This document shows positions 1-48,549 of a DNA stretch of 48,549 nt, piece after piece (the stretch's first letter is position 1; the number at the start of each line of letters is the position of its first letter). The stretch lies in the IMG/VR virus record IMGVR_UViG_3300020190_000090, positions 1 to 48,549 of that record, one strand, 5' to 3'. A program made the position numbers and the translations under genes. The notes under the pieces were generated by a model. The model ran no database searches, was not told the origin of the DNA, and saw only the letters and a list, made by a program, of their open reading frames with translations. The stretch is from a virus.

Positions 1-21
1 GAGGATGTGACTGGGAAATGA
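1..21 (+). CDS. 3' end of an upstream gene (partial)
   Basis: The first 21 bases read as six sense codons and a TGA stop (E-D-V-T-G-K). The TGA overlaps the next start codon in an ATGA arrangement at 18-21, the same coupling used by many genes further on. Too little of the protein is inside the window to say what it is; an open frame this short could also be chance. Confidence 0.5.
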   Translation, partial: EDVTGK

Positions 22-284
22 AGAAACCTAAGAACTGGTGGTATATCTGGTCAAAATCTCTTGGAGAGAAAGCATCTTCATGCAATAAGACATCTGATAA
101 GGTTGCAGTTGTTCGTACCATCATCTTTGCAACTTATCTGATTACAAACTATTTCATTGTTGCTGGTGTCATTAGACAGTGGAATCGAAATACTGCAGTT
201 CATGTATACATTGACTCGTCAGAGATTCAACCTTATGTCACACCACCAAAACGTGAAGTAAATAAACCTTTTGAGTTTGAGTAA
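18..284 (+). CDS. small membrane protein, conserved cyanophage-type hypothetical
   Basis: An 88-residue protein. The N-terminus is aromatic and basic (KPKNWWYIWSKSLGEK), followed by a hydrophobic stretch at about residues 31-51 (VRTIIFATYLITNYFIVAGV) that could cross the membrane once, then a polar, proline-containing tail. I recall similar small proteins in cyanomyovirus genomes but know no function. The start ATG at 18 overlaps the preceding stop (ATGA), suggesting translational coupling. Its TAA stop lies at the left edge of the first copy of the 39-bp repeated element. Confidence 0.7.
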   Translation: MKKPKNWWYIWSKSLGEKASSCNKTSDKVAVVRTIIFATYLITNYFIVAGVIRQWNRNTAVHVYIDSSEIQPYVTPPKREVNKPFEFE

Positions 285-321
285 AAGTTAGTAACCTCTA
301 AACTGTATCTGTAGTGTAAGG
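283..321 (+). repeat. 39-bp junction element, copy 1 (divergent)
   Basis: This copy contains the invariant AGTAACCT core and the terminal TAGTGTAAGG block, but the middle is altered (AAACTGTATC instead of AAAGTGTCC). The stop codon of the preceding gene lies at its left edge, and the next ATG follows about 10 bases after it. Confidence 0.75.
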
Positions 322-331
322 ACCAAACATT

Positions 332-520
332 ATGAACACTGTTAATCAACTTCTGTCTCTGAAAGAAGAGTTTAAGCGTCAGGACTTTACATTCACGAAA
401 GAACAACAGGAACGATACAATGTTTTTCTGAATCGTCGGCGTGAAGAAGTGAAACAGTGGTACAAAGATGGTAAGGTTTGGATTGGTCCTAGCACTGCAG
501 GAAAGGCACTGGTCGAGTGA
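332..520 (+). CDS. small hypothetical protein
   Basis: A 62-residue, highly charged, probably helical protein (start MNTVNQLLSLKEEFKRQ). No domain recognised. The ATG at 332 follows the first junction element by about ten bases and has no strong Shine-Dalgarno sequence. The TGA stop lies inside the 33-bp direct repeat shared with the end of the next gene, and a hairpin follows at once. Confidence 0.6.
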   Translation: MNTVNQLLSLKEEFKRQDFTFTKEQQERYNVFLNRRREEVKQWYKDGKVWIGPSTAGKALVE

Positions 521-549
521 CACTTTAAGAACTGTCTACTACCCCTTGA
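517..549 (+). repeat. 33-bp direct repeat, left copy
   Basis: Thirty-three bases identical to 1623-1655, with core CACTTTAAGAACTGTC followed by TACTACCCCTTGA. The upstream gene's TGA stop is at repeat positions 2-4, exactly as in the right copy. Together the two copies bracket the ParB-like gene. Confidence 0.9.
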
Positions 550-575
550 TTTTAGTCAAGAGGTAGTGGTATCTT
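536..575 (+). terminator. probable transcription terminator hairpin
   Basis: ACTACCCCTTGA (538-549) pairs with TCAAGAGGTAGT (556-567) through 11 of 12 positions around a six-base loop. The 3' side is moderately T-rich without a perfect T run. It lies just after the stop of the 332-520 gene. Confidence 0.6.
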
Positions 576-597
576 AATTCATACTAAATTATTCAAA

Positions 598-1626
598 ATG
601 AACTCCACTCAGACAAACACTTTTATCTCTCAATATTGGGATGCTATTGCTTGTGATCCAAGTAAATGGTGTTATGTTCCAAATACTTATGATGTTGATG
701 GTGTAGAGTTGGTAGGATCTCCTCAAATGAAGTTGTGGAGTGATCTTAATAACTGGAAAAATCCTGGGAGGTCAAATGGAGCAAATGTTTCTAAAATTGA
801 AGAACTAAAAGAAAATATCAAAGAGGAGGGTATCAATCTGGATTCTCCCTTTGTTTATTATGATATTGATACAAATGACCGAATAAATGGTGAACACAGG
901 CACCTTGCATGCAACCATTTGGGTATTAGTGGATGGATGATGCAAGGTGTTAGATTTTATAGTGAAGCATCTAAAATCAGGTTTGCCCTTATTTCAAATA
1001 AAAAAAAGAAAGATGTTTACAACCCAATTTCAATTGATGATGTTGAAGCTACTGTAAGGGATCTTATTCAGAGGGGTGATATTTCTACAGATCAAGAGAT
1101 AAAAAATGAGATTAAAATCCTTGGAAAGGGATCTATATCTCAAAAAGTGCTGGATAGATTGGCTAATCGAATTCTTTCCGAAAGAATTATGTCTGGTCAA
1201 ATTAAAGGTACGAATCGACTTTATGAGTGGAATGAAGACAGGTTTGAAATCTTTGTCAAAAATTCTAATGATGAGTGGGTACAAAATTACTTTCTGAATA
1301 AATCAGAAATTACCATTTATATCAATATGGCTTACTGGTCATCTCGTATTGGTGCTTTATTTGAAAAAGCTTTTGAAGCTGCTAATTGTGATTCCCCATT
1401 GCATCTAGTTTTTTCTGTTAAGTTGAAAAAAGGTGAAAGCCTAGAGACAACTCGAAAAAAAGTTTTTGATGATTATTTGAAAAAATTTGAGAAGAAATCT
1501 TGTTTTATTTTTGGAGTTAATCACGAAAGGTGTAAGACCTATCTGCCATGGAACCATCCAGATTGTGAGCACAGATTTCTTCCACAATCAAGTGAAGAAG
1601 ACGAAAAAGAGACTATTAAATTGTGA
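598..1626 (+). CDS. ParB-like nuclease/partition-fold protein
   Basis: A 342-residue protein. Residues about 66-102 resemble the ParB/sulfiredoxin-type N-terminal domain: a KIEELKENIKEEGI helix, a beta strand with SPFVYY, then RINGEHRHLACNHLGI, matching the family's 'GExR..A...lG' signature. That domain can bind or hydrolyse nucleotides or DNA. The rest (charged helices, a C-terminal Cys/His-rich stretch ending in acidic residues) is not recognised. Codon use differs from the helicase downstream: A/T-ending codons and mixed AGG/CGA/AGA arginines against almost uniform CGT. The gene together with one terminator lies exactly between two perfect 33-bp direct repeats, suggesting acquisition as a cassette. 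Its activity is unknown; a decoy or regulator is also possible. Confidence 0.7.
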   Translation: MNSTQTNTFISQYWDAIACDPSKWCYVPNTYDVDGVELVGSPQMKLWSDLNNWKNPGRSNGANVSKIEELKENIKEEGINLDSPFVYYDIDTNDRINGEHRHLACNHLGISGWMMQGVRFYSEASKIRFALISNKKKKDVYNPISIDDVEATVRDLIQRGDISTDQEIKNEIKILGKGSISQKVLDRLANRILSERIMSGQIKGTNRLYEWNEDRFEIFVKNSNDEWVQNYFLNKSEITIYINMAYWSSRIGALFEKAFEAANCDSPLHLVFSVKLKKGESLETTRKKVFDDYLKKFEKKSCFIFGVNHERCKTYLPWNHPDCEHRFLPQSSEEDEKETIKL

Positions 1627-1655
1627 CACTTTAAGAACTGTCTACTACCCCTTGA
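1623..1655 (+). repeat. 33-bp direct repeat, right copy
   Basis: Identical to 517-549. It begins three bases before the end of the ParB-like gene, so that gene's TGA stop is inside the repeat at the same place as in the left copy. Sequence diverges immediately after the repeat. Confidence 0.9.
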
Positions 1656-1683
1656 CTTTTGACGGTCAAGGGGTTATTATTAT
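1648..1683 (+). terminator. transcription terminator hairpin
   Basis: CCCCTTGAC (1648-1656) pairs perfectly with GTCAAGGGG (1665-1673) around an eight-base loop, followed by TTATTATTATT. It ends the ParB-like gene and separates it from the helicase. Confidence 0.75.
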
Positions 1684-1701
1684 TGTATTGAAAGATTCTT
1701 G

Positions 1702-2877
1702 ATGGTAACTCTTCGCCCTCATCAACAACGTGCACTAGATGCACTCTCTAAGTATCTGAAAGGTCAGTGTATTTTTCCGACTGGAGGTGGAAAAACACTG
1801 GTTGCAATCATGGATGCAGTTCGTGAGTTTCAGAAAGAAACTCCACAGACCATTGTTGTGGTTGCTCCTCGTATTCTCCTCGCAGAACAACTGTGTTCTG
1901 AGTTTCTGGAACATATCACCAATGCAGAAGTGATGCACGTTCACAGTGGTGAAACTCATCACTTCAACACCACTAAGGTATCTGAAATCCAGAAGTGGGT
2001 TGATGATAACTCTGACAATCACAAACTGATCTTCACAACTTACAACTCTCTTCATCGTATTCAAGAGAGTGAAATTGATGTGGATACGATTTACTTTGAT
2101 GAAGCACACAACTCCGTAAAACGTAACTTCTTCGCTCCTACAGAGTATTTCTCTTCCAACGCTAATCGTTCCTTCTTCTTTACTGCAACTCGTAAGACTT
2201 CGGTTACAATCAACAAACCAGGAATGAACGATCGTGATGTCTATGGTGACATCATTTGTCGTGTTTCTGCACCTGAACTGGTGAGTGGTGGTTACATCAT
2301 TGCACCTAAGATCAAGGCAAAAACCTTTGACATTCAGGACACTCGTATGATCGGTCCTGAGGTTGATTGTGGTAACGTTCTCGAAACGATTGATGATACC
2401 GACACCAAGAAGATTCTTGTTTGTGTGAAGAGTGCAAAGCAACTCATCAATCTCATGAGTCACACTGACTTCGCATCTCAGTTGACACAACGTGGTTATT
2501 CTTACCTTTACATCACCTCAAAGACTGGTGCGATTGTTGATGGTAAGAAAGTGAACCGTGAGGTATTCTTTGATACTCTCAACGCATGGGGTAAGGATCC
2601 TGAGAAGAAGTTTGTTGTTCTTCATCGTTCTATCCTGTCTGAGGGTATCAACGTGAGTGAACTTGAGACTGTCATCTTCATGAGGAACATGGACACCATT
2701 GAGATGGTTCAAACTATCGGTCGTGTTCTCCGTCTTGGTGGTACTCACAAGACCTACGGTTTGTGTGTGGTTCCTGTGTATTCTAAGGTCGGTATTGCTA
2801 CTGAACGTGCATTGCAAAACGTGGTGGATACTGTGTTTGAGAAAGGTGAACTTCTGGATTCTGTGGTACGCAAATGA
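1702..2877 (+). CDS. SF2 DEAD/DEAH-type helicase
   Basis: A 391-residue ATPase/helicase of superfamily 2. Visible motifs: Q-like N-terminus LRPHQQRALDAL, Walker A PTGGGKT at residues 26-32, motif Ia VVAPRILLAEQL, Walker B FDEAH with D133-H136, motif III TATR near residue 161, and motif VI QTIGRVLR near residue 337. These imply ATP-driven movement on or unwinding of nucleic acid, acting in the infected cell's cytoplasm. It is shorter than T4 UvsW (about 500 residues) and looks like the compact cyanophage helicase; a DNA replication/recombination role is inferred. ATG 1702 was chosen over the in-frame TTG at 1699. The stop overlaps the next ATG (ATGA). Confidence 0.9.
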   Translation: MVTLRPHQQRALDALSKYLKGQCIFPTGGGKTLVAIMDAVREFQKETPQTIVVVAPRILLAEQLCSEFLEHITNAEVMHVHSGETHHFNTTKVSEIQKWVDDNSDNHKLIFTTYNSLHRIQESEIDVDTIYFDEAHNSVKRNFFAPTEYFSSNANRSFFFTATRKTSVTINKPGMNDRDVYGDIICRVSAPELVSGGYIIAPKIKAKTFDIQDTRMIGPEVDCGNVLETIDDTDTKKILVCVKSAKQLINLMSHTDFASQLTQRGYSYLYITSKTGAIVDGKKVNREVFFDTLNAWGKDPEKKFVVLHRSILSEGINVSELETVIFMRNMDTIEMVQTIGRVLRLGGTHKTYGLCVVPVYSKVGIATERALQNVVDTVFEKGELLDSVVRK

Positions 2878-3059
2878 GTTACACTAATTCTCACATTCTT
2901 GAACCAAAACCTGGTCCGATTGGATTTGTTGTCAAGGATTACGCAGCGATTCCTTATGGTAATCAGTTCATGATTCTGCACAATGGTCAACAGATCAAAG
3001 TGTGTAGAACATCACAATCTGCTCGTAATTTCATCCAGAAAGAGATGAAATCTAAATAA
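2874..3059 (+). CDS. small conserved hypothetical protein
   Basis: A 61-residue protein translated in an ATGA overlap with the helicase, so it is probably made from the same message. The sequence (KPGPIGFVVKDYAAIPYGNQF, then a basic C-terminus) suggests a small beta-rich domain. I recall comparable ORFs next to helicases in cyanophages but no function. Its stop codon is part of a late promoter core. Confidence 0.7.
   Translation: MSYTNSHILEPKPGPIGFVVKDYAAIPYGNQFMILHNGQQIKVCRTSQSARNFIQKEMKSK
3052..3058 (+). promoter_or_regulatory. T4-type late promoter core CTAAATA
   Basis: CTAAATA ends 24 bases before the ATG at 3083, the spacing expected for a gp55-dependent late promoter with a short leader. 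It overlaps the upstream stop codon. Confidence 0.65.
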
Positions 3060-3082
3060 TAAGACAGAGAAACGAGTAAGAA

Positions 3083-3826
3083 ATGAGAACTTTTAGAGAC
3101 TTCATGGTTAGAATGAATGAAAGTTTAGAAGATCGCCGTGATGAGATTGATTCTAAGAGAAAAGAAGCAATAGAGAAACAAAAAGAGAAGATTGAAGATC
3201 GTGAAGAAAGAAATCAATTGAAGAAAGAAATTAAGAGTGAGATTAAGCAAGAATTGAGTTCCGAAGCATATGATGCTGAGGTCATGGGACGTTCTCAGAT
3301 TCGTAGAACTGGTGAAGGTGGACGTGTTGGCGCTGAGCGTAAGAAAACCACACCAGAACGTCGTAGAATGAAAGCAGTTGGTGGTGGAAAGACTGAACCA
3401 GTAGAGTATAAGGATCGTGTGGATATTGGTTCTCAAAGGCAGAGAAGTGAGAGAGAACAAACACCTGAGAAGGAAAGAGGTAGTGCTGCACTCTCACCTA
3501 AAGAACAACAGAGAAAGGCATACTTAGAGAGAAAGGCAAGAGAAGGTAAAGGTCCTGCAACTTCCAGAGAGAAGGAGAAGGAAGCATCTAAACTCTTGAG
3601 TAAGAAGAAAGAGGAGAAACCTGTATCACCTGAGTATAAGCCAGCAAAGGCATCAGGTATGGCAAGAAGTGAAAGAATGTCACAACAACGTAAAGGTGAA
3701 GCGATGCTCAAAGATATCATGAAGGACCAAGAGTTCTCACGTTATGAGAAAGAAACTGGTCAAAAAGCTACTGGTAAAGCTAAGACCAAACTCTTGGGTA
3801 GAGTATCACAACGAATGGCAAACTGA
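3083..3826 (+). CDS. Lys/Glu/Arg-rich late protein, possible internal virion or scaffold component
   Basis: A 247-residue, very hydrophilic protein with long charged helices (about residues 14-58) and a central basic region with GRSQIRRTGEGGRVGAERKK and RRRMKAVGGGKTEPVEYKDR. The opening MRTFRDFM resembles other cyanophage late proteins, and I recall relatives in other cyanomyoviruses. Composition suggests a coiled-coil or disordered nucleic-acid or capsid-core partner, but there is no catalytic motif. A late promoter immediately upstream supports expression with virion genes although it sits in the accessory region. Function unproven. Confidence 0.75.
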   Translation: MRTFRDFMVRMNESLEDRRDEIDSKRKEAIEKQKEKIEDREERNQLKKEIKSEIKQELSSEAYDAEVMGRSQIRRTGEGGRVGAERKKTTPERRRMKAVGGGKTEPVEYKDRVDIGSQRQRSEREQTPEKERGSAALSPKEQQRKAYLERKAREGKGPATSREKEKEASKLLSKKKEEKPVSPEYKPAKASGMARSERMSQQRKGEAMLKDIMKDQEFSRYEKETGQKATGKAKTKLLGRVSQRMAN

Positions 3827-3828
3827 GG

Positions 3829-3868
3829 GAATTATTGTTAGTAACCTTGAAAGTGTCCCTATAGTATG
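3829..3868 (+). repeat. 39-bp junction element, copy 2
   Basis: GAATTATTGTTAGTAACCT, then TGAAAGTGTCC and CTATAGTATG. The final ATG is the start codon of the ligase-like gene at 3866. Confidence 0.85.
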
Positions 3869-4747
3869 AAGAACACTCACCTGGAACACGCAGAAGATCT
3901 CATCCTCACTGGTGATCTTTCTGTTCTTGATGCACTCTACAATCCGAATCACATCAGTGTGAAGATTGATGGTGCACCTGCAATTGTGTGGGGAACTCAT
4001 CCTGAGAATGGTAAGTTTTTTGTTTGCACCAAAGCAGCATTTAACAAACAAAAGATTCGTGTTTGTTACAATCAAGATGACATCTTCACTCACTTTGGAC
4101 ATCAACCAAATGTAGTTAAGATTCTCATCTATTGTCTGGACTTTCTGCCTCGCACTGAGGGAGTGTTTCAGGGTGATTGGATTGGTTTCGGTTCTGGTCT
4201 TGATAGGTTCACTCCGAATACTATCACCTACAAGTTCTCCGAACCTGTGATGGAGGATATTGTGATTGCTCCTCATACTTATTACACTGGAAACGGTCCT
4301 CTGTATGAAATGGAGGCACATTCTCTCACTGGTGAACTGATTGGATCTCAACATTGTCGTTTCGTTCAACCTTTCACTGACCGAGTTTGTGGTAACACTG
4401 TTGCACCTAAAGTGAATCGTAAGGGTATCACTTTCCTCTCTCCGAAAGAAGCAACGATCGCAAAACAACAGATCAATGCACTCATTCGTAACGGTCAAGA
4501 ACTCACCGATGCGGACCTATTTGGTATTCTTGGATGTATTCAACTCGTCAATTTGTATCAGATGGTGATTGAAATCAAAGAGGATCTGATGGAGTCGTTG
4601 ATTGTCTATGATTGTCCCAAAGCATACATCAGTGGTGAAGAAATCAATCAAGAAGGTTTCGTTCTGTCCTACAATGGTGGTATGATGAAACTTGTGGATC
4701 GTAAAGTGTTTTCCTTCGCTAACTTTACACAGGGTCGATTCCAGTGA
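3866..4747 (+). CDS. ligase/nucleotidyltransferase-superfamily-like protein
   Basis: A 293-residue protein with the ordered motifs of covalent nucleotidyltransferases (DNA/RNA ligases, capping enzymes). Motif I is KIDG with the candidate nucleotide-accepting lysine K33. A motif III-like GDWIGFG lies near residue 103. Motif IV is EGFVLSY from E263, and motif V is KLVDRK at K275-K280. I recall a cyanophage family, DUF6267, with this look. If active it would adenylylate itself and seal or modify nucleic acid; 293 residues fits a minimal ligase without an OB domain. The start ATG is the last triplet of a junction element. Catalytic function is inferred from motifs only. Confidence 0.7.
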   Translation: MKNTHLEHAEDLILTGDLSVLDALYNPNHISVKIDGAPAIVWGTHPENGKFFVCTKAAFNKQKIRVCYNQDDIFTHFGHQPNVVKILIYCLDFLPRTEGVFQGDWIGFGSGLDRFTPNTITYKFSEPVMEDIVIAPHTYYTGNGPLYEMEAHSLTGELIGSQHCRFVQPFTDRVCGNTVAPKVNRKGITFLSPKEATIAKQQINALIRNGQELTDADLFGILGCIQLVNLYQMVIEIKEDLMESLIVYDCPKAYISGEEINQEGFVLSYNGGMMKLVDRKVFSFANFTQGRFQ

Positions 4748-4785
4748 GTTAAAGTTAGTAACCTCTAAAGTGCCCCTATAGCATG
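4748..4785 (+). repeat. 39-bp junction element, copy 3
   Basis: GTTAAAGTTAGTAACCTC, then TAAAGTGCCC and CTATAGCATG. It begins directly after the preceding TGA and ends in the ATG of the next gene, so it is the whole intergenic space. Confidence 0.9.
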
Positions 4786-5241
4786 AACACCACAACTATG
4801 GAACTCCAAGCAAAACAAACTATCGCAAATAGTGTTCTCAAGAATACTTTTCTGTTGATTGAGGCACTAAGAGACAACTATCGTCAGTATTCTATTCGTG
4901 GACATCAACGAGCAATCGAAAATCTGAATTATACTTACGGAACCACAGATTCGGTTCAATCCCAGTATCATGAATCATGTATTACTGATCTCAAGAATGG
5001 TTGTTGTCCTATTGATTATCAGGTAGAGACTGGTAAAAAGTATCACAAAGTCATCTTTGTTGATGGTGGTGGTAATCGTTCTGTTCACTGTTTCATTGAT
5101 AAGAACACTGGTGAAGTGTATAAGTCTGCCACCTGGAAATCTCCTGCTAAAGGTGTTCGTTATGATCTGCGATTGATTAAAGATCGTGAATATCTGCTGG
5201 AAAATGCAGATTGGAGCGGAGGATATTTATATGTGAAATGA
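4783..5241 (+). CDS. conserved phage hypothetical protein
   Basis: A 152-residue protein. The N-terminal half is helical. The C-terminal half is a compact beta-rich block (KYHKVIFVDGGGNRSVHCF, then KNTGEVYKSATWKSPAKGVR) that I recall as a small stand-alone phage domain of unknown function. No catalytic motif is evident. Translation could start at ATG 4783 (inside the junction element) or ATG 4798; the first was chosen because other copies place the start there. Confidence 0.7.
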   Translation: MNTTTMELQAKQTIANSVLKNTFLLIEALRDNYRQYSIRGHQRAIENLNYTYGTTDSVQSQYHESCITDLKNGCCPIDYQVETGKKYHKVIFVDGGGNRSVHCFIDKNTGEVYKSATWKSPAKGVRYDLRLIKDREYLLENADWSGGYLYVK

Positions 5242-5251
5242 TGTGACAGGC

Positions 5252-5290
5252 AATTAAAGTTAGTAACCTCGAAAGTGTCCTAGTAGTATG
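5252..5290 (+). repeat. 39-bp junction element, copy 4
   Basis: AATTAAAGTTAGTAACCTC, then GAAAGTGTCC and TAGTAGTATG; the ATG starts the next gene at 5288. Confidence 0.9.
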
Positions 5291-5488
5291 ATCACCGACC
5301 AAATGACTTACACTATCACTAAGCACATCAAAATCGAACACGAAGAGGATGATTGGAGTTTTGACTTCACCGCTGATGAGTATGGGACTGTGAGTGTAGA
5401 AGATGGTAATGGTCCTGGATATCAAACCATTCATATTCCCAAAGATTGTATTCAACATTTTATTGACGTTCTGGAGCAATACAAATGA
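5288..5488 (+). CDS. small acidic hypothetical protein
   Basis: A 66-residue acidic protein with a probable antiparallel beta segment (WSFDFTADEYGTVSVEDG) and a C-terminal helix. It starts at the ATG of a junction element and overlaps the next gene by ATGA, so the two form a coupled pair. Function unknown. Confidence 0.65.
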   Translation: MITDQMTYTITKHIKIEHEEDDWSFDFTADEYGTVSVEDGNGPGYQTIHIPKDCIQHFIDVLEQYK

Positions 5489-5736
5489 CTTACGACACCG
5501 AAATGACTTACGATGAACAAATCAAAGAAATGACTGTTACTAAATCTCTCAAACTTCTGTGTGATGGATTCAAAAGTGAATTTGCTACTTTTGCATTTGC
5601 TGATGAACGAATGACTGATCTGTTACAACAACTCTCCGCAGAGTTTGTTGAATCAAACGTCCCCGTAGTTGATGAGGACAATCAACTGGAATTGGCATTG
5701 ATGTTGATGGAAACTCTTGACATTATCGCTCGTTGA
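5485..5736 (+). CDS. small hypothetical protein
   Basis: An 83-residue acidic, mostly helical protein coupled to the previous gene by ATGA. The first residues repeat MTYD twice (MTYDTEMTYDEQ), so translation could begin at 5485 or at the second ATG at 5503. No recognised domain. Confidence 0.65.
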   Translation: MTYDTEMTYDEQIKEMTVTKSLKLLCDGFKSEFATFAFADERMTDLLQQLSAEFVESNVPVVDEDNQLELALMLMETLDIIAR

Positions 5737-5739
5737 ATT

Positions 5740-5886
5740 ATGATCTGGGAAGTAAAACTCTATGTGGGTGGTAAGGTTTTCACTGAAGAAGTGAGAGCAA
5801 CTAACCGTCAAGACGCATTGGATACAGCAGTTGCTCGTAATCCTAAGGCAAAGGTGATGGGAGTGAACCCAACTTTACGAAGTTAA
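5740..5886 (+). CDS. 48-residue hypothetical protein
   Basis: A short ORF starting MIWEVKLYVGGKVFTEEV. The pattern strand-strand-helix (ATNRQDALDTAVARNPKAK) resembles small phage proteins with a beta-beta-alpha fold. It starts three bases after the preceding stop, and its TAA stop forms part of junction element copy 5. I recall similar proteins in cyanophages; role unknown. Confidence 0.65.
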   Translation: MIWEVKLYVGGKVFTEEVRATNRQDALDTAVARNPKAKVMGVNPTLRS

Positions 5887-5920
5887 AGTTAGTAACCTCC
5901 AAAGTGTCCCATTAGTGTAG
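5881..5920 (+). repeat. 39-bp junction element, copy 5
   Basis: AGTTAAAGTTAGTAACCTCC, then AAAGTGTCCC and ATTAGTGTAG. The TAA in the left arm is the stop of the preceding gene. Here the element ends in GTG and the gene's ATG follows about a dozen bases later. Confidence 0.9.
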
Positions 5921-5933
5921 GAACTCAAATCAC

Positions 5934-6158
5934 ATGAGCAAAGTTACACTTACTCGTTACGAGTTTGATACAATCGTTGAGAATCTTCAAAAAGCACTTG
6001 AAGTTTGTGAACGTGTAGATTATAGTAAAGACGCAGAGTGTGATAATACTCCACCTTTCGCAGTTGGGTGGACAAAAGCAACACTCAAAAATATGATCAT
6101 TGATCTTAACCGTATTCTGGAGAACAACACTGAACTTCATTCTGCCAAACTCACATGA
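5934..6158 (+). CDS. small hypothetical protein
   Basis: A 74-residue protein (start MSKVTLTRYEFDTIVENLQKA), predominantly helical, with a C-terminal helix WTKATLKNMIIDLNRIL. No recognised domain. It begins about 13 bases beyond a junction element and overlaps the next gene by ATGA. Confidence 0.65.
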   Translation: MSKVTLTRYEFDTIVENLQKALEVCERVDYSKDAECDNTPPFAVGWTKATLKNMIIDLNRILENNTELHSAKLT

Positions 6159-6349
6159 AAACTGACATGAACAAAGAAATCCTGATCGACAAGATGGGTG
6201 AGGCAATCTTTGAACGATTTGCACACTTTATGGATGAACATGATTATGAAACCGCAGACTCTTTGCATTCAGAATGGAATGTAGATGGTGTTGATCCTGA
6301 AGATGGAGAATATGAGTTCTTGTTTATGGCAGATCTCACTGAAGTTTGA
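6155..6349 (+). CDS. small acidic hypothetical protein
   Basis: A 64-residue, strongly acidic protein coupled to the preceding gene (ATGA). A second in-frame ATG at 6167 gives the alternative start MNKEILIDKMGEAI. Strong negative charge is common in small phage host-takeover proteins, but no function can be assigned. Confidence 0.6.
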   Translation: MKTDMNKEILIDKMGEAIFERFAHFMDEHDYETADSLHSEWNVDGVDPEDGEYEFLFMADLTEV

Positions 6350-6352
6350 GGG

Positions 6353-6391
6353 AATTAAAGTTAGTAACCTCCAAAGTGTCCTAGTAGTATG
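6353..6391 (+). repeat. 39-bp junction element, copy 6
   Basis: AATTAAAGTTAGTAACCTCC, then AAAGTGTCC and TAGTAGTATG; the ATG starts the gene at 6389. Confidence 0.9.
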
Positions 6392-6559
6392 AAGAACACT
6401 TTCACCGTCCGATTCTGGTCTGAACATCTCGATTCTCCAGAGTATATCGGACCCTTCTATTCTCTTGAGGAAGCAGAAGACTATTGTGATTCTCGCAATG
6501 GTTCGTTGTCACTCTCTGGGATTCCTTCCTGGGTTGCTTGTTACTCTGTCGTTGATTGA
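6389..6559 (+). CDS. 56-residue hypothetical protein
   Basis: A short ORF starting MKNTFTVRFWSEHLDSPEYI. Strand-helix-strand pattern with SLEEAEDYCDSRN, similar in design to the 42-residue protein at 8273 (strand, then STLEEANRMIDFYR), so the two may share a small fold. It begins at the ATG of a junction element and is separated from the next gene by two bases. Confidence 0.6.
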   Translation: MKNTFTVRFWSEHLDSPEYIGPFYSLEEAEDYCDSRNGSLSLSGIPSWVACYSVVD

Positions 6560-6561
6560 TC

Positions 6562-6723
6562 ATGAAAAACTATCGTGTTCGTGTTGAAACTTACGATGGT
6601 TGTGTTACCATCTGGCATGAGAAATCAAAAGCAAAATCCGCTGACAAACTGATTCTCAATCGGGTCTACAACCAACTGTGTGGACTCAATGTTAAAGAAA
6701 TCTCCGTTACTCCTTCTGTTTGA
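6562..6723 (+). CDS. 53-residue basic hypothetical protein
   Basis: A short ORF starting MKNYRVRVETYDGCVTIWHEK, with a beta hairpin followed by a basic helix. It lies two bases after the previous stop and two bases before the next ATG, so it belongs to the transcription unit headed by the element at 6353. Function unknown. Confidence 0.6.
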   Translation: MKNYRVRVETYDGCVTIWHEKSKAKSADKLILNRVYNQLCGLNVKEISVTPSV

Positions 6724-6725
6724 TT

Positions 6726-6905
6726 ATGTTTGTCTACGGAATCTTTGCCCGTCTTGATGATTATGAACCAGAAGAACTTTATGGTTTATATCATAACGAA
6801 GAAGACGCATATCGACGAGCAGAAGAGATGAAACAAGAATACAATGAAGAATATAAAGACTCTCAGTATTCTGACGTTCAAGTTCACAAAATGAAAGTTC
6901 AGTAA
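6726..6905 (+). CDS. 59-residue hypothetical protein
   Basis: An acidic, tyrosine-rich ORF (MFVYGIFARLDDYEPEELYG, then a long charged helix) of the strand-helix-strand type seen in other small proteins here. ATG 6726 was preferred to the in-frame TTG at 6720 because it follows the previous stop directly. Function unknown. Confidence 0.65.
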   Translation: MFVYGIFARLDDYEPEELYGLYHNEEDAYRRAEEMKQEYNEEYKDSQYSDVQVHKMKVQ

Positions 6906-6962
6906 GTGATGATCTCACTTCCCAATCCTCACACCGAAACAACCAACACTCTTCACATCTTT

Positions 6963-7379
6963 ATGGGCACTCGTTCTCGCATTGGTATTCAACTTAAAGA
7001 TGATTCCATCCTCTCTGTGTATTGTCATTGGGATGGATATCCTGAGTTTAATGGTGTGAAACTCATTGAACATTTCAACAGTTATGATAAAGCAGCAGAG
7101 TTAATTGATGGTGGTGACATCTCTGCACTGTGGACAAATGTAGGATGGAACAATGAAACTCTGCCTGAATCTGGTCCTCTTTACTATTCTTCTCGTGGTG
7201 AAACTCGTCTTCCTCGTCATGACAACAATATGACTGAGTATCTCACTCAAGATGCAGAAGAGTATGCGTATCTCTATACCACCGACGGAGAGTGGTTGTG
7301 TTATGATACCTGTCAGTGGCACGATGTAACTTATCTTGAAAGGGTAGAGATTCCAATTCCCGTAAGTGCAGAGAATTAA
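6963..7379 (+). CDS. conserved phage hypothetical (TRSRI / YCHWDGYPE family)
   Basis: A 138-residue protein of a family I recall in many phages that opens with M(G/S)TRSRI and carries YCHWDGYPEFNG near residue 20 and GGDISALW near residue 47. The signature is clear but the biochemical role is unknown. I chose ATG 6963 because family members begin there; an in-frame ATG at 6909 would add 18 residues of unlike, proline/threonine-rich sequence. The TAA stop is contained in junction element copy 7. Confidence 0.75.
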   Translation: MGTRSRIGIQLKDDSILSVYCHWDGYPEFNGVKLIEHFNSYDKAAELIDGGDISALWTNVGWNNETLPESGPLYYSSRGETRLPRHDNNMTEYLTQDAEEYAYLYTTDGEWLCYDTCQWHDVTYLERVEIPIPVSAEN

Positions 7380-7410
7380 AGTTAGTAACCTCGAAAGTGT
7401 CCTAGTAGTA
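7374..7410 (+). repeat. 39-bp junction element, copy 7
   Basis: AATTAAAGTTAGTAACCTC, then GAAAGTGTCC and TAGTAGTA. The upstream TAA stop is inside it. It ends in TAC rather than ATG, and the next gene starts 17 bases later. Confidence 0.9.
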
Positions 7411-7426
7411 CAACCACTGACCTACC

Positions 7427-7741
7427 ATGAGAAAGATCGAACGTCAAATCATTCAAGCAATTCAAGAGAACAAAGATCTCAAGATCGCTAACAGTGAAGT
7501 CATCTCATGTTCAAATGTTTCTGATGTTTACCTTCACGGTAATTTGATCGCACGGATTGGTGAAACTTGGATGGAATTGTTTGATGGTGGTTGGCAAACT
7601 AATACTACCAAATCCCGTCTAAATGCACTTCTTTCAGCATTTGGTATGGAAGGAGAGTATATCTTCCAAAAGAACTTTGAGTGGTTCATTAACTATCAAG
7701 GTTCTCCGATTCCTTTCTTCTCTGGTATGAGGTTGAACTGA
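7427..7741 (+). CDS. conserved hypothetical protein
   Basis: A 104-residue protein: N-terminal helix MRKIERQIIQAIQENKD, a beta region (VYLHGNLIARIGETWMELFDGGW), a helix and an aromatic C-terminus. I recall relatives in several phage groups without known function. Its last bases overlap the next start codon by one base (TGATG). Confidence 0.7.
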   Translation: MRKIERQIIQAIQENKDLKIANSEVISCSNVSDVYLHGNLIARIGETWMELFDGGWQTNTTKSRLNALLSAFGMEGEYIFQKNFEWFINYQGSPIPFFSGMRLN

Positions 7742-7866
7742 TGAACAATCTAATTCTTGGAATCATTCTTGGTATTGTATTATCAACGGTTGGATTCAAT
7801 GGATTAGCAAACGTTGGTAATCGTGCCATTCATACAATCGAATCCTTCGCAACATCTAATCAATGA
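7741..7866 (+). CDS. 41-residue single-span membrane peptide
   Basis: A very short ORF whose N-terminal half is hydrophobic (NNLILGIILGIVLSTVGFNG), consistent with one transmembrane segment or an uncleaved signal. It is tightly coupled on both sides: TGATG with the gene before, ATGA with the gene after. A small membrane peptide in an early operon could alter the host envelope, but that is inference. Confidence 0.6.
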   Translation: MNNLILGIILGIVLSTVGFNGLANVGNRAIHTIESFATSNQ

Positions 7867-8057
7867 AGTATTATCAAATCACAAATATCGAGTTTGATTT
7901 TGATGATGAAGATCTGACAGATGAGGAGAAAGATGAGATTGTAAGTGAAGCAAAGAAGTGTCTGTGGGATTCACCTGATGGAGAAGATAGTCTAGCAGAT
8001 GTAATCACCAATAATACAGGTTGGTGTATCAAATCTCTGGAATATACAATCAAATAA
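7863..8057 (+). CDS. small acidic hypothetical protein
   Basis: A 64-residue protein with a strikingly acidic segment (EFDFDDEDLTDEEKDEIVSE) and a C-terminal part containing CLWDSPDGEDSLADVI. It overlaps the membrane peptide by ATGA. Its TAA stop is inside junction element copy 8. Function unknown. Confidence 0.65.
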   Translation: MKYYQITNIEFDFDDEDLTDEEKDEIVSEAKKCLWDSPDGEDSLADVITNNTGWCIKSLEYTIK

Positions 8058-8090
8058 AGTGAGTAACCTCCAAAGTGTTCTAGTAGTATG
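8052..8090 (+). repeat. 39-bp junction element, copy 8
   Basis: AAATAAAGTGAGTAACCTCC, then AAAGTGTTC and TAGTAGTATG. It contains both the upstream stop (TAA) and the downstream start (ATG). Confidence 0.9.
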
Positions 8091-8267
8091 ACACACACGA
8101 ATCCCTACGTTCAAAACCTGATTGAGATGGGTTATGATGAAACTGATGTAAAAGTTGCATCGACGATGTTTCAAAAAAAGACCTTCCCATGTAACATTCA
8201 CGGTCGTCATTTCGAGACTGAAGAACAATACAACCAAGAACTTCACGATTACTTCAACGGACTCTGA
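8088..8267 (+). CDS. 59-residue hypothetical protein
   Basis: A short ORF starting MTHTNPYVQNLIEMGYDETD. The helix-MGY-helix opening is vaguely reminiscent of ubiquitin-associated-type three-helix domains, followed by FPCNIHGRHFETEEQYNQEL. Known function: none. It starts at the ATG of a junction element. Confidence 0.6.
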   Translation: MTHTNPYVQNLIEMGYDETDVKVASTMFQKKTFPCNIHGRHFETEEQYNQELHDYFNGL

Positions 8268-8272
8268 TTGTT

Positions 8273-8401
8273 ATGTTCACCATCAAATACTTCACTCCTT
8301 ATCAACAACAATGGAGGACACAATCATTCTCTACACTTGAAGAAGCAAATCGTATGATTGACTTCTATCGTTCCTGTGGTTCTCCCGCATCTCTCGTCTG
8401 A
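8273..8401 (+). CDS. 42-residue hypothetical protein
   Basis: A tiny ORF (MFTIKYFTPYQQQWRTQSF, then STLEEANRMIDFYR) with a strand-helix pattern like the protein at 6389. It begins five bases after the previous stop and ends in a TGATG overlap with the following gene, supporting translation as part of the same unit. Confidence 0.55.
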   Translation: MFTIKYFTPYQQQWRTQSFSTLEEANRMIDFYRSCGSPASLV

Positions 8402-8634
8402 TGAATCTGAAACTCACAAAGTCTAATCGTAAGTGGTTACATCTCGGTTTCGCACTTGAGTTCTTTATCATTGGTTTGTTTCTTACTACAACCGCAAAGT
8501 CCGAACCTTATAGTGAAAGTGTAAATCGATTCTGTGCAAAGGTTGTTGGTATTCCTTACGCATCTGATAACTTCTCACAAGAAGAATGGGAACGTTTCAA
8601 GTATTGTCGAAACACCCTAAATCCGAAGAATTAA
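8401..8634 (+). CDS. small membrane-anchored or secreted protein
   Basis: A 77-residue protein with a basic N-terminus (MNLKLTKSNRKWL) and a hydrophobic stretch at about residues 15-32 (LGFALEFFIIGLFLTTTA), followed by KSEPYSE. It could be a signal peptide or a single membrane anchor. Two cysteines in the C-terminal part (FCAKVV, KYCRNT) could form a disulphide if exported. Function unknown. The stop TAA is in junction element copy 9. Confidence 0.65.
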   Translation: MNLKLTKSNRKWLHLGFALEFFIIGLFLTTTAKSEPYSESVNRFCAKVVGIPYASDNFSQEEWERFKYCRNTLNPKN

Positions 8635-8667
8635 AGTTAGTAACCTCCAAAGTGTCCTTATAGTATG
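8629..8667 (+). repeat. 39-bp junction element, copy 9
   Basis: AATTAAAGTTAGTAACCTCC, then AAAGTGTCC and TTATAGTATG. It contains the upstream TAA stop and the downstream ATG start. Confidence 0.9.
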
Positions 8668-8847
8668 AACACCACCTCACTCCAAGAAGATTGTCTCTCT
8701 TTAGCACAAGAGATGACAAATGAAATCAACGGTGATCTGTCCTATGTTCCTGATGAAGATGTGAACGATCTGTTATCTAAAGTTACTGAAGATAACATCC
8801 AAGAGATCGCATCTGAACTTGCACAACTCGCATACTGGTTTAACTGA
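8665..8847 (+). CDS. 60-residue acidic hypothetical protein
   Basis: An acidic helical ORF (SLQEDCLSLAQEMTNEINGD, C-terminus ELAQLAYWFN). It starts at the ATG of junction element copy 9 and overlaps the next gene by TGATG. No recognised domain. Confidence 0.65.
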   Translation: MNTTSLQEDCLSLAQEMTNEINGDLSYVPDEDVNDLLSKVTEDNIQEIASELAQLAYWFN

Positions 8848-9107
8848 TGTACTCTAATCTATCCAAGATCAAACCATCACTCAGGACTAAAGGTAACATC
8901 ACTGGTAACTTCGGAAAGACTAAAGTTAAGGCAGGTTCTTCACTCTCTGATCTCGGAATGACTACTAAAGAGAATATCAAGGTGACTACACAAAGTGAAT
9001 ACATCAATCGAATGTATCAAGCACTTGAAACAACTGATGATCCGAAACTTAAGTCCTTTTGTTATAATGAGATCAAGATGTATCTGATCAAGACGAATCA
9101 ATGGTAA
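8847..9107 (+). CDS. small basic hypothetical protein
   Basis: An 86-residue protein with a basic, glycine-containing N-terminus (LRTKGNITGNFGKTKVKAG) and a helical C-terminus (SEYINRMYQALETTDDPKLK). It is the last gene of its group; a long non-coding control region follows. Function unknown. Confidence 0.65.
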   Translation: MYSNLSKIKPSLRTKGNITGNFGKTKVKAGSSLSDLGMTTKENIKVTTQSEYINRMYQALETTDDPKLKSFCYNEIKMYLIKTNQW

Positions 9108-9123
9108 ATCGTTAAATTATACC

Positions 9124-9170
9124 TAAAAACACATAAAAAACGTTAAAAATCAATTAAAAATGTGTTTTTA
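9124..9170. repeat. 11-bp perfect inverted repeat, AT-rich
   Basis: TAAAAACACAT at 9124-9134 is the exact reverse complement of ATGTGTTTTTA at 9160-9170, with a 25-base A/T-rich spacer. It lies directly after the 8847-9107 gene. Confidence 0.8.
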
Positions 9171-9196
9171 AATATACTTAAGTGTTTTTTATTATT

Positions 9197-9215
9197 GATA
9201 ATGATTCTTATTATC
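9197..9215. promoter_or_regulatory. Fur-box-like palindrome
   Basis: GATAATGATTCTTATTATC matches 16 of 19 positions of the classical Fur consensus GATAATGATAATCATTATC. A weaker related palindrome (GATACTGATAC, spacer, TTATC) follows to about 9241. Binding is inference. Confidence 0.45.
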
Positions 9216-9274
9216 ATGTGATACTGATACGAATTCTTATCAATTAAGACCCTTATATACCTCTTTTAATCCTC

Positions 9275-9321
9275 TCAGGTCTTGTGATTATGTGTCTTTA
9301 AATGTGTTCAGGTCTTGTGAT
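9275..9321 (+). repeat. 14-bp direct repeat pair
   Basis: TCAGGTCTTGTGAT occurs at 9275-9288 and again at 9308-9321, start-to-start 33 bp (about three helical turns). Confidence 0.8.
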
Positions 9322-9417
9322 CTAAGGCTCCAAGCATACACGAAGACCCGAAGAATGTCAAGACCCCCAAAGATCACAAAACCCACACACACCCACACAA
9401 AACCATAAGGACTCCAA

Positions 9418-9424
9418 ATAAATA
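9418..9424 (+). promoter_or_regulatory. late-type promoter core ATAAATA
   Basis: ATAAATA immediately upstream of the sigma70-like promoter and 66 bases before the ATG at 9491. The distance is longer than at structural genes, so it is less certain. Confidence 0.4.
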
Positions 9425-9435
9425 CACACACCCCA

Positions 9436-9464
9436 TTGACATTTCCCTTCTGAGATCTTACACT
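9436..9464 (+). promoter_or_regulatory. sigma70-type promoter (TTGACA-17-TACACT)
   Basis: A perfect -35 hexamer TTGACA at 9436-9441 is separated by 17 bases from TACACT at 9459-9464. This is the best host-type promoter I see in the window and points at the gene starting at 9491. Confidence 0.7.
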
Positions 9465-9490
9465 AAGAACATCACCAACGGAGAGAACTT

Positions 9491-9664
9491 ATGACAGTTG
9501 CACATCTTCAAGCACAGAAAGTTCGTTATAGGGTCACTCTGGATCTTGAGGTCTTTAGTGATTTCGATCCGCACCAACTTAACTGGGAGAAAGTATTCAA
9601 ATTGGAACCCGCAGAAAGTGTTTCCGCTTATGTTGAAGACCTGTCAGTTCCTGATCGTTGGTGA
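9491..9664 (+). CDS. 57-residue conserved cyanophage hypothetical
   Basis: Starts MTVAHLQAQKVRYRVTLDLE and ends YVEDLSVPDRW, a sequence I recall as widely conserved in cyanomyoviruses. It has a GGAGAG Shine-Dalgarno seven bases upstream, one of the few in this window, and a strong host-type promoter at 9436-9464, both pointing to high early expression. It is acidic and probably beta-rich; function unknown. A longer overlapping frame from 9498 lacks these signals. Confidence 0.8.
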   Translation: MTVAHLQAQKVRYRVTLDLEVFSDFDPHQLNWEKVFKLEPAESVSAYVEDLSVPDRW

Positions 9665-9704
9665 CACTGAGACCCCTCTACAATCCCCTGTAAGGTGTCT
9701 CTCA

Positions 9705-9736
9705 CAGTTCTTAGGTGTCAGTACACTTAAGGACTG
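9705..9736 (+). terminator. stem-loop, possible terminator
   Basis: CAGTTCTTAGGTGT (9705-9718) pairs with ACACTTAAGGACTG (9723-9736) at 12 of 14 positions around a four-base loop. The 3' arm resembles the CACTTTAAGAACTG core of the 33-bp direct repeat. There is no T run. Confidence 0.5.
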
Positions 9737-9747
9737 ATAATCAAAGG

Positions 9748-9790
9748 AATTAAAGTTAGTAACCTCTAAAGTGTCCCTATAGTGTAAGGG
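9748..9790 (+). repeat. 39-bp junction element, copy 10
   Basis: AATTAAAGTTAGTAACCTC, then TAAAGTGTCC and CTATAGTGTAAGGG. The gene start follows 40 bases later, the longest leader of any copy. Confidence 0.9.
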
Positions 9791-9829
9791 TCACACACCA
9801 GACCCGAAAGACTTCTCAAACACACACAA

Positions 9830-10078
9830 ATGACTGTTACTTACCAGACCAACATTCAGGACACCACCTACAACGGTTGGACGAATTATGAGACCTGGAA
9901 TGTTGCACTCTGGATCAGTAATGATGAGGGTTTTTATGACATCGCTCGTCTTTGTGATGATTATCAGGACTTCGTAGATTCCACTGAGAACTTTATCACT
10001 AAGACCCCAGACGGAGTATCATTTACCAGTGACAAATTGAACTGGATTGAACTCAACGAAATGATTGAAGATCTCTGA
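9830..10078 (+). CDS. NYETWNV-motif conserved hypothetical
   Basis: An 82-residue acidic protein with YNGWTNYETWNVALWISND at residues 14-32. I recall this tryptophan-rich motif from a widespread small phage/bacterial family (I believe DUF7249) without assigned function. The leader between the junction element and the ATG is A/C-rich with no clear Shine-Dalgarno sequence. Aromatic residues suggest a binding surface, but nothing more can be inferred. Confidence 0.75.
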   Translation: MTVTYQTNIQDTTYNGWTNYETWNVALWISNDEGFYDIARLCDDYQDFVDSTENFITKTPDGVSFTSDKLNWIELNEMIEDL

Positions 10079-10155
10079 TCTAGATTATACCTCACTCCTG
10101 TCACAAGAGTATAAACTAGGCACCACACAGTTCACAACACTTTTCTTCTTACATT

Positions 10156-10299
10156 ATGTCTACTCAAGTGATGATCTCTCTTCTCAAGAAAGGTAACACT
10201 GGCTCTGAGATTCTTGAGATTCTCGAAGCACTTACTGACAATACAGTGAGTGACAGTCAAGAGGGTAACACTCCGACTCTTGATGTGATCGAGTTCTGA
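10156..10299 (+). CDS. 47-residue conserved hypothetical
   Basis: Starts MSTQVMISLLKKGNTGSEIL and ends NTPTLDVIEF. I recall near-identical short proteins in cyanophages and some cyanobacteria. It is a helical N-terminus with an acidic tail; no function known. A TATAAA at 10110-10115 lies about 40 bases upstream, without a convincing -35. A stem-loop follows the stop. Confidence 0.7.
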   Translation: MSTQVMISLLKKGNTGSEILEILEALTDNTVSDSQEGNTPTLDVIEF

Positions 10300-10319
10300 T
10301 CAGTTAGATTCACATAAGA

Positions 10320-10360
10320 CTGTCAGTTCTTTATACTTAAGGGACTGACAGTTCTTTATA
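10320..10360 (+). terminator. stem-loop with T-rich tail, possible terminator
   Basis: CTGTCAGTTC (10320-10329) pairs with GGACTGACAG (10342-10351) at 9 of 10 positions, followed by TTCTTTATAG. The two halves also form a 17-base direct repeat with one mismatch (ACTGTCAGTTCTTTATA and ACTGACAGTTCTTTATA). Confidence 0.5.
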
Positions 10361-10377
10361 GTTTTGCCAGTGTTTTG

Positions 10378-10413
10378 GGGGTTTTATGTTAACCCCGGCG
10401 CGGCGTAACCCCG
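10378..10413 (+). repeat. GC-rich island with hairpin and direct repeat
   Basis: GGGGTT (10378-10383) pairs with AACCCC (10391-10396). TAACCCCG occurs at 10390-10397 and again at 10406-10413 around GCGCGGCG. This is an abrupt GC block in an AT-rich 200-base intergenic stretch (10300-10500) that otherwise shows nothing I recognise. Confidence 0.55.
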
Positions 10414-10500
10414 TTTATAAAAATCCATAAGTCCCTAACCTACAAAAGTGTGTACCCGAGAGAGTTTTATAAACCTCATAGATAAAAAAATTCCGGTGAT

Positions 10501-10644
10501 ATGAGAAGACGTAAAACCCCTTATTGGAACTTCTGGAAGGTAGTCTTTGCGGGATGGTTAATACGATATCCACGACAGTGCTTTACGATCTTCGGAGGTA
10601 CGGCCGGGTTTATTATAGTGATCATATATAATGCTGTGAGATAA
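10501..10644 (+). CDS. 47-residue small membrane protein
   Basis: Starts with a basic, aromatic segment (MRRRKTPYWNFWKVVFAGWL) and contains a hydrophobic C-terminal segment (FTIFGGTAGFIIVIIYNAV) likely to span the membrane. The positive-inside pattern predicts a cytoplasmic N-terminus. I recall similar proteins in cyanophages; function unknown. It sits alone between two intergenic gaps. Confidence 0.65.
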   Translation: MRRRKTPYWNFWKVVFAGWLIRYPRQCFTIFGGTAGFIIVIIYNAVR

Positions 10645-10664
10645 AAAATTCCCGGAAAAATTTT

Positions 10665-11003
10665 ATGACTACAGAGGTTCGCCCATGGGGGTTATTTGAA
10701 AACTTATTGGAGGAAATTGATTATAAGGTCAAGAGAATTATTATCTCACCAAATCAATCAATATCACTCCAATATCATTTCCATAGGGAAGAGTATTGGA
10801 TAGTTGTTGAGGGTGATGGAGAACTGACTCATGAGGATACTGTAAGAACTGTAGAGGTTGGTGATAGTGTTTTTATTGGTAAGGAAGATGTACATCGTCT
10901 CAAGGCTGGTAAGAATGGTATCACAATCATCGAGACACAGATTGGTTTATGTGATGAGGATGATATAGTTCGTTTAGAAGATCATTACGGAAGAGTAGAG
11001 TGA
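10665..11003 (+). CDS. cupin, mannose-6-phosphate isomerase type II-like
   Basis: A 112-residue single-domain cupin resembling the C-terminal isomerase domain of ManC/type II phosphomannose isomerase: RPWG at residues 6-9, metal-site residues H38 and H40 with following glutamates in HFHREEYW, a glycine turn VEGDGEL, and a later histidine H77 in EDVHRL. The family interconverts mannose-6-phosphate and fructose-6-phosphate or binds related sugars. With a glycosyltransferase two genes downstream, a role in glycan supply or virion decoration is plausible but inferred. Its stop overlaps the next start (TGATG). Confidence 0.8.
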   Translation: MTTEVRPWGLFENLLEEIDYKVKRIIISPNQSISLQYHFHREEYWIVVEGDGELTHEDTVRTVEVGDSVFIGKEDVHRLKAGKNGITIIETQIGLCDEDDIVRLEDHYGRVE

Positions 11004-11194
11004 TGGAAAAGGTTTATCACATATACGCAAAGGATCGTTGTTTATTTCATTCTATCAAAGAAGAAGATTTTGAAGTTACTTGGAACACCTTAAAGAATAT
11101 GGTAGGTATTATGAGAACTGATTATGAGATTGATGATTTATCTTTTGAGGAGCTTATGGTGAGCCGGAATGTCTCCTTAGAGGGGTCTTATTGA
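11003..11194 (+). CDS. 63-residue conserved cyanophage hypothetical
   Basis: Starts MEKVYHIYAKDRCLFHSI and continues with EEDFEVTWNTLKNMVGIM and DLSFEELMVSR. I recall it as a well-conserved small cyanophage protein. ATG 11003 was chosen over GTG 11000 because it overlaps the cupin stop. It is translationally coupled to the cupin; function unknown. Confidence 0.75.
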   Translation: MEKVYHIYAKDRCLFHSIKEEDFEVTWNTLKNMVGIMRTDYEIDDLSFEELMVSRNVSLEGSY

Positions 11195-11200
11195 CAAGGA

Positions 11201-11207
11201 CTAAATA
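11201..11207 (+). promoter_or_regulatory. late promoter core CTAAATA
   Basis: CTAAATA followed by TGA, 35 bases before the glycosyltransferase ATG. It matches the T4-type late motif seen at the structural genes. Confidence 0.65.
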
Positions 11208-11242
11208 TGACGATAAAATTGATCTGAAGGTTATTTTCAATT

Positions 11243-12010
11243 ATGGCAAAAGGATTTACGGTTAAAGCGGCAGCACCTAAACCTACAGAGAAAGAATGGG
11301 ACTATGGTGTGATTAAGGAACGAATGAAGGGGAAGAGTATTGTATTCTGTCTTCCTGGCCGTGGTTGTTCCTTTATTTTCTTGAAAGCATTTGTTCAACT
11401 CTGTTTTGATATGGTTCAAAATGGAATGAGTATTCAAATCTCTCAAGACTATTCTTCCATGGTGAACTTTGCTCGTTGTAAAGTTCTTGGAGCAAACGTA
11501 CTTCGTGGACCCAAACAGATTCCTTGGGATGGCAAACTTCAATATGATTATCAACTTTGGATTGATAGTGATATTGTCTTTGATACCAATAAGTTCTGGC
11601 AACTCTGTGATCTTGCTCTGAATGAAGAAGGGGAAGAAAAAGAAATCGTTGCTGGTTGGTATGCAACTGAAGATGGTCATACTACTTCAGTTGCTCATTG
11701 GTTAGAAGAAGATGATTTCCGTCGTAATGGTGGAGTCATGAATCATGAAACTGTTGAATCGATTAGTAAGCGTCGTAAACCATTTACAGTAGATTACACT
11801 GGATTTGGTTGGGTTCTGATTAAGAAAGGTGTATTTGAAAATCTTGAATACCCTTGGTTTGCTCCTAAGATGCAAGTCTTTGAATCTGGAGCAGTTCAAG
11901 ATATGTGTGGTGAAGATGTATCATTCTGTCTTGATGCAAAAGAACAGGGATTTGATATCTGGTGTGATCCTCGTATTCGTGTGGGACATGAAAAAACTCG
12001 TGTAATCTAA
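11243..12010 (+). CDS. GT-A-type glycosyltransferase
   Basis: A 255-residue protein with a GT-A fold pattern: an N-terminal KSIVFCLPGRGCS strand/loop, a nucleotide-binding core, the metal-binding DxD as WIDSDIVF (D108, D110), an acceptor-side loop VDYTGFGWVLIKK, GEDVSFC (catalytic-acid region) and a C-terminal metal-ligand-type histidine GHEKT (H249). It should transfer a sugar from a nucleotide-sugar donor. A late promoter upstream suggests virion glycosylation rather than DNA modification, but the acceptor is unknown. I recall an orthologue beside gene 25 in many cyanomyoviruses. It overlaps the next gene by one base (TAATG). Confidence 0.85.
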   Translation: MAKGFTVKAAAPKPTEKEWDYGVIKERMKGKSIVFCLPGRGCSFIFLKAFVQLCFDMVQNGMSIQISQDYSSMVNFARCKVLGANVLRGPKQIPWDGKLQYDYQLWIDSDIVFDTNKFWQLCDLALNEEGEEKEIVAGWYATEDGHTTSVAHWLEEDDFRRNGGVMNHETVESISKRRKPFTVDYTGFGWVLIKKGVFENLEYPWFAPKMQVFESGAVQDMCGEDVSFCLDAKEQGFDIWCDPRIRVGHEKTRVI

Positions 12011-12156
12011 TGGCATTTAATATCTTATACAAAGGACGTAAGATATATCAGAACCTCAGTTATGAAGAATGTACTGAGGTTCTTGACGAACTCTCCTCCA
12101 AGTACTACACTGAAGAGGAATTTGATATTGAACAACTCGAACTGGAGGAAATCTAA
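12010..12156 (+). CDS. 48-residue conserved cyanophage hypothetical
   Basis: Starts MAFNILYKGRKIYQNLSYEE and ends in an acidic tail. A beta hairpin followed by a helix (CTEVLDELSSKYY) is likely. Conserved between the glycosyltransferase and gene 25 in the cyanophages I recall. One-base overlaps (TAATG) on both sides place it in a coupled late operon. Confidence 0.75.
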   Translation: MAFNILYKGRKIYQNLSYEECTEVLDELSSKYYTEEEFDIEQLELEEI

Positions 12157-12299
12157 TGGCTAAAGGTGGATCAAATAAAACTGTATTTGAATCAGGAGAA
12201 CCAAAGAAGACACGTCAGGGACGTTCTGCACGGACTCTTCTCTCTGCCACATCTCGAAATGGTCGAAAGAAAAGGTATCGTGGTCAAGGTAAAGGTTAA
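12156..12299 (+). CDS. 47-residue basic protein
   Basis: Starts MAKGGSNKTVFESGEPKKTR and ends GRKKRYRGQGKG. Very rich in Lys/Arg/Gly and probably disordered, so it may bind nucleic acid. I recall it as strongly conserved in cyanomyoviruses. It closes the operon: a strong intrinsic terminator begins 13 bases after its stop. Confidence 0.75.
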   Translation: MAKGGSNKTVFESGEPKKTRQGRSARTLLSATSRNGRKKRYRGQGKG

Positions 12300-12312
12300 T
12301 AGTATAGATAGA

Positions 12313-12338
12313 GCAGGAAGAAATTCCTGCTTTTTTTT
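12313..12338 (+). terminator. intrinsic terminator
   Basis: GCAGGAA (12313-12319) and TTCCTGC (12324-12330) form a perfect stem closed by a GAAA tetraloop and followed by eight T residues. It is the clearest Rho-independent terminator in the window. Confidence 0.93.
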
Positions 12339-12348
12339 GTATCAATTT

Positions 12349-13047
12349 ATGTCATATCTAAATCACAATCTTCCAACAATTACTTGTTACATTCGTAATG
12401 AGTTTCTTTATAATCACAAAAAAGGTCACGGTGAGGTAACTTTATGTGATGTACATTCTGTAGCGTCCTTAGAGAAGCACGTACCCCTCTTTGAAGCGTT
12501 TCTAGAGAATGGGGTGAACTGGACTCGTAGACCTATTCATGCATTTTGTTGGAAACCTGATGCACCTGCATCTAAATTAGAGGAGTGTATGTGGTGGGAT
12601 TGCTTTTCTCCTTATATTGATGTTCAAGTTCGTTCAAGATTGGCTAACTTACGTGCTGAATTGATCAATTATCGTGGAGAAAAGAATGAAGGAACTTACT
12701 TATTCACTCTTGATTGGTCTTGGGAGTCAAAATCTACACTGAATACTAACTTTAGTGAGACTCCAGAGCATAAATGTGCTCACTTTTTTAAGATGGACAA
12801 CGGAAATTTTTATGCATATCCTAATAATAAGATATTATGGTATGATGATGCCTGGACTAAGAACAGAATTACTAAAAATCCAGGGTATGAGATTGATTTA
12901 ACTGAGTATTCAGTTGAAAATCGTCGAAAAATTGAGACATCTGATGATTTTATGTACGAAATCACAAAAATTCGGGATAGCAACCCCGTAAAAAGTTCTG
13001 ATTTTAACGAATCAGGAGAGCAAAATGGACCAAAAAATGCTTCGTGA
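12349..13047 (+). CDS. conserved cyanophage protein upstream of gene 25
   Basis: A 232-residue protein (start MSYLNHNLPTITCYIRNEFL). I recall homologues immediately before gene 25 in related phages but no function. The sequence is aromatic- and cysteine-containing (IHAFCWKPDAPASKLEECMW, DCFSPYIDVQVR, LFTLDWSW). The frame stays open upstream to 12166, but ATG 12349 was chosen because it follows the terminator and avoids overlapping the basic protein. The C-terminus overlaps the next gene by 23 bases. Confidence 0.8.
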   Translation: MSYLNHNLPTITCYIRNEFLYNHKKGHGEVTLCDVHSVASLEKHVPLFEAFLENGVNWTRRPIHAFCWKPDAPASKLEECMWWDCFSPYIDVQVRSRLANLRAELINYRGEKNEGTYLFTLDWSWESKSTLNTNFSETPEHKCAHFFKMDNGNFYAYPNNKILWYDDAWTKNRITKNPGYEIDLTEYSVENRRKIETSDDFMYEITKIRDSNPVKSSDFNESGEQNGPKNAS

Positions 13048-13189
13048 GATCAATAATGACGATCTGACACCAAAAAAACATGATTTTTTTCACCAAAATG
13101 AAATTCATGAGAGAATTCGTAACGATGAAGACTATGATGATTGGGAGTATGGCACTGAACCTCTTTATGAATTCAAAAAACACGAATAA
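13025..13189 (+). CDS. 54-residue hypothetical protein
   Basis: Acidic ORF starting MDQKMLREINNDDLTPKKHD and ending YEFKKHE. It starts inside the end of the previous gene, preceded by an AGGAGAG Shine-Dalgarno (13014-13020), which supports translation. Its stop lies within the gene 25 late promoter. Function unknown. Confidence 0.7.
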   Translation: MDQKMLREINNDDLTPKKHDFFHQNEIHERIRNDEDYDDWEYGTEPLYEFKKHE

Positions 13190-13192
13190 ATA
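13186..13192 (+). promoter_or_regulatory. late promoter core ATAAATA (gene 25)
   Basis: AATAAATAAG, 21 bases before the gp25 ATG, overlapping the TAA stop of the preceding ORF. This spacing recurs at other structural units. Confidence 0.75.
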
Positions 13193-13213
13193 AGATAGAT
13201 TTATAATATTTTT

Positions 13214-13615
13214 ATGCCTGTAGAACGGGTAATCAGAGGTTTTAAGGATATTAGTATGTCATTTCAGACTAATCCTCTGAATAATGACTTAATTTCTATT
13301 AAGAATGAGACTGCTATTGCCCGTTCTGTTAGAAATCTCATATTTACACTTCCTGGTGAAAGATTTTTTAATGAAAATATTGGATCTAGAGTATCAAAGG
13401 TACTTTTTGAGAACATGGATGAGATTTCAGCATCTGTGATTGAAGATGAGATTACTAACACAATTAATAACTATGAACCAAGAGTTGATTTAATCTCAGT
13501 GGATGTTTCTCCAAACTATGATAATAATGAATTCAATGTCACAATAAATTATTATATTGTTGGGATTGATGTATTACCTCAGCAGTTATCATTCGCATTA
13601 CAGCCAACAAGATAA
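13214..13615 (+). CDS. gp25: baseplate wedge protein gp25
   Basis: A 133-residue protein of the gp25/GPW lysozyme-related family. It joins the baseplate wedge to the tail tube/sheath initiation complex in T4-type phages. Family marks seen here: SFQTNPLNNDL near residue 16, ARSVRNLIFTLPGERFF (32-48), and NYEPRVDLISVDV around residue 88. Its length matches T4 gp25 (132 residues). It is headed by a late promoter and directly abuts gp6 with no gap, so the wedge genes are probably one message. No strong Shine-Dalgarno sequence. Confidence 0.95.
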   Translation: MPVERVIRGFKDISMSFQTNPLNNDLISIKNETAIARSVRNLIFTLPGERFFNENIGSRVSKVLFENMDEISASVIEDEITNTINNYEPRVDLISVDVSPNYDNNEFNVTINYYIVGIDVLPQQLSFALQPTR

Positions 13616-15526
13616 ATGGCATTAGTAAATTTCACAAATCTAGACTTTGATCAGATAAAAACCTCTATTAAGGATTATCTTAGATCCAATTCAAATTTTA
13701 CAGATTATGATTTTGAAGGATCTACTTTATCCACCTTAATAGATGTTCTTGCATATAATACTTACATTACCTCATATAATGCTAACATGGTTAGCAATGA
13801 GGTCTTTATTGATAGTGCAACTCTAAGAGAAAATGTAGTATCACTTGCAAGAAACATTGGTTATGTTCCAAGGTCAAAAACTTCATCTTCGGCAAATATA
13901 TCTTTTTTTGTGGATGCAACTGGTTTAACGACAAATCCAGTTACTCTTACCCTTAAAAAGGGAACTATTTGTACATCAACATCTTCATTTGGAAATCAAA
14001 GTTATACTTTTACGATTCCTGCAGATGTTACTCGTCCAGTAGTAAATGGAATTGCATTATTTGAAAATATTAATGTTTATGAGGGAACATACTTAGTTAA
14101 CACATTTACTGTCAATTCGAATAATCCTAATCAAAGATTTATTTTAGAAAATTCCGATATTGATACTAAATCAATATCTGTAATTGTGAGAAATACTCAA
14201 TCTAGTACTACTTCTAGAAAATTTACATTATCAACTGATCTTTTTAATATTAATTCTACATCTAATGTCTTCTTTATTCAAGAAATAGAAGATCAGAGAT
14301 ATGAATTAATTTTTGGCGATGGAATTTTCGGGACAAAATTAGAAAATCAAAATTTCATTGAAGTTTCATATATTACAACTTCTGGTGAAGATGCTAACGG
14401 AATATCATCATTCACATTTAATGGTCGGATAGTAGACAATAATAATCGTGTAGTAAATACTGGAATTTCTCTATTAACTACTAATACAGAATCCAGAGGT
14501 GGTCAAAATATAGAATCGGTAGATTCAATTAAAAAATATGCTCCAAGAATATACTCTTCACAGAATAGAGCAGTAACTGCTACTGATTACGAAACTATTA
14601 TACCAACAATATATCCAGAAACAGAATCAATCTCTGTTTTTGGTGGCGAAGATTTGAATCCACCAAAATATGGAAAGGTTTTTATATCAATAAAACCAAT
14701 CAATGGGGCATTTGTATCAAGTCAAATAAAAGACAATATTAGAAATAGTCTTAGAAAGTATAGTGTTGCAGGTATTGTTCCCGAAATTTTAGATCTAAAA
14801 TATCTTTATTTGGAATATGATATATCTGCTTATTATAATGTAAATGCTGCTCCAAGTTCCGATTATGTTAAAACTTTGATTTCTAATAATATCAATGCAT
14901 ATGCAAATTCTTCCGAATTAAATAAGTACGGAGCTAGATTTAGATATAGTAAGTTCTTAAAATTGATTGATGACAGTCATCCATCTGTTACTTCTAATAT
15001 TACGAAGATGATTATGAGAAGAGATATGAGACCTGCATTAAATCAATTTGCAAATTATGAAATTTGTTTTGGAAATTCATTTCATATAAAGAGTATGTCT
15101 GGGTATAACATTAAGTCTTCTGGATTTAATGTTAGTGGATTTAATCAGACTTTATACATGTCTGATATTCCAAATTCAGACCAAAAGACTGGATCAATAT
15201 TTTTCTTTACCATTAGTTCTTCAAGGACACCAAGTATAGTTCGTAGAAACGTAGGAACTATAAACTATGAAAGAGGGGAGATATTATTAAATCCTGTGAA
15301 TATCATAGGAACTTCAAAATCAAGTGGTGAACAATCGACTATAGAAATATCAGTATCTCCACAATCTAACGATGTTATTGGTTTGCAAGATTTATATTTA
15401 CAATTAGACGTTAGTAATGGTGTGTTAAATATGGTATCAGACCAAATACTTTCTGGATCTGATATATCTGGTTCATCATATGTAACAACTTCTAGCTATT
15501 CAAACGGAGACCTCGTAAGAATATAA
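13616..15526 (+). CDS. gp6: baseplate wedge protein gp6
   Basis: A 636-residue protein, close to T4 gp6 (660). The N-terminus (FTNLDFDQIKTSIKDYLRSN, then STLSTLIDVLAYNTYI) is the gpJ-type baseplate signature, followed by SNEVFIDSATLRENVVSLAR and a domain including QNRAVTATDYETIIP. gp6 dimers form the inner ring that ties neighbouring wedges together. It starts in the base after the gp25 stop and is followed after one base by the giant gene. Confidence 0.95.
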   Translation: MALVNFTNLDFDQIKTSIKDYLRSNSNFTDYDFEGSTLSTLIDVLAYNTYITSYNANMVSNEVFIDSATLRENVVSLARNIGYVPRSKTSSSANISFFVDATGLTTNPVTLTLKKGTICTSTSSFGNQSYTFTIPADVTRPVVNGIALFENINVYEGTYLVNTFTVNSNNPNQRFILENSDIDTKSISVIVRNTQSSTTSRKFTLSTDLFNINSTSNVFFIQEIEDQRYELIFGDGIFGTKLENQNFIEVSYITTSGEDANGISSFTFNGRIVDNNNRVVNTGISLLTTNTESRGGQNIESVDSIKKYAPRIYSSQNRAVTATDYETIIPTIYPETESISVFGGEDLNPPKYGKVFISIKPINGAFVSSQIKDNIRNSLRKYSVAGIVPEILDLKYLYLEYDISAYYNVNAAPSSDYVKTLISNNINAYANSSELNKYGARFRYSKFLKLIDDSHPSVTSNITKMIMRRDMRPALNQFANYEICFGNSFHIKSMSGYNIKSSGFNVSGFNQTLYMSDIPNSDQKTGSIFFFTISSSRTPSIVRRNVGTINYERGEILLNPVNIIGTSKSSGEQSTIEISVSPQSNDVIGLQDLYLQLDVSNGVLNMVSDQILSGSDISGSSYVTTSSYSNGDLVRI

Positions 15527-15527
15527 A

Positions 15528-18500
15528 ATGACAGGAACAAGAATCAAAATTAGTTCGGTTATCCAAAATCAACTTCCAGAATTCGTCAAGGAAGAGTTTC
15601 CTTTAGTTGTCGAATTCTTGAATCAATATTATTTGTCTTTGGAATCTGAAGGACTTCCATACAACTTAATTCAAAATATAGACAAATATGTTAAGGTAGA
15701 TAATCTTACTAATTTAACAGATTCTACAGTATTAACTTCTAATGTTTCTTATTTTGATTCTACAATTAATGTGCAATCAACTTCAGGATTTCCAGACTCT
15801 TATGGAATCATTCTGATTGATTCGGAAATTATAACATATACCTCAAAAACTAATACTTCTTTCACTGGATGTGTAAGAGGATTTAGTGGGATCACATCTT
15901 TAGAAAATCCTTTAAATTCTGATGAATTAGTTTTCTCAACCTCATCTTCAGAACAGCATACTTCAGGATCTAAGGTTAATAATCTTAGTATTCTTTTCCT
16001 GCAACAATTTTTTAAAAAGGTAAAATCTCAAATATCTCCAGGATTTGAGGATAGAGATTTTTATAGTGGTTTAAATGAATCTATTTTTGTAAAACAATCT
16101 AAAGATTTTTATTCCTCAAAGGGAACCACAGAGTCTTTTAAAATTTTGTTTAAAGCACTCTATGGGGAAAATGTAGAAGTAATTCGCCCACAAGATTTTT
16201 TAATTCAACCATCGGATGCAGAGTATAGAATAACAAAAGATTTGGTTGTAGAAAAACTTGAGGGAGATATTGAGGATTTAGTTAATAGAACAATCTATCA
16301 GGATCAAAATGATTTTCTGGATAGAGCAAGTGGAACTGTAACTAAAGTAGAAAAAATAATTCGAGATTCGAAGGAGTATTATACTTTAAGTTTAGATTAT
16401 GGTTATCAGAGAGATATTGATGTTGATGGAACTATCTTTGGAGAGTTCACTATTCATCCAAGATCAAAGGTAATTACCTCGATTGTAGATTTAGATCCTA
16501 GTATTTCTGGTTTTACAACGAGTTCTACATCAATTGATGTGGACTCTACTGCAGGATTTCCAAACTCAGGAAATCTTATTGTAGACCTTCCTAATAACAC
16601 ATCTCTAACTATTTCGTATGAAGATAAAACTTTAACCCAATTTTTAGGTTGCTCTGGTATAACTCAAGAGATAAATTCAGGTACAGAAATAAGATCTGAT
16701 GCTTATGCTTATGGTCAGGGTGAATCGGGGCAAATAAAGTTTTTAGTTACTGGAGTTTTATCGGATCTTAAACTGGAGAATAGTCAATATCAAAATATTA
16801 ACTATCCAGTAAAAATAAAAACTCTTGGAGAGGATTCGAAAGATTATAAAGCAAATAATTGGTTCTTTAACATTGCTGTTGAATATGACTTACAATCACA
16901 TTCATTAATAGACTCATCTTCTGCTCCAACTTATAGCTTAGTTTTTTATGATGATCACTCCTTTGTGATTGGAGATAGAGTAGTAATAAAGTCGTCCATT
17001 GGAACTCAAACAGATGCGGTTGTAGTTGCATATAATAACACTAAGTCAATTTCAATCCGAGGAAACATAAGTTTTAGCTCTAGTTTCTCATATAGAATAC
17101 AAAAAATTCTTTCAAGAGTTAATTCTAAAAATTATCCAGAATTATCAAAGTTTACATCTAATGTTCAAAATGTTTATATTGATTCTGATAATTCTTTGTT
17201 TGTTACTGCACCATCTTTACCAACATATCTTGATCAAGAGTTAGATATAAGAGATAAATCAAAAACTTTTTCTGGTTCTTTTAGTGGTGAAGAGCTAACT
17301 ATTGGAAACCACTCATTTTATACAGGAGATGCTGTATATTACAGATCAAGTGGACAAGAAAATACTTTGGGTATTTCTGATGGATATTACTTCATCAAAA
17401 AAATTAATGATACTACGATAAAGTTATCAAAAAGCAGACCAAATATATCAAATAATAAATTTGTTACTTTTGATGGATTTGCAAATAACGATAAAATAGA
17501 ACTTGCAAATTTTGTAGATGAGGTTACTCTAGAATCTAAAAAAATAGAACCTCAGAAAATTATTAGAAAGTTATCTAATCTAATTGTCAATGGAGATAAA
17601 GAAGTAACAGAACCTGGATCTACAGGTGTATTGGTAAATGGTGTTGAAATTTTAAATTACAAATCTCCAGATTCTATTTTTTACGGACCAATAGAAAAAA
17701 TTAATGTAATTTCTTCTGGTGACAATTATGATGTAATCAATCCTCCAGTTTTAGAAATTACTGATGAAGTTGGAACAGGAGTCACCGCATACTGTGCTGT
17801 AACCGGTAGTTTACGTAAAATTAATATTATTGATGGTGGTTTTGATTACTTAAATGATCCCAAAATAATTGTATCTGGTGGTGGTGGATCGGAAGCTTCC
17901 GCTAGAGTTAATTTAATCAGTTTTGATCATGAGGTTTATTTTAACTCAGAGTCTTCTTCATCTTTAGTAGATTTATCATCCAATACTATAACATTCCCAG
18001 AATACCACAAATTCAGAGATAATGAACTGGTAATTTATGATCCAGAAGGACAAACTTCTGTCGGAGGTCTATCGACCAATTCTCAATATTTTGTATCCGT
18101 TCAAAATGGATATACAATTAAACTTCATAAGAATTTGGATGATTCTGTTTCGGGAATTAATACAATTTCTTTAACATCATTTGGTATAGGAAATCATAAA
18201 TTCCAATCTACAAATAAAAAGAAAAAAATTGGATCAATCTTAATACCTAATGGTGGAAATGGTTATTCAAATAAAAAAAGAGTATCAAAGTCAACAGGAA
18301 TAAACACTGCATCAAATACAATAGAAATTTTTGATCATGGATATTCTGATGGTGATATATTAGTATATTCTTTTACAGAAAATCCCATAGTTGGACTTGC
18401 AACTACTTCGACATACTATGTTTCAGTTGTTGATGAAAATAAATTTAAATTATCAAATGTAGGTGTAGGAACTCAAGAAAAAGATTTCTTCAAAAAGACT

Positions 18501-21500
18501 AATCAGTTCATAAATTTCGAATCAGTAGGAAGTGGACTCCATATTTTCAATTATGAACCGATTACTGTTAGAGCATCTGGTGTAATTGGAGTTTCAACGT
18601 TATCTGACCAAGATTTTAATGCTGTTCTTCAACCTATCTTTAGGGGAGAAATAGATTCTGTTTTTGTTCAGGATGGTGGATCTTCTTATGGATCTGAGGA
18701 AATTTTAAACTATGTAAGACAACCAAACTTTATTCTGAGATCAGGTTCAGGAGCTCAACTGACCCCAGTAATTAATAATGGAAAAATTGAAAATGTAATA
18801 GTTAACTATTCTGGCAGTTATTATAACTCTCCTCCAGATTTAGTCATAAATGGTCCTGGTTTTGGAGCTGTTCTTACACCAATACTTTCTAATGGAACAA
18901 TTGCTTCTGTAGTAATCGTATCCAGTGGTTCAGGATACGTTGAAGGAAAAACAACTATTGATGTAATACCATCAGGATCATCAGCAAATCTTAGTGCTCA
19001 AATTAAGAGTTGGAATGTCAATCTTGTTGAGAGATTTATACAATCAAATCAAATTACTGAAGATGATGGAATTGCAACTGTTGGACTTCATAAGTTTGGT
19101 TTACAGTATTCTCATTTATATGCTCCAAGAAAGTTCAGAACTTCAGTTCTTGGAACTAGATTTGATAATGGTGAAACAATTTATGAACCAGATTTAACTT
19201 TACTTAATGGAAGAGAGACTGATTCAAGATCACACTCTCCAATTATTGGGTGGGCATATGACGGAAATCCAATTTATGGGCCATATGGATACACTTCAAT
19301 AAGTGGTGGAAGAGTTAGACAGATGATATCTGGATATCAAATCTTACCCCAACAAAATCGACCAAATTCTACAATTTATCCTTTGGGATTTTTTGTAGAA
19401 GATTACACCTTTATCAATGGAGGGGATCTTGATGAAAATAATGGCAGATTCTGTGTAACTCCAGAGTATCCAAATGGGACATATGCATATTTCTCAACAG
19501 TTTCAGAACTTGTTGAGACAAGTGGATCATTCAAAAATTATAAGAAACCAGTATTCCCATATTTTATAGGAAATACTTATAAATCAAAACCAATTGATTA
19601 TAATTTCTCAACAAATTCTAATCAAATAGACTTCGATATTAATAAAACTGGTTGGTTGAGAAATACCTCCCCATATAATTTGATGAATTCTAATTCTGGT
19701 TATGCATATATTACAAATCCAAATGATATTCGTAATCAATATTCGATAGCAAAATCAATATCTTCTGGACAAATAACTTCTGTTGGAATTTTGACTGGTG
19801 GAGAAAACTATCAAGTAGGAGATTCTATTGAATTTTCTGCAAGATCTTTAGATTCTATTCCACCAAAAGCTTTCGTATCTTTTGTTGAAGGAAAATCGGT
19901 AACTTCTATCTCAGCGACAACATCTATAGTAACAAATGTTGAATTTTATAAATTTAGAGATGATCAAAAATATACAGCAATATCAACATCTCCACATTAT
20001 TTCAATAATTTAGATTTTGTCAATTTTAATGCAAATCAAGAGTACAATAACTATTCTCAAGTTAACATTGCAACAAATGTACTTAGATTAACATCTGGTG
20101 TTGGTTCTACAACAAGCACTGGTTCTGTAACTTACTTTAATGTTTCTGGTAATTTATCGGATACTGCAATACAAGAAAATGATATCTATAGAATATCAAA
20201 TGAATTAGTTAAGGTTTTAAATGTTGATGTAGTATCTTCTAGAATTAGAGTTTTAAGAAATACAAATGAGTTTGTTGGTGTAACTTCTTATTCTGCTGGA
20301 GAAGTCCTAACGGAAGTTCCCAGAAGAATGTCACTGAACTTTAATATCATCAATGACTATAATTTAAATTCTAGAAATAGGCAACAGTATTTTGATCCGC
20401 AAAATACTGTTGGACTTGGAACTACTTCTGGTGTAGGTATAACATCTACTATTGTGTTTTCAAATCCAGGAGTAGGTATAACACAGGTCACTATACCCAC
20501 TAGATCACTATACATTCCAAACCATAATTTAGAAAATGGTGATGAATTAGTTTATTCATCAAATGGTGGATCATCAATATCAATATCAACTGATGGAATT
20601 TCTTCTTTCCAATTAAGTGACAATTCAATTCTTTATGCCACAAAAATATCCAATGATATAATTGGTTTATCAACTTTTAGAGTCGGTTTAAGTTCAATAG
20701 GTTCTTATATTGGGTTAGGAACTACTTCAGCTTCTTTATTATACTTCACTGGGGTTGGTTTAGGAAATACTCATAGTCTTGAGACCAATTATCCTAATAT
20801 ACTTGTTGGTGAAATTTCAAAAAATATAGTTACTGTATCAACAGCATCATCTCATGGATTATTCTTGAACAATAGTGTTATTTTAGATATTACTTCTGGA
20901 TTAACAACATCTCTCAACGTAAAATATAATGACTATAGTAGAAGGACTATTATAAATGAAAGATCATTTGGTTCTTCAGATGTTGATATTGTAAAAAATA
21001 CTATATCTATTGAAAATCATGGATTTACAACAGGACAAAAAGTTATTCATACGTCAACTGTTCCATGTGGTGGTCTAATTGATGAAAAAATATATTATGT
21101 TATAGTTGTAGACAGAAATACTATTCAATTATCAAATACTCAATATTATTCAACTAGAAAGGAAAGAGATGTTGTAAACATTACATCATCTTCCACTGGA
21201 AATATTTTGCCAATAAATCCACCAATTAAGTTGGTAAAGGGAGAGGGATTACAGATTCAGGTTTCAGATCCTTCATTGTCATTCATAAAGAACTCTATCT
21301 TATACTCTGCTTTTGACTTGAATTTCTACACTGATTCTGATTTTAAAAATAAATTTGATTTTTCCCAATCAGATTTTGTTGAAGTTGTTAGATCTGGAAA
21401 AGTGGGGATCGATACCACTGCTACCGTTACTTTAAGAACCACTAATACTACTCCCAATATCTTATATTATAAATTAGATCCAATCAATACCAATTTATCA

Positions 21501-24500
21501 CTTGATACTAAAAAAGAATCAATAGTCGATAAAGAAGTTATTGGATTTGGCCAGATTTCTATATTGGAAAGTGTTTATAGTGGTCAGAAAAAAGTTATTG
21601 GAATTTCTACAAATACTTTTAATTTCTTGTCAGAGAATACTCCAGAAGTATCTTCGTACAACTCTGAGAGTTCGGATATTTCATACATCACAAATTCAAA
21701 TAATGTTTATGGCCCAATAAATTCAATTAAAATAAAAAATTCTGGCAGAAATTTAAAGGAACTTCCATCAATATCAAAAATTCAAACTGGAATTGGAACC
21801 AAAGCCTTATTAGACTTAGAATCCAAAAATATTGGAAGTATCTTAAATTATCAAATTCAAGATATTGGATTTGAATATCCATCAGATTTGACAATTAGAC
21901 CAACAGCAAAAGCAACTGAAATATTAAAAATAAAGACACAATCATCATTCAATTCGATTGGAATTTCTTCTGTAGGGAAAGGATATTCACTTTCACCAAA
22001 TTTGATTGTCCTTGATGGACTGACAGGTAACATCGTAAATGATGTTGATCTCAGATATACTTTGGGAAGTACTAATGTTGAGATTCTAAAAAATACTAAA
22101 GGTATAAACAATGTTACTCCCACTATTATTCCAATCAACAATACGAACGGCGTTAGAATTAGTTCATTAGATTTTAACTCATCATCAAAAGAAGTTATTG
22201 TTACTTTAGGTTCTAGTTTTAGCAATGTATCAGATTTCCCATTTGAGATTGGAGATAAAGTTCTAATTGAGAATGTTAGTGTTGGAGTTGGATCTACAGG
22301 AACTGGATATAATTCAGAAAATTACAATTATGCCCTGTTCACATTGACTAACACCACTCCAAATATTGGAGGAATTGGAGCTACTGTTGCATATAGTCTG
22401 ACAGAGTATTTGAAAAATGGAGAAATTCCTGGAACTTTTAATAATGAAAATTCTTCTGCAAGAATTATACCACAAAAACATTTCCCAATTTTCAATATCG
22501 ATTTAGAAAAAAATGAGTTTTACGTTGGTGAAGAGGTATATTCCAATGAATCGTTAAGTGAAGGAAAGGTCATTGATTGGGATCCATCGTCAGAATATCT
22601 TAAGATATCAACATCCGACCAATTTACAGAAGGTCAAACGATTATCGGAAAATCTTCTTCATCGAGAGGAATGATTTCTTCTTTAATTGAAACAAAAGGA
22701 TCATATACTGTTTCATCATCTTCAATCGTTAAAAAGGGATGGGAGAAAGAAACTGGAATTCTTGATAATCAATTCCAAAGAATACATGACAATGATTATT
22801 ATCAATACTTCTCATATTCGTTAAAATCTCAAGTACCATTTGATACTTGGGGAGATGCTGTAGGAAATCTAAATCATACCGCAGGATTTAAAAAATTCAG
22901 TGATTTGATCGTAGAATCTTCCGTTACTACTTCAGGAATAACCACATCTCAAGATTCTGGCGATTTTACTGGAATTGCTGATCTTTCAAGATCAATTGAT
23001 TTAAATTGTGTTTATGATTTTGATTTAGTTAAGGAAAATAATTTCTCTATTGATGGAAAAATTAAATCCAACGAAATTGTATTTAATTCCAGAATTATCC
23101 AAGATTACATAGAATCTATTGGAAATAGAGTTTTACTTATTGATGATGTTAGTGATCAATTTAATAGCAATCCAAGACCTACTCAGTTTAGCATAGTTGA
23201 TACTTTTGGTTTAGATTCAAGATCTATAAAATTCTTGACTTTTGTTAGAGACAGAAGATTCAGTGAGCAAAAGCAAGTCTCTTTGGTCACTTTAGTGCAT
23301 GATGGATCAAATGGATATATTAATCAATATGGTGCAGTTGATACATATGGAAATATGGGATTCTTTGATTTCTCTATTGCTGGTGATGAAGGAAATCTTT
23401 TATTCTATCCGACTAGATCATTAATCAATGATTATAATATAAGTTGTGTTTCTTTTGATATTAGAGATACCATATCATCAATAGGATCAACTGATCTTGG
23501 AAGCACTGTTTTTGTTGGATCTTCAACAACAACTATTTCATCAGGAAGTTCATCTCCAATAACTGTTGTTGGTATTGCTTCTACATATAGATCTTCGAAG
23601 GTTATTGTTCAGATTGGTGCTACAGATTCGTCATATTATGAATTTGATGAAATAACATTAATCCATGATGGTACTGATATTATCTTACAAGAATATGGTC
23701 AATTGGCCAGTGGAAGTTTGGTTACATATTCAGAATCAGGAATCGGAACTTATAATGCATATTATTCTGGTTCTAATATTAATATTGATTTGATTCCAAA
23801 TAATACTACTACAGTTTCTTATAATATAAATTCTATCAGAGTTTCTATTGCAAATAGTTCTTCCACAAGTACTGGTGTAGAATCTTTTAATAATTCAGTT
23901 TTGCAGTCAAATTATGTTGCAATATCATCCACTCCATCTCCTGGAATTACGACGATTGCTACATATTCTTCTGCATATTCTGGATCATACTTTATAGTAA
24001 GTGTAGAAGATCTAACCAACAATCAATATCAAGTTTCGGAAGTTGTTGTTGCACATGATGATGTTGATCCACATATCACCGAGTTTGGTATTATTAATAC
24101 AAATTCATCTATAGGTCTTATTGATATAAATTTTGTACCTTCTACTGGAAGTGTAGACTTAACATTTACACCCAACCCAGATATAGATGTTGAGGTTAGA
24201 GTATATCAAAATTCTATAGGTCTAGTTAACGACGCAATACCATATCGTGAAATTGATTTTACAAATGCATTTATTAGAACAGGATATGGAGATTATGAAG
24301 CATCTCAAAGTAATGTTAGAAGATCTTTCCAGTTAACATATAACCAAAATCCAATTTTTGAAAGGTATTTTGATGGAAGTAGTTCTTCTATAGTTGATAT
24401 TGACAATGATGTTATCATCATACCAGAACATTTCTTTGTAACTGGTGAAAAGGTTGCATATACAATTGCTGGAGCTGGAAGCACTCAAGCAATTGGAATT

Positions 24501-27500
24501 GCTACGACTACTATTTCTGGTGTTGGAGTTACTGATAAACTTCCAAGTACTCTTTATATCGTAAAGAGCAATGAACTTGGAGTTCAAGTTGCGGCTTCTG
24601 CTTCAGATGCTTTAAAACTTCCACCAAATATTTTAGATATTACAAGTGTTGGAATTGGAACTTCTCACAGGTTTGTTTCCACCAATCAAAATTCTAGAGT
24701 ATTAATTGGAATAGACAACCTAATTCAATCCCCTATTGTTTCAACTGCAATAACAACTACTCTTGCAGAAGAAGTAAGAATCACTGATGAGAGATTAACA
24801 TTCTCTGGAATTACATCATTCTTTGGAGGAGACTTGATTAAGATTGATGATGAAATTATGAGAATAAATTCTGTTGGATTGGGATCAACTAATGTCATCT
24901 TAGTCCAAAGATTCTGGATGGGAACAGGTATTGCATCACATGCTCAAAATTCACTAATAACAAAAGTTAGAGGTGATTATAATATTATTGATAATACTAT
25001 TAATTTTGTAGAAGCTCCTTATGGATTAACTCCAATAGGATCTACATCAAATCCACCAGATAGCAGAGATTTTGTGGGTATAGAGACTCATTCTACTTTC
25101 CATGGAAGATCATTCATAAGATCTGGTTTATCCAATGATGTTAATGATTCATATGCTTTCAATTATGTGTTTGATGATATTTCTAGAGATTTTAATGGAA
25201 TTACAACTTCATTTTCCATCAAATCTGAAGGTTCTAATATATCCGGAATATCTACAAGTAATGCTATTGTATTGATTAATGACATATTCCAAGGTCCAGA
25301 AAGATTTGGTAGTGTTGATATTTTGGGAGATTATTATCTTACAGAATCTGCGGGTGAAACTCAAATTTCATTTACAGGAACTGCATCTTCTGCTTCATAT
25401 GATATTAACACAGCAATTATTCCTCGTGGAGGAATAATTGTATCGGTTGCATCTACTGGAGGATTTGGTTATCAACCATTAGTAGCAGCAGGTGGAACTG
25501 CTGTCATTTCTGGACTCGGAACAATTCAATCAATTAGTATAGGAAACAGTGGTTCTGGATATAGACCTGGAGTTCAAAGTGTAGTTAATGTTGGAGTAGC
25601 AACATCTAGTGTTGGAAATTATTCCATTGAGTTCATTGGAACTGCTTCAATTAGTGGAGGTCATATTGTTAGCGTAGCTATTACAAATCCAGGAGTTGGA
25701 TATACGTCAACAAATCCACCTATTGTTATATTTGATGATCCACTTTCATATTCAAACATTCCATTAATTTATACTTCATCTTCAAGTGGAGTTGGAACAG
25801 AGGCAATAGTTGATATTGTCGTTGGTCAGGGATCTAGTGTAATCTCATTCAATAGTAAAAATTCTGGATATGGATATGGTCAATCAGAAAAACTCACTGT
25901 TGCTATCGGTGGAACCACTGGAATTCCAACAAATACTTCATTGCCATTCGAACAATTTGAAGTTACTATCGATAGAACATTTAGTGATGAATTTTCTGGT
26001 TGGTCTATTGGAGATCTTCAAGTCATTGATCCATTCGATTCACTATTTGATGGAGAAAGAACAACTTTCCCAATTAGAATAAATGGCAATCAAACAACAA
26101 TGAGGTCCAAAAAAGGATCTAATATTGAAGTTAAATCCAATTTATTAATCTTTATTAATGACATATTACAGGTTCCAGATATTTCTTACATATTTGAAGG
26201 TGGAAGTATAATTACTTTTGTCGAACCACCTAAAGTTGGAGATAAATCCAAAGTACTATTCTACAAAGGAACTGGAAATGTAGATACTGTCAATGTTGAT
26301 ATTTTAGAGACTATCAAGGAAGGAGACACTGTTAAGATTAATAGTGATTTTGTTGGATTAAATCAAGATTCTAGATTGGTAACTGATATCATCTCTACTG
26401 ATATTTTAGAGACAAATACTTATTCTGGACCAGGAATTACTGAAGATGAAACTTTATTAAGACCTTTGATCTGGTGTAGACAGACTGAAGATAAGATTAT
26501 AAACGGACAAGAAGTTGGAAAAGATAGAATTCTTTACGAACCATTGATTACTCCTACATCAAACTTAATTGAAAATGTAAGCATCTCATCTACACAAATT
26601 TGGGTAGAGAGTGTAAAAACTTTCTTTGATAGTTATGATGAGTACTTGCATGATGGAACTTCCGAGATTCCACAAAATAAAATTACAATCATTTCTCAAA
26701 ACGATTTAGTTGCCGCATCCGCTACTGCTGTGGTTTCTGCCGCAGGAACAATATCATCAATTATTATTTCTAATGGTGGTATAGGTTACACTTCAACTAA
26801 TCCACCAGAAATAGTAATCGAAAATCCCGTTGGTCTTGGATCAACACAAAGAGCTTCAGTATTATCTGTTGTTTCTTCTGCAGGCACTGTATCTAATATT
26901 GTAGTTTCTTCTCCCGGAACTGGATATACTACATCAAATCCACCAGTAGTATTAATAGAACCACCTGCAGTTACAAAAGAAACAATCGATTCAGTATCTT
27001 ATATTGGTGATTTTGGCACTATTGTTGGATATGGTATATCCACAATTTCTGGTTCCGATAAAAACATATTTGATCTTTATATACCACAAGATTCGTTCTT
27101 GAGAGATACTGATGTTGTAGGAACTGCAATTACAGTAAGTCAGATCCAAGTTGGTGACTTCTTTGTTGTTCAAAATTCAAATGTTGGAGCAGCATCTACA
27201 AACTTCTTCACATATAGAACTAATGGATCAATTATTGGACTTTCTACTCAATATGTCGATGGAATTTATCAAGTAGATACTATCGAAACTCATTACAAAA
27301 ATGTTGTTGGAGTTGGAACAACAGTTATCAAGAGAGTATTTGCAGTAGTAGAACCTACAACTGGAATAAGCACTATTGGAATGGGATCATCAACAATATT
27401 CTTTGATTCCACGTATTATACCTGGGATTATCTCGGAATTACTACTTATTCTGGAGGATCTATTACTACTTCCAACTATATTGGAGAATTTAGTTGGGGA

Positions 27501-27623
27501 AGAATTTATGATCTTTCCAGAAATGAACCGAAAGAATTTAAATCTTATGGTTTTAGTGGAATTAATACTTCTGCAAGTGTAATTCGTTTCAACCCACTTA
27601 AGTATAAAAACTATGTCAACTAA
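15528..27623 (+). CDS. giant baseplate/tail structural protein (gp7 position) with YHYH domain
   Basis: A 4031-residue protein, about a quarter of the window. Residues 1-235 form a conserved opening (QLPEFVKEEFPLVVEFLNQY, then DSTINVQSTSGFPDSYGIIL). Residues about 1235-1325 form a YHYH domain (GWAYDGNPIYGPYGY at 1241-1255, LDENNGRFCVTPEYPNG near 1300). Glycine-rich GGSGY-type repeats occur at about 722-796, 1041-1161, 3331-3404 and 3735-3812. Three HDG-type beta domains lie near 2573-2648, 2688-2775 and 2813-2900. Between genes 6 and 8 this is the T4 gene 7 slot (T4 gp7 about 1030 residues), so a wedge-plus-fibre role is inferred. No stop or frame break was seen. Confidence 0.85.
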   Translation: MTGTRIKISSVIQNQLPEFVKEEFPLVVEFLNQYYLSLESEGLPYNLIQNIDKYVKVDNLTNLTDSTVLTSNVSYFDSTINVQSTSGFPDSYGIILIDSEIITYTSKTNTSFTGCVRGFSGITSLENPLNSDELVFSTSSSEQHTSGSKVNNLSILFLQQFFKKVKSQISPGFEDRDFYSGLNESIFVKQSKDFYSSKGTTESFKILFKALYGENVEVIRPQDFLIQPSDAEYRITKDLVVEKLEGDIEDLVNRTIYQDQNDFLDRASGTVTKVEKIIRDSKEYYTLSLDYGYQRDIDVDGTIFGEFTIHPRSKVITSIVDLDPSISGFTTSSTSIDVDSTAGFPNSGNLIVDLPNNTSLTISYEDKTLTQFLGCSGITQEINSGTEIRSDAYAYGQGESGQIKFLVTGVLSDLKLENSQYQNINYPVKIKTLGEDSKDYKANNWFFNIAVEYDLQSHSLIDSSSAPTYSLVFYDDHSFVIGDRVVIKSSIGTQTDAVVVAYNNTKSISIRGNISFSSSFSYRIQKILSRVNSKNYPELSKFTSNVQNVYIDSDNSLFVTAPSLPTYLDQELDIRDKSKTFSGSFSGEELTIGNHSFYTGDAVYYRSSGQENTLGISDGYYFIKKINDTTIKLSKSRPNISNNKFVTFDGFANNDKIELANFVDEVTLESKKIEPQKIIRKLSNLIVNGDKEVTEPGSTGVLVNGVEILNYKSPDSIFYGPIEKINVISSGDNYDVINPPVLEITDEVGTGVTAYCAVTGSLRKINIIDGGFDYLNDPKIIVSGGGGSEASARVNLISFDHEVYFNSESSSSLVDLSSNTITFPEYHKFRDNELVIYDPEGQTSVGGLSTNSQYFVSVQNGYTIKLHKNLDDSVSGINTISLTSFGIGNHKFQSTNKKKKIGSILIPNGGNGYSNKKRVSKSTGINTASNTIEIFDHGYSDGDILVYSFTENPIVGLATTSTYYVSVVDENKFKLSNVGVGTQEKDFFKKTNQFINFESVGSGLHIFNYEPITVRASGVIGVSTLSDQDFNAVLQPIFRGEIDSVFVQDGGSSYGSEEILNYVRQPNFILRSGSGAQLTPVINNGKIENVIVNYSGSYYNSPPDLVINGPGFGAVLTPILSNGTIASVVIVSSGSGYVEGKTTIDVIPSGSSANLSAQIKSWNVNLVERFIQSNQITEDDGIATVGLHKFGLQYSHLYAPRKFRTSVLGTRFDNGETIYEPDLTLLNGRETDSRSHSPIIGWAYDGNPIYGPYGYTSISGGRVRQMISGYQILPQQNRPNSTIYPLGFFVEDYTFINGGDLDENNGRFCVTPEYPNGTYAYFSTVSELVETSGSFKNYKKPVFPYFIGNTYKSKPIDYNFSTNSNQIDFDINKTGWLRNTSPYNLMNSNSGYAYITNPNDIRNQYSIAKSISSGQITSVGILTGGENYQVGDSIEFSARSLDSIPPKAFVSFVEGKSVTSISATTSIVTNVEFYKFRDDQKYTAISTSPHYFNNLDFVNFNANQEYNNYSQVNIATNVLRLTSGVGSTTSTGSVTYFNVSGNLSDTAIQENDIYRISNELVKVLNVDVVSSRIRVLRNTNEFVGVTSYSAGEVLTEVPRRMSLNFNIINDYNLNSRNRQQYFDPQNTVGLGTTSGVGITSTIVFSNPGVGITQVTIPTRSLYIPNHNLENGDELVYSSNGGSSISISTDGISSFQLSDNSILYATKISNDIIGLSTFRVGLSSIGSYIGLGTTSASLLYFTGVGLGNTHSLETNYPNILVGEISKNIVTVSTASSHGLFLNNSVILDITSGLTTSLNVKYNDYSRRTIINERSFGSSDVDIVKNTISIENHGFTTGQKVIHTSTVPCGGLIDEKIYYVIVVDRNTIQLSNTQYYSTRKERDVVNITSSSTGNILPINPPIKLVKGEGLQIQVSDPSLSFIKNSILYSAFDLNFYTDSDFKNKFDFSQSDFVEVVRSGKVGIDTTATVTLRTTNTTPNILYYKLDPINTNLSLDTKKESIVDKEVIGFGQISILESVYSGQKKVIGISTNTFNFLSENTPEVSSYNSESSDISYITNSNNVYGPINSIKIKNSGRNLKELPSISKIQTGIGTKALLDLESKNIGSILNYQIQDIGFEYPSDLTIRPTAKATEILKIKTQSSFNSIGISSVGKGYSLSPNLIVLDGLTGNIVNDVDLRYTLGSTNVEILKNTKGINNVTPTIIPINNTNGVRISSLDFNSSSKEVIVTLGSSFSNVSDFPFEIGDKVLIENVSVGVGSTGTGYNSENYNYALFTLTNTTPNIGGIGATVAYSLTEYLKNGEIPGTFNNENSSARIIPQKHFPIFNIDLEKNEFYVGEEVYSNESLSEGKVIDWDPSSEYLKISTSDQFTEGQTIIGKSSSSRGMISSLIETKGSYTVSSSSIVKKGWEKETGILDNQFQRIHDNDYYQYFSYSLKSQVPFDTWGDAVGNLNHTAGFKKFSDLIVESSVTTSGITTSQDSGDFTGIADLSRSIDLNCVYDFDLVKENNFSIDGKIKSNEIVFNSRIIQDYIESIGNRVLLIDDVSDQFNSNPRPTQFSIVDTFGLDSRSIKFLTFVRDRRFSEQKQVSLVTLVHDGSNGYINQYGAVDTYGNMGFFDFSIAGDEGNLLFYPTRSLINDYNISCVSFDIRDTISSIGSTDLGSTVFVGSSTTTISSGSSSPITVVGIASTYRSSKVIVQIGATDSSYYEFDEITLIHDGTDIILQEYGQLASGSLVTYSESGIGTYNAYYSGSNINIDLIPNNTTTVSYNINSIRVSIANSSSTSTGVESFNNSVLQSNYVAISSTPSPGITTIATYSSAYSGSYFIVSVEDLTNNQYQVSEVVVAHDDVDPHITEFGIINTNSSIGLIDINFVPSTGSVDLTFTPNPDIDVEVRVYQNSIGLVNDAIPYREIDFTNAFIRTGYGDYEASQSNVRRSFQLTYNQNPIFERYFDGSSSSIVDIDNDVIIIPEHFFVTGEKVAYTIAGAGSTQAIGIATTTISGVGVTDKLPSTLYIVKSNELGVQVAASASDALKLPPNILDITSVGIGTSHRFVSTNQNSRVLIGIDNLIQSPIVSTAITTTLAEEVRITDERLTFSGITSFFGGDLIKIDDEIMRINSVGLGSTNVILVQRFWMGTGIASHAQNSLITKVRGDYNIIDNTINFVEAPYGLTPIGSTSNPPDSRDFVGIETHSTFHGRSFIRSGLSNDVNDSYAFNYVFDDISRDFNGITTSFSIKSEGSNISGISTSNAIVLINDIFQGPERFGSVDILGDYYLTESAGETQISFTGTASSASYDINTAIIPRGGIIVSVASTGGFGYQPLVAAGGTAVISGLGTIQSISIGNSGSGYRPGVQSVVNVGVATSSVGNYSIEFIGTASISGGHIVSVAITNPGVGYTSTNPPIVIFDDPLSYSNIPLIYTSSSSGVGTEAIVDIVVGQGSSVISFNSKNSGYGYGQSEKLTVAIGGTTGIPTNTSLPFEQFEVTIDRTFSDEFSGWSIGDLQVIDPFDSLFDGERTTFPIRINGNQTTMRSKKGSNIEVKSNLLIFINDILQVPDISYIFEGGSIITFVEPPKVGDKSKVLFYKGTGNVDTVNVDILETIKEGDTVKINSDFVGLNQDSRLVTDIISTDILETNTYSGPGITEDETLLRPLIWCRQTEDKIINGQEVGKDRILYEPLITPTSNLIENVSISSTQIWVESVKTFFDSYDEYLHDGTSEIPQNKITIISQNDLVAASATAVVSAAGTISSIIISNGGIGYTSTNPPEIVIENPVGLGSTQRASVLSVVSSAGTVSNIVVSSPGTGYTTSNPPVVLIEPPAVTKETIDSVSYIGDFGTIVGYGISTISGSDKNIFDLYIPQDSFLRDTDVVGTAITVSQIQVGDFFVVQNSNVGAASTNFFTYRTNGSIIGLSTQYVDGIYQVDTIETHYKNVVGVGTTVIKRVFAVVEPTTGISTIGMGSSTIFFDSTYYTWDYLGITTYSGGSITTSNYIGEFSWGRIYDLSRNEPKEFKSYGFSGINTSASVIRFNPLKYKNYVN

Positions 27624-27629
27624 TAAATA
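27623..27629 (+). promoter_or_regulatory. late promoter core ATAAATA
   Basis: TAATAAATAT, 21 bases before the ATG at 27651, sharing one base with the stop codon of the giant gene. Confidence 0.75.
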
Positions 27630-27650
27630 TTCATAAAGGTATAACTATCG

Positions 27651-28928
27651 ATGGCAAGACAAGGAATAAATACTGGTTCTTCCCCAGATGCAGGAGATGG
27701 TGATGCACTATTAACAGGTGCTATTAAAATTAATGCCAACTTTAGTGAAATTTATACGGCCATCGGAGATGGAACTAATCTGTCTCCAGGAATTGTAACA
27801 TCTATTGTTGCCGGTACTAATGTAACAGTATCTGGATCAACAGGACAGGTAACTATAAATGCTTCAGGGGTTGGTGGATCATCATCTCAGTGGGTATCAA
27901 CAGCATCAGGAATTCATACACTTTCAAATGTTGGAGTAGGAACCACAAATCCAACATCTGCTCTTACAGTAAAAGGAAATACTTCTCTTGAAACTTTAAG
28001 TGTTTCTGGTGTTTCTACATTTGCTGGTATTACTACAGTCACTGGGACAACACTATTTGCTAAACAACTTAATGTTTCTGGTGTTGTTACAGCATCATCA
28101 TTCGTTGGTGATGGATCAGGATTAACTAATCTTCCTGGCGGTGGTGGTGGTATTGCTGGTATTAATACATCTGGAACTTCGACTTTTAATCAATTAAACA
28201 CAACACAGTTAAATGTTTCTGGTGTTTCTACATTCCAAAACAGTGTTTATGTTACAGGTCAAAATAGATTGTATTTTGGAAGTTCTGATTTAGGAATTTT
28301 TTATCAAACATCACCTTCGGCATCAAATTATATTGTAGGTTTTAATAATGTTCCATTAACAATTTGGGCAGATAATCTTACTCTTGGTGCTCAAAACGGT
28401 GAAAACTTTGCAACATTTACTACTAATGGTTCTGCTTCTCTTTATTACGATAACTCCAAGAAATTTGAAACTCTTGGAACTGGTGTAACAATCACTGGAA
28501 CTACCTTTACAAATCAGTTAAGTATTTCTGGAAATACAAATTCTGCTGGAATTATCACTGCCACAAGTTTCAGAACCAATACAACTGTTGGTGATGGAAC
28601 AGATATTGGATTTGCTCTCAAATACTATATAACCTCAAGTGGAGCTTCTGCATATAGACTCGCTGGCCCTGGAGTATTGAATAGCACCGATAATCCAACT
28701 CTTTACTTACATAGAGGATTTACTTATATTTTTGAAAATTCTACAGGTGGATCTCATCCATTTGCGATTCGCACAAGCAGTGGAGGATCTGGTTATACTA
28801 CTTCATTCTTGAGTGGATCTCAAACTGGAACGCAAATATTTACAGTTCCTTTTGATGCTCCAAATACTTTAGTTTATCAATGCACTCATCACTCAGGTAT
28901 GGTTGGAACCCTTAATATCGTTACGTAA
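27651..28928 (+). CDS. fibre-like tail protein with C-terminal cupredoxin-like domain
   Basis: A 425-residue protein. The N-terminus (GDALLTGAIKINANFSEIY) is typical of fibre/baseplate attachment segments. The middle has repeated LNVSGVSTF / ASSFVGDGSGLTNLPG fibre motifs. Residues about 320-425 look like a cupredoxin: H369 in GGSHPFAI, then C411, H414 and M417 in YQCTHHSGMVGTL, the C-x2-H-x2-M spacing of amicyanin/pseudoazurin, so a complete type 1 copper ligand set appears present. Host-surface binding by a fibre is known for such proteins; copper binding is inferred. It lies between the gp7-slot gene and gp8 under its own late promoter. Confidence 0.8.
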   Translation: MARQGINTGSSPDAGDGDALLTGAIKINANFSEIYTAIGDGTNLSPGIVTSIVAGTNVTVSGSTGQVTINASGVGGSSSQWVSTASGIHTLSNVGVGTTNPTSALTVKGNTSLETLSVSGVSTFAGITTVTGTTLFAKQLNVSGVVTASSFVGDGSGLTNLPGGGGGIAGINTSGTSTFNQLNTTQLNVSGVSTFQNSVYVTGQNRLYFGSSDLGIFYQTSPSASNYIVGFNNVPLTIWADNLTLGAQNGENFATFTTNGSASLYYDNSKKFETLGTGVTITGTTFTNQLSISGNTNSAGIITATSFRTNTTVGDGTDIGFALKYYITSSGASAYRLAGPGVLNSTDNPTLYLHRGFTYIFENSTGGSHPFAIRTSSGGSGYTTSFLSGSQTGTQIFTVPFDAPNTLVYQCTHHSGMVGTLNIVT

Positions 28929-28945
28929 ATCAATCTAATCTAATC

Positions 28946-28952
28946 ATAAATA
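28946..28952 (+). promoter_or_regulatory. late promoter core ATAAATA (gene 8)
   Basis: CATAAATAGAT, 17 bases before the gp8 ATG, in the 41-base gap after the fibre gene. Confidence 0.75.
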
Positions 28953-28969
28953 GATAAAAAACTCATAAA

Positions 28970-30523
28970 ATGTCCGCAATTATAACTGATCAATTAAGAA
29001 TACTGAATGCTAAGAGTTTTGTTTCTGCAGCAACCTCCTCTTCAAATTCTTATTATGCTTTTGTAGGTCTTCCTAATGCGACTGATTATTCATCTACTTG
29101 GGATGTAACTCCTCCAGCACCAAAGGATAACTTTGATCAGGAGAATGATTATTGGGATACGATGATTGCTCTCAAGAAGATTGGAGAAGATGATGTAAAG
29201 CAAGTTGTCCGTAAAGTCACCTGGCAGTCAGGAACAACTTATGATATGTATCGTCATGATATTAGTAGAACCAATACTTCTAAGCCTTCTGGAGCAACGA
29301 GTTTATATTCCGCAAATTATTATGTTGTAAACAGTGATTATAGAGTTTACATTTGTTTGCGGAATGGAACTTCTCCAGAAAATCCAGAGGGAAGACCATC
29401 TTTAGATGAACCAACATTTGTAGATTTGGAACCCAGATCTGCTGGATCTAGTGGAGATGGATATGTATGGAAGTATCTCTATACAATAAATCCAAGTGAC
29501 ATCATAAAATTTGATTCTGTAAATTATATTCCAGTTCCAAAAGATTGGGAAACTAGTTCTACGAATGCTGCTGTTAGGGATAACGCATCAACAAGTGGAC
29601 AACTGAAAATTGTAACCATAACTAACCGTGGAGTTGGTTTAGGGACAGCAAATAGAACTTATACAAATGTTCCAATTAGAGGTGATGGATCTGGTGCTGA
29701 GTGTACCATTGTCATTAATAATGATTCTAAAGTAGAAACGGTAACAATTTCCAAAGGTGGGTCTGGCTATACTTATGGAACTGTTGACCTGGTAACAGGA
29801 GGTGTTCCAACAGGGTCTACTTCACCTGTTTTTAATGTCATTATACCTCCTCAAGGAGGTCATGGTGCTGACATTTATAGAGAATTGGGTGCATATAACG
29901 TCTTAATTTATTCTAGAATTGAAAATGATTTAGAAAACCCAGATTTTATTGTTGGCAATCAAATAGCAAGAATTGGAATTGTAGAAAATCCACAAGCATA
30001 TGATTCTACGTCAATCTTAAATTTATCAAAGGCAAGTGCTGTAGGAGCATTAAAACTCACTGGAGTTGGATATAGTAGTGCATCTTTCCCAGCAGATAGT
30101 AGAATAACTCAAACAGTCGGAGTTGGATCAACAGCTGTTGGAAGAGTAATATCTTATGACCAAACTACAGGAGTATTGAAATACTGGCAGGATAGATCTT
30201 TGTCTGGATTTAATACTGATGGATCTGCAAATATTAACCCAGTTTACGGATTCAAACTGAACAGATTTAGTTCAACAGTCAGTACAGGGGGAACTACTAC
30301 TATTACTGGAATTAATAATACTTTATCACTGGATACAAACTTTACTGGTATATCTACAGTAATAAATAGTAGGACATACTATTTGGGTCAATCGTTTACA
30401 TCTGGAGTTTCTAATCCTGAAGTTAAGAAGTACTCGGGAAATATCATTTATGTAGATAATAGACCTTCGATCACTAGATCATCAAATCAAAAAGAAGATA
30501 TCAAAGTCATTTTGCAATTCTAA
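28970..30523 (+). CDS. gp8: baseplate wedge protein gp8
   Basis: A 517-residue protein. GDGYVWKYLYTINPSD near residue 163 and YIPVP near 187, with a C-terminal IIYVDNRPSITRSSNQKEDI, align with T4 gp8 (GDGYVWEYLF, IVVP, MIYMENRPPI). T4 gp8 has 334 residues; much of the extra length is a central region with a GGSGYTYG-type repeat (about 245-285). gp8 dimers join gp10 and gp7 in the wedge. It is followed after six bases by the next large structural gene, so the two are probably co-transcribed. Confidence 0.9.
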   Translation: MSAIITDQLRILNAKSFVSAATSSSNSYYAFVGLPNATDYSSTWDVTPPAPKDNFDQENDYWDTMIALKKIGEDDVKQVVRKVTWQSGTTYDMYRHDISRTNTSKPSGATSLYSANYYVVNSDYRVYICLRNGTSPENPEGRPSLDEPTFVDLEPRSAGSSGDGYVWKYLYTINPSDIIKFDSVNYIPVPKDWETSSTNAAVRDNASTSGQLKIVTITNRGVGLGTANRTYTNVPIRGDGSGAECTIVINNDSKVETVTISKGGSGYTYGTVDLVTGGVPTGSTSPVFNVIIPPQGGHGADIYRELGAYNVLIYSRIENDLENPDFIVGNQIARIGIVENPQAYDSTSILNLSKASAVGALKLTGVGYSSASFPADSRITQTVGVGSTAVGRVISYDQTTGVLKYWQDRSLSGFNTDGSANINPVYGFKLNRFSSTVSTGGTTTITGINNTLSLDTNFTGISTVINSRTYYLGQSFTSGVSNPEVKKYSGNIIYVDNRPSITRSSNQKEDIKVILQF

Positions 30524-30529
30524 AGAATT

Positions 30530-33500
30530 ATGCCACAGGAAACTAACCTCAACGTCTCTCCATACTTTGACGATTTTGATTCGGAAAAAAATTATTATAA
30601 GGTTTTATTTAAACCTGGATATCCTGTTCAGGCTAGAGAGTTAAATAATCTCCAATCTATATCACAATACCAAACAGAACAATTTGGAAAGCATATTTTC
30701 AAAGAGGGTTCTGTAGTAATTCCTGGACAGTTAAGGTACGATAATCCACTTTATGCTGTAGAAATCGAATCTCAGTACAGTGGCGTTCCTGTATCATTGT
30801 ATTTTGATAATCTTCTTGGATCAAGAATTAGAGGATCAATTAGTGGAGTGACTGCAGAAGTAGTCTATTTACTTAAGGCAGAAGATTCTGAAAGAGGAAA
30901 TAATACAATTTATGTAAAGTATCTTCAAAGTGGTGGGGAAGATTTTGATACTAAAATTTTTAGCAATGGAGAAACTTTACTTTTAGACACTCCAGTTTCT
31001 TACGGAAACACAACCATTCAAGTTGGTCAGGGATTTTGTAATGTTTTAACAGAAAATGGATTATCTGAGGGAAGTTCCGTTTCTGTTGCAGATGGTGTAT
31101 ATTTCGTTCGTGGTATCTTCGCTAATGTTAGTGCTCAGACTATACTTTTAGATCAATACGGAGTAAATCCATCATATAAAGTTGGATTTGAAGTTTTAGA
31201 ATCTGTAGTAAATTCAGACGAAGATCCAGATTTAGTAGATAATGCTCAGGGATTTTCAAATTATGCAGCACCTGGTGCAGATAGATTCAAATTAGAGTTA
31301 ATTTTAACAAAAAAAGATATTAATGATAATGATGTAGGATCATTCGTAGAGATTCTTAGAGTTCAGAATGGCTCTCCTCAATTCTTTACAAAAAATGCAC
31401 AATATAATCTAATTCGTGATGAACTAGCAAGAAGAACTAGTGATGAGTCCGGAGATTATTTTGTAAAACCATTCACTCTCTTTGTCAGAGACTGTTTGAA
31501 TGATAGAACTCTTTCGGATGGAATGTTCTTTGAGGGACAGAGAACTCCACAAGGAAATGTGGCATCTGAAGATTTGATGGTTTATGAGATTGGTCCAGGA
31601 AAAGCATATGTTAGTGGTTATGATGTAGAAACTATTTCAGCAACTTTGTTAGATGTACCTAAAGCAAGAACTACTGAAACAGTAACTTCAGAATCCGTAT
31701 CTTATAATGCAGGTTCTCTTGCTATTGTCAATAGAGTTTATGGTTCAGTAACTCCAGGTCTTGGGACAGATGCTGTAGTTAGCTTAATGGATTCTAGAAT
31801 AGGATCTACCAGTTATGTTGCTGCAGGAACAACTATTGGTTATGCAAGAGTATATGAGTATCTTCCAGAAACAAATTATGTTGATGACACAAGTAGATTT
31901 GAGTTAAGATTATTCGATATTTCAACATTCACTCAAATTGGTTTAACAACATCACTCACATCCACTTTAACAACACCAGCATATGTTGAGGGTAAAAGAA
32001 GTAATGCTTCGGGATATCTTGTTGAAAGTGTTTCTTCTGGCAATAGAATTCTAAATCTCTATCAAGTTTCCGGTTCTTTTATAGAAAATGAACCGATTGT
32101 CATCAATGGAATTGAAGATACTAGATTGATCAATTTTGTAAGAGACTATTCTATTGGGGATGTAAAATCGGTATATTCTCAAACTGGAATTACTACTTTC
32201 AATGCAGATTTTGCATTGAATAAAAAGTCTTATATTGCTAGACCTGGAACTACTTTTAGTATTACTAATGGAACTTCTGGAATCAGTACGGTATCTGCTG
32301 GATTGGAATATAATTTCACAAGAATATTAAAATCGGGAGATATTATTTCATATTCACTCAATGGAAGTGATCCTGTATATAATAAAGTAACAAATGTTAG
32401 TGCTGCGGGAACTTATTTTGAAGTACAAGCTTTAACATCGGTAAGTGGAATTTGTAACGGTTCTTTAAGAACTTCAGACACTTCTGTTTCGAATATAATC
32501 AAAGTAAGTACAAATATCAATTCAAAAAATAGTTCTTTAGTAACTAGACTGACAAGAAAAAATATTGAGTCAATTAACTTTTCAGAAAATGAAGTAATTC
32601 AAAGAAGAGTATTTACCAGTACTTTCTCTTCAAATACCATTTCAATAACAGTACCACCAGAAGATCAAGACATTTTCTTCGAATCTTTTGATGAAGATAG
32701 GTATGTGATCTCTTATGAAGATGGAACTTATGAAACTCTTCGTAGAGATCAATTTTTACTAAGTGTTACTGGAAAAACGGCAACTTTTTCTGGATTATCA
32801 AAGGCATCTGGTAATGCTGAAATAATTGCTACAGTAAAGAATGTTGGAGCAAGTTCAAAATCTAAAAAATTAAATAAAACTTCTTCTATTATAGTTTCCA
32901 ACTCAAAGTTATCATCATCTGGAATTGGAACTACAACATTAAACGATGGACTCACTTATAGCAATGTTTATGGAACAAGAGTTCAAGACAGAGAAATAAG
33001 TTTGAATGTTCCAGATGTTCTTAGATTCTTGGCAATTTATGAGTCTGATGATAGTAATGATCCAACTCTTCCATATCTTACTTTAAGTGGATTCAGTGGA
33101 CCATCAAACAATAACTCTGATTTTATTGTTGGAGAACAAATTGTAGGAAGTTCTTCGGGTGCAGTTGCATTAGTATTCTCTAAGAAAGATTCTGACAAGA
33201 TAGAATATGTATTCTTAAATACCTTCAAGTTTAGTATTGGCGAAACCGTTTTAGGTAAAGAGTCTAATATTCAAGCTATAGTTTCTGCAAAAACAAATGG
33301 TAGCAAAAATGTTTCTGCAAATTATTACTTAGATGGTGGTCAAAGAGGATCATACTACGACTATGGAAGAATAATTAGAAAAAGAAATGTTTCTGAACCA
33401 AAAGGAAAATTAAAAGTAATATTCCAGAATTATACTATAGATTCGTCAGATACTGGAGAATTTATAACTGCTAATAGTTATGATGTATCAAATTATAAGC

Positions 33501-36500
33501 ATGATGTTCCTTATTTGGACGGTGCTAGATTAACTGATTTTATTGATATTAGACCAAGAGTTTCACCATACACCCCATCAAATAGATCCCCATTTGAATT
33601 TAATTCAAGAAATTTTGATGTAGATGGTCAATACTCAAATTATGTTTTAGCATCTGGTGAAAATATCATATTAAATTACACTTATTATGTTGGCAGAATT
33701 GATAAAGTTGTTTTAAGACCAGATGGATTATTCGAAATAATTCAAGGACAACCATCAAATGTCCCCACACCCCCACAAAATAAATCAAATACTTTAGATA
33801 TTGCTACTATTTATATTTCACCATACACATTCAACACAAATAATGTTGCTGTTGACATGTCGGTACATAAAAGATATAGAATGTCCGATATCTCTAAATT
33901 GGAAGATAGAATTCAGAGACTTGAAAAATATACTACTTTATCCCTTTTAGAATCAAAGACTGAAAATTTAGTCATTAAAGATGCTGAAACTGGATTAGAT
34001 AGATTTAAGTGTGGATTTTTTGTGGATAATTTCACAAATCACATGTATCATGATACTTCAAATCCTTCATTTAGAAGTGCAATTGATACCAGTAAAGCAG
34101 CTTTAAGACCCAAGCATTTTACTACAAATTTAGACCTGGAGCTTGGATCCGAGGCAATTCTTGGTGTAGGACAAACATTTAATTCGAATGTAGATAAGAG
34201 TTACGTAACTGATCTCGGATCACCTGGAGTTAGAAAAACTGGTGATTTAATTACCCTTGATTACAATGAGGTTCTTTATTATGAACAACCATATGCAACT
34301 AAAACTGAAAGTGTCACTCCTTTCTTAGTAAGATATTGGGAAGGTTTAATAACTCTCAATCCTCCATCAGATTCTTGGATTGAAGAAGAATTTAGAACTC
34401 AAACAAACTTAATTGAAAATACATTTAATGCTCCACCAGTTCCAGATGAAAATATTACTGTTGTTGAAGATGTAATAGTTGATGATAGAATAAGTCAGGA
34501 TGAAGCAAATGCTTTAGTTGGTATTAATGGTATTGATTGGATTGATAATGCAAGAAATATTCTTAATGGAGCAACAACTATTGGTGGAGTTCCTATAAAT
34601 CTGGAAGGAGCAAAAAGAGGTGTTGGAAACGGTCCCAATAATCGTACAAATGAAATTGGTTTTTATTCTGGAACAGATACTTTACGTTTGGAAGTGAACA
34701 TTGGACAAGTAACTCAAAAAGATAGAGATTTAATTACTAGATTATTGCCTCCAGATGCTGCTGCAAGTTTCTTCAATAGATTAGATAATGTACCATTTTT
34801 TGCTGGATTTATAGTTGTTGAGGTTGATTTTTCAACCGCTTCAGTTACTGTGGAAGACGTGGTTCAAGAGACAACAGAAACCACTACTCAAAGTATTCTT
34901 CTTCCACCAGAAATTTTAACAGAAGAAACTATTTCTGAGTCGATTTCTCACTATACTGAACCTGTTAGATTCTTAAGAAGCAGAAATATAGAATTTGATA
35001 TTAAAGGTTTAAGACCAGTAACTAGATTCTATCCTTTCTTTGAGGGTATTGATGTAAGCAACTATGTTGTTCCGAAATTACTTGAGATTGAAATGGTTTC
35101 TGGTAAATTTGAAATTGGAGAAACTGTTACTAGTGGTCCTTTTGATACTGAATCAAGAATTTCATTTAGACTTTGTAAACCAAATCATAAGACTGGACCT
35201 TTTGATGGTTCCAATCCCCCAACAATATTAAATCCTGTCCCAGTTGTTGATTTGACAACCGGAGAAGTATTGCCACAGGATCCTAATTTAATTCCATCTT
35301 TAGATATATTTAAGTTAAATCCATATACACAACAATCAATAGAAAGTGATTATACAGAATCTTCTACTTTCTTGAATGTTGATACATTATCACTTCAACT
35401 TCCATCAGAAACAGAATACTCTGGTCTAGCAAGGCCTGAAATGACTTTAATAGGTAATTCTTCTGGTGCTGTTGCTAGGGTTAGAAGAATCAGATTAGTA
35501 TCTGATAATAATGGAAGACTTTTAGGTTCTTTATTCATTCCAAATCCAAAGGTTATCGGCAATCCAAAATGGACTAACGGACAAAATACCTTTATGGTAA
35601 TTGATACTCCTGAACTCAATAATTTGGATGAAATTTTTGACGAGTTTATTGCTAACTCTAGAGTCAATGAAAGTTCTGCTCAGGAAGAATTCACTTCATC
35701 GGGTATTATAAATGTTGAAGAACTCACCATTACTACAACAAGAAATATAACAATTATTCCAGAAAGAGTTAGAAATGTAACTACTATTACAAATACAACT
35801 ACATTAACTTCTCAAGTTAATGCATCTCAAGCTCAATGGGAGCAATGGGATCCTCTTGCACAGTCATTCTATGTTCGTGAGGAAACTGGTATTTTTGTAA
35901 CTTCTTGTGATATTTTCTTTGAAACAAAGGATGAATTTATGCCCGTCACATTCCAAATCAGACCAATGATTGCGGGTGTTCCAAGCACAATGGTTGTTCC
36001 ATTCTCTGAGGTTACTCTTGAGCCAGATCAAGTTAATCTTTCTACAGATGGAACAGTTGCTACAAGAATCAGATTCCCATCTCCGGTCTATTTGAACGGA
36101 CCAAAGGAAATTCCAACAAGACAAGCACCTATTGGAACTCAACAAGGTTCAGAATATGCAATGGTTCTCCTGTCAGGAAGTCCAAATTATAGGGTATTTG
36201 TTTCCGAACTTGGACAAAATGATATCTATACAGGAGTAAAAGTTTCTCAACAGTTTACTCTGGGAAGTATGTTCAAATCCCAGAATGGTTCAACTTGGTC
36301 TCCTGCTCAACTGGAAGATCTTAGATATAGACTTTATAGAGCAGACTTTGTAAATGAAGGTCTTGTTAGATTCTTTAATCCAGATCTAGCAACATCTAAT
36401 AAGAAAGTCACAGTTACTGGAGCAAATCAATTATTACCACTCTCAAGAAAAGTTGTAGTTGGTCTTGGATCAACTGGATATGACGAGACTAATGTTGTTC

Positions 36501-38359
36501 CTGGTGTAACGATTGTTCAGGGAACTGCTACTGGAACTTTAGCTTCAATTGGTGGTAGTATAACTGTAGGAACTGGGGCAACAGTGATAAATGTTGGAAC
36601 AGGATATAGTGTTTCTGGAACATTTACTAATGTTTCCTTAGAATCTGAAACTGGTATTGGTGAAGGTGCAGTTGCAACGATCAATACGAATGCAAGTGGA
36701 CAGATTAGTGTTATCACAATTACCGGTGGTGGAAATAATTATTCTGTTGGCGATATTTTAGTAATACCAGAAACTTCACCACTTAATACTGGATTTGGTG
36801 GAAAGTTCTCGGTAAGTTCAATTGCATCCAAGAATACTTTTGTAATAGAGGATGTGCAAGGTAGTTTTGCTACTGGTATTTCTACGATTTCTTATATTAA
36901 TTCTTCAGGAATTACGACTTATGTTGGTGCTGCAGTAACTGCTTCTAGTGTAAATGTAGATCAATATAATACTGGACTTCATATGAAGATATTCCAAGCT
37001 AATCATGGAATGCACTCATCTGAAAACTATGTGAGAATCTCTAAGATGAGACCTACACTGGATCAAAGTTCTTCAGATACAACTACAGAATTAACTCAAA
37101 CAGGAACATCTGTTACTCTTGTAGACTCTTCTGGTTTTGAAACTTTTGAAGGTTATCCTGTAGATGGATCAAATCCCGGATATGCTATTATTGGTTATGA
37201 GGTATTCGAATATACTGCAGTTGCTGGAAATACTTTAACGATTTCCCAAAGAGGTGTAGATGGAACTCTTGTTTCTCAACTTACATATCCAATTGGATCT
37301 TTAGTAGAAAAATATGAGTTCAATGGAATTTCTCTTAGAAGGATCAATAAAGTTCACAATTTATCTCTTGTAGATCAAACAATACATCCAACTGAACTTA
37401 ATAGTTATCATATTAAGATTGAGATGGGAGCTACTGATTTTGAAGGAAATCCAATCGGAGTTTCCAGAACTGATGATAGATATTTCTTGAGCACGGTTCA
37501 AACTGGAAGATCTGGAACAAATATCTCCAATAATATTCAGTTTGAAACTATCACTCCAAACTTTGCAAATATAATTCCATCTGGAACTTCTATGTCTGCT
37601 AGAATGAGAACGTTCGCAGGAACAAGTATTAGTGGAAATGAAAACTCATTTACAGATCTTGGATACGAAAGTGTTCAAATAAATGAAATTAACTATCTTT
37701 CTTCTCCAAGAGTAGTATGTTCAAGAGAGAATGAACTGAGACACATCACCAATAGTCCAGGATCAAAATCTTTGACTATGGAATTCTTAATGAATAGTAC
37801 AGACTCTAGAGTTTCTCCAGTAATCGATACCATTAAAACGGCAACTATTCTTACATCAAACCTTGTCAACAGTCCAAATGGTATTGGAGAAAACTCCACT
37901 TATGCCGATGATGATAATGTGAGAAGTCTATACAATGATGGTCATTCTGCAATTTACATTTCAAAACCTGTAAGATTAAAAATCCCAGCAAACTCATTGA
38001 AGGTTTTCCTCAGTGCAAGTAGAAACACTCAGAATGATATTAGAGTATTATACAGACTGTATAGATCTGATTCTCCAGAACTTTCTCAAAACTTTGAACT
38101 GTTCCCAGGATACCTAAATTATCAAGTTGATGGTCAGGGTATTAGAAGAGTAATAGATGTATCGAGAAATGATGGATCTGCAGATAAGAGAGCTGATCAG
38201 AGTTCTGATAGATCTTTCAGAGATTATGAGTATACTGCAGATGATCTTCCTGAGTTTGATGCTTTCTCAATCAAGATTATTATGGCTTCTGAAAATCAAG
38301 CCACTCCACCAATGGTGAAACAGTTAAGATCTATTGCTACAATTAAACCAAAACCATAA
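30530..38359 (+). CDS. giant baseplate wedge/fibre structural protein (gp9-gp10 position)
   Basis: A 2609-residue protein. The N-terminus (SPYFDDFDSEKNYYKVLFKP, then GYPVQARELNNLQSI) and GRIIRKRNVSEPKGKLKV with LDGARLTDFIDIRPR resemble a phage family I recall as DUF4815. A second conserved part near residue 1765 (QWEQWDPLAQSFYV, then TSCDIFFETKD) recurs in cyanophage tail proteins. There is a short glycine-rich GGGNNYSVG repeat near 2020-2081 and a C-terminal region SAIYISKPVRLKIPANSLK. Gene order (after 8, before 13) places it where T4 has genes 9-12, so it probably replaces several of them. Exact equivalence is not shown. Confidence 0.8.
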   Translation: MPQETNLNVSPYFDDFDSEKNYYKVLFKPGYPVQARELNNLQSISQYQTEQFGKHIFKEGSVVIPGQLRYDNPLYAVEIESQYSGVPVSLYFDNLLGSRIRGSISGVTAEVVYLLKAEDSERGNNTIYVKYLQSGGEDFDTKIFSNGETLLLDTPVSYGNTTIQVGQGFCNVLTENGLSEGSSVSVADGVYFVRGIFANVSAQTILLDQYGVNPSYKVGFEVLESVVNSDEDPDLVDNAQGFSNYAAPGADRFKLELILTKKDINDNDVGSFVEILRVQNGSPQFFTKNAQYNLIRDELARRTSDESGDYFVKPFTLFVRDCLNDRTLSDGMFFEGQRTPQGNVASEDLMVYEIGPGKAYVSGYDVETISATLLDVPKARTTETVTSESVSYNAGSLAIVNRVYGSVTPGLGTDAVVSLMDSRIGSTSYVAAGTTIGYARVYEYLPETNYVDDTSRFELRLFDISTFTQIGLTTSLTSTLTTPAYVEGKRSNASGYLVESVSSGNRILNLYQVSGSFIENEPIVINGIEDTRLINFVRDYSIGDVKSVYSQTGITTFNADFALNKKSYIARPGTTFSITNGTSGISTVSAGLEYNFTRILKSGDIISYSLNGSDPVYNKVTNVSAAGTYFEVQALTSVSGICNGSLRTSDTSVSNIIKVSTNINSKNSSLVTRLTRKNIESINFSENEVIQRRVFTSTFSSNTISITVPPEDQDIFFESFDEDRYVISYEDGTYETLRRDQFLLSVTGKTATFSGLSKASGNAEIIATVKNVGASSKSKKLNKTSSIIVSNSKLSSSGIGTTTLNDGLTYSNVYGTRVQDREISLNVPDVLRFLAIYESDDSNDPTLPYLTLSGFSGPSNNNSDFIVGEQIVGSSSGAVALVFSKKDSDKIEYVFLNTFKFSIGETVLGKESNIQAIVSAKTNGSKNVSANYYLDGGQRGSYYDYGRIIRKRNVSEPKGKLKVIFQNYTIDSSDTGEFITANSYDVSNYKHDVPYLDGARLTDFIDIRPRVSPYTPSNRSPFEFNSRNFDVDGQYSNYVLASGENIILNYTYYVGRIDKVVLRPDGLFEIIQGQPSNVPTPPQNKSNTLDIATIYISPYTFNTNNVAVDMSVHKRYRMSDISKLEDRIQRLEKYTTLSLLESKTENLVIKDAETGLDRFKCGFFVDNFTNHMYHDTSNPSFRSAIDTSKAALRPKHFTTNLDLELGSEAILGVGQTFNSNVDKSYVTDLGSPGVRKTGDLITLDYNEVLYYEQPYATKTESVTPFLVRYWEGLITLNPPSDSWIEEEFRTQTNLIENTFNAPPVPDENITVVEDVIVDDRISQDEANALVGINGIDWIDNARNILNGATTIGGVPINLEGAKRGVGNGPNNRTNEIGFYSGTDTLRLEVNIGQVTQKDRDLITRLLPPDAAASFFNRLDNVPFFAGFIVVEVDFSTASVTVEDVVQETTETTTQSILLPPEILTEETISESISHYTEPVRFLRSRNIEFDIKGLRPVTRFYPFFEGIDVSNYVVPKLLEIEMVSGKFEIGETVTSGPFDTESRISFRLCKPNHKTGPFDGSNPPTILNPVPVVDLTTGEVLPQDPNLIPSLDIFKLNPYTQQSIESDYTESSTFLNVDTLSLQLPSETEYSGLARPEMTLIGNSSGAVARVRRIRLVSDNNGRLLGSLFIPNPKVIGNPKWTNGQNTFMVIDTPELNNLDEIFDEFIANSRVNESSAQEEFTSSGIINVEELTITTTRNITIIPERVRNVTTITNTTTLTSQVNASQAQWEQWDPLAQSFYVREETGIFVTSCDIFFETKDEFMPVTFQIRPMIAGVPSTMVVPFSEVTLEPDQVNLSTDGTVATRIRFPSPVYLNGPKEIPTRQAPIGTQQGSEYAMVLLSGSPNYRVFVSELGQNDIYTGVKVSQQFTLGSMFKSQNGSTWSPAQLEDLRYRLYRADFVNEGLVRFFNPDLATSNKKVTVTGANQLLPLSRKVVVGLGSTGYDETNVVPGVTIVQGTATGTLASIGGSITVGTGATVINVGTGYSVSGTFTNVSLESETGIGEGAVATINTNASGQISVITITGGGNNYSVGDILVIPETSPLNTGFGGKFSVSSIASKNTFVIEDVQGSFATGISTISYINSSGITTYVGAAVTASSVNVDQYNTGLHMKIFQANHGMHSSENYVRISKMRPTLDQSSSDTTTELTQTGTSVTLVDSSGFETFEGYPVDGSNPGYAIIGYEVFEYTAVAGNTLTISQRGVDGTLVSQLTYPIGSLVEKYEFNGISLRRINKVHNLSLVDQTIHPTELNSYHIKIEMGATDFEGNPIGVSRTDDRYFLSTVQTGRSGTNISNNIQFETITPNFANIIPSGTSMSARMRTFAGTSISGNENSFTDLGYESVQINEINYLSSPRVVCSRENELRHITNSPGSKSLTMEFLMNSTDSRVSPVIDTIKTATILTSNLVNSPNGIGENSTYADDDNVRSLYNDGHSAIYISKPVRLKIPANSLKVFLSASRNTQNDIRVLYRLYRSDSPELSQNFELFPGYLNYQVDGQGIRRVIDVSRNDGSADKRADQSSDRSFRDYEYTADDLPEFDAFSIKIIMASENQATPPMVKQLRSIATIKPKP

Positions 38360-38360
38360 T

Positions 38361-38579
38361 ATGGAATACATAAAAGTAAAAGATAAAGATAATTTAGTCA
38401 GGGATTCTTTTTCTAATGGAATAGTGAATACTGACATTGAAGGTTACAAAACATACATTCAAAATTATAAAAAAGCTTATAATGATACTCAAAGAATTAA
38501 AGAACTTGAGAATAATGTTAATGAAATTAAAAGTGATTTGAATGAAATTAAAGATTTATTGAGGAACTTATCAAAATGA
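38361..38579 (+). CDS. 72-residue coiled-coil protein
   Basis: Starts MEYIKVKDKDNLVRDSFSNG. The second half is a heptad-like helix (RIKELENNVNEIKSDLNEIK) suggesting a trimeric or dimeric coiled coil. ATG 38361 was preferred to the longer frame opening inside the previous gene. The stop overlaps the next start (ATGA). It may be a small structural or assembly factor; function unknown. Confidence 0.75.
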   Translation: MEYIKVKDKDNLVRDSFSNGIVNTDIEGYKTYIQNYKKAYNDTQRIKELENNVNEIKSDLNEIKDLLRNLSK

Positions 38580-38740
38580 ATCCTGATCAAATACAACTAG
38601 AAGATGTTAATAAAATGTTTGAGTATGAGAAACTATCCAGAGATATAGATAATGTAGATGATATTGAAGTTCTTAAGAACTACGCAAAATCATATATTAA
38701 ATTATATCTCAAACAACAAGAAGTTGTATCTAAATTCTAA
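38576..38740 (+). CDS. 54-residue helical protein, faintly NblA-like
   Basis: Starts MNPDQIQLEDVNKMFEYEKL and ends SYIKLYLKQQEVVSKF. It is two predicted helices. The spacing of FEYEKLSRDIDN, LKNY and the final YLKQQEVV loosely recalls NblA, the small phycobilisome-degradation adaptor known in some cyanophages, but the similarity is weak and the gene lies inside the virion block. It overlaps both neighbours (ATGA upstream, TAATG downstream). Confidence 0.65.
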   Translation: MNPDQIQLEDVNKMFEYEKLSRDIDNVDDIEVLKNYAKSYIKLYLKQQEVVSKF

Positions 38741-39126
38741 TGGCAACTCATACAATCACCTTTGATCCAACGTCCGGTGTTGCTTACGGAGCAAATCTTG
38801 TAATCAACACTGGGGCAACTTTTAATGATAGTTTTACGGTAAAAACTACATCAGGATCTGCTTTTAACTTTAATGGGTGGACTGGATCTTCTCAGATGGC
38901 CAAAAGTGTTTCTATTGGATCATCGATGTATGCATCAGCTACATTCAATGTAGGATTTACAAGTGCTGTTGGTGGTAGATTTAATCTTTCTCTAGGTTCT
39001 ACAGAAACTAGATCTTTAGTGGAAGGTAGATATGTTTATAACATCCTAGTAAGTTCAGGATCTACAGTTTATAATTTAGCAAGTGGAAATGTTCTAGTAA
39101 TTCCTGGAATATCATCAGCACCATAA
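38740..39126 (+). CDS. Ig-like virion structural protein
   Basis: A 128-residue beta-rich protein (FDPTSGVAYGANLVINTGAT, TFNDSFTVKTTSG, RSLVEGRYVYNILVSSGS) with the strand pattern of small Ig-like/BppU-type phage attachment proteins. No enzyme motif. Located between the wedge and neck genes, it may decorate the baseplate or fibres. Its TAA stop lies inside the late promoter of gene 13. Confidence 0.75.
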   Translation: MATHTITFDPTSGVAYGANLVINTGATFNDSFTVKTTSGSAFNFNGWTGSSQMAKSVSIGSSMYASATFNVGFTSAVGGRFNLSLGSTETRSLVEGRYVYNILVSSGSTVYNLASGNVLVIPGISSAP

Positions 39127-39129
39127 ATA
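39123..39129 (+). promoter_or_regulatory. late promoter core ATAAATA (gene 13)
   Basis: CCATAAATACC, 21 bases before the gp13 ATG; the upstream stop codon TAA is part of the core. Confidence 0.8.
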
Positions 39130-39150
39130 CCTTAAGGGGTAATTGGATAA

Positions 39151-39990
39151 ATGGCACAACCATCATCTAGACAAGAGTTAATTGATTATTGCAAAAGAAA
39201 ACTGGGTGCTCCAGTTTTAGAAATAAACGTTGCTGATGAGCAAATTGAAGACCTAGTTGATGATGCTATTCAATTTTTTCAGGAAAGACATTTTGATGGA
39301 GTATATCCAACATTTTTAAAGTATCAGATCACAGAAGATGATATTAATAGAGGTAAGGCACAACCAACCTCAGGAGTAGGAATTAGTACCATAACTGTGG
39401 ACCATAATGTTGGGTTAACCACTCAATTTAATTTTTATGAAGGTGGAAATTATTTACAAATTCCACCTTCCGTTATCGGTGTAAATAAAATATTTCACTT
39501 TGATGGAACTAATACCATCACAAATAATATGTTTAGTATGAAATATCAGTTGTTCCTTAATGATATTTACTATTGGGGATCTACTGAACTCCTCACTTAT
39601 GCAATGGTAAAAACTTATCTTGAAGATATTGAGTTTTTACTTACAACACAAAAACAGATTAGATTTAATAAAAGACAAGATCGTTTATATTTGGATATAG
39701 ATTGGGGATCTGTTACTGCAGGAACATATCTAATTATTGATTGTTACCGAACATTAGATCCTAGCGACTATTCTCGGGTTTGGAACGATTCTTTCCTGAA
39801 AATGTACTTGACTTCACTTATTAAAAAGCAGTGGGGACAAAACTTAATTAAATTCCAGGGAGTAAAACTTCCAGGGGGTGTGGAATTAAACGGAAGACAG
39901 ATTTATGATGATGCTCAAAAAGAACTTGAAAATATTATGGAAAAAATGTCAAATACTTATGAACTTCCACCTTTAGACATGATTGGATGA
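39151..39990 (+). CDS. gp13: neck protein gp13
   Basis: A 279-residue protein (T4 gp13 309). Features seen: RQELIDYCKRKLGAPVLEIN, then DEQIEDLVDDAIQFFQERHF near residue 25, and DCYRTLDPSDYSRVWNDSFL near 195. gp13 and gp14 close the filled head at the portal and provide the tail-docking site. It is followed by gp14 with one base between stop and start. The assignment rests on sequence and on the 13-14-15-16 order. Confidence 0.92.
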   Translation: MAQPSSRQELIDYCKRKLGAPVLEINVADEQIEDLVDDAIQFFQERHFDGVYPTFLKYQITEDDINRGKAQPTSGVGISTITVDHNVGLTTQFNFYEGGNYLQIPPSVIGVNKIFHFDGTNTITNNMFSMKYQLFLNDIYYWGSTELLTYAMVKTYLEDIEFLLTTQKQIRFNKRQDRLYLDIDWGSVTAGTYLIIDCYRTLDPSDYSRVWNDSFLKMYLTSLIKKQWGQNLIKFQGVKLPGGVELNGRQIYDDAQKELENIMEKMSNTYELPPLDMIG

Positions 39991-39991
39991 T

Positions 39992-41377
39992 ATGTTAAAT
40001 CCATTTTTTCTTCAAGGATCAAAATCAGAGCAATCGTTAATTCAGAGTTTAGTTAACGAACAACTCCGCATGTATGGGGTAGAGGTTTATTACTTGCCAA
40101 GAAAATATGTAACGGAGAGAACTGTAATAAGAGAAGTTATTGAATCAAAATTTGATAATGCTTATCCAATAGAAGCATATGTTGATACATATGATGGGTA
40201 TGAAGGGCAAGGAACAATATTATCGAAGTTTGGGGTTCAACCATTAAATGATTTAAATCTTATTATTTCCAAAGAAAGATTTGAAACTTATATTTCTCCT
40301 CTTATAAAGAACTTACCTGATGTAAAATTATCAACAAGACCAAAAGAGGGAGATTTGATCTGGTTCCCTCTTGGAGACAGATTATTTGAAATCAAATTTG
40401 TTGAACACGAAAAACCTTTTTATCAACTTCAAAAAACTTATGTTTATGAGTTGAGATGTGAACTCTTTAGATATGAAGATGAAATTGTTGACACTGGTGT
40501 TGGTGAAATTGATGATAATGTTTCTAAAGAAGGATACATACAAACTCTTACTATGGTCGGTCTTGGTGTAACAGCCACAGCAACCGTTACTGGTATTTGT
40601 ACAACTGGTGGAGTAAGATTTGTAACTATTTCAAATAGAGGTAATGGATATACTTCTAGACCAAGAGTAATATTTTCATCTGCTCCAGCTGGAGGAACTA
40701 CAGCAGTTGGAATATCTACCTTAATTGGTGATCTAATTGATTGTAATGGCAATAAAGATGGTTATAAGATTCAAGGTATAGAATTAATTAATCCTGGATG
40801 TGGATATACTGTAGCCCCTTCTGTTGTAGTTGTTGGTGGTGGCGGGGCTGGATTTGCTGCTACGACTACTTTGGGTAATGGGACTATTAAACAAGTTTCA
40901 ATTATAGATGGTGGAAGTGGATACTCCAGTCAACCAACGGTGACATTTAGTGGACCTGGAGTAGGAATTACTGCTACTGGTACATCATCTATTAATTCTG
41001 CTGGAATAGTAACAGCAGTTTATATTACAAACGCTGGATTGGGATACACTCAAACACCAACTATTACAATTTCATCTCCATACTCTTCAGGATCTGGAAG
41101 TTATGAATACAATGAAACTGTAACAGGTAGTATTAGTGGATCAACGGCTATTGTTAAGAAATGGGATTCTGACATTAACGAATTGGAAGTATCTAACATT
41201 AGTGGAACATTTGTAAATGGAGATGTTCTTGTCGGATCAAAATCAAATGCTTCTTATGAAGTAAGATTGATTAATACCGATAATACTCAAGATCCATTTG
41301 CTGATAATGACAATATTGAAATTGCAGCTGATGCTATACTTGACTTTTCAGAAACTAATCCATTTGGAAATCCATAA
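39992..41377 (+). CDS. gp14: neck protein gp14, with inserted glycine-rich repeats
   Basis: A 461-residue protein. Residues about 1-165 match T4 gp14: GVEVYYLPRKYV (T4 GVECYYVPREYV), VDTYDGYEGQGTILSKFG, KEGDLIWFPLGDRLFEI. Residues about 190-366 hold four GxGYTxxP repeats (NRGNGYTSRP, NPGCGYTVAP, DGGSGYSSQP, NAGLGYTQTP). The end, NIEIAADAILDFSETNPFGN, looks like the normal cyanophage gp14 C-terminus, so the repeats seem inserted. T4 gp14 is only 256 residues. ATG 39992 was chosen over a TTG at 39983 that lies inside gp13. Confidence 0.9.
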   Translation: MLNPFFLQGSKSEQSLIQSLVNEQLRMYGVEVYYLPRKYVTERTVIREVIESKFDNAYPIEAYVDTYDGYEGQGTILSKFGVQPLNDLNLIISKERFETYISPLIKNLPDVKLSTRPKEGDLIWFPLGDRLFEIKFVEHEKPFYQLQKTYVYELRCELFRYEDEIVDTGVGEIDDNVSKEGYIQTLTMVGLGVTATATVTGICTTGGVRFVTISNRGNGYTSRPRVIFSSAPAGGTTAVGISTLIGDLIDCNGNKDGYKIQGIELINPGCGYTVAPSVVVVGGGGAGFAATTTLGNGTIKQVSIIDGGSGYSSQPTVTFSGPGVGITATGTSSINSAGIVTAVYITNAGLGYTQTPTITISSPYSSGSGSYEYNETVTGSISGSTAIVKKWDSDINELEVSNISGTFVNGDVLVGSKSNASYEVRLINTDNTQDPFADNDNIEIAADAILDFSETNPFGNP

Positions 41378-41380
41378 ATA
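41374..41380 (+). promoter_or_regulatory. late promoter core ATAAATA (gene 15)
   Basis: CCATAAATAAT, 22 bases before the gp15 ATG, containing the gp14 stop codon. Confidence 0.8.
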
Positions 41381-41402
41381 ATATATCATACTTTCCTGAC
41401 AA

Positions 41403-42398
41403 ATGTTTGAGTATTTTTATCACGAGATACTGAGAAGAACAATCGTTTCTTTCGGAACTTTGTTCAATAACATTAACATCAAACACACGAATGACTCTAA
41501 TAGTACCGTGAGTATGATGAAAGTTCCTCTTGCATATAGTCCGACACAGAAATTTTTAGCGAGATTGGAACAAGTTCCAGATTTGAATAAACCAGTTCAA
41601 ATGTCTTTGCCAAGAATGTCATTTGAATTTCTTGGATTAACTTATGATACTACGAGAAAAGTAACTACTACTCAAACATTTTTATCCGGTCTTTCCTCTG
41701 ATAAAACTCAACCAAGAAAGACTTATATGCCAGTTCCATATAATATGTCATTTGAACTTAGTGTTTATACTAAGTTGAATGATGATATGCTTCAGATTAT
41801 TGAACAGATCTTACCATATTTTCAACCAGCTTATACATTAAGTGTTGATTTAATAGACACAATTGGGGAAAAAAGAGATATTCCTATTGTTCTTGAAGGA
41901 ATTGAGATGAAAGATGAATATGAAGGTGATTATTCTCAAAGAAGGGCTTTGATTTACACTTTAAGATTTACTGCTAAAACATATTTGTTTGGACCTGTAT
42001 CCGATGTATCCAAGGATATCATCAAGAAAACTTCCATCGGATTTGTTGCTGGGGATTCTACTGGTGGAACAAGATCACTTACATACACTGTTGATCCAGT
42101 AGCTACTAAGAGTTATACAAATAATACAATTACAACTCTTGTTGGTGATATTAGTTCGACAGTTGTAACTATTGAAGTTGCCGATGCATCTTCAATTTCA
42201 AATCTTGATGTTCTTGTAATTGATGAAGAGAATTTTAGGGTGACAAATAAATCAGGTAATAAATTGACAGTCGAAAGGTCCTATGATTCAACTAAACCAT
42301 CAAATCATGTTTCCGGATCTGATGTTAATTTAATTACAGTTGCGGATGCTCCTCTCATTGAAATGGGAGATAATTTTGGATTTGATGGATCTTTCTGA
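41403..42398 (+). CDS. gp15: tail terminator / sheath-stabilising protein gp15
   Basis: A 331-residue protein (T4 gp15 272). The opening MFEYFYHEILRRTIVSFGTL and LNDDMLQIIEQILPYFQPAY near residue 125 match T4 gp15 (MFGYFYNSSFRRYATLMGDL; EDDMFQIVEQILPYFQPHF). gp15 caps the tail tube and sheath and binds the neck. The extra C-terminal 100 residues include the segment TTLVGDISSTVVTIEVADAS, similar to small beta modules in the giant gene. gp16 follows after nine bases. Confidence 0.95.
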   Translation: MFEYFYHEILRRTIVSFGTLFNNINIKHTNDSNSTVSMMKVPLAYSPTQKFLARLEQVPDLNKPVQMSLPRMSFEFLGLTYDTTRKVTTTQTFLSGLSSDKTQPRKTYMPVPYNMSFELSVYTKLNDDMLQIIEQILPYFQPAYTLSVDLIDTIGEKRDIPIVLEGIEMKDEYEGDYSQRRALIYTLRFTAKTYLFGPVSDVSKDIIKKTSIGFVAGDSTGGTRSLTYTVDPVATKSYTNNTITTLVGDISSTVVTIEVADASSISNLDVLVIDEENFRVTNKSGNKLTVERSYDSTKPSNHVSGSDVNLITVADAPLIEMGDNFGFDGSF

Positions 42399-42407
42399 TG
42401 GTAGAAT

Positions 42408-42839
42408 ATGAAAATGACAAAAAAATTCGATGATCTCAACGAAACTTTTAATGTTGCTGGAGAAATAGTATCTAAAGAAATTGAAAGTATTGAAGAAAAG
42501 GTAGAATCTATAGCTTCTATATCAAATGATCTTAAAAAAGATTATGAGTATACTAGAGGAAACTTATACTCTATTATTGAAAAAGGTCAAGAAGCTTTAA
42601 ATGGCATTTTGGAACTTGCTCAAGAAAGTGAAATGCCAAGAGCCTATGAAGTCGCAGGTCAACTTATTAAAAATGTTGCAGATGCTACTGATAAACTTAT
42701 CGATCTTCAAAAGAAGTTAAAGGATATTGATGAGCAAAAAATCAAAGGACCAACGAATGTTACCAATGCACTTTTTGTTGGTTCCACAGCAGAATTATCT
42801 AAGTTATTGAAGAACGGACTTACCGAAGATAATAAATAG
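42408..42839 (+). CDS. gp16: terminase small subunit gp16
   Basis: A 143-residue helical protein (T4 gp16 164). The central helices EYTRGNLYSIIEKGQEALNG and MPRAYEVAGQLIKNVADATD and the ending NVTNALFVGSTAELSKLL correspond to T4 gp16 (NIQNATVFMGSPTELMDEI). It forms the ring that recognises DNA and regulates the gp17 motor. The N-terminal 40 residues are an acidic coiled coil. The stop codon is part of a late promoter. Confidence 0.92.
   Translation: MKMTKKFDDLNETFNVAGEIVSKEIESIEEKVESIASISNDLKKDYEYTRGNLYSIIEKGQEALNGILELAQESEMPRAYEVAGQLIKNVADATDKLIDLQKKLKDIDEQKIKGPTNVTNALFVGSTAELSKLLKNGLTEDNK
42832..42838 (+). promoter_or_regulatory. late promoter core ATAAATA
   Basis: AATAAATAGT, 44 bases before the ATG at 42883. 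It overlaps the gp16 stop and the left arm of a symmetric hairpin (42835-42870). Confidence 0.7.
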
Positions 42840-42882
42840 TACAAAGGGAGAGAAATCCCAAAGTACTATTGTTACTAATAAG

Positions 42883-45800
42883 ATGTCAAAGGATGAGTTA
42901 CCTTCGATTGATCAGTTTGTCTCTAATGACAATTTGCCTTCGATAGAAGAATTTTTAACAGAAGAAGTAGATCAGGAATTACCTTCTGTTGAAGATTATA
43001 TTGAGAAAAAAGAAGAGATACAAGAATTAGTAGAAGAATTCGTACCGGAAGAAAAGAGTTTAGAACTCAACGAAGTTCTTCGACTAATTAATGATGTCAG
43101 GGAAAGCATTCCAGACATTCCAGAAATAAAATATTATGACAGAGAACTTGAAGATATTTGCGAGTCTATTCAGTTGCTTGCATCTTCAATTCCTGAAGTA
43201 AAATATTATGATTCTGATATTGAAAAATTACAGAAAGATATTCAAGAAGTACGATCCGAGATTCCCGTTTTCCCTAAGTGGGTAAATGAGGTAAATGAGG
43301 TTCCTGATTTCTCTTGGATTGGAAAAACATTTAGTGTTATTGATGATGACTTTATTAGGGTCAATGATACTATTGAAACTCTTCGTGAAAGAGTTGAAAT
43401 TAATTTAAGGGAAGTAGTAGAAGAAAACGAAACAAAACATTTTGAAACTAAAGTTCGACTTGAAAGTGAAATCAAGGAACTGGATGAAAAATATCAACAA
43501 GTAAAAGATAGAATTTGGAAAGAACTTAGAGAATCATCTCTTAAAATTTGGGAATACCATAAAGAGTTTAAGGATGATGATCGCAAGTTAAAGAAACAGA
43601 TTACAAATGAGTACAATATCCTCAAAAATAACCTTGAGGAAAAACTCAAGGAGTTTAATGATAACAGCGTAAAAACCGATCAGGTTCTTCTAAATTACTT
43701 CGAAAATCTAAAAGAAGAAATTTCAAGTCTCCCTGAAGTTAGATATTATGATGAAGATATCAAACACGTAAGAGAAGATATTAAAGATCTGTATGATCTT
43801 GTAAGAACGATTAAATCCGAACAAAAAGATTTACAAGAAAGTATATTAAGAGAACCACCTGAAGAAAAAGAATCGATTGGAGCTTCTCCAGATCCATTAA
43901 CTCCATTAGATCAAAAGTTTGCAACATTAGACGATCTTGCAAACCACTATAGAATCTTTATTAATAGAATTCAAACACAACTCTCAACGATGGGAGGAGG
44001 TGGTGCTGGATTCATTAAGGATCTTGATGATGTTTCTTTTGACCAAACTACAGGCACTGGAAAACTTTTAATTTATAATGGATCTCAGTGGGTAGGAATT
44101 TCTAGTAATGATTTAGGAGGAGGTGGAAGTGTTGGAGCTGGAGGGACTTGGCAGGTTGATTCCGTAGGCATTCACACAACAAAAAATGTTGGAATTGGAA
44201 CTACCGCAAATCCCGATTACAAACTTTATGTTGATGGAAGTGCTTTCTTTACAGGAAATGTTTCTGTTGCAGGAACAGTAACTTATGAAGATGTGACCAA
44301 TGTTGACTCTATTGGTATTATCACAGCAAGAAGTGATGTCAATGTTCAACAAAATCTTTTTGTTGCAGGAGTTTCAACTTTCAATAGTTCAAGTGGTGTT
44401 GGAACTGTTTATGTGGGACTTGGTAGCACCGCATTATATGTTGATGGTAATGCTCGTGTTACTGGTATCCTAACAGTAGGTAGATCATCTGTTATTATTG
44501 ATGGAGATAATAATACCATTACTGCTGGAAATGTTTTGATTACAGGATCTTCAATTACTATTGGAGACAATGTAACCATTAACAGTGGTGCTACGGGAAT
44601 CAATTCGGCACCCAATATCATTTATGTCGCAAAAGATGGTGATGACTCAAAGAATGGAACATCTATTGACAATGCAAAACTAACGATTGCTGGAGCAGTA
44701 TCAGTTGCTCAGACCGGAACTACAATTAAAGTTTTATCGGGAACGTATAACGAAAATAATCCTATTGAAGTTCCTGCATTTGTTTCCATCGTTGGAGATA
44801 ATCTAAAGACCGTAACAGTAATTCCGAATAATTCAACAGAAGATATTTTCCACGTAAACAAAGGAACTTATCTTGCTAATATGACTTTTGTTGGACACAC
44901 TGCACCATCTGCGGCTGTTGCATTTCCACCAACTATCGCAACTAATGTAGGTGGTGGTAAGTGGGAAAGTCCTTATGTCCAGAATTGTACCAGCAATACA
45001 ACCACTGGTACTGGAATGAGAATTGATGGAGATCTTGCAGAAGGGTTAAAATCAATGGTTGTTGATAGTTACACTCAATACAATCAGGGTGGTGTTGGTA
45101 TTGCAGTAACTAACAATGGATATGCTCAGTTGGTGAGCGTTTTCACTATTTGTTGTAACGAAGGAATCACCGCATATAAAGGGGGACAGTGTTCCCTCAC
45201 TAATAGCAATACTGACTTTGGTACTTATGGATTAGTTGCTGATGGAACTAGTGATCTTCAGTTTACAGGAATCGTTACCACAAGTTCATCTGTGGGAACA
45301 GATTCTGTTGTTGTTGCAATTAATACAACGACAAGACCTTATGAGGGACAAGTTTTATATTTTGATACTCTCTATTATACTGTAGAGAGTATCACTGTTA
45401 CAAATGGGGGAAGTGGTTATACATCAACACCATCAGTAACAGTTGGAACTCCTACTGGACCTAATGGATCTACTGCAACTGCTTTTGCTACGTTAGATGG
45501 TGATCGAGTCTCTACGATTACTATCATTTCAAGTGGAACGCAATACTCATCGACACCATCAGTTACAATCTCTGCTCCAGATTCAGGAACAACCGCAACA
45601 GCAGATGCAAATATTACTCCAATATACTACACAATAAATAGTTCAACTCCAGTAGTATCTGGAATAACGACTATCACAATAGATGAAAACCTGAACAACA
45701 CTATTGGTGTTGGAAGCACTGCTTATTTTTATCAAGTAAGCACAATTACAGCAAGTTCTCATACATTCGAATATGTCGGATCTGGTAATGACATTGCTAC

Positions 45801-46014
45801 TGCTGTTCCTTTACTGGGTGGTGTAGCAGTTCAGGAAAATGAAGTTGTATCTAGAAATGGTGGAAGAGTAGTCTTTACAAGCACAGATCAAGCAGGTAAT
45901 TTTAGGATTGGTGATGGCATTATCATTAACCAAAATAATGGAACAATTAGTGGTAGAGCATTTACAAGAAGTTTATTTAATCAAATGACACCGTTCATCT
46001 TAGCATTAAGTTAG
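42883..46014 (+). CDS. coiled-coil/beta-helix fibre-like virion protein
   Basis: A 1043-residue protein. Residues 1-45 carry three short repeats (LPSIDQF, LPSIEEF, LPSVEDY). Residues about 60-330 are long coiled coil with three PE(I/V)(K/R)YYD repeats (near 82, 106, 287). A GGGGAG hinge is followed by GFIKDLDDVSFDQTTGTG, common to phage whisker/fibre proteins, then fibre repeats. From IYVAKDGDD (about 580) to about 800 there is a pectate-lyase-type parallel beta-helix, without visible catalytic residues I can assign. A GGSGY module spans about 835-913. It is a fibre or whisker by architecture; T4 has no equivalent between genes 16 and 17. Confidence 0.8.
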   Translation: MSKDELPSIDQFVSNDNLPSIEEFLTEEVDQELPSVEDYIEKKEEIQELVEEFVPEEKSLELNEVLRLINDVRESIPDIPEIKYYDRELEDICESIQLLASSIPEVKYYDSDIEKLQKDIQEVRSEIPVFPKWVNEVNEVPDFSWIGKTFSVIDDDFIRVNDTIETLRERVEINLREVVEENETKHFETKVRLESEIKELDEKYQQVKDRIWKELRESSLKIWEYHKEFKDDDRKLKKQITNEYNILKNNLEEKLKEFNDNSVKTDQVLLNYFENLKEEISSLPEVRYYDEDIKHVREDIKDLYDLVRTIKSEQKDLQESILREPPEEKESIGASPDPLTPLDQKFATLDDLANHYRIFINRIQTQLSTMGGGGAGFIKDLDDVSFDQTTGTGKLLIYNGSQWVGISSNDLGGGGSVGAGGTWQVDSVGIHTTKNVGIGTTANPDYKLYVDGSAFFTGNVSVAGTVTYEDVTNVDSIGIITARSDVNVQQNLFVAGVSTFNSSSGVGTVYVGLGSTALYVDGNARVTGILTVGRSSVIIDGDNNTITAGNVLITGSSITIGDNVTINSGATGINSAPNIIYVAKDGDDSKNGTSIDNAKLTIAGAVSVAQTGTTIKVLSGTYNENNPIEVPAFVSIVGDNLKTVTVIPNNSTEDIFHVNKGTYLANMTFVGHTAPSAAVAFPPTIATNVGGGKWESPYVQNCTSNTTTGTGMRIDGDLAEGLKSMVVDSYTQYNQGGVGIAVTNNGYAQLVSVFTICCNEGITAYKGGQCSLTNSNTDFGTYGLVADGTSDLQFTGIVTTSSSVGTDSVVVAINTTTRPYEGQVLYFDTLYYTVESITVTNGGSGYTSTPSVTVGTPTGPNGSTATAFATLDGDRVSTITIISSGTQYSSTPSVTISAPDSGTTATADANITPIYYTINSSTPVVSGITTITIDENLNNTIGVGSTAYFYQVSTITASSHTFEYVGSGNDIATAVPLLGGVAVQENEVVSRNGGRVVFTSTDQAGNFRIGDGIIINQNNGTISGRAFTRSLFNQMTPFILALS

Positions 46015-46015
46015 T

Positions 46016-46351
46016 ATGGCACAATTAGCACTCAATAATTTCAAAACAGTAACACTAGAAGTAACTACAGGTATTCAGACTGTATATACTGCACCCACTG
46101 GATATACTTCTATTGTGTTATATGCCCATGTAACAAATATTGGATCAGCCACAGAAACAGTAACAGTATCCCATAAAAGAAGCACTACATCAACAGAAAT
46201 TGCAAAAGCAGTTGCAGTTCCTCCAAATGATGCTTTTGTTCCTATGGATGGTAAGTTAGTTTTAGAAACTAGTGATTCTGTGGTTATTTCCGCAAGTGCA
46301 AACTCTACATTCAAATTGATCTTAAGTATTCTGGAAACTGCAAATGCCTAA
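46016..46351 (+). CDS. small virion structural protein
   Basis: A 111-residue beta-sandwich-like protein (NNFKTVTLEVTTGIQTVYTA, GYTSIVLYAHVTNIGS, then LVLETSDSVVISASANST). The pattern matches small cyanophage virion-decoration or fibre-tip proteins I recall. It begins one base after the fibre gene's stop and overlaps the next gene by eight bases. No catalytic motif. Confidence 0.75.
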   Translation: MAQLALNNFKTVTLEVTTGIQTVYTAPTGYTSIVLYAHVTNIGSATETVTVSHKRSTTSTEIAKAVAVPPNDAFVPMDGKLVLETSDSVVISASANSTFKLILSILETANA

Positions 46352-46691
46352 ACTCATTAGTCAAAAAAACTTTTCCAATATCAATGTATCTGGAGTTACA
46401 ACAACAACTTCAAGTCAATTTGCTTTGGATAGTTTTCTGAAGAGTTCTTTCAGATCAGCAAAATATCAGATTCAAATAGACCAAGGATCGTCTTATCAAA
46501 CAACTGAATTTTTAGTTGTTCATGATGGTAGCACTACTTACAATACTGAGTTTGCAATTGTAAAGAGTGGAGGAGTTCTTTCAACATTTGATAGTGACAT
46601 CTCTGGAAATTATGTAAGACTTTTAGCAACTCCATTTTCGGCGGCAACTCCAGTGAACTTTAAAATTATCCGAACAACTATTGATTCATAA
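46344..46691 (+). CDS. HDG-type beta-domain structural protein
   Basis: A 115-residue protein whose main part (AKYQIQIDQGSSYQTTEFLV, then VHDGSTTYNTEFAIV) is the same domain that occurs three times in the giant protein at 15528 (for example ITLIHDGTDIILQEYG). It is a stand-alone copy of a shared module, probably a fibre or decoration domain. The N-terminus has a fibre-like INVSGVTTTTSSQF. Its stop overlaps the next late promoter. Confidence 0.75.
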   Translation: MPKLISQKNFSNINVSGVTTTTSSQFALDSFLKSSFRSAKYQIQIDQGSSYQTTEFLVVHDGSTTYNTEFAIVKSGGVLSTFDSDISGNYVRLLATPFSAATPVNFKIIRTTIDS

Positions 46692-46694
46692 ATA
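46688..46694 (+). promoter_or_regulatory. late promoter core ATAAATA
   Basis: TCATAAATATAAA, 24 bases before the ATG at 46719; the core contains the TAA stop of the preceding gene. Confidence 0.75.
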
Positions 46695-46718
46695 TAAAAA
46701 GATCCTTGATATCTTTTA

Positions 46719-48242
46719 ATGAAATCTCAGTTTACCAAATTTACCCATAAGACTCCACATCTTGTGAAAAAGCAACACCAACTTGATCCCAACTTGGATT
46801 TAAAACAGTTAGTTCATCACGCATCAGTTCAGTATGTTGATCGTGATGCTGATGGGGATGTGGACATTTATGATAATCCCAAAAAACCAGTTCCTGATGA
46901 AAATCCAATCAAGGACTTTGGAAAGGTATCTAAAACTTTGATCGCAAAACAAAAAGGTGAAATTAAGCATACTAGAAGAGGTATGGCTTATGAAGATCTT
47001 CGTAAGTGGTTTGGAACTGGTGGAGAAGGTGGTGTAGGTGGTGGTGGATGGGATCGTTATAATACTAAAGGAGAAAGAATTGGTAAATGTGCTCGTGAAC
47101 CCGGAGAGGGTAAACCAAAATGTCTTTCAAAAGAAAAGGCAGCAAAAATGTCCAAGGATGAGATTGCTGCTGCTGTAAGAAGAAAAAGAAAATCAGATCC
47201 AGTAGCAGATCGTCCAGGCAAAGGAGGAAAACCAAAGATGGTATCCAATAAGATCAAAGAAGAAACTCACGAATCAGCTCTTCCTGATTGGAATGGTCCC
47301 ATGTTCTCAGCAAATCAAAAGAGATTTTGTCCAAAGTGCCAAAAGAATGAAACTCAAATGGAGTGTAAATATGGACCGAAGTATTGGGCATTATATTCAT
47401 TACCATCATCAATCATTACGAATCAAATGAAATACGATATCGCACAACTTCATCCAGCAAATGAAGAGAAAGATCCTTGCTGGACTGGATATAAACAAGT
47501 TGGTATGAAGAAGAAAGGTGGAAAAAAAGTTCCTAACTGCGTTCCAGAACACACTGGAATTGTTGGAAAGATTCTCGAACAGATTGCTGGAGAAGAAGAA
47601 CTTCAGAATCTTGAAGAAAAGAATGTTCCTACCAATCCATCTCTCTGGTCTAAAATGAAGTCCAGAGCAAAAGCAAAGTTTGATGTTTATCCTTCAGCTT
47701 ATGCTAATGGTTGGGCAGCAAAAGAATACAAGAAAGCTGGTGGTGGTTGGAAGTCGGTAAGTGAGGAAGTTGAACTTGATGAAGCAGTAAGAGTCCCAGC
47801 AAAAACAGGAAACTTAATGCACGTAATGTTGACTTGGAAGGGTAAGATCTATTCACTGAAGATGTTCTTCCCACAAGTATCTCTTCCAAGTAGAAGTGAT
47901 GTTCAGGATCAGATTGAAAAGGTTTATCCTGGATCTAGAGTTCAATCATACCATGTATCAGAGTATCAACCAGGCGAACCAATTGTTCATACTGAAGGAG
48001 CTGCTTGGACTCGTAAAGAGGGTCAGAATAAAGAGGGTGGACTTAATGAAAAAGGACGCGAATCTTACGAAAGAGAAAATCCAGGATCTGATCTTAAGTC
48101 GCCAAGTAAGAAGGTTGGAAATCCCCGCAGGGCATCATTCTGTGCCCGGATGTCCGGAATGAAGAAGAAATTAACTTCCTCAAAAACTGCTAACGATCCC
48201 AATAGCAGAATCAATAAGTCCCTTAGAGCTTGGAACTGCTAA
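46719..48242 (+). CDS. mosaic late protein of orphan domains (EF-hand-like, DUF5872-like, DUF6321-like)
   Basis: A 507-residue lysine-rich protein. Residues 41-52 (DRDADGDVDIYD) fit a calcium-binding EF-hand loop except for D at position 12. Residues about 80-175 with WDRYNTKGERIGKCAREPGE and AAAVRRKRKSDP resemble a family I recall as DUF5872. A CPKCQKNETQMEC cluster (about 203-215) could bind zinc. PSAYANGWAAKEYKKAGGGW lies near 327. The end (GRESYERENPGSDLKSPSKK to SRINKSLRAWNC) resembles DUF6321, usually a small stand-alone phage protein. Basic charge suggests DNA binding in the head or packaging, which is inference. Confidence 0.75.
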   Translation: MKSQFTKFTHKTPHLVKKQHQLDPNLDLKQLVHHASVQYVDRDADGDVDIYDNPKKPVPDENPIKDFGKVSKTLIAKQKGEIKHTRRGMAYEDLRKWFGTGGEGGVGGGGWDRYNTKGERIGKCAREPGEGKPKCLSKEKAAKMSKDEIAAAVRRKRKSDPVADRPGKGGKPKMVSNKIKEETHESALPDWNGPMFSANQKRFCPKCQKNETQMECKYGPKYWALYSLPSSIITNQMKYDIAQLHPANEEKDPCWTGYKQVGMKKKGGKKVPNCVPEHTGIVGKILEQIAGEEELQNLEEKNVPTNPSLWSKMKSRAKAKFDVYPSAYANGWAAKEYKKAGGGWKSVSEEVELDEAVRVPAKTGNLMHVMLTWKGKIYSLKMFFPQVSLPSRSDVQDQIEKVYPGSRVQSYHVSEYQPGEPIVHTEGAAWTRKEGQNKEGGLNEKGRESYERENPGSDLKSPSKKVGNPRRASFCARMSGMKKKLTSSKTANDPNSRINKSLRAWNC

Positions 48243-48520
48243 TGACTGGATCTATTAAAATTTTAGGAAACTCTCAACAATTATCAGGAATAGGAACGAC
48301 AGTTTCAGATATTAATGGACTTGGATCACAGTATGTTTTAATTCAACATACTGGATCTGGAAATCACTATATAATTGAAAAAACTGGTGATGGAGTCACT
48401 GTTGGAACAGTTTATATGCCGTCCGAATCATTTCTATTAATCAAAAAAGAAAGAACTAATATTATATCTGTTAATAGTGGAAATGATATTTACGCAACTT
48501 CTGTAGTGTATCAAGGATAA
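48242..48520 (+). CDS. small virion-associated beta protein
   Basis: A 92-residue protein (start MTGSIKILGNSQQLSGIGTT) rich in beta-forming residues, like the other small structural proteins nearby. ATG 48242 overlaps the preceding TAA (TAATG) and was chosen over an upstream alternative start inside the previous gene. Placed directly before the terminase; function unknown. Confidence 0.7.
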   Translation: MTGSIKILGNSQQLSGIGTTVSDINGLGSQYVLIQHTGSGNHYIIEKTGDGVTVGTVYMPSESFLLIKKERTNIISVNSGNDIYATSVVYQG

Positions 48521-48529
48521 AAACATTTT

Positions 48530-48549
48530 ATGAGTGATGTATATCTTGG
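48530..48549 (+). CDS. gp17: start of terminase large subunit gp17 (partial)
   Basis: Only M-S-D-V-Y-L and part of a glycine codon are in the window. I recall cyanophage gp17 proteins opening with MSDVYLGNP, and gene 17 is expected here after gene 16 and the inserted structural genes. The packaging ATPase/nuclease domains lie beyond the window. Confidence 0.55.

Follow-up and report, generated by a model that had tools for sequence, protein, structure and literature searches.

A ParB-fold gene between two copies of a hairpin-promoter element beside uvsW in a T4-like cyanophage, and its probable gain and loss as a cassette

The locus upstream of uvsW

The stretch of DNA analysed here (the window) comprises the 48,549 bp of viral DNA of IMG/VR record IMGVR_UViG_3300020190_000090. 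Because it carries a gene for a uvsW-like DNA helicase, homologues of which occur in 419 phage records that are nearly all of Synechococcus and Prochlorococcus phages, we take the window to be a fragment of a T4-like cyanophage. Searching the locus by nucleotide sequence against phage isolates gave zero matches; the relatives designated below by L and a number are contigs from metagenomic assemblies. The features of the window are collected in Table 1. A gene for a ParB-like protein lies between a short gene encoding 62 amino acids and uvsW. Relatives of the 62-aa gene are found directly before uvsW in L005, L008, L010, L049-L052, L058, L069, L071 and L073-L077.

Table 1. Features of the uvsW locus and neighbouring region, in window coordinates.
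Feature	Position	Strand	Remarks
62-aa upstream neighbour gene, phrog_3262	332..520	+	phrog_3262 E 6e-15; function unknown; stop codon inside start of repeat copy 1
Repeat copy 1	517..549	+	33 bp; left part of hairpin-promoter element
Copy 1 hairpin	536..569	+	14 pairs, one mismatch; weak TTGATT-18-TATCTT pair ahead of ParB-like gene
Gained/lost gene, 342 aa, probable ParB/sulfiredoxin-type fold	598..1626	+	Pfam, AlphaFold2, Foldseek
Repeat copy 2	1623..1655	+	33 bp, perfect match to copy 1
Copy 2 hairpin, terminator-like stem-loop	1647..1674	+	11 pairs; fold and terminator scan
Sigma-70-type promoter (predicted), upstream of uvsW	1652..1680	+	TTGACT-17-TATTAT; 10/12 consensus; -35 and spacer inside hairpin
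uvsW-like DNA helicase gene	1702..2877	+	downstream neighbour of ParB-like gene; phrog_16 E 1.8e-60
Second-family copies	290, 3840, 4757, 5262, 5891, 6363, 7384, 8062, 8639, 9758	+	in many related loci too
Second-family repeat, second presence/absence site	3829..3865	+	L003 +280 bp; L004/L005 about +1600 bp
Third presence/absence unit, 152-aa gene (4783-5241, DUF7717)	4745..5291	+	between two second-family copies

A perfect direct repeat brackets the ParB-like gene

An earlier note made from the sequence had claimed that perfect 33-bp repeats bracket the ParB-like gene, and this is what we find. The two copies of GTGACACTTTAAGAACTGTCTACTACCCCTTGA are exact and spaced by 1106 bp, and the match can be extended to 37 bp at 97% identity. 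Each copy begins one base before a TGA stop codon, at 518-520 for the upstream ORF and at 1624-1626 for the ParB-like ORF, again as had been claimed. With up to three mismatches allowed the window contains only these two copies, where 0.00 are expected from shuffled sequences. The 26-mer core was found in only four of 2.9 million viral contigs searched, all at the uvsW locus. The possibility that the repeat is a generic terminator placed after many unrelated genes is rejected on this ground.

The repeat is half of a hairpin-promoter composite

Folding, promoter scanning and comparison with relatives show that the repeat is the left half of a composite of a hairpin and a sigma-70-type promoter, lying upstream of uvsW. 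The shared 33 bp take in the stop codon, the element's upstream half, the left hairpin arm and most of the -35 box. In copy 2 the -35 box lies in the left arm and the spacer is formed by the loop and the right arm. A T-rich run (TATTATTATT) follows, and scanning calls both a terminator and a promoter at this position. The predicted folding energy is -18.6 kcal/mol (z -5.0), and among the hairpin-promoter composites found on scanning the window from end to end this element was the strongest by far and the sole strong one. The copy 1 hairpin has a folding energy of -18.1 kcal/mol (z -4.5); its right arm is unrelated to that of copy 2, no T-run follows it, and its -35/-10 pair, which lies under the scan threshold, was called by inspection. 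The repeat had been described as running into a terminator arm. Both copies do enter the hairpin, but it is the left arm alone that they have in common.

The element is conserved in relatives of the uvsW locus, with a -35 box TTGAYN, a spacing of exactly 17 nt and a -10 box such as TATTAT or TATTCT; this arrangement of -35, hairpin and -10 is present in L005, L006, L008, L010, L030, L034, L049, L050, L058, L069, L073 and L075. The hairpins fold at -16.6 to -22.8 kcal/mol, and the stem sequence varies on both sides while the pairing is kept. Chimeras made from the left and right halves of different elements fold less well on average (-13.2 kcal/mol), but 11 of the 56 equal or exceed the weakest native element in stability, so that the result is suggestive only. 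The element probably both ends and starts transcription.

The gene has a predicted ParB-type fold

The Pfam family ParB_N (PF02195) matches the product of the enclosed gene with E 0.14 and 12.7 bits, short of the curated cut-off of 26.3. An AlphaFold2 model calculated from 19 relatives has a pLDDT of 82; it replaced a model from 7 sequences that was too poor (pLDDT 56). Using this model in Foldseek, the best PDB hits are ParB (E 1.3e-4) and then Noc, KorB, PadC and sulfiredoxin, with TM-scores that are low to moderate, mostly 0.2-0.5. To judge from the model, the description ParB-like appears correct at the level of the fold. At the place of the nucleotide-binding motif (G-x-R-R or G-x-H-R) most members of the family have NGxHR while L086 and L088 have NSITR, and N97 and R101 are the only invariant positions in the motif region across the family. 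There are also invariant histidine residues in an NHPxxxH-like stretch. Searches for function in Pfam, PHROGs, PADLOC and the sequences of the PDB gave nothing significant, and neither the window protein nor the family matched HNH, GIY-YIG or LAGLIDADG domains in Pfam.

Members of the family occur at three or more loci in cyanophages. They lie upstream of uvsW (the window, L084, L098, L100, L118 and S-H9-1), between regA and hsp20/gp43 (L085-L089, L101, L106 and L110, where the sequences of the neighbours served to name them) and, in L097, after an SPFH-like gene. Outside the window lineage no exact repeats longer than 12 bp were found to flank the gene, and long repeats are confined to the window lineage.

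The codon usage of the gene had been held to differ from that of its neighbours. The composition does differ, with GC 33.8% and GC3 26% compared with 43.1% and 40.7% for uvsW, but this is a weak sign of foreign origin. Because the GC content of the gene is close to the average for the whole window (34.8%), we reject the argument from codon use to a foreign source.

Occupied and empty alleles

The earlier note had predicted that a relative lacking the gene should carry a single repeat. L005 is such a relative. It lacks exactly the enclosed unit, has one repeat, and its flanks are contiguous, with identities to the window of 96.5% on the left and 96.9% on the right (right alignment 2.2 kb). The junction reads GGTCGAG-TGACACTTTAAGAACTGTCTACTACCCCTTGACTTTTGACGG. 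Since the left side corresponds to the flank of copy 1, while the sequence from the C that follows the repeat onward is the flank of copy 2, the crossover lies inside the repeat. The proposal that the terminator serves as the recombination site holds to the extent that the crossover is in the repeat, but the element is a composite of promoter and hairpin, and hence more than a terminator.

The occupied allele is found in L003, L007 and L004, contigs that come from three datasets other than that of the window. In L003 and L007 the allele is almost that of the window (99.95-99.96% identity). L004 is counted as occupied because the contig opens with the last 37 bases of the ParB-like gene, including the stop codon, and one repeat. 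L004 and L005 show 99.15% identity across 2122 bp covering uvsW and the next genes, and they share a 1670-bp insert at 99.88%; over the same 2122 bp the window is 97.55% identical to L004 and 96.70% to L005. Because an occupied and an empty contig are so alike beside the site, we conclude that the presence of the gene changed very recently. L005 is the one near-identical empty allele found. Among the fetched relatives with uvsW identities of 68-81% none has the ParB-like gene, and many, with uvsW at 68-76%, have the 62-aa gene, the element and uvsW in succession. The likely history is of an empty ancestor, gain of the gene and then local loss in L005; this direction would be the more parsimonious, since it needs a single event where the opposite would need two gains, in the window lineage and in L004.

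A second promoter-like repeat bounds neighbouring units

A second repeat family, with the consensus AGTAACCTCNAAAGTGTCC, is present in 10 copies in the window, compared with 0.04 expected. It is found about 35-45 bp before many genes and has a TATAGT-like box without a hairpin. Of 237 cores in 650 kb, 224 lie on the gene-sense strand, and the core is usually shortly 5' of a start codon. The 5' half is uniform within one phage and different between phage lineages. The isolate SynMITS9220M01 has ten copies and S-B05 has nine, for the most part in clusters. The family is probably a phage-specific promoter; in the literature examined the published cyanophage promoters are sigma-70-like (early) and NATAAATA (late).

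Within 4 kb there are two more units that some contigs have and others lack, and each of them is bounded by the second repeat family. At the site after the gene that ends at 3826 the window is empty, L003 carries a gene for 75 aa together with a terminator-like hairpin, and L004 and L005 have a pair of genes for a type II restriction enzyme-like protein and a methyltransferase. We note that the latter cassette, at 3422-4683 in L005 and present also in L004, encodes an N6/N4 DNA methyltransferase; the window and L003 are without it. The other unit, containing the gene with a DUF7717 product, is missing from L004 and L005.

Comparison of all the fetched loci gave 115 pairwise gene-sized indels, which fall into 27 sites by approximate clustering. 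At 14 of the 27 the indel ends in promoter-like direct repeats that are 20 bp or more in length. The uvsW element accounts for one of these sites and the second family for 13, of which two were assigned by inspection, being variants missed by the pattern. By comparison, 4.3% of positions are near such a promoter-like motif. Taken alone, the fraction does not prove that recombination occurs at the motif, because where genes each carry their own copy of a promoter any clean indel will look repeat-bounded.

Other genes occupy the position upstream of uvsW in some relatives. Compared with L015 (at 3675), L020 has a 1330-bp unit with a different gene at the same intergenic place (2583-3915), with 7 bp of homology at the junction. 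The inserted gene encodes 401 aa, with weak matches to GmrSD_N (Pfam) and NsnA (PADLOC), and the insert has a hairpin-promoter of its own, TTGACA-N16-TATAAT. L012 (2323-3324) and L011 (654-767) differ directly upstream of uvsW by a 333-aa gene of no family, gained or lost in a unit bounded by 37-bp copies of a promoter-like repeat.

Probable recombination between copies of the element

We think it probable, and hold the view with some confidence, that the 1106-bp unit is a single-gene cassette, and that it comes and goes when copies of the composite of hairpin and sigma-70 promoter undergo homologous recombination with one another. The unit would consist of one ParB-fold gene and one hairpin-promoter element, placed between the 62-aa gene and uvsW. 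Recombination inside the 33-bp repeat would delete the unit to leave one hybrid element, giving the L005 allele, and a circle or linear piece carrying the gene and one element could recombine with the resident element, giving an insertion with two copies left. Since the element opens at a stop codon and includes a promoter as well as a terminator-like hairpin, the reading frames and transcription signals of the neighbours should stay intact upon gain or loss. The exchange is presumably performed by enzymes of homologous recombination. The reading of the locus as a gain/loss cassette, made in the earlier note, is supported by the empty allele with its single repeat. Several points count against the account. 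The perfect 33-bp copies flank the gene in the window lineage only, so that either the repeats decay or the gene may travel by another route over longer distances. In L020 the homology at the insertion junction amounts to only 7 bp. L005 is the single near-identical empty allele, and the contigs are products of metagenomic assembly.

Alternatively the gene might be an old resident of the uvsW locus, with repeats that arose by local duplication and a deletion in L005 by replication slippage, and no modular exchange. That the gene also lies directly upstream of uvsW in L084, L098, L100, L118 and S-H9-1, and that the relationships of L004, L005 and the window favour loss in L005, would both fit this. 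But the fetched nearer relatives are without the gene, many of them having the 62-aa gene adjoining uvsW, and the gene is found at unrelated loci too. Moreover copy 1 is no simple duplicate, because the right half of its hairpin is unrelated to that of copy 2. Taken together we regard this explanation as improbable. Slightly less probable still is self-mobilisation of a homing type, in which the product would cut the empty uvsW intergenic region and repair would copy the gene in, with the repeat as a by-product; the occurrence of the family as a lone, free-standing gene at no fewer than three loci and the invariant histidines in the NHPxxxH-like stretch are consistent with it, but the fold matches ParB and sulfiredoxin proteins rather than any of the three nuclease domains sought in Pfam, neighbouring genes without such domains show the same kind of repeat-bounded gain and loss, and a 33-bp direct repeat of the promoter that belongs to the target is not a normal trace of homing.

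Preferring recombination between elements for the 1106-bp unit, we can offer a wider scheme only tentatively, and on balance incline to doubt it. T4-like cyanophages would be organised in single-gene cassettes, such that most accessory genes in the region beside uvsW come with a single copy of a promoter repeat that is lineage-specific and internally homogenised, recombination between copies would be the main route of gain and loss, and the uvsW intergenic region would be a hotspot for ParB/DUF262-type and restriction-like genes.

Relation to known elements

The promoter-early stem-loops (PeSLs) of T4-type phages are reportedly small intergenic composites of a sigma-70-like promoter and a stem-loop, and close relatives are said to differ by gene indels that end in the element. 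The stem-loop reportedly terminates transcription, the promoter reportedly starts it early in infection, and small DNA circles are said to arise when elements recombine. The present locus resembles these in several respects. The genome is T4-like, as judged from the uvsW-like helicase (phrog_16), copy 2 is a composite of sigma-70-like promoter and stem-loop (the promoter of copy 1 being weak), and the indel between L005 and the window ends in the element. There are also differences. PeSL copies are reportedly many and lie in hyperplastic regions, whereas here the 33-mer is present twice, with one strong composite, in a 48.5-kb fragment rather than a whole genome; the hosts here are cyanobacterial; the element opens at the stop codon of the upstream gene; and most of the repeat-bounded indels nearby use the second, hairpin-less promoter-like repeat. 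On the basis of this comparison we would call the element PeSL-like and the event PeSL-type. The cassette idea, supported by the empty site of L005, is then not new as such, matching PeSL-mediated modular shuffling in T4-type phages. Puxty et al. 2015 (PMC4503421) cite Arbiol et al. 2010 (doi 10.1093/gbe/evq006) and Comeau et al. 2014 (doi 10.1093/gbe/evu129) for the part of PeSLs in modular gene shuffling in T4-type phages, judge the mechanism unlikely for cyanophage S-PM2, and state that the way in which cyanophages acquire and lose their many accessory genes has been little observed. While the class of mechanism is already known, the cyanophage case and the second repeat are apparently new, the former because this paper, the sole cyanophage paper found that discusses PeSLs, deems them unlikely there.

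The analysis provides an exact pair of occupied and empty sites whose breakpoint falls within a promoter-hairpin, and a further 13 gene-indel sites that lie on the second promoter-like repeat. Should the account be correct, promoters double as recombination sites, so that a gene travels with its own expression signal, and the frequency of gain and loss should be measurable in existing metagenomes.

Phage morons are single genes with their own promoter and terminator that are inserted between genes adjacent in relatives. The unit described here resembles a moron in that a lone gene brings its own transcription signals and separates two genes which adjoin in relatives, but it is in a lytic T4-like phage, both of its boundaries are identical copies of a resident regulatory element, and the gene, judged against the phage overall, is not foreign in composition. 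The halovirus HF2 is a lytic tailed virus with repeated intergenic sequences that carry promoters, according to PMC8707807, and in this it resembles the second repeat family. It is, however, an archaeal virus, and the term search of PMC8707807 found no gain or loss of cassettes at its repeats.

Other observations

In L023 the gene directly upstream of uvsW (3305-3883) matches DruA of Druantia (Pfam E 3.8e-7), and defence-like genes may have a hotspot at the position upstream of uvsW. The ParB-fold gene upstream of uvsW in L100 (3001-3928) is split over two frames, possibly being a decaying copy or the result of a sequencing error. Elsewhere in the window there are two very long ORFs, at 15528-27623 and 30530-38359, that encode 4031 and 2609 aa, with GC3 of 16-17%, below that of the uvsW region.
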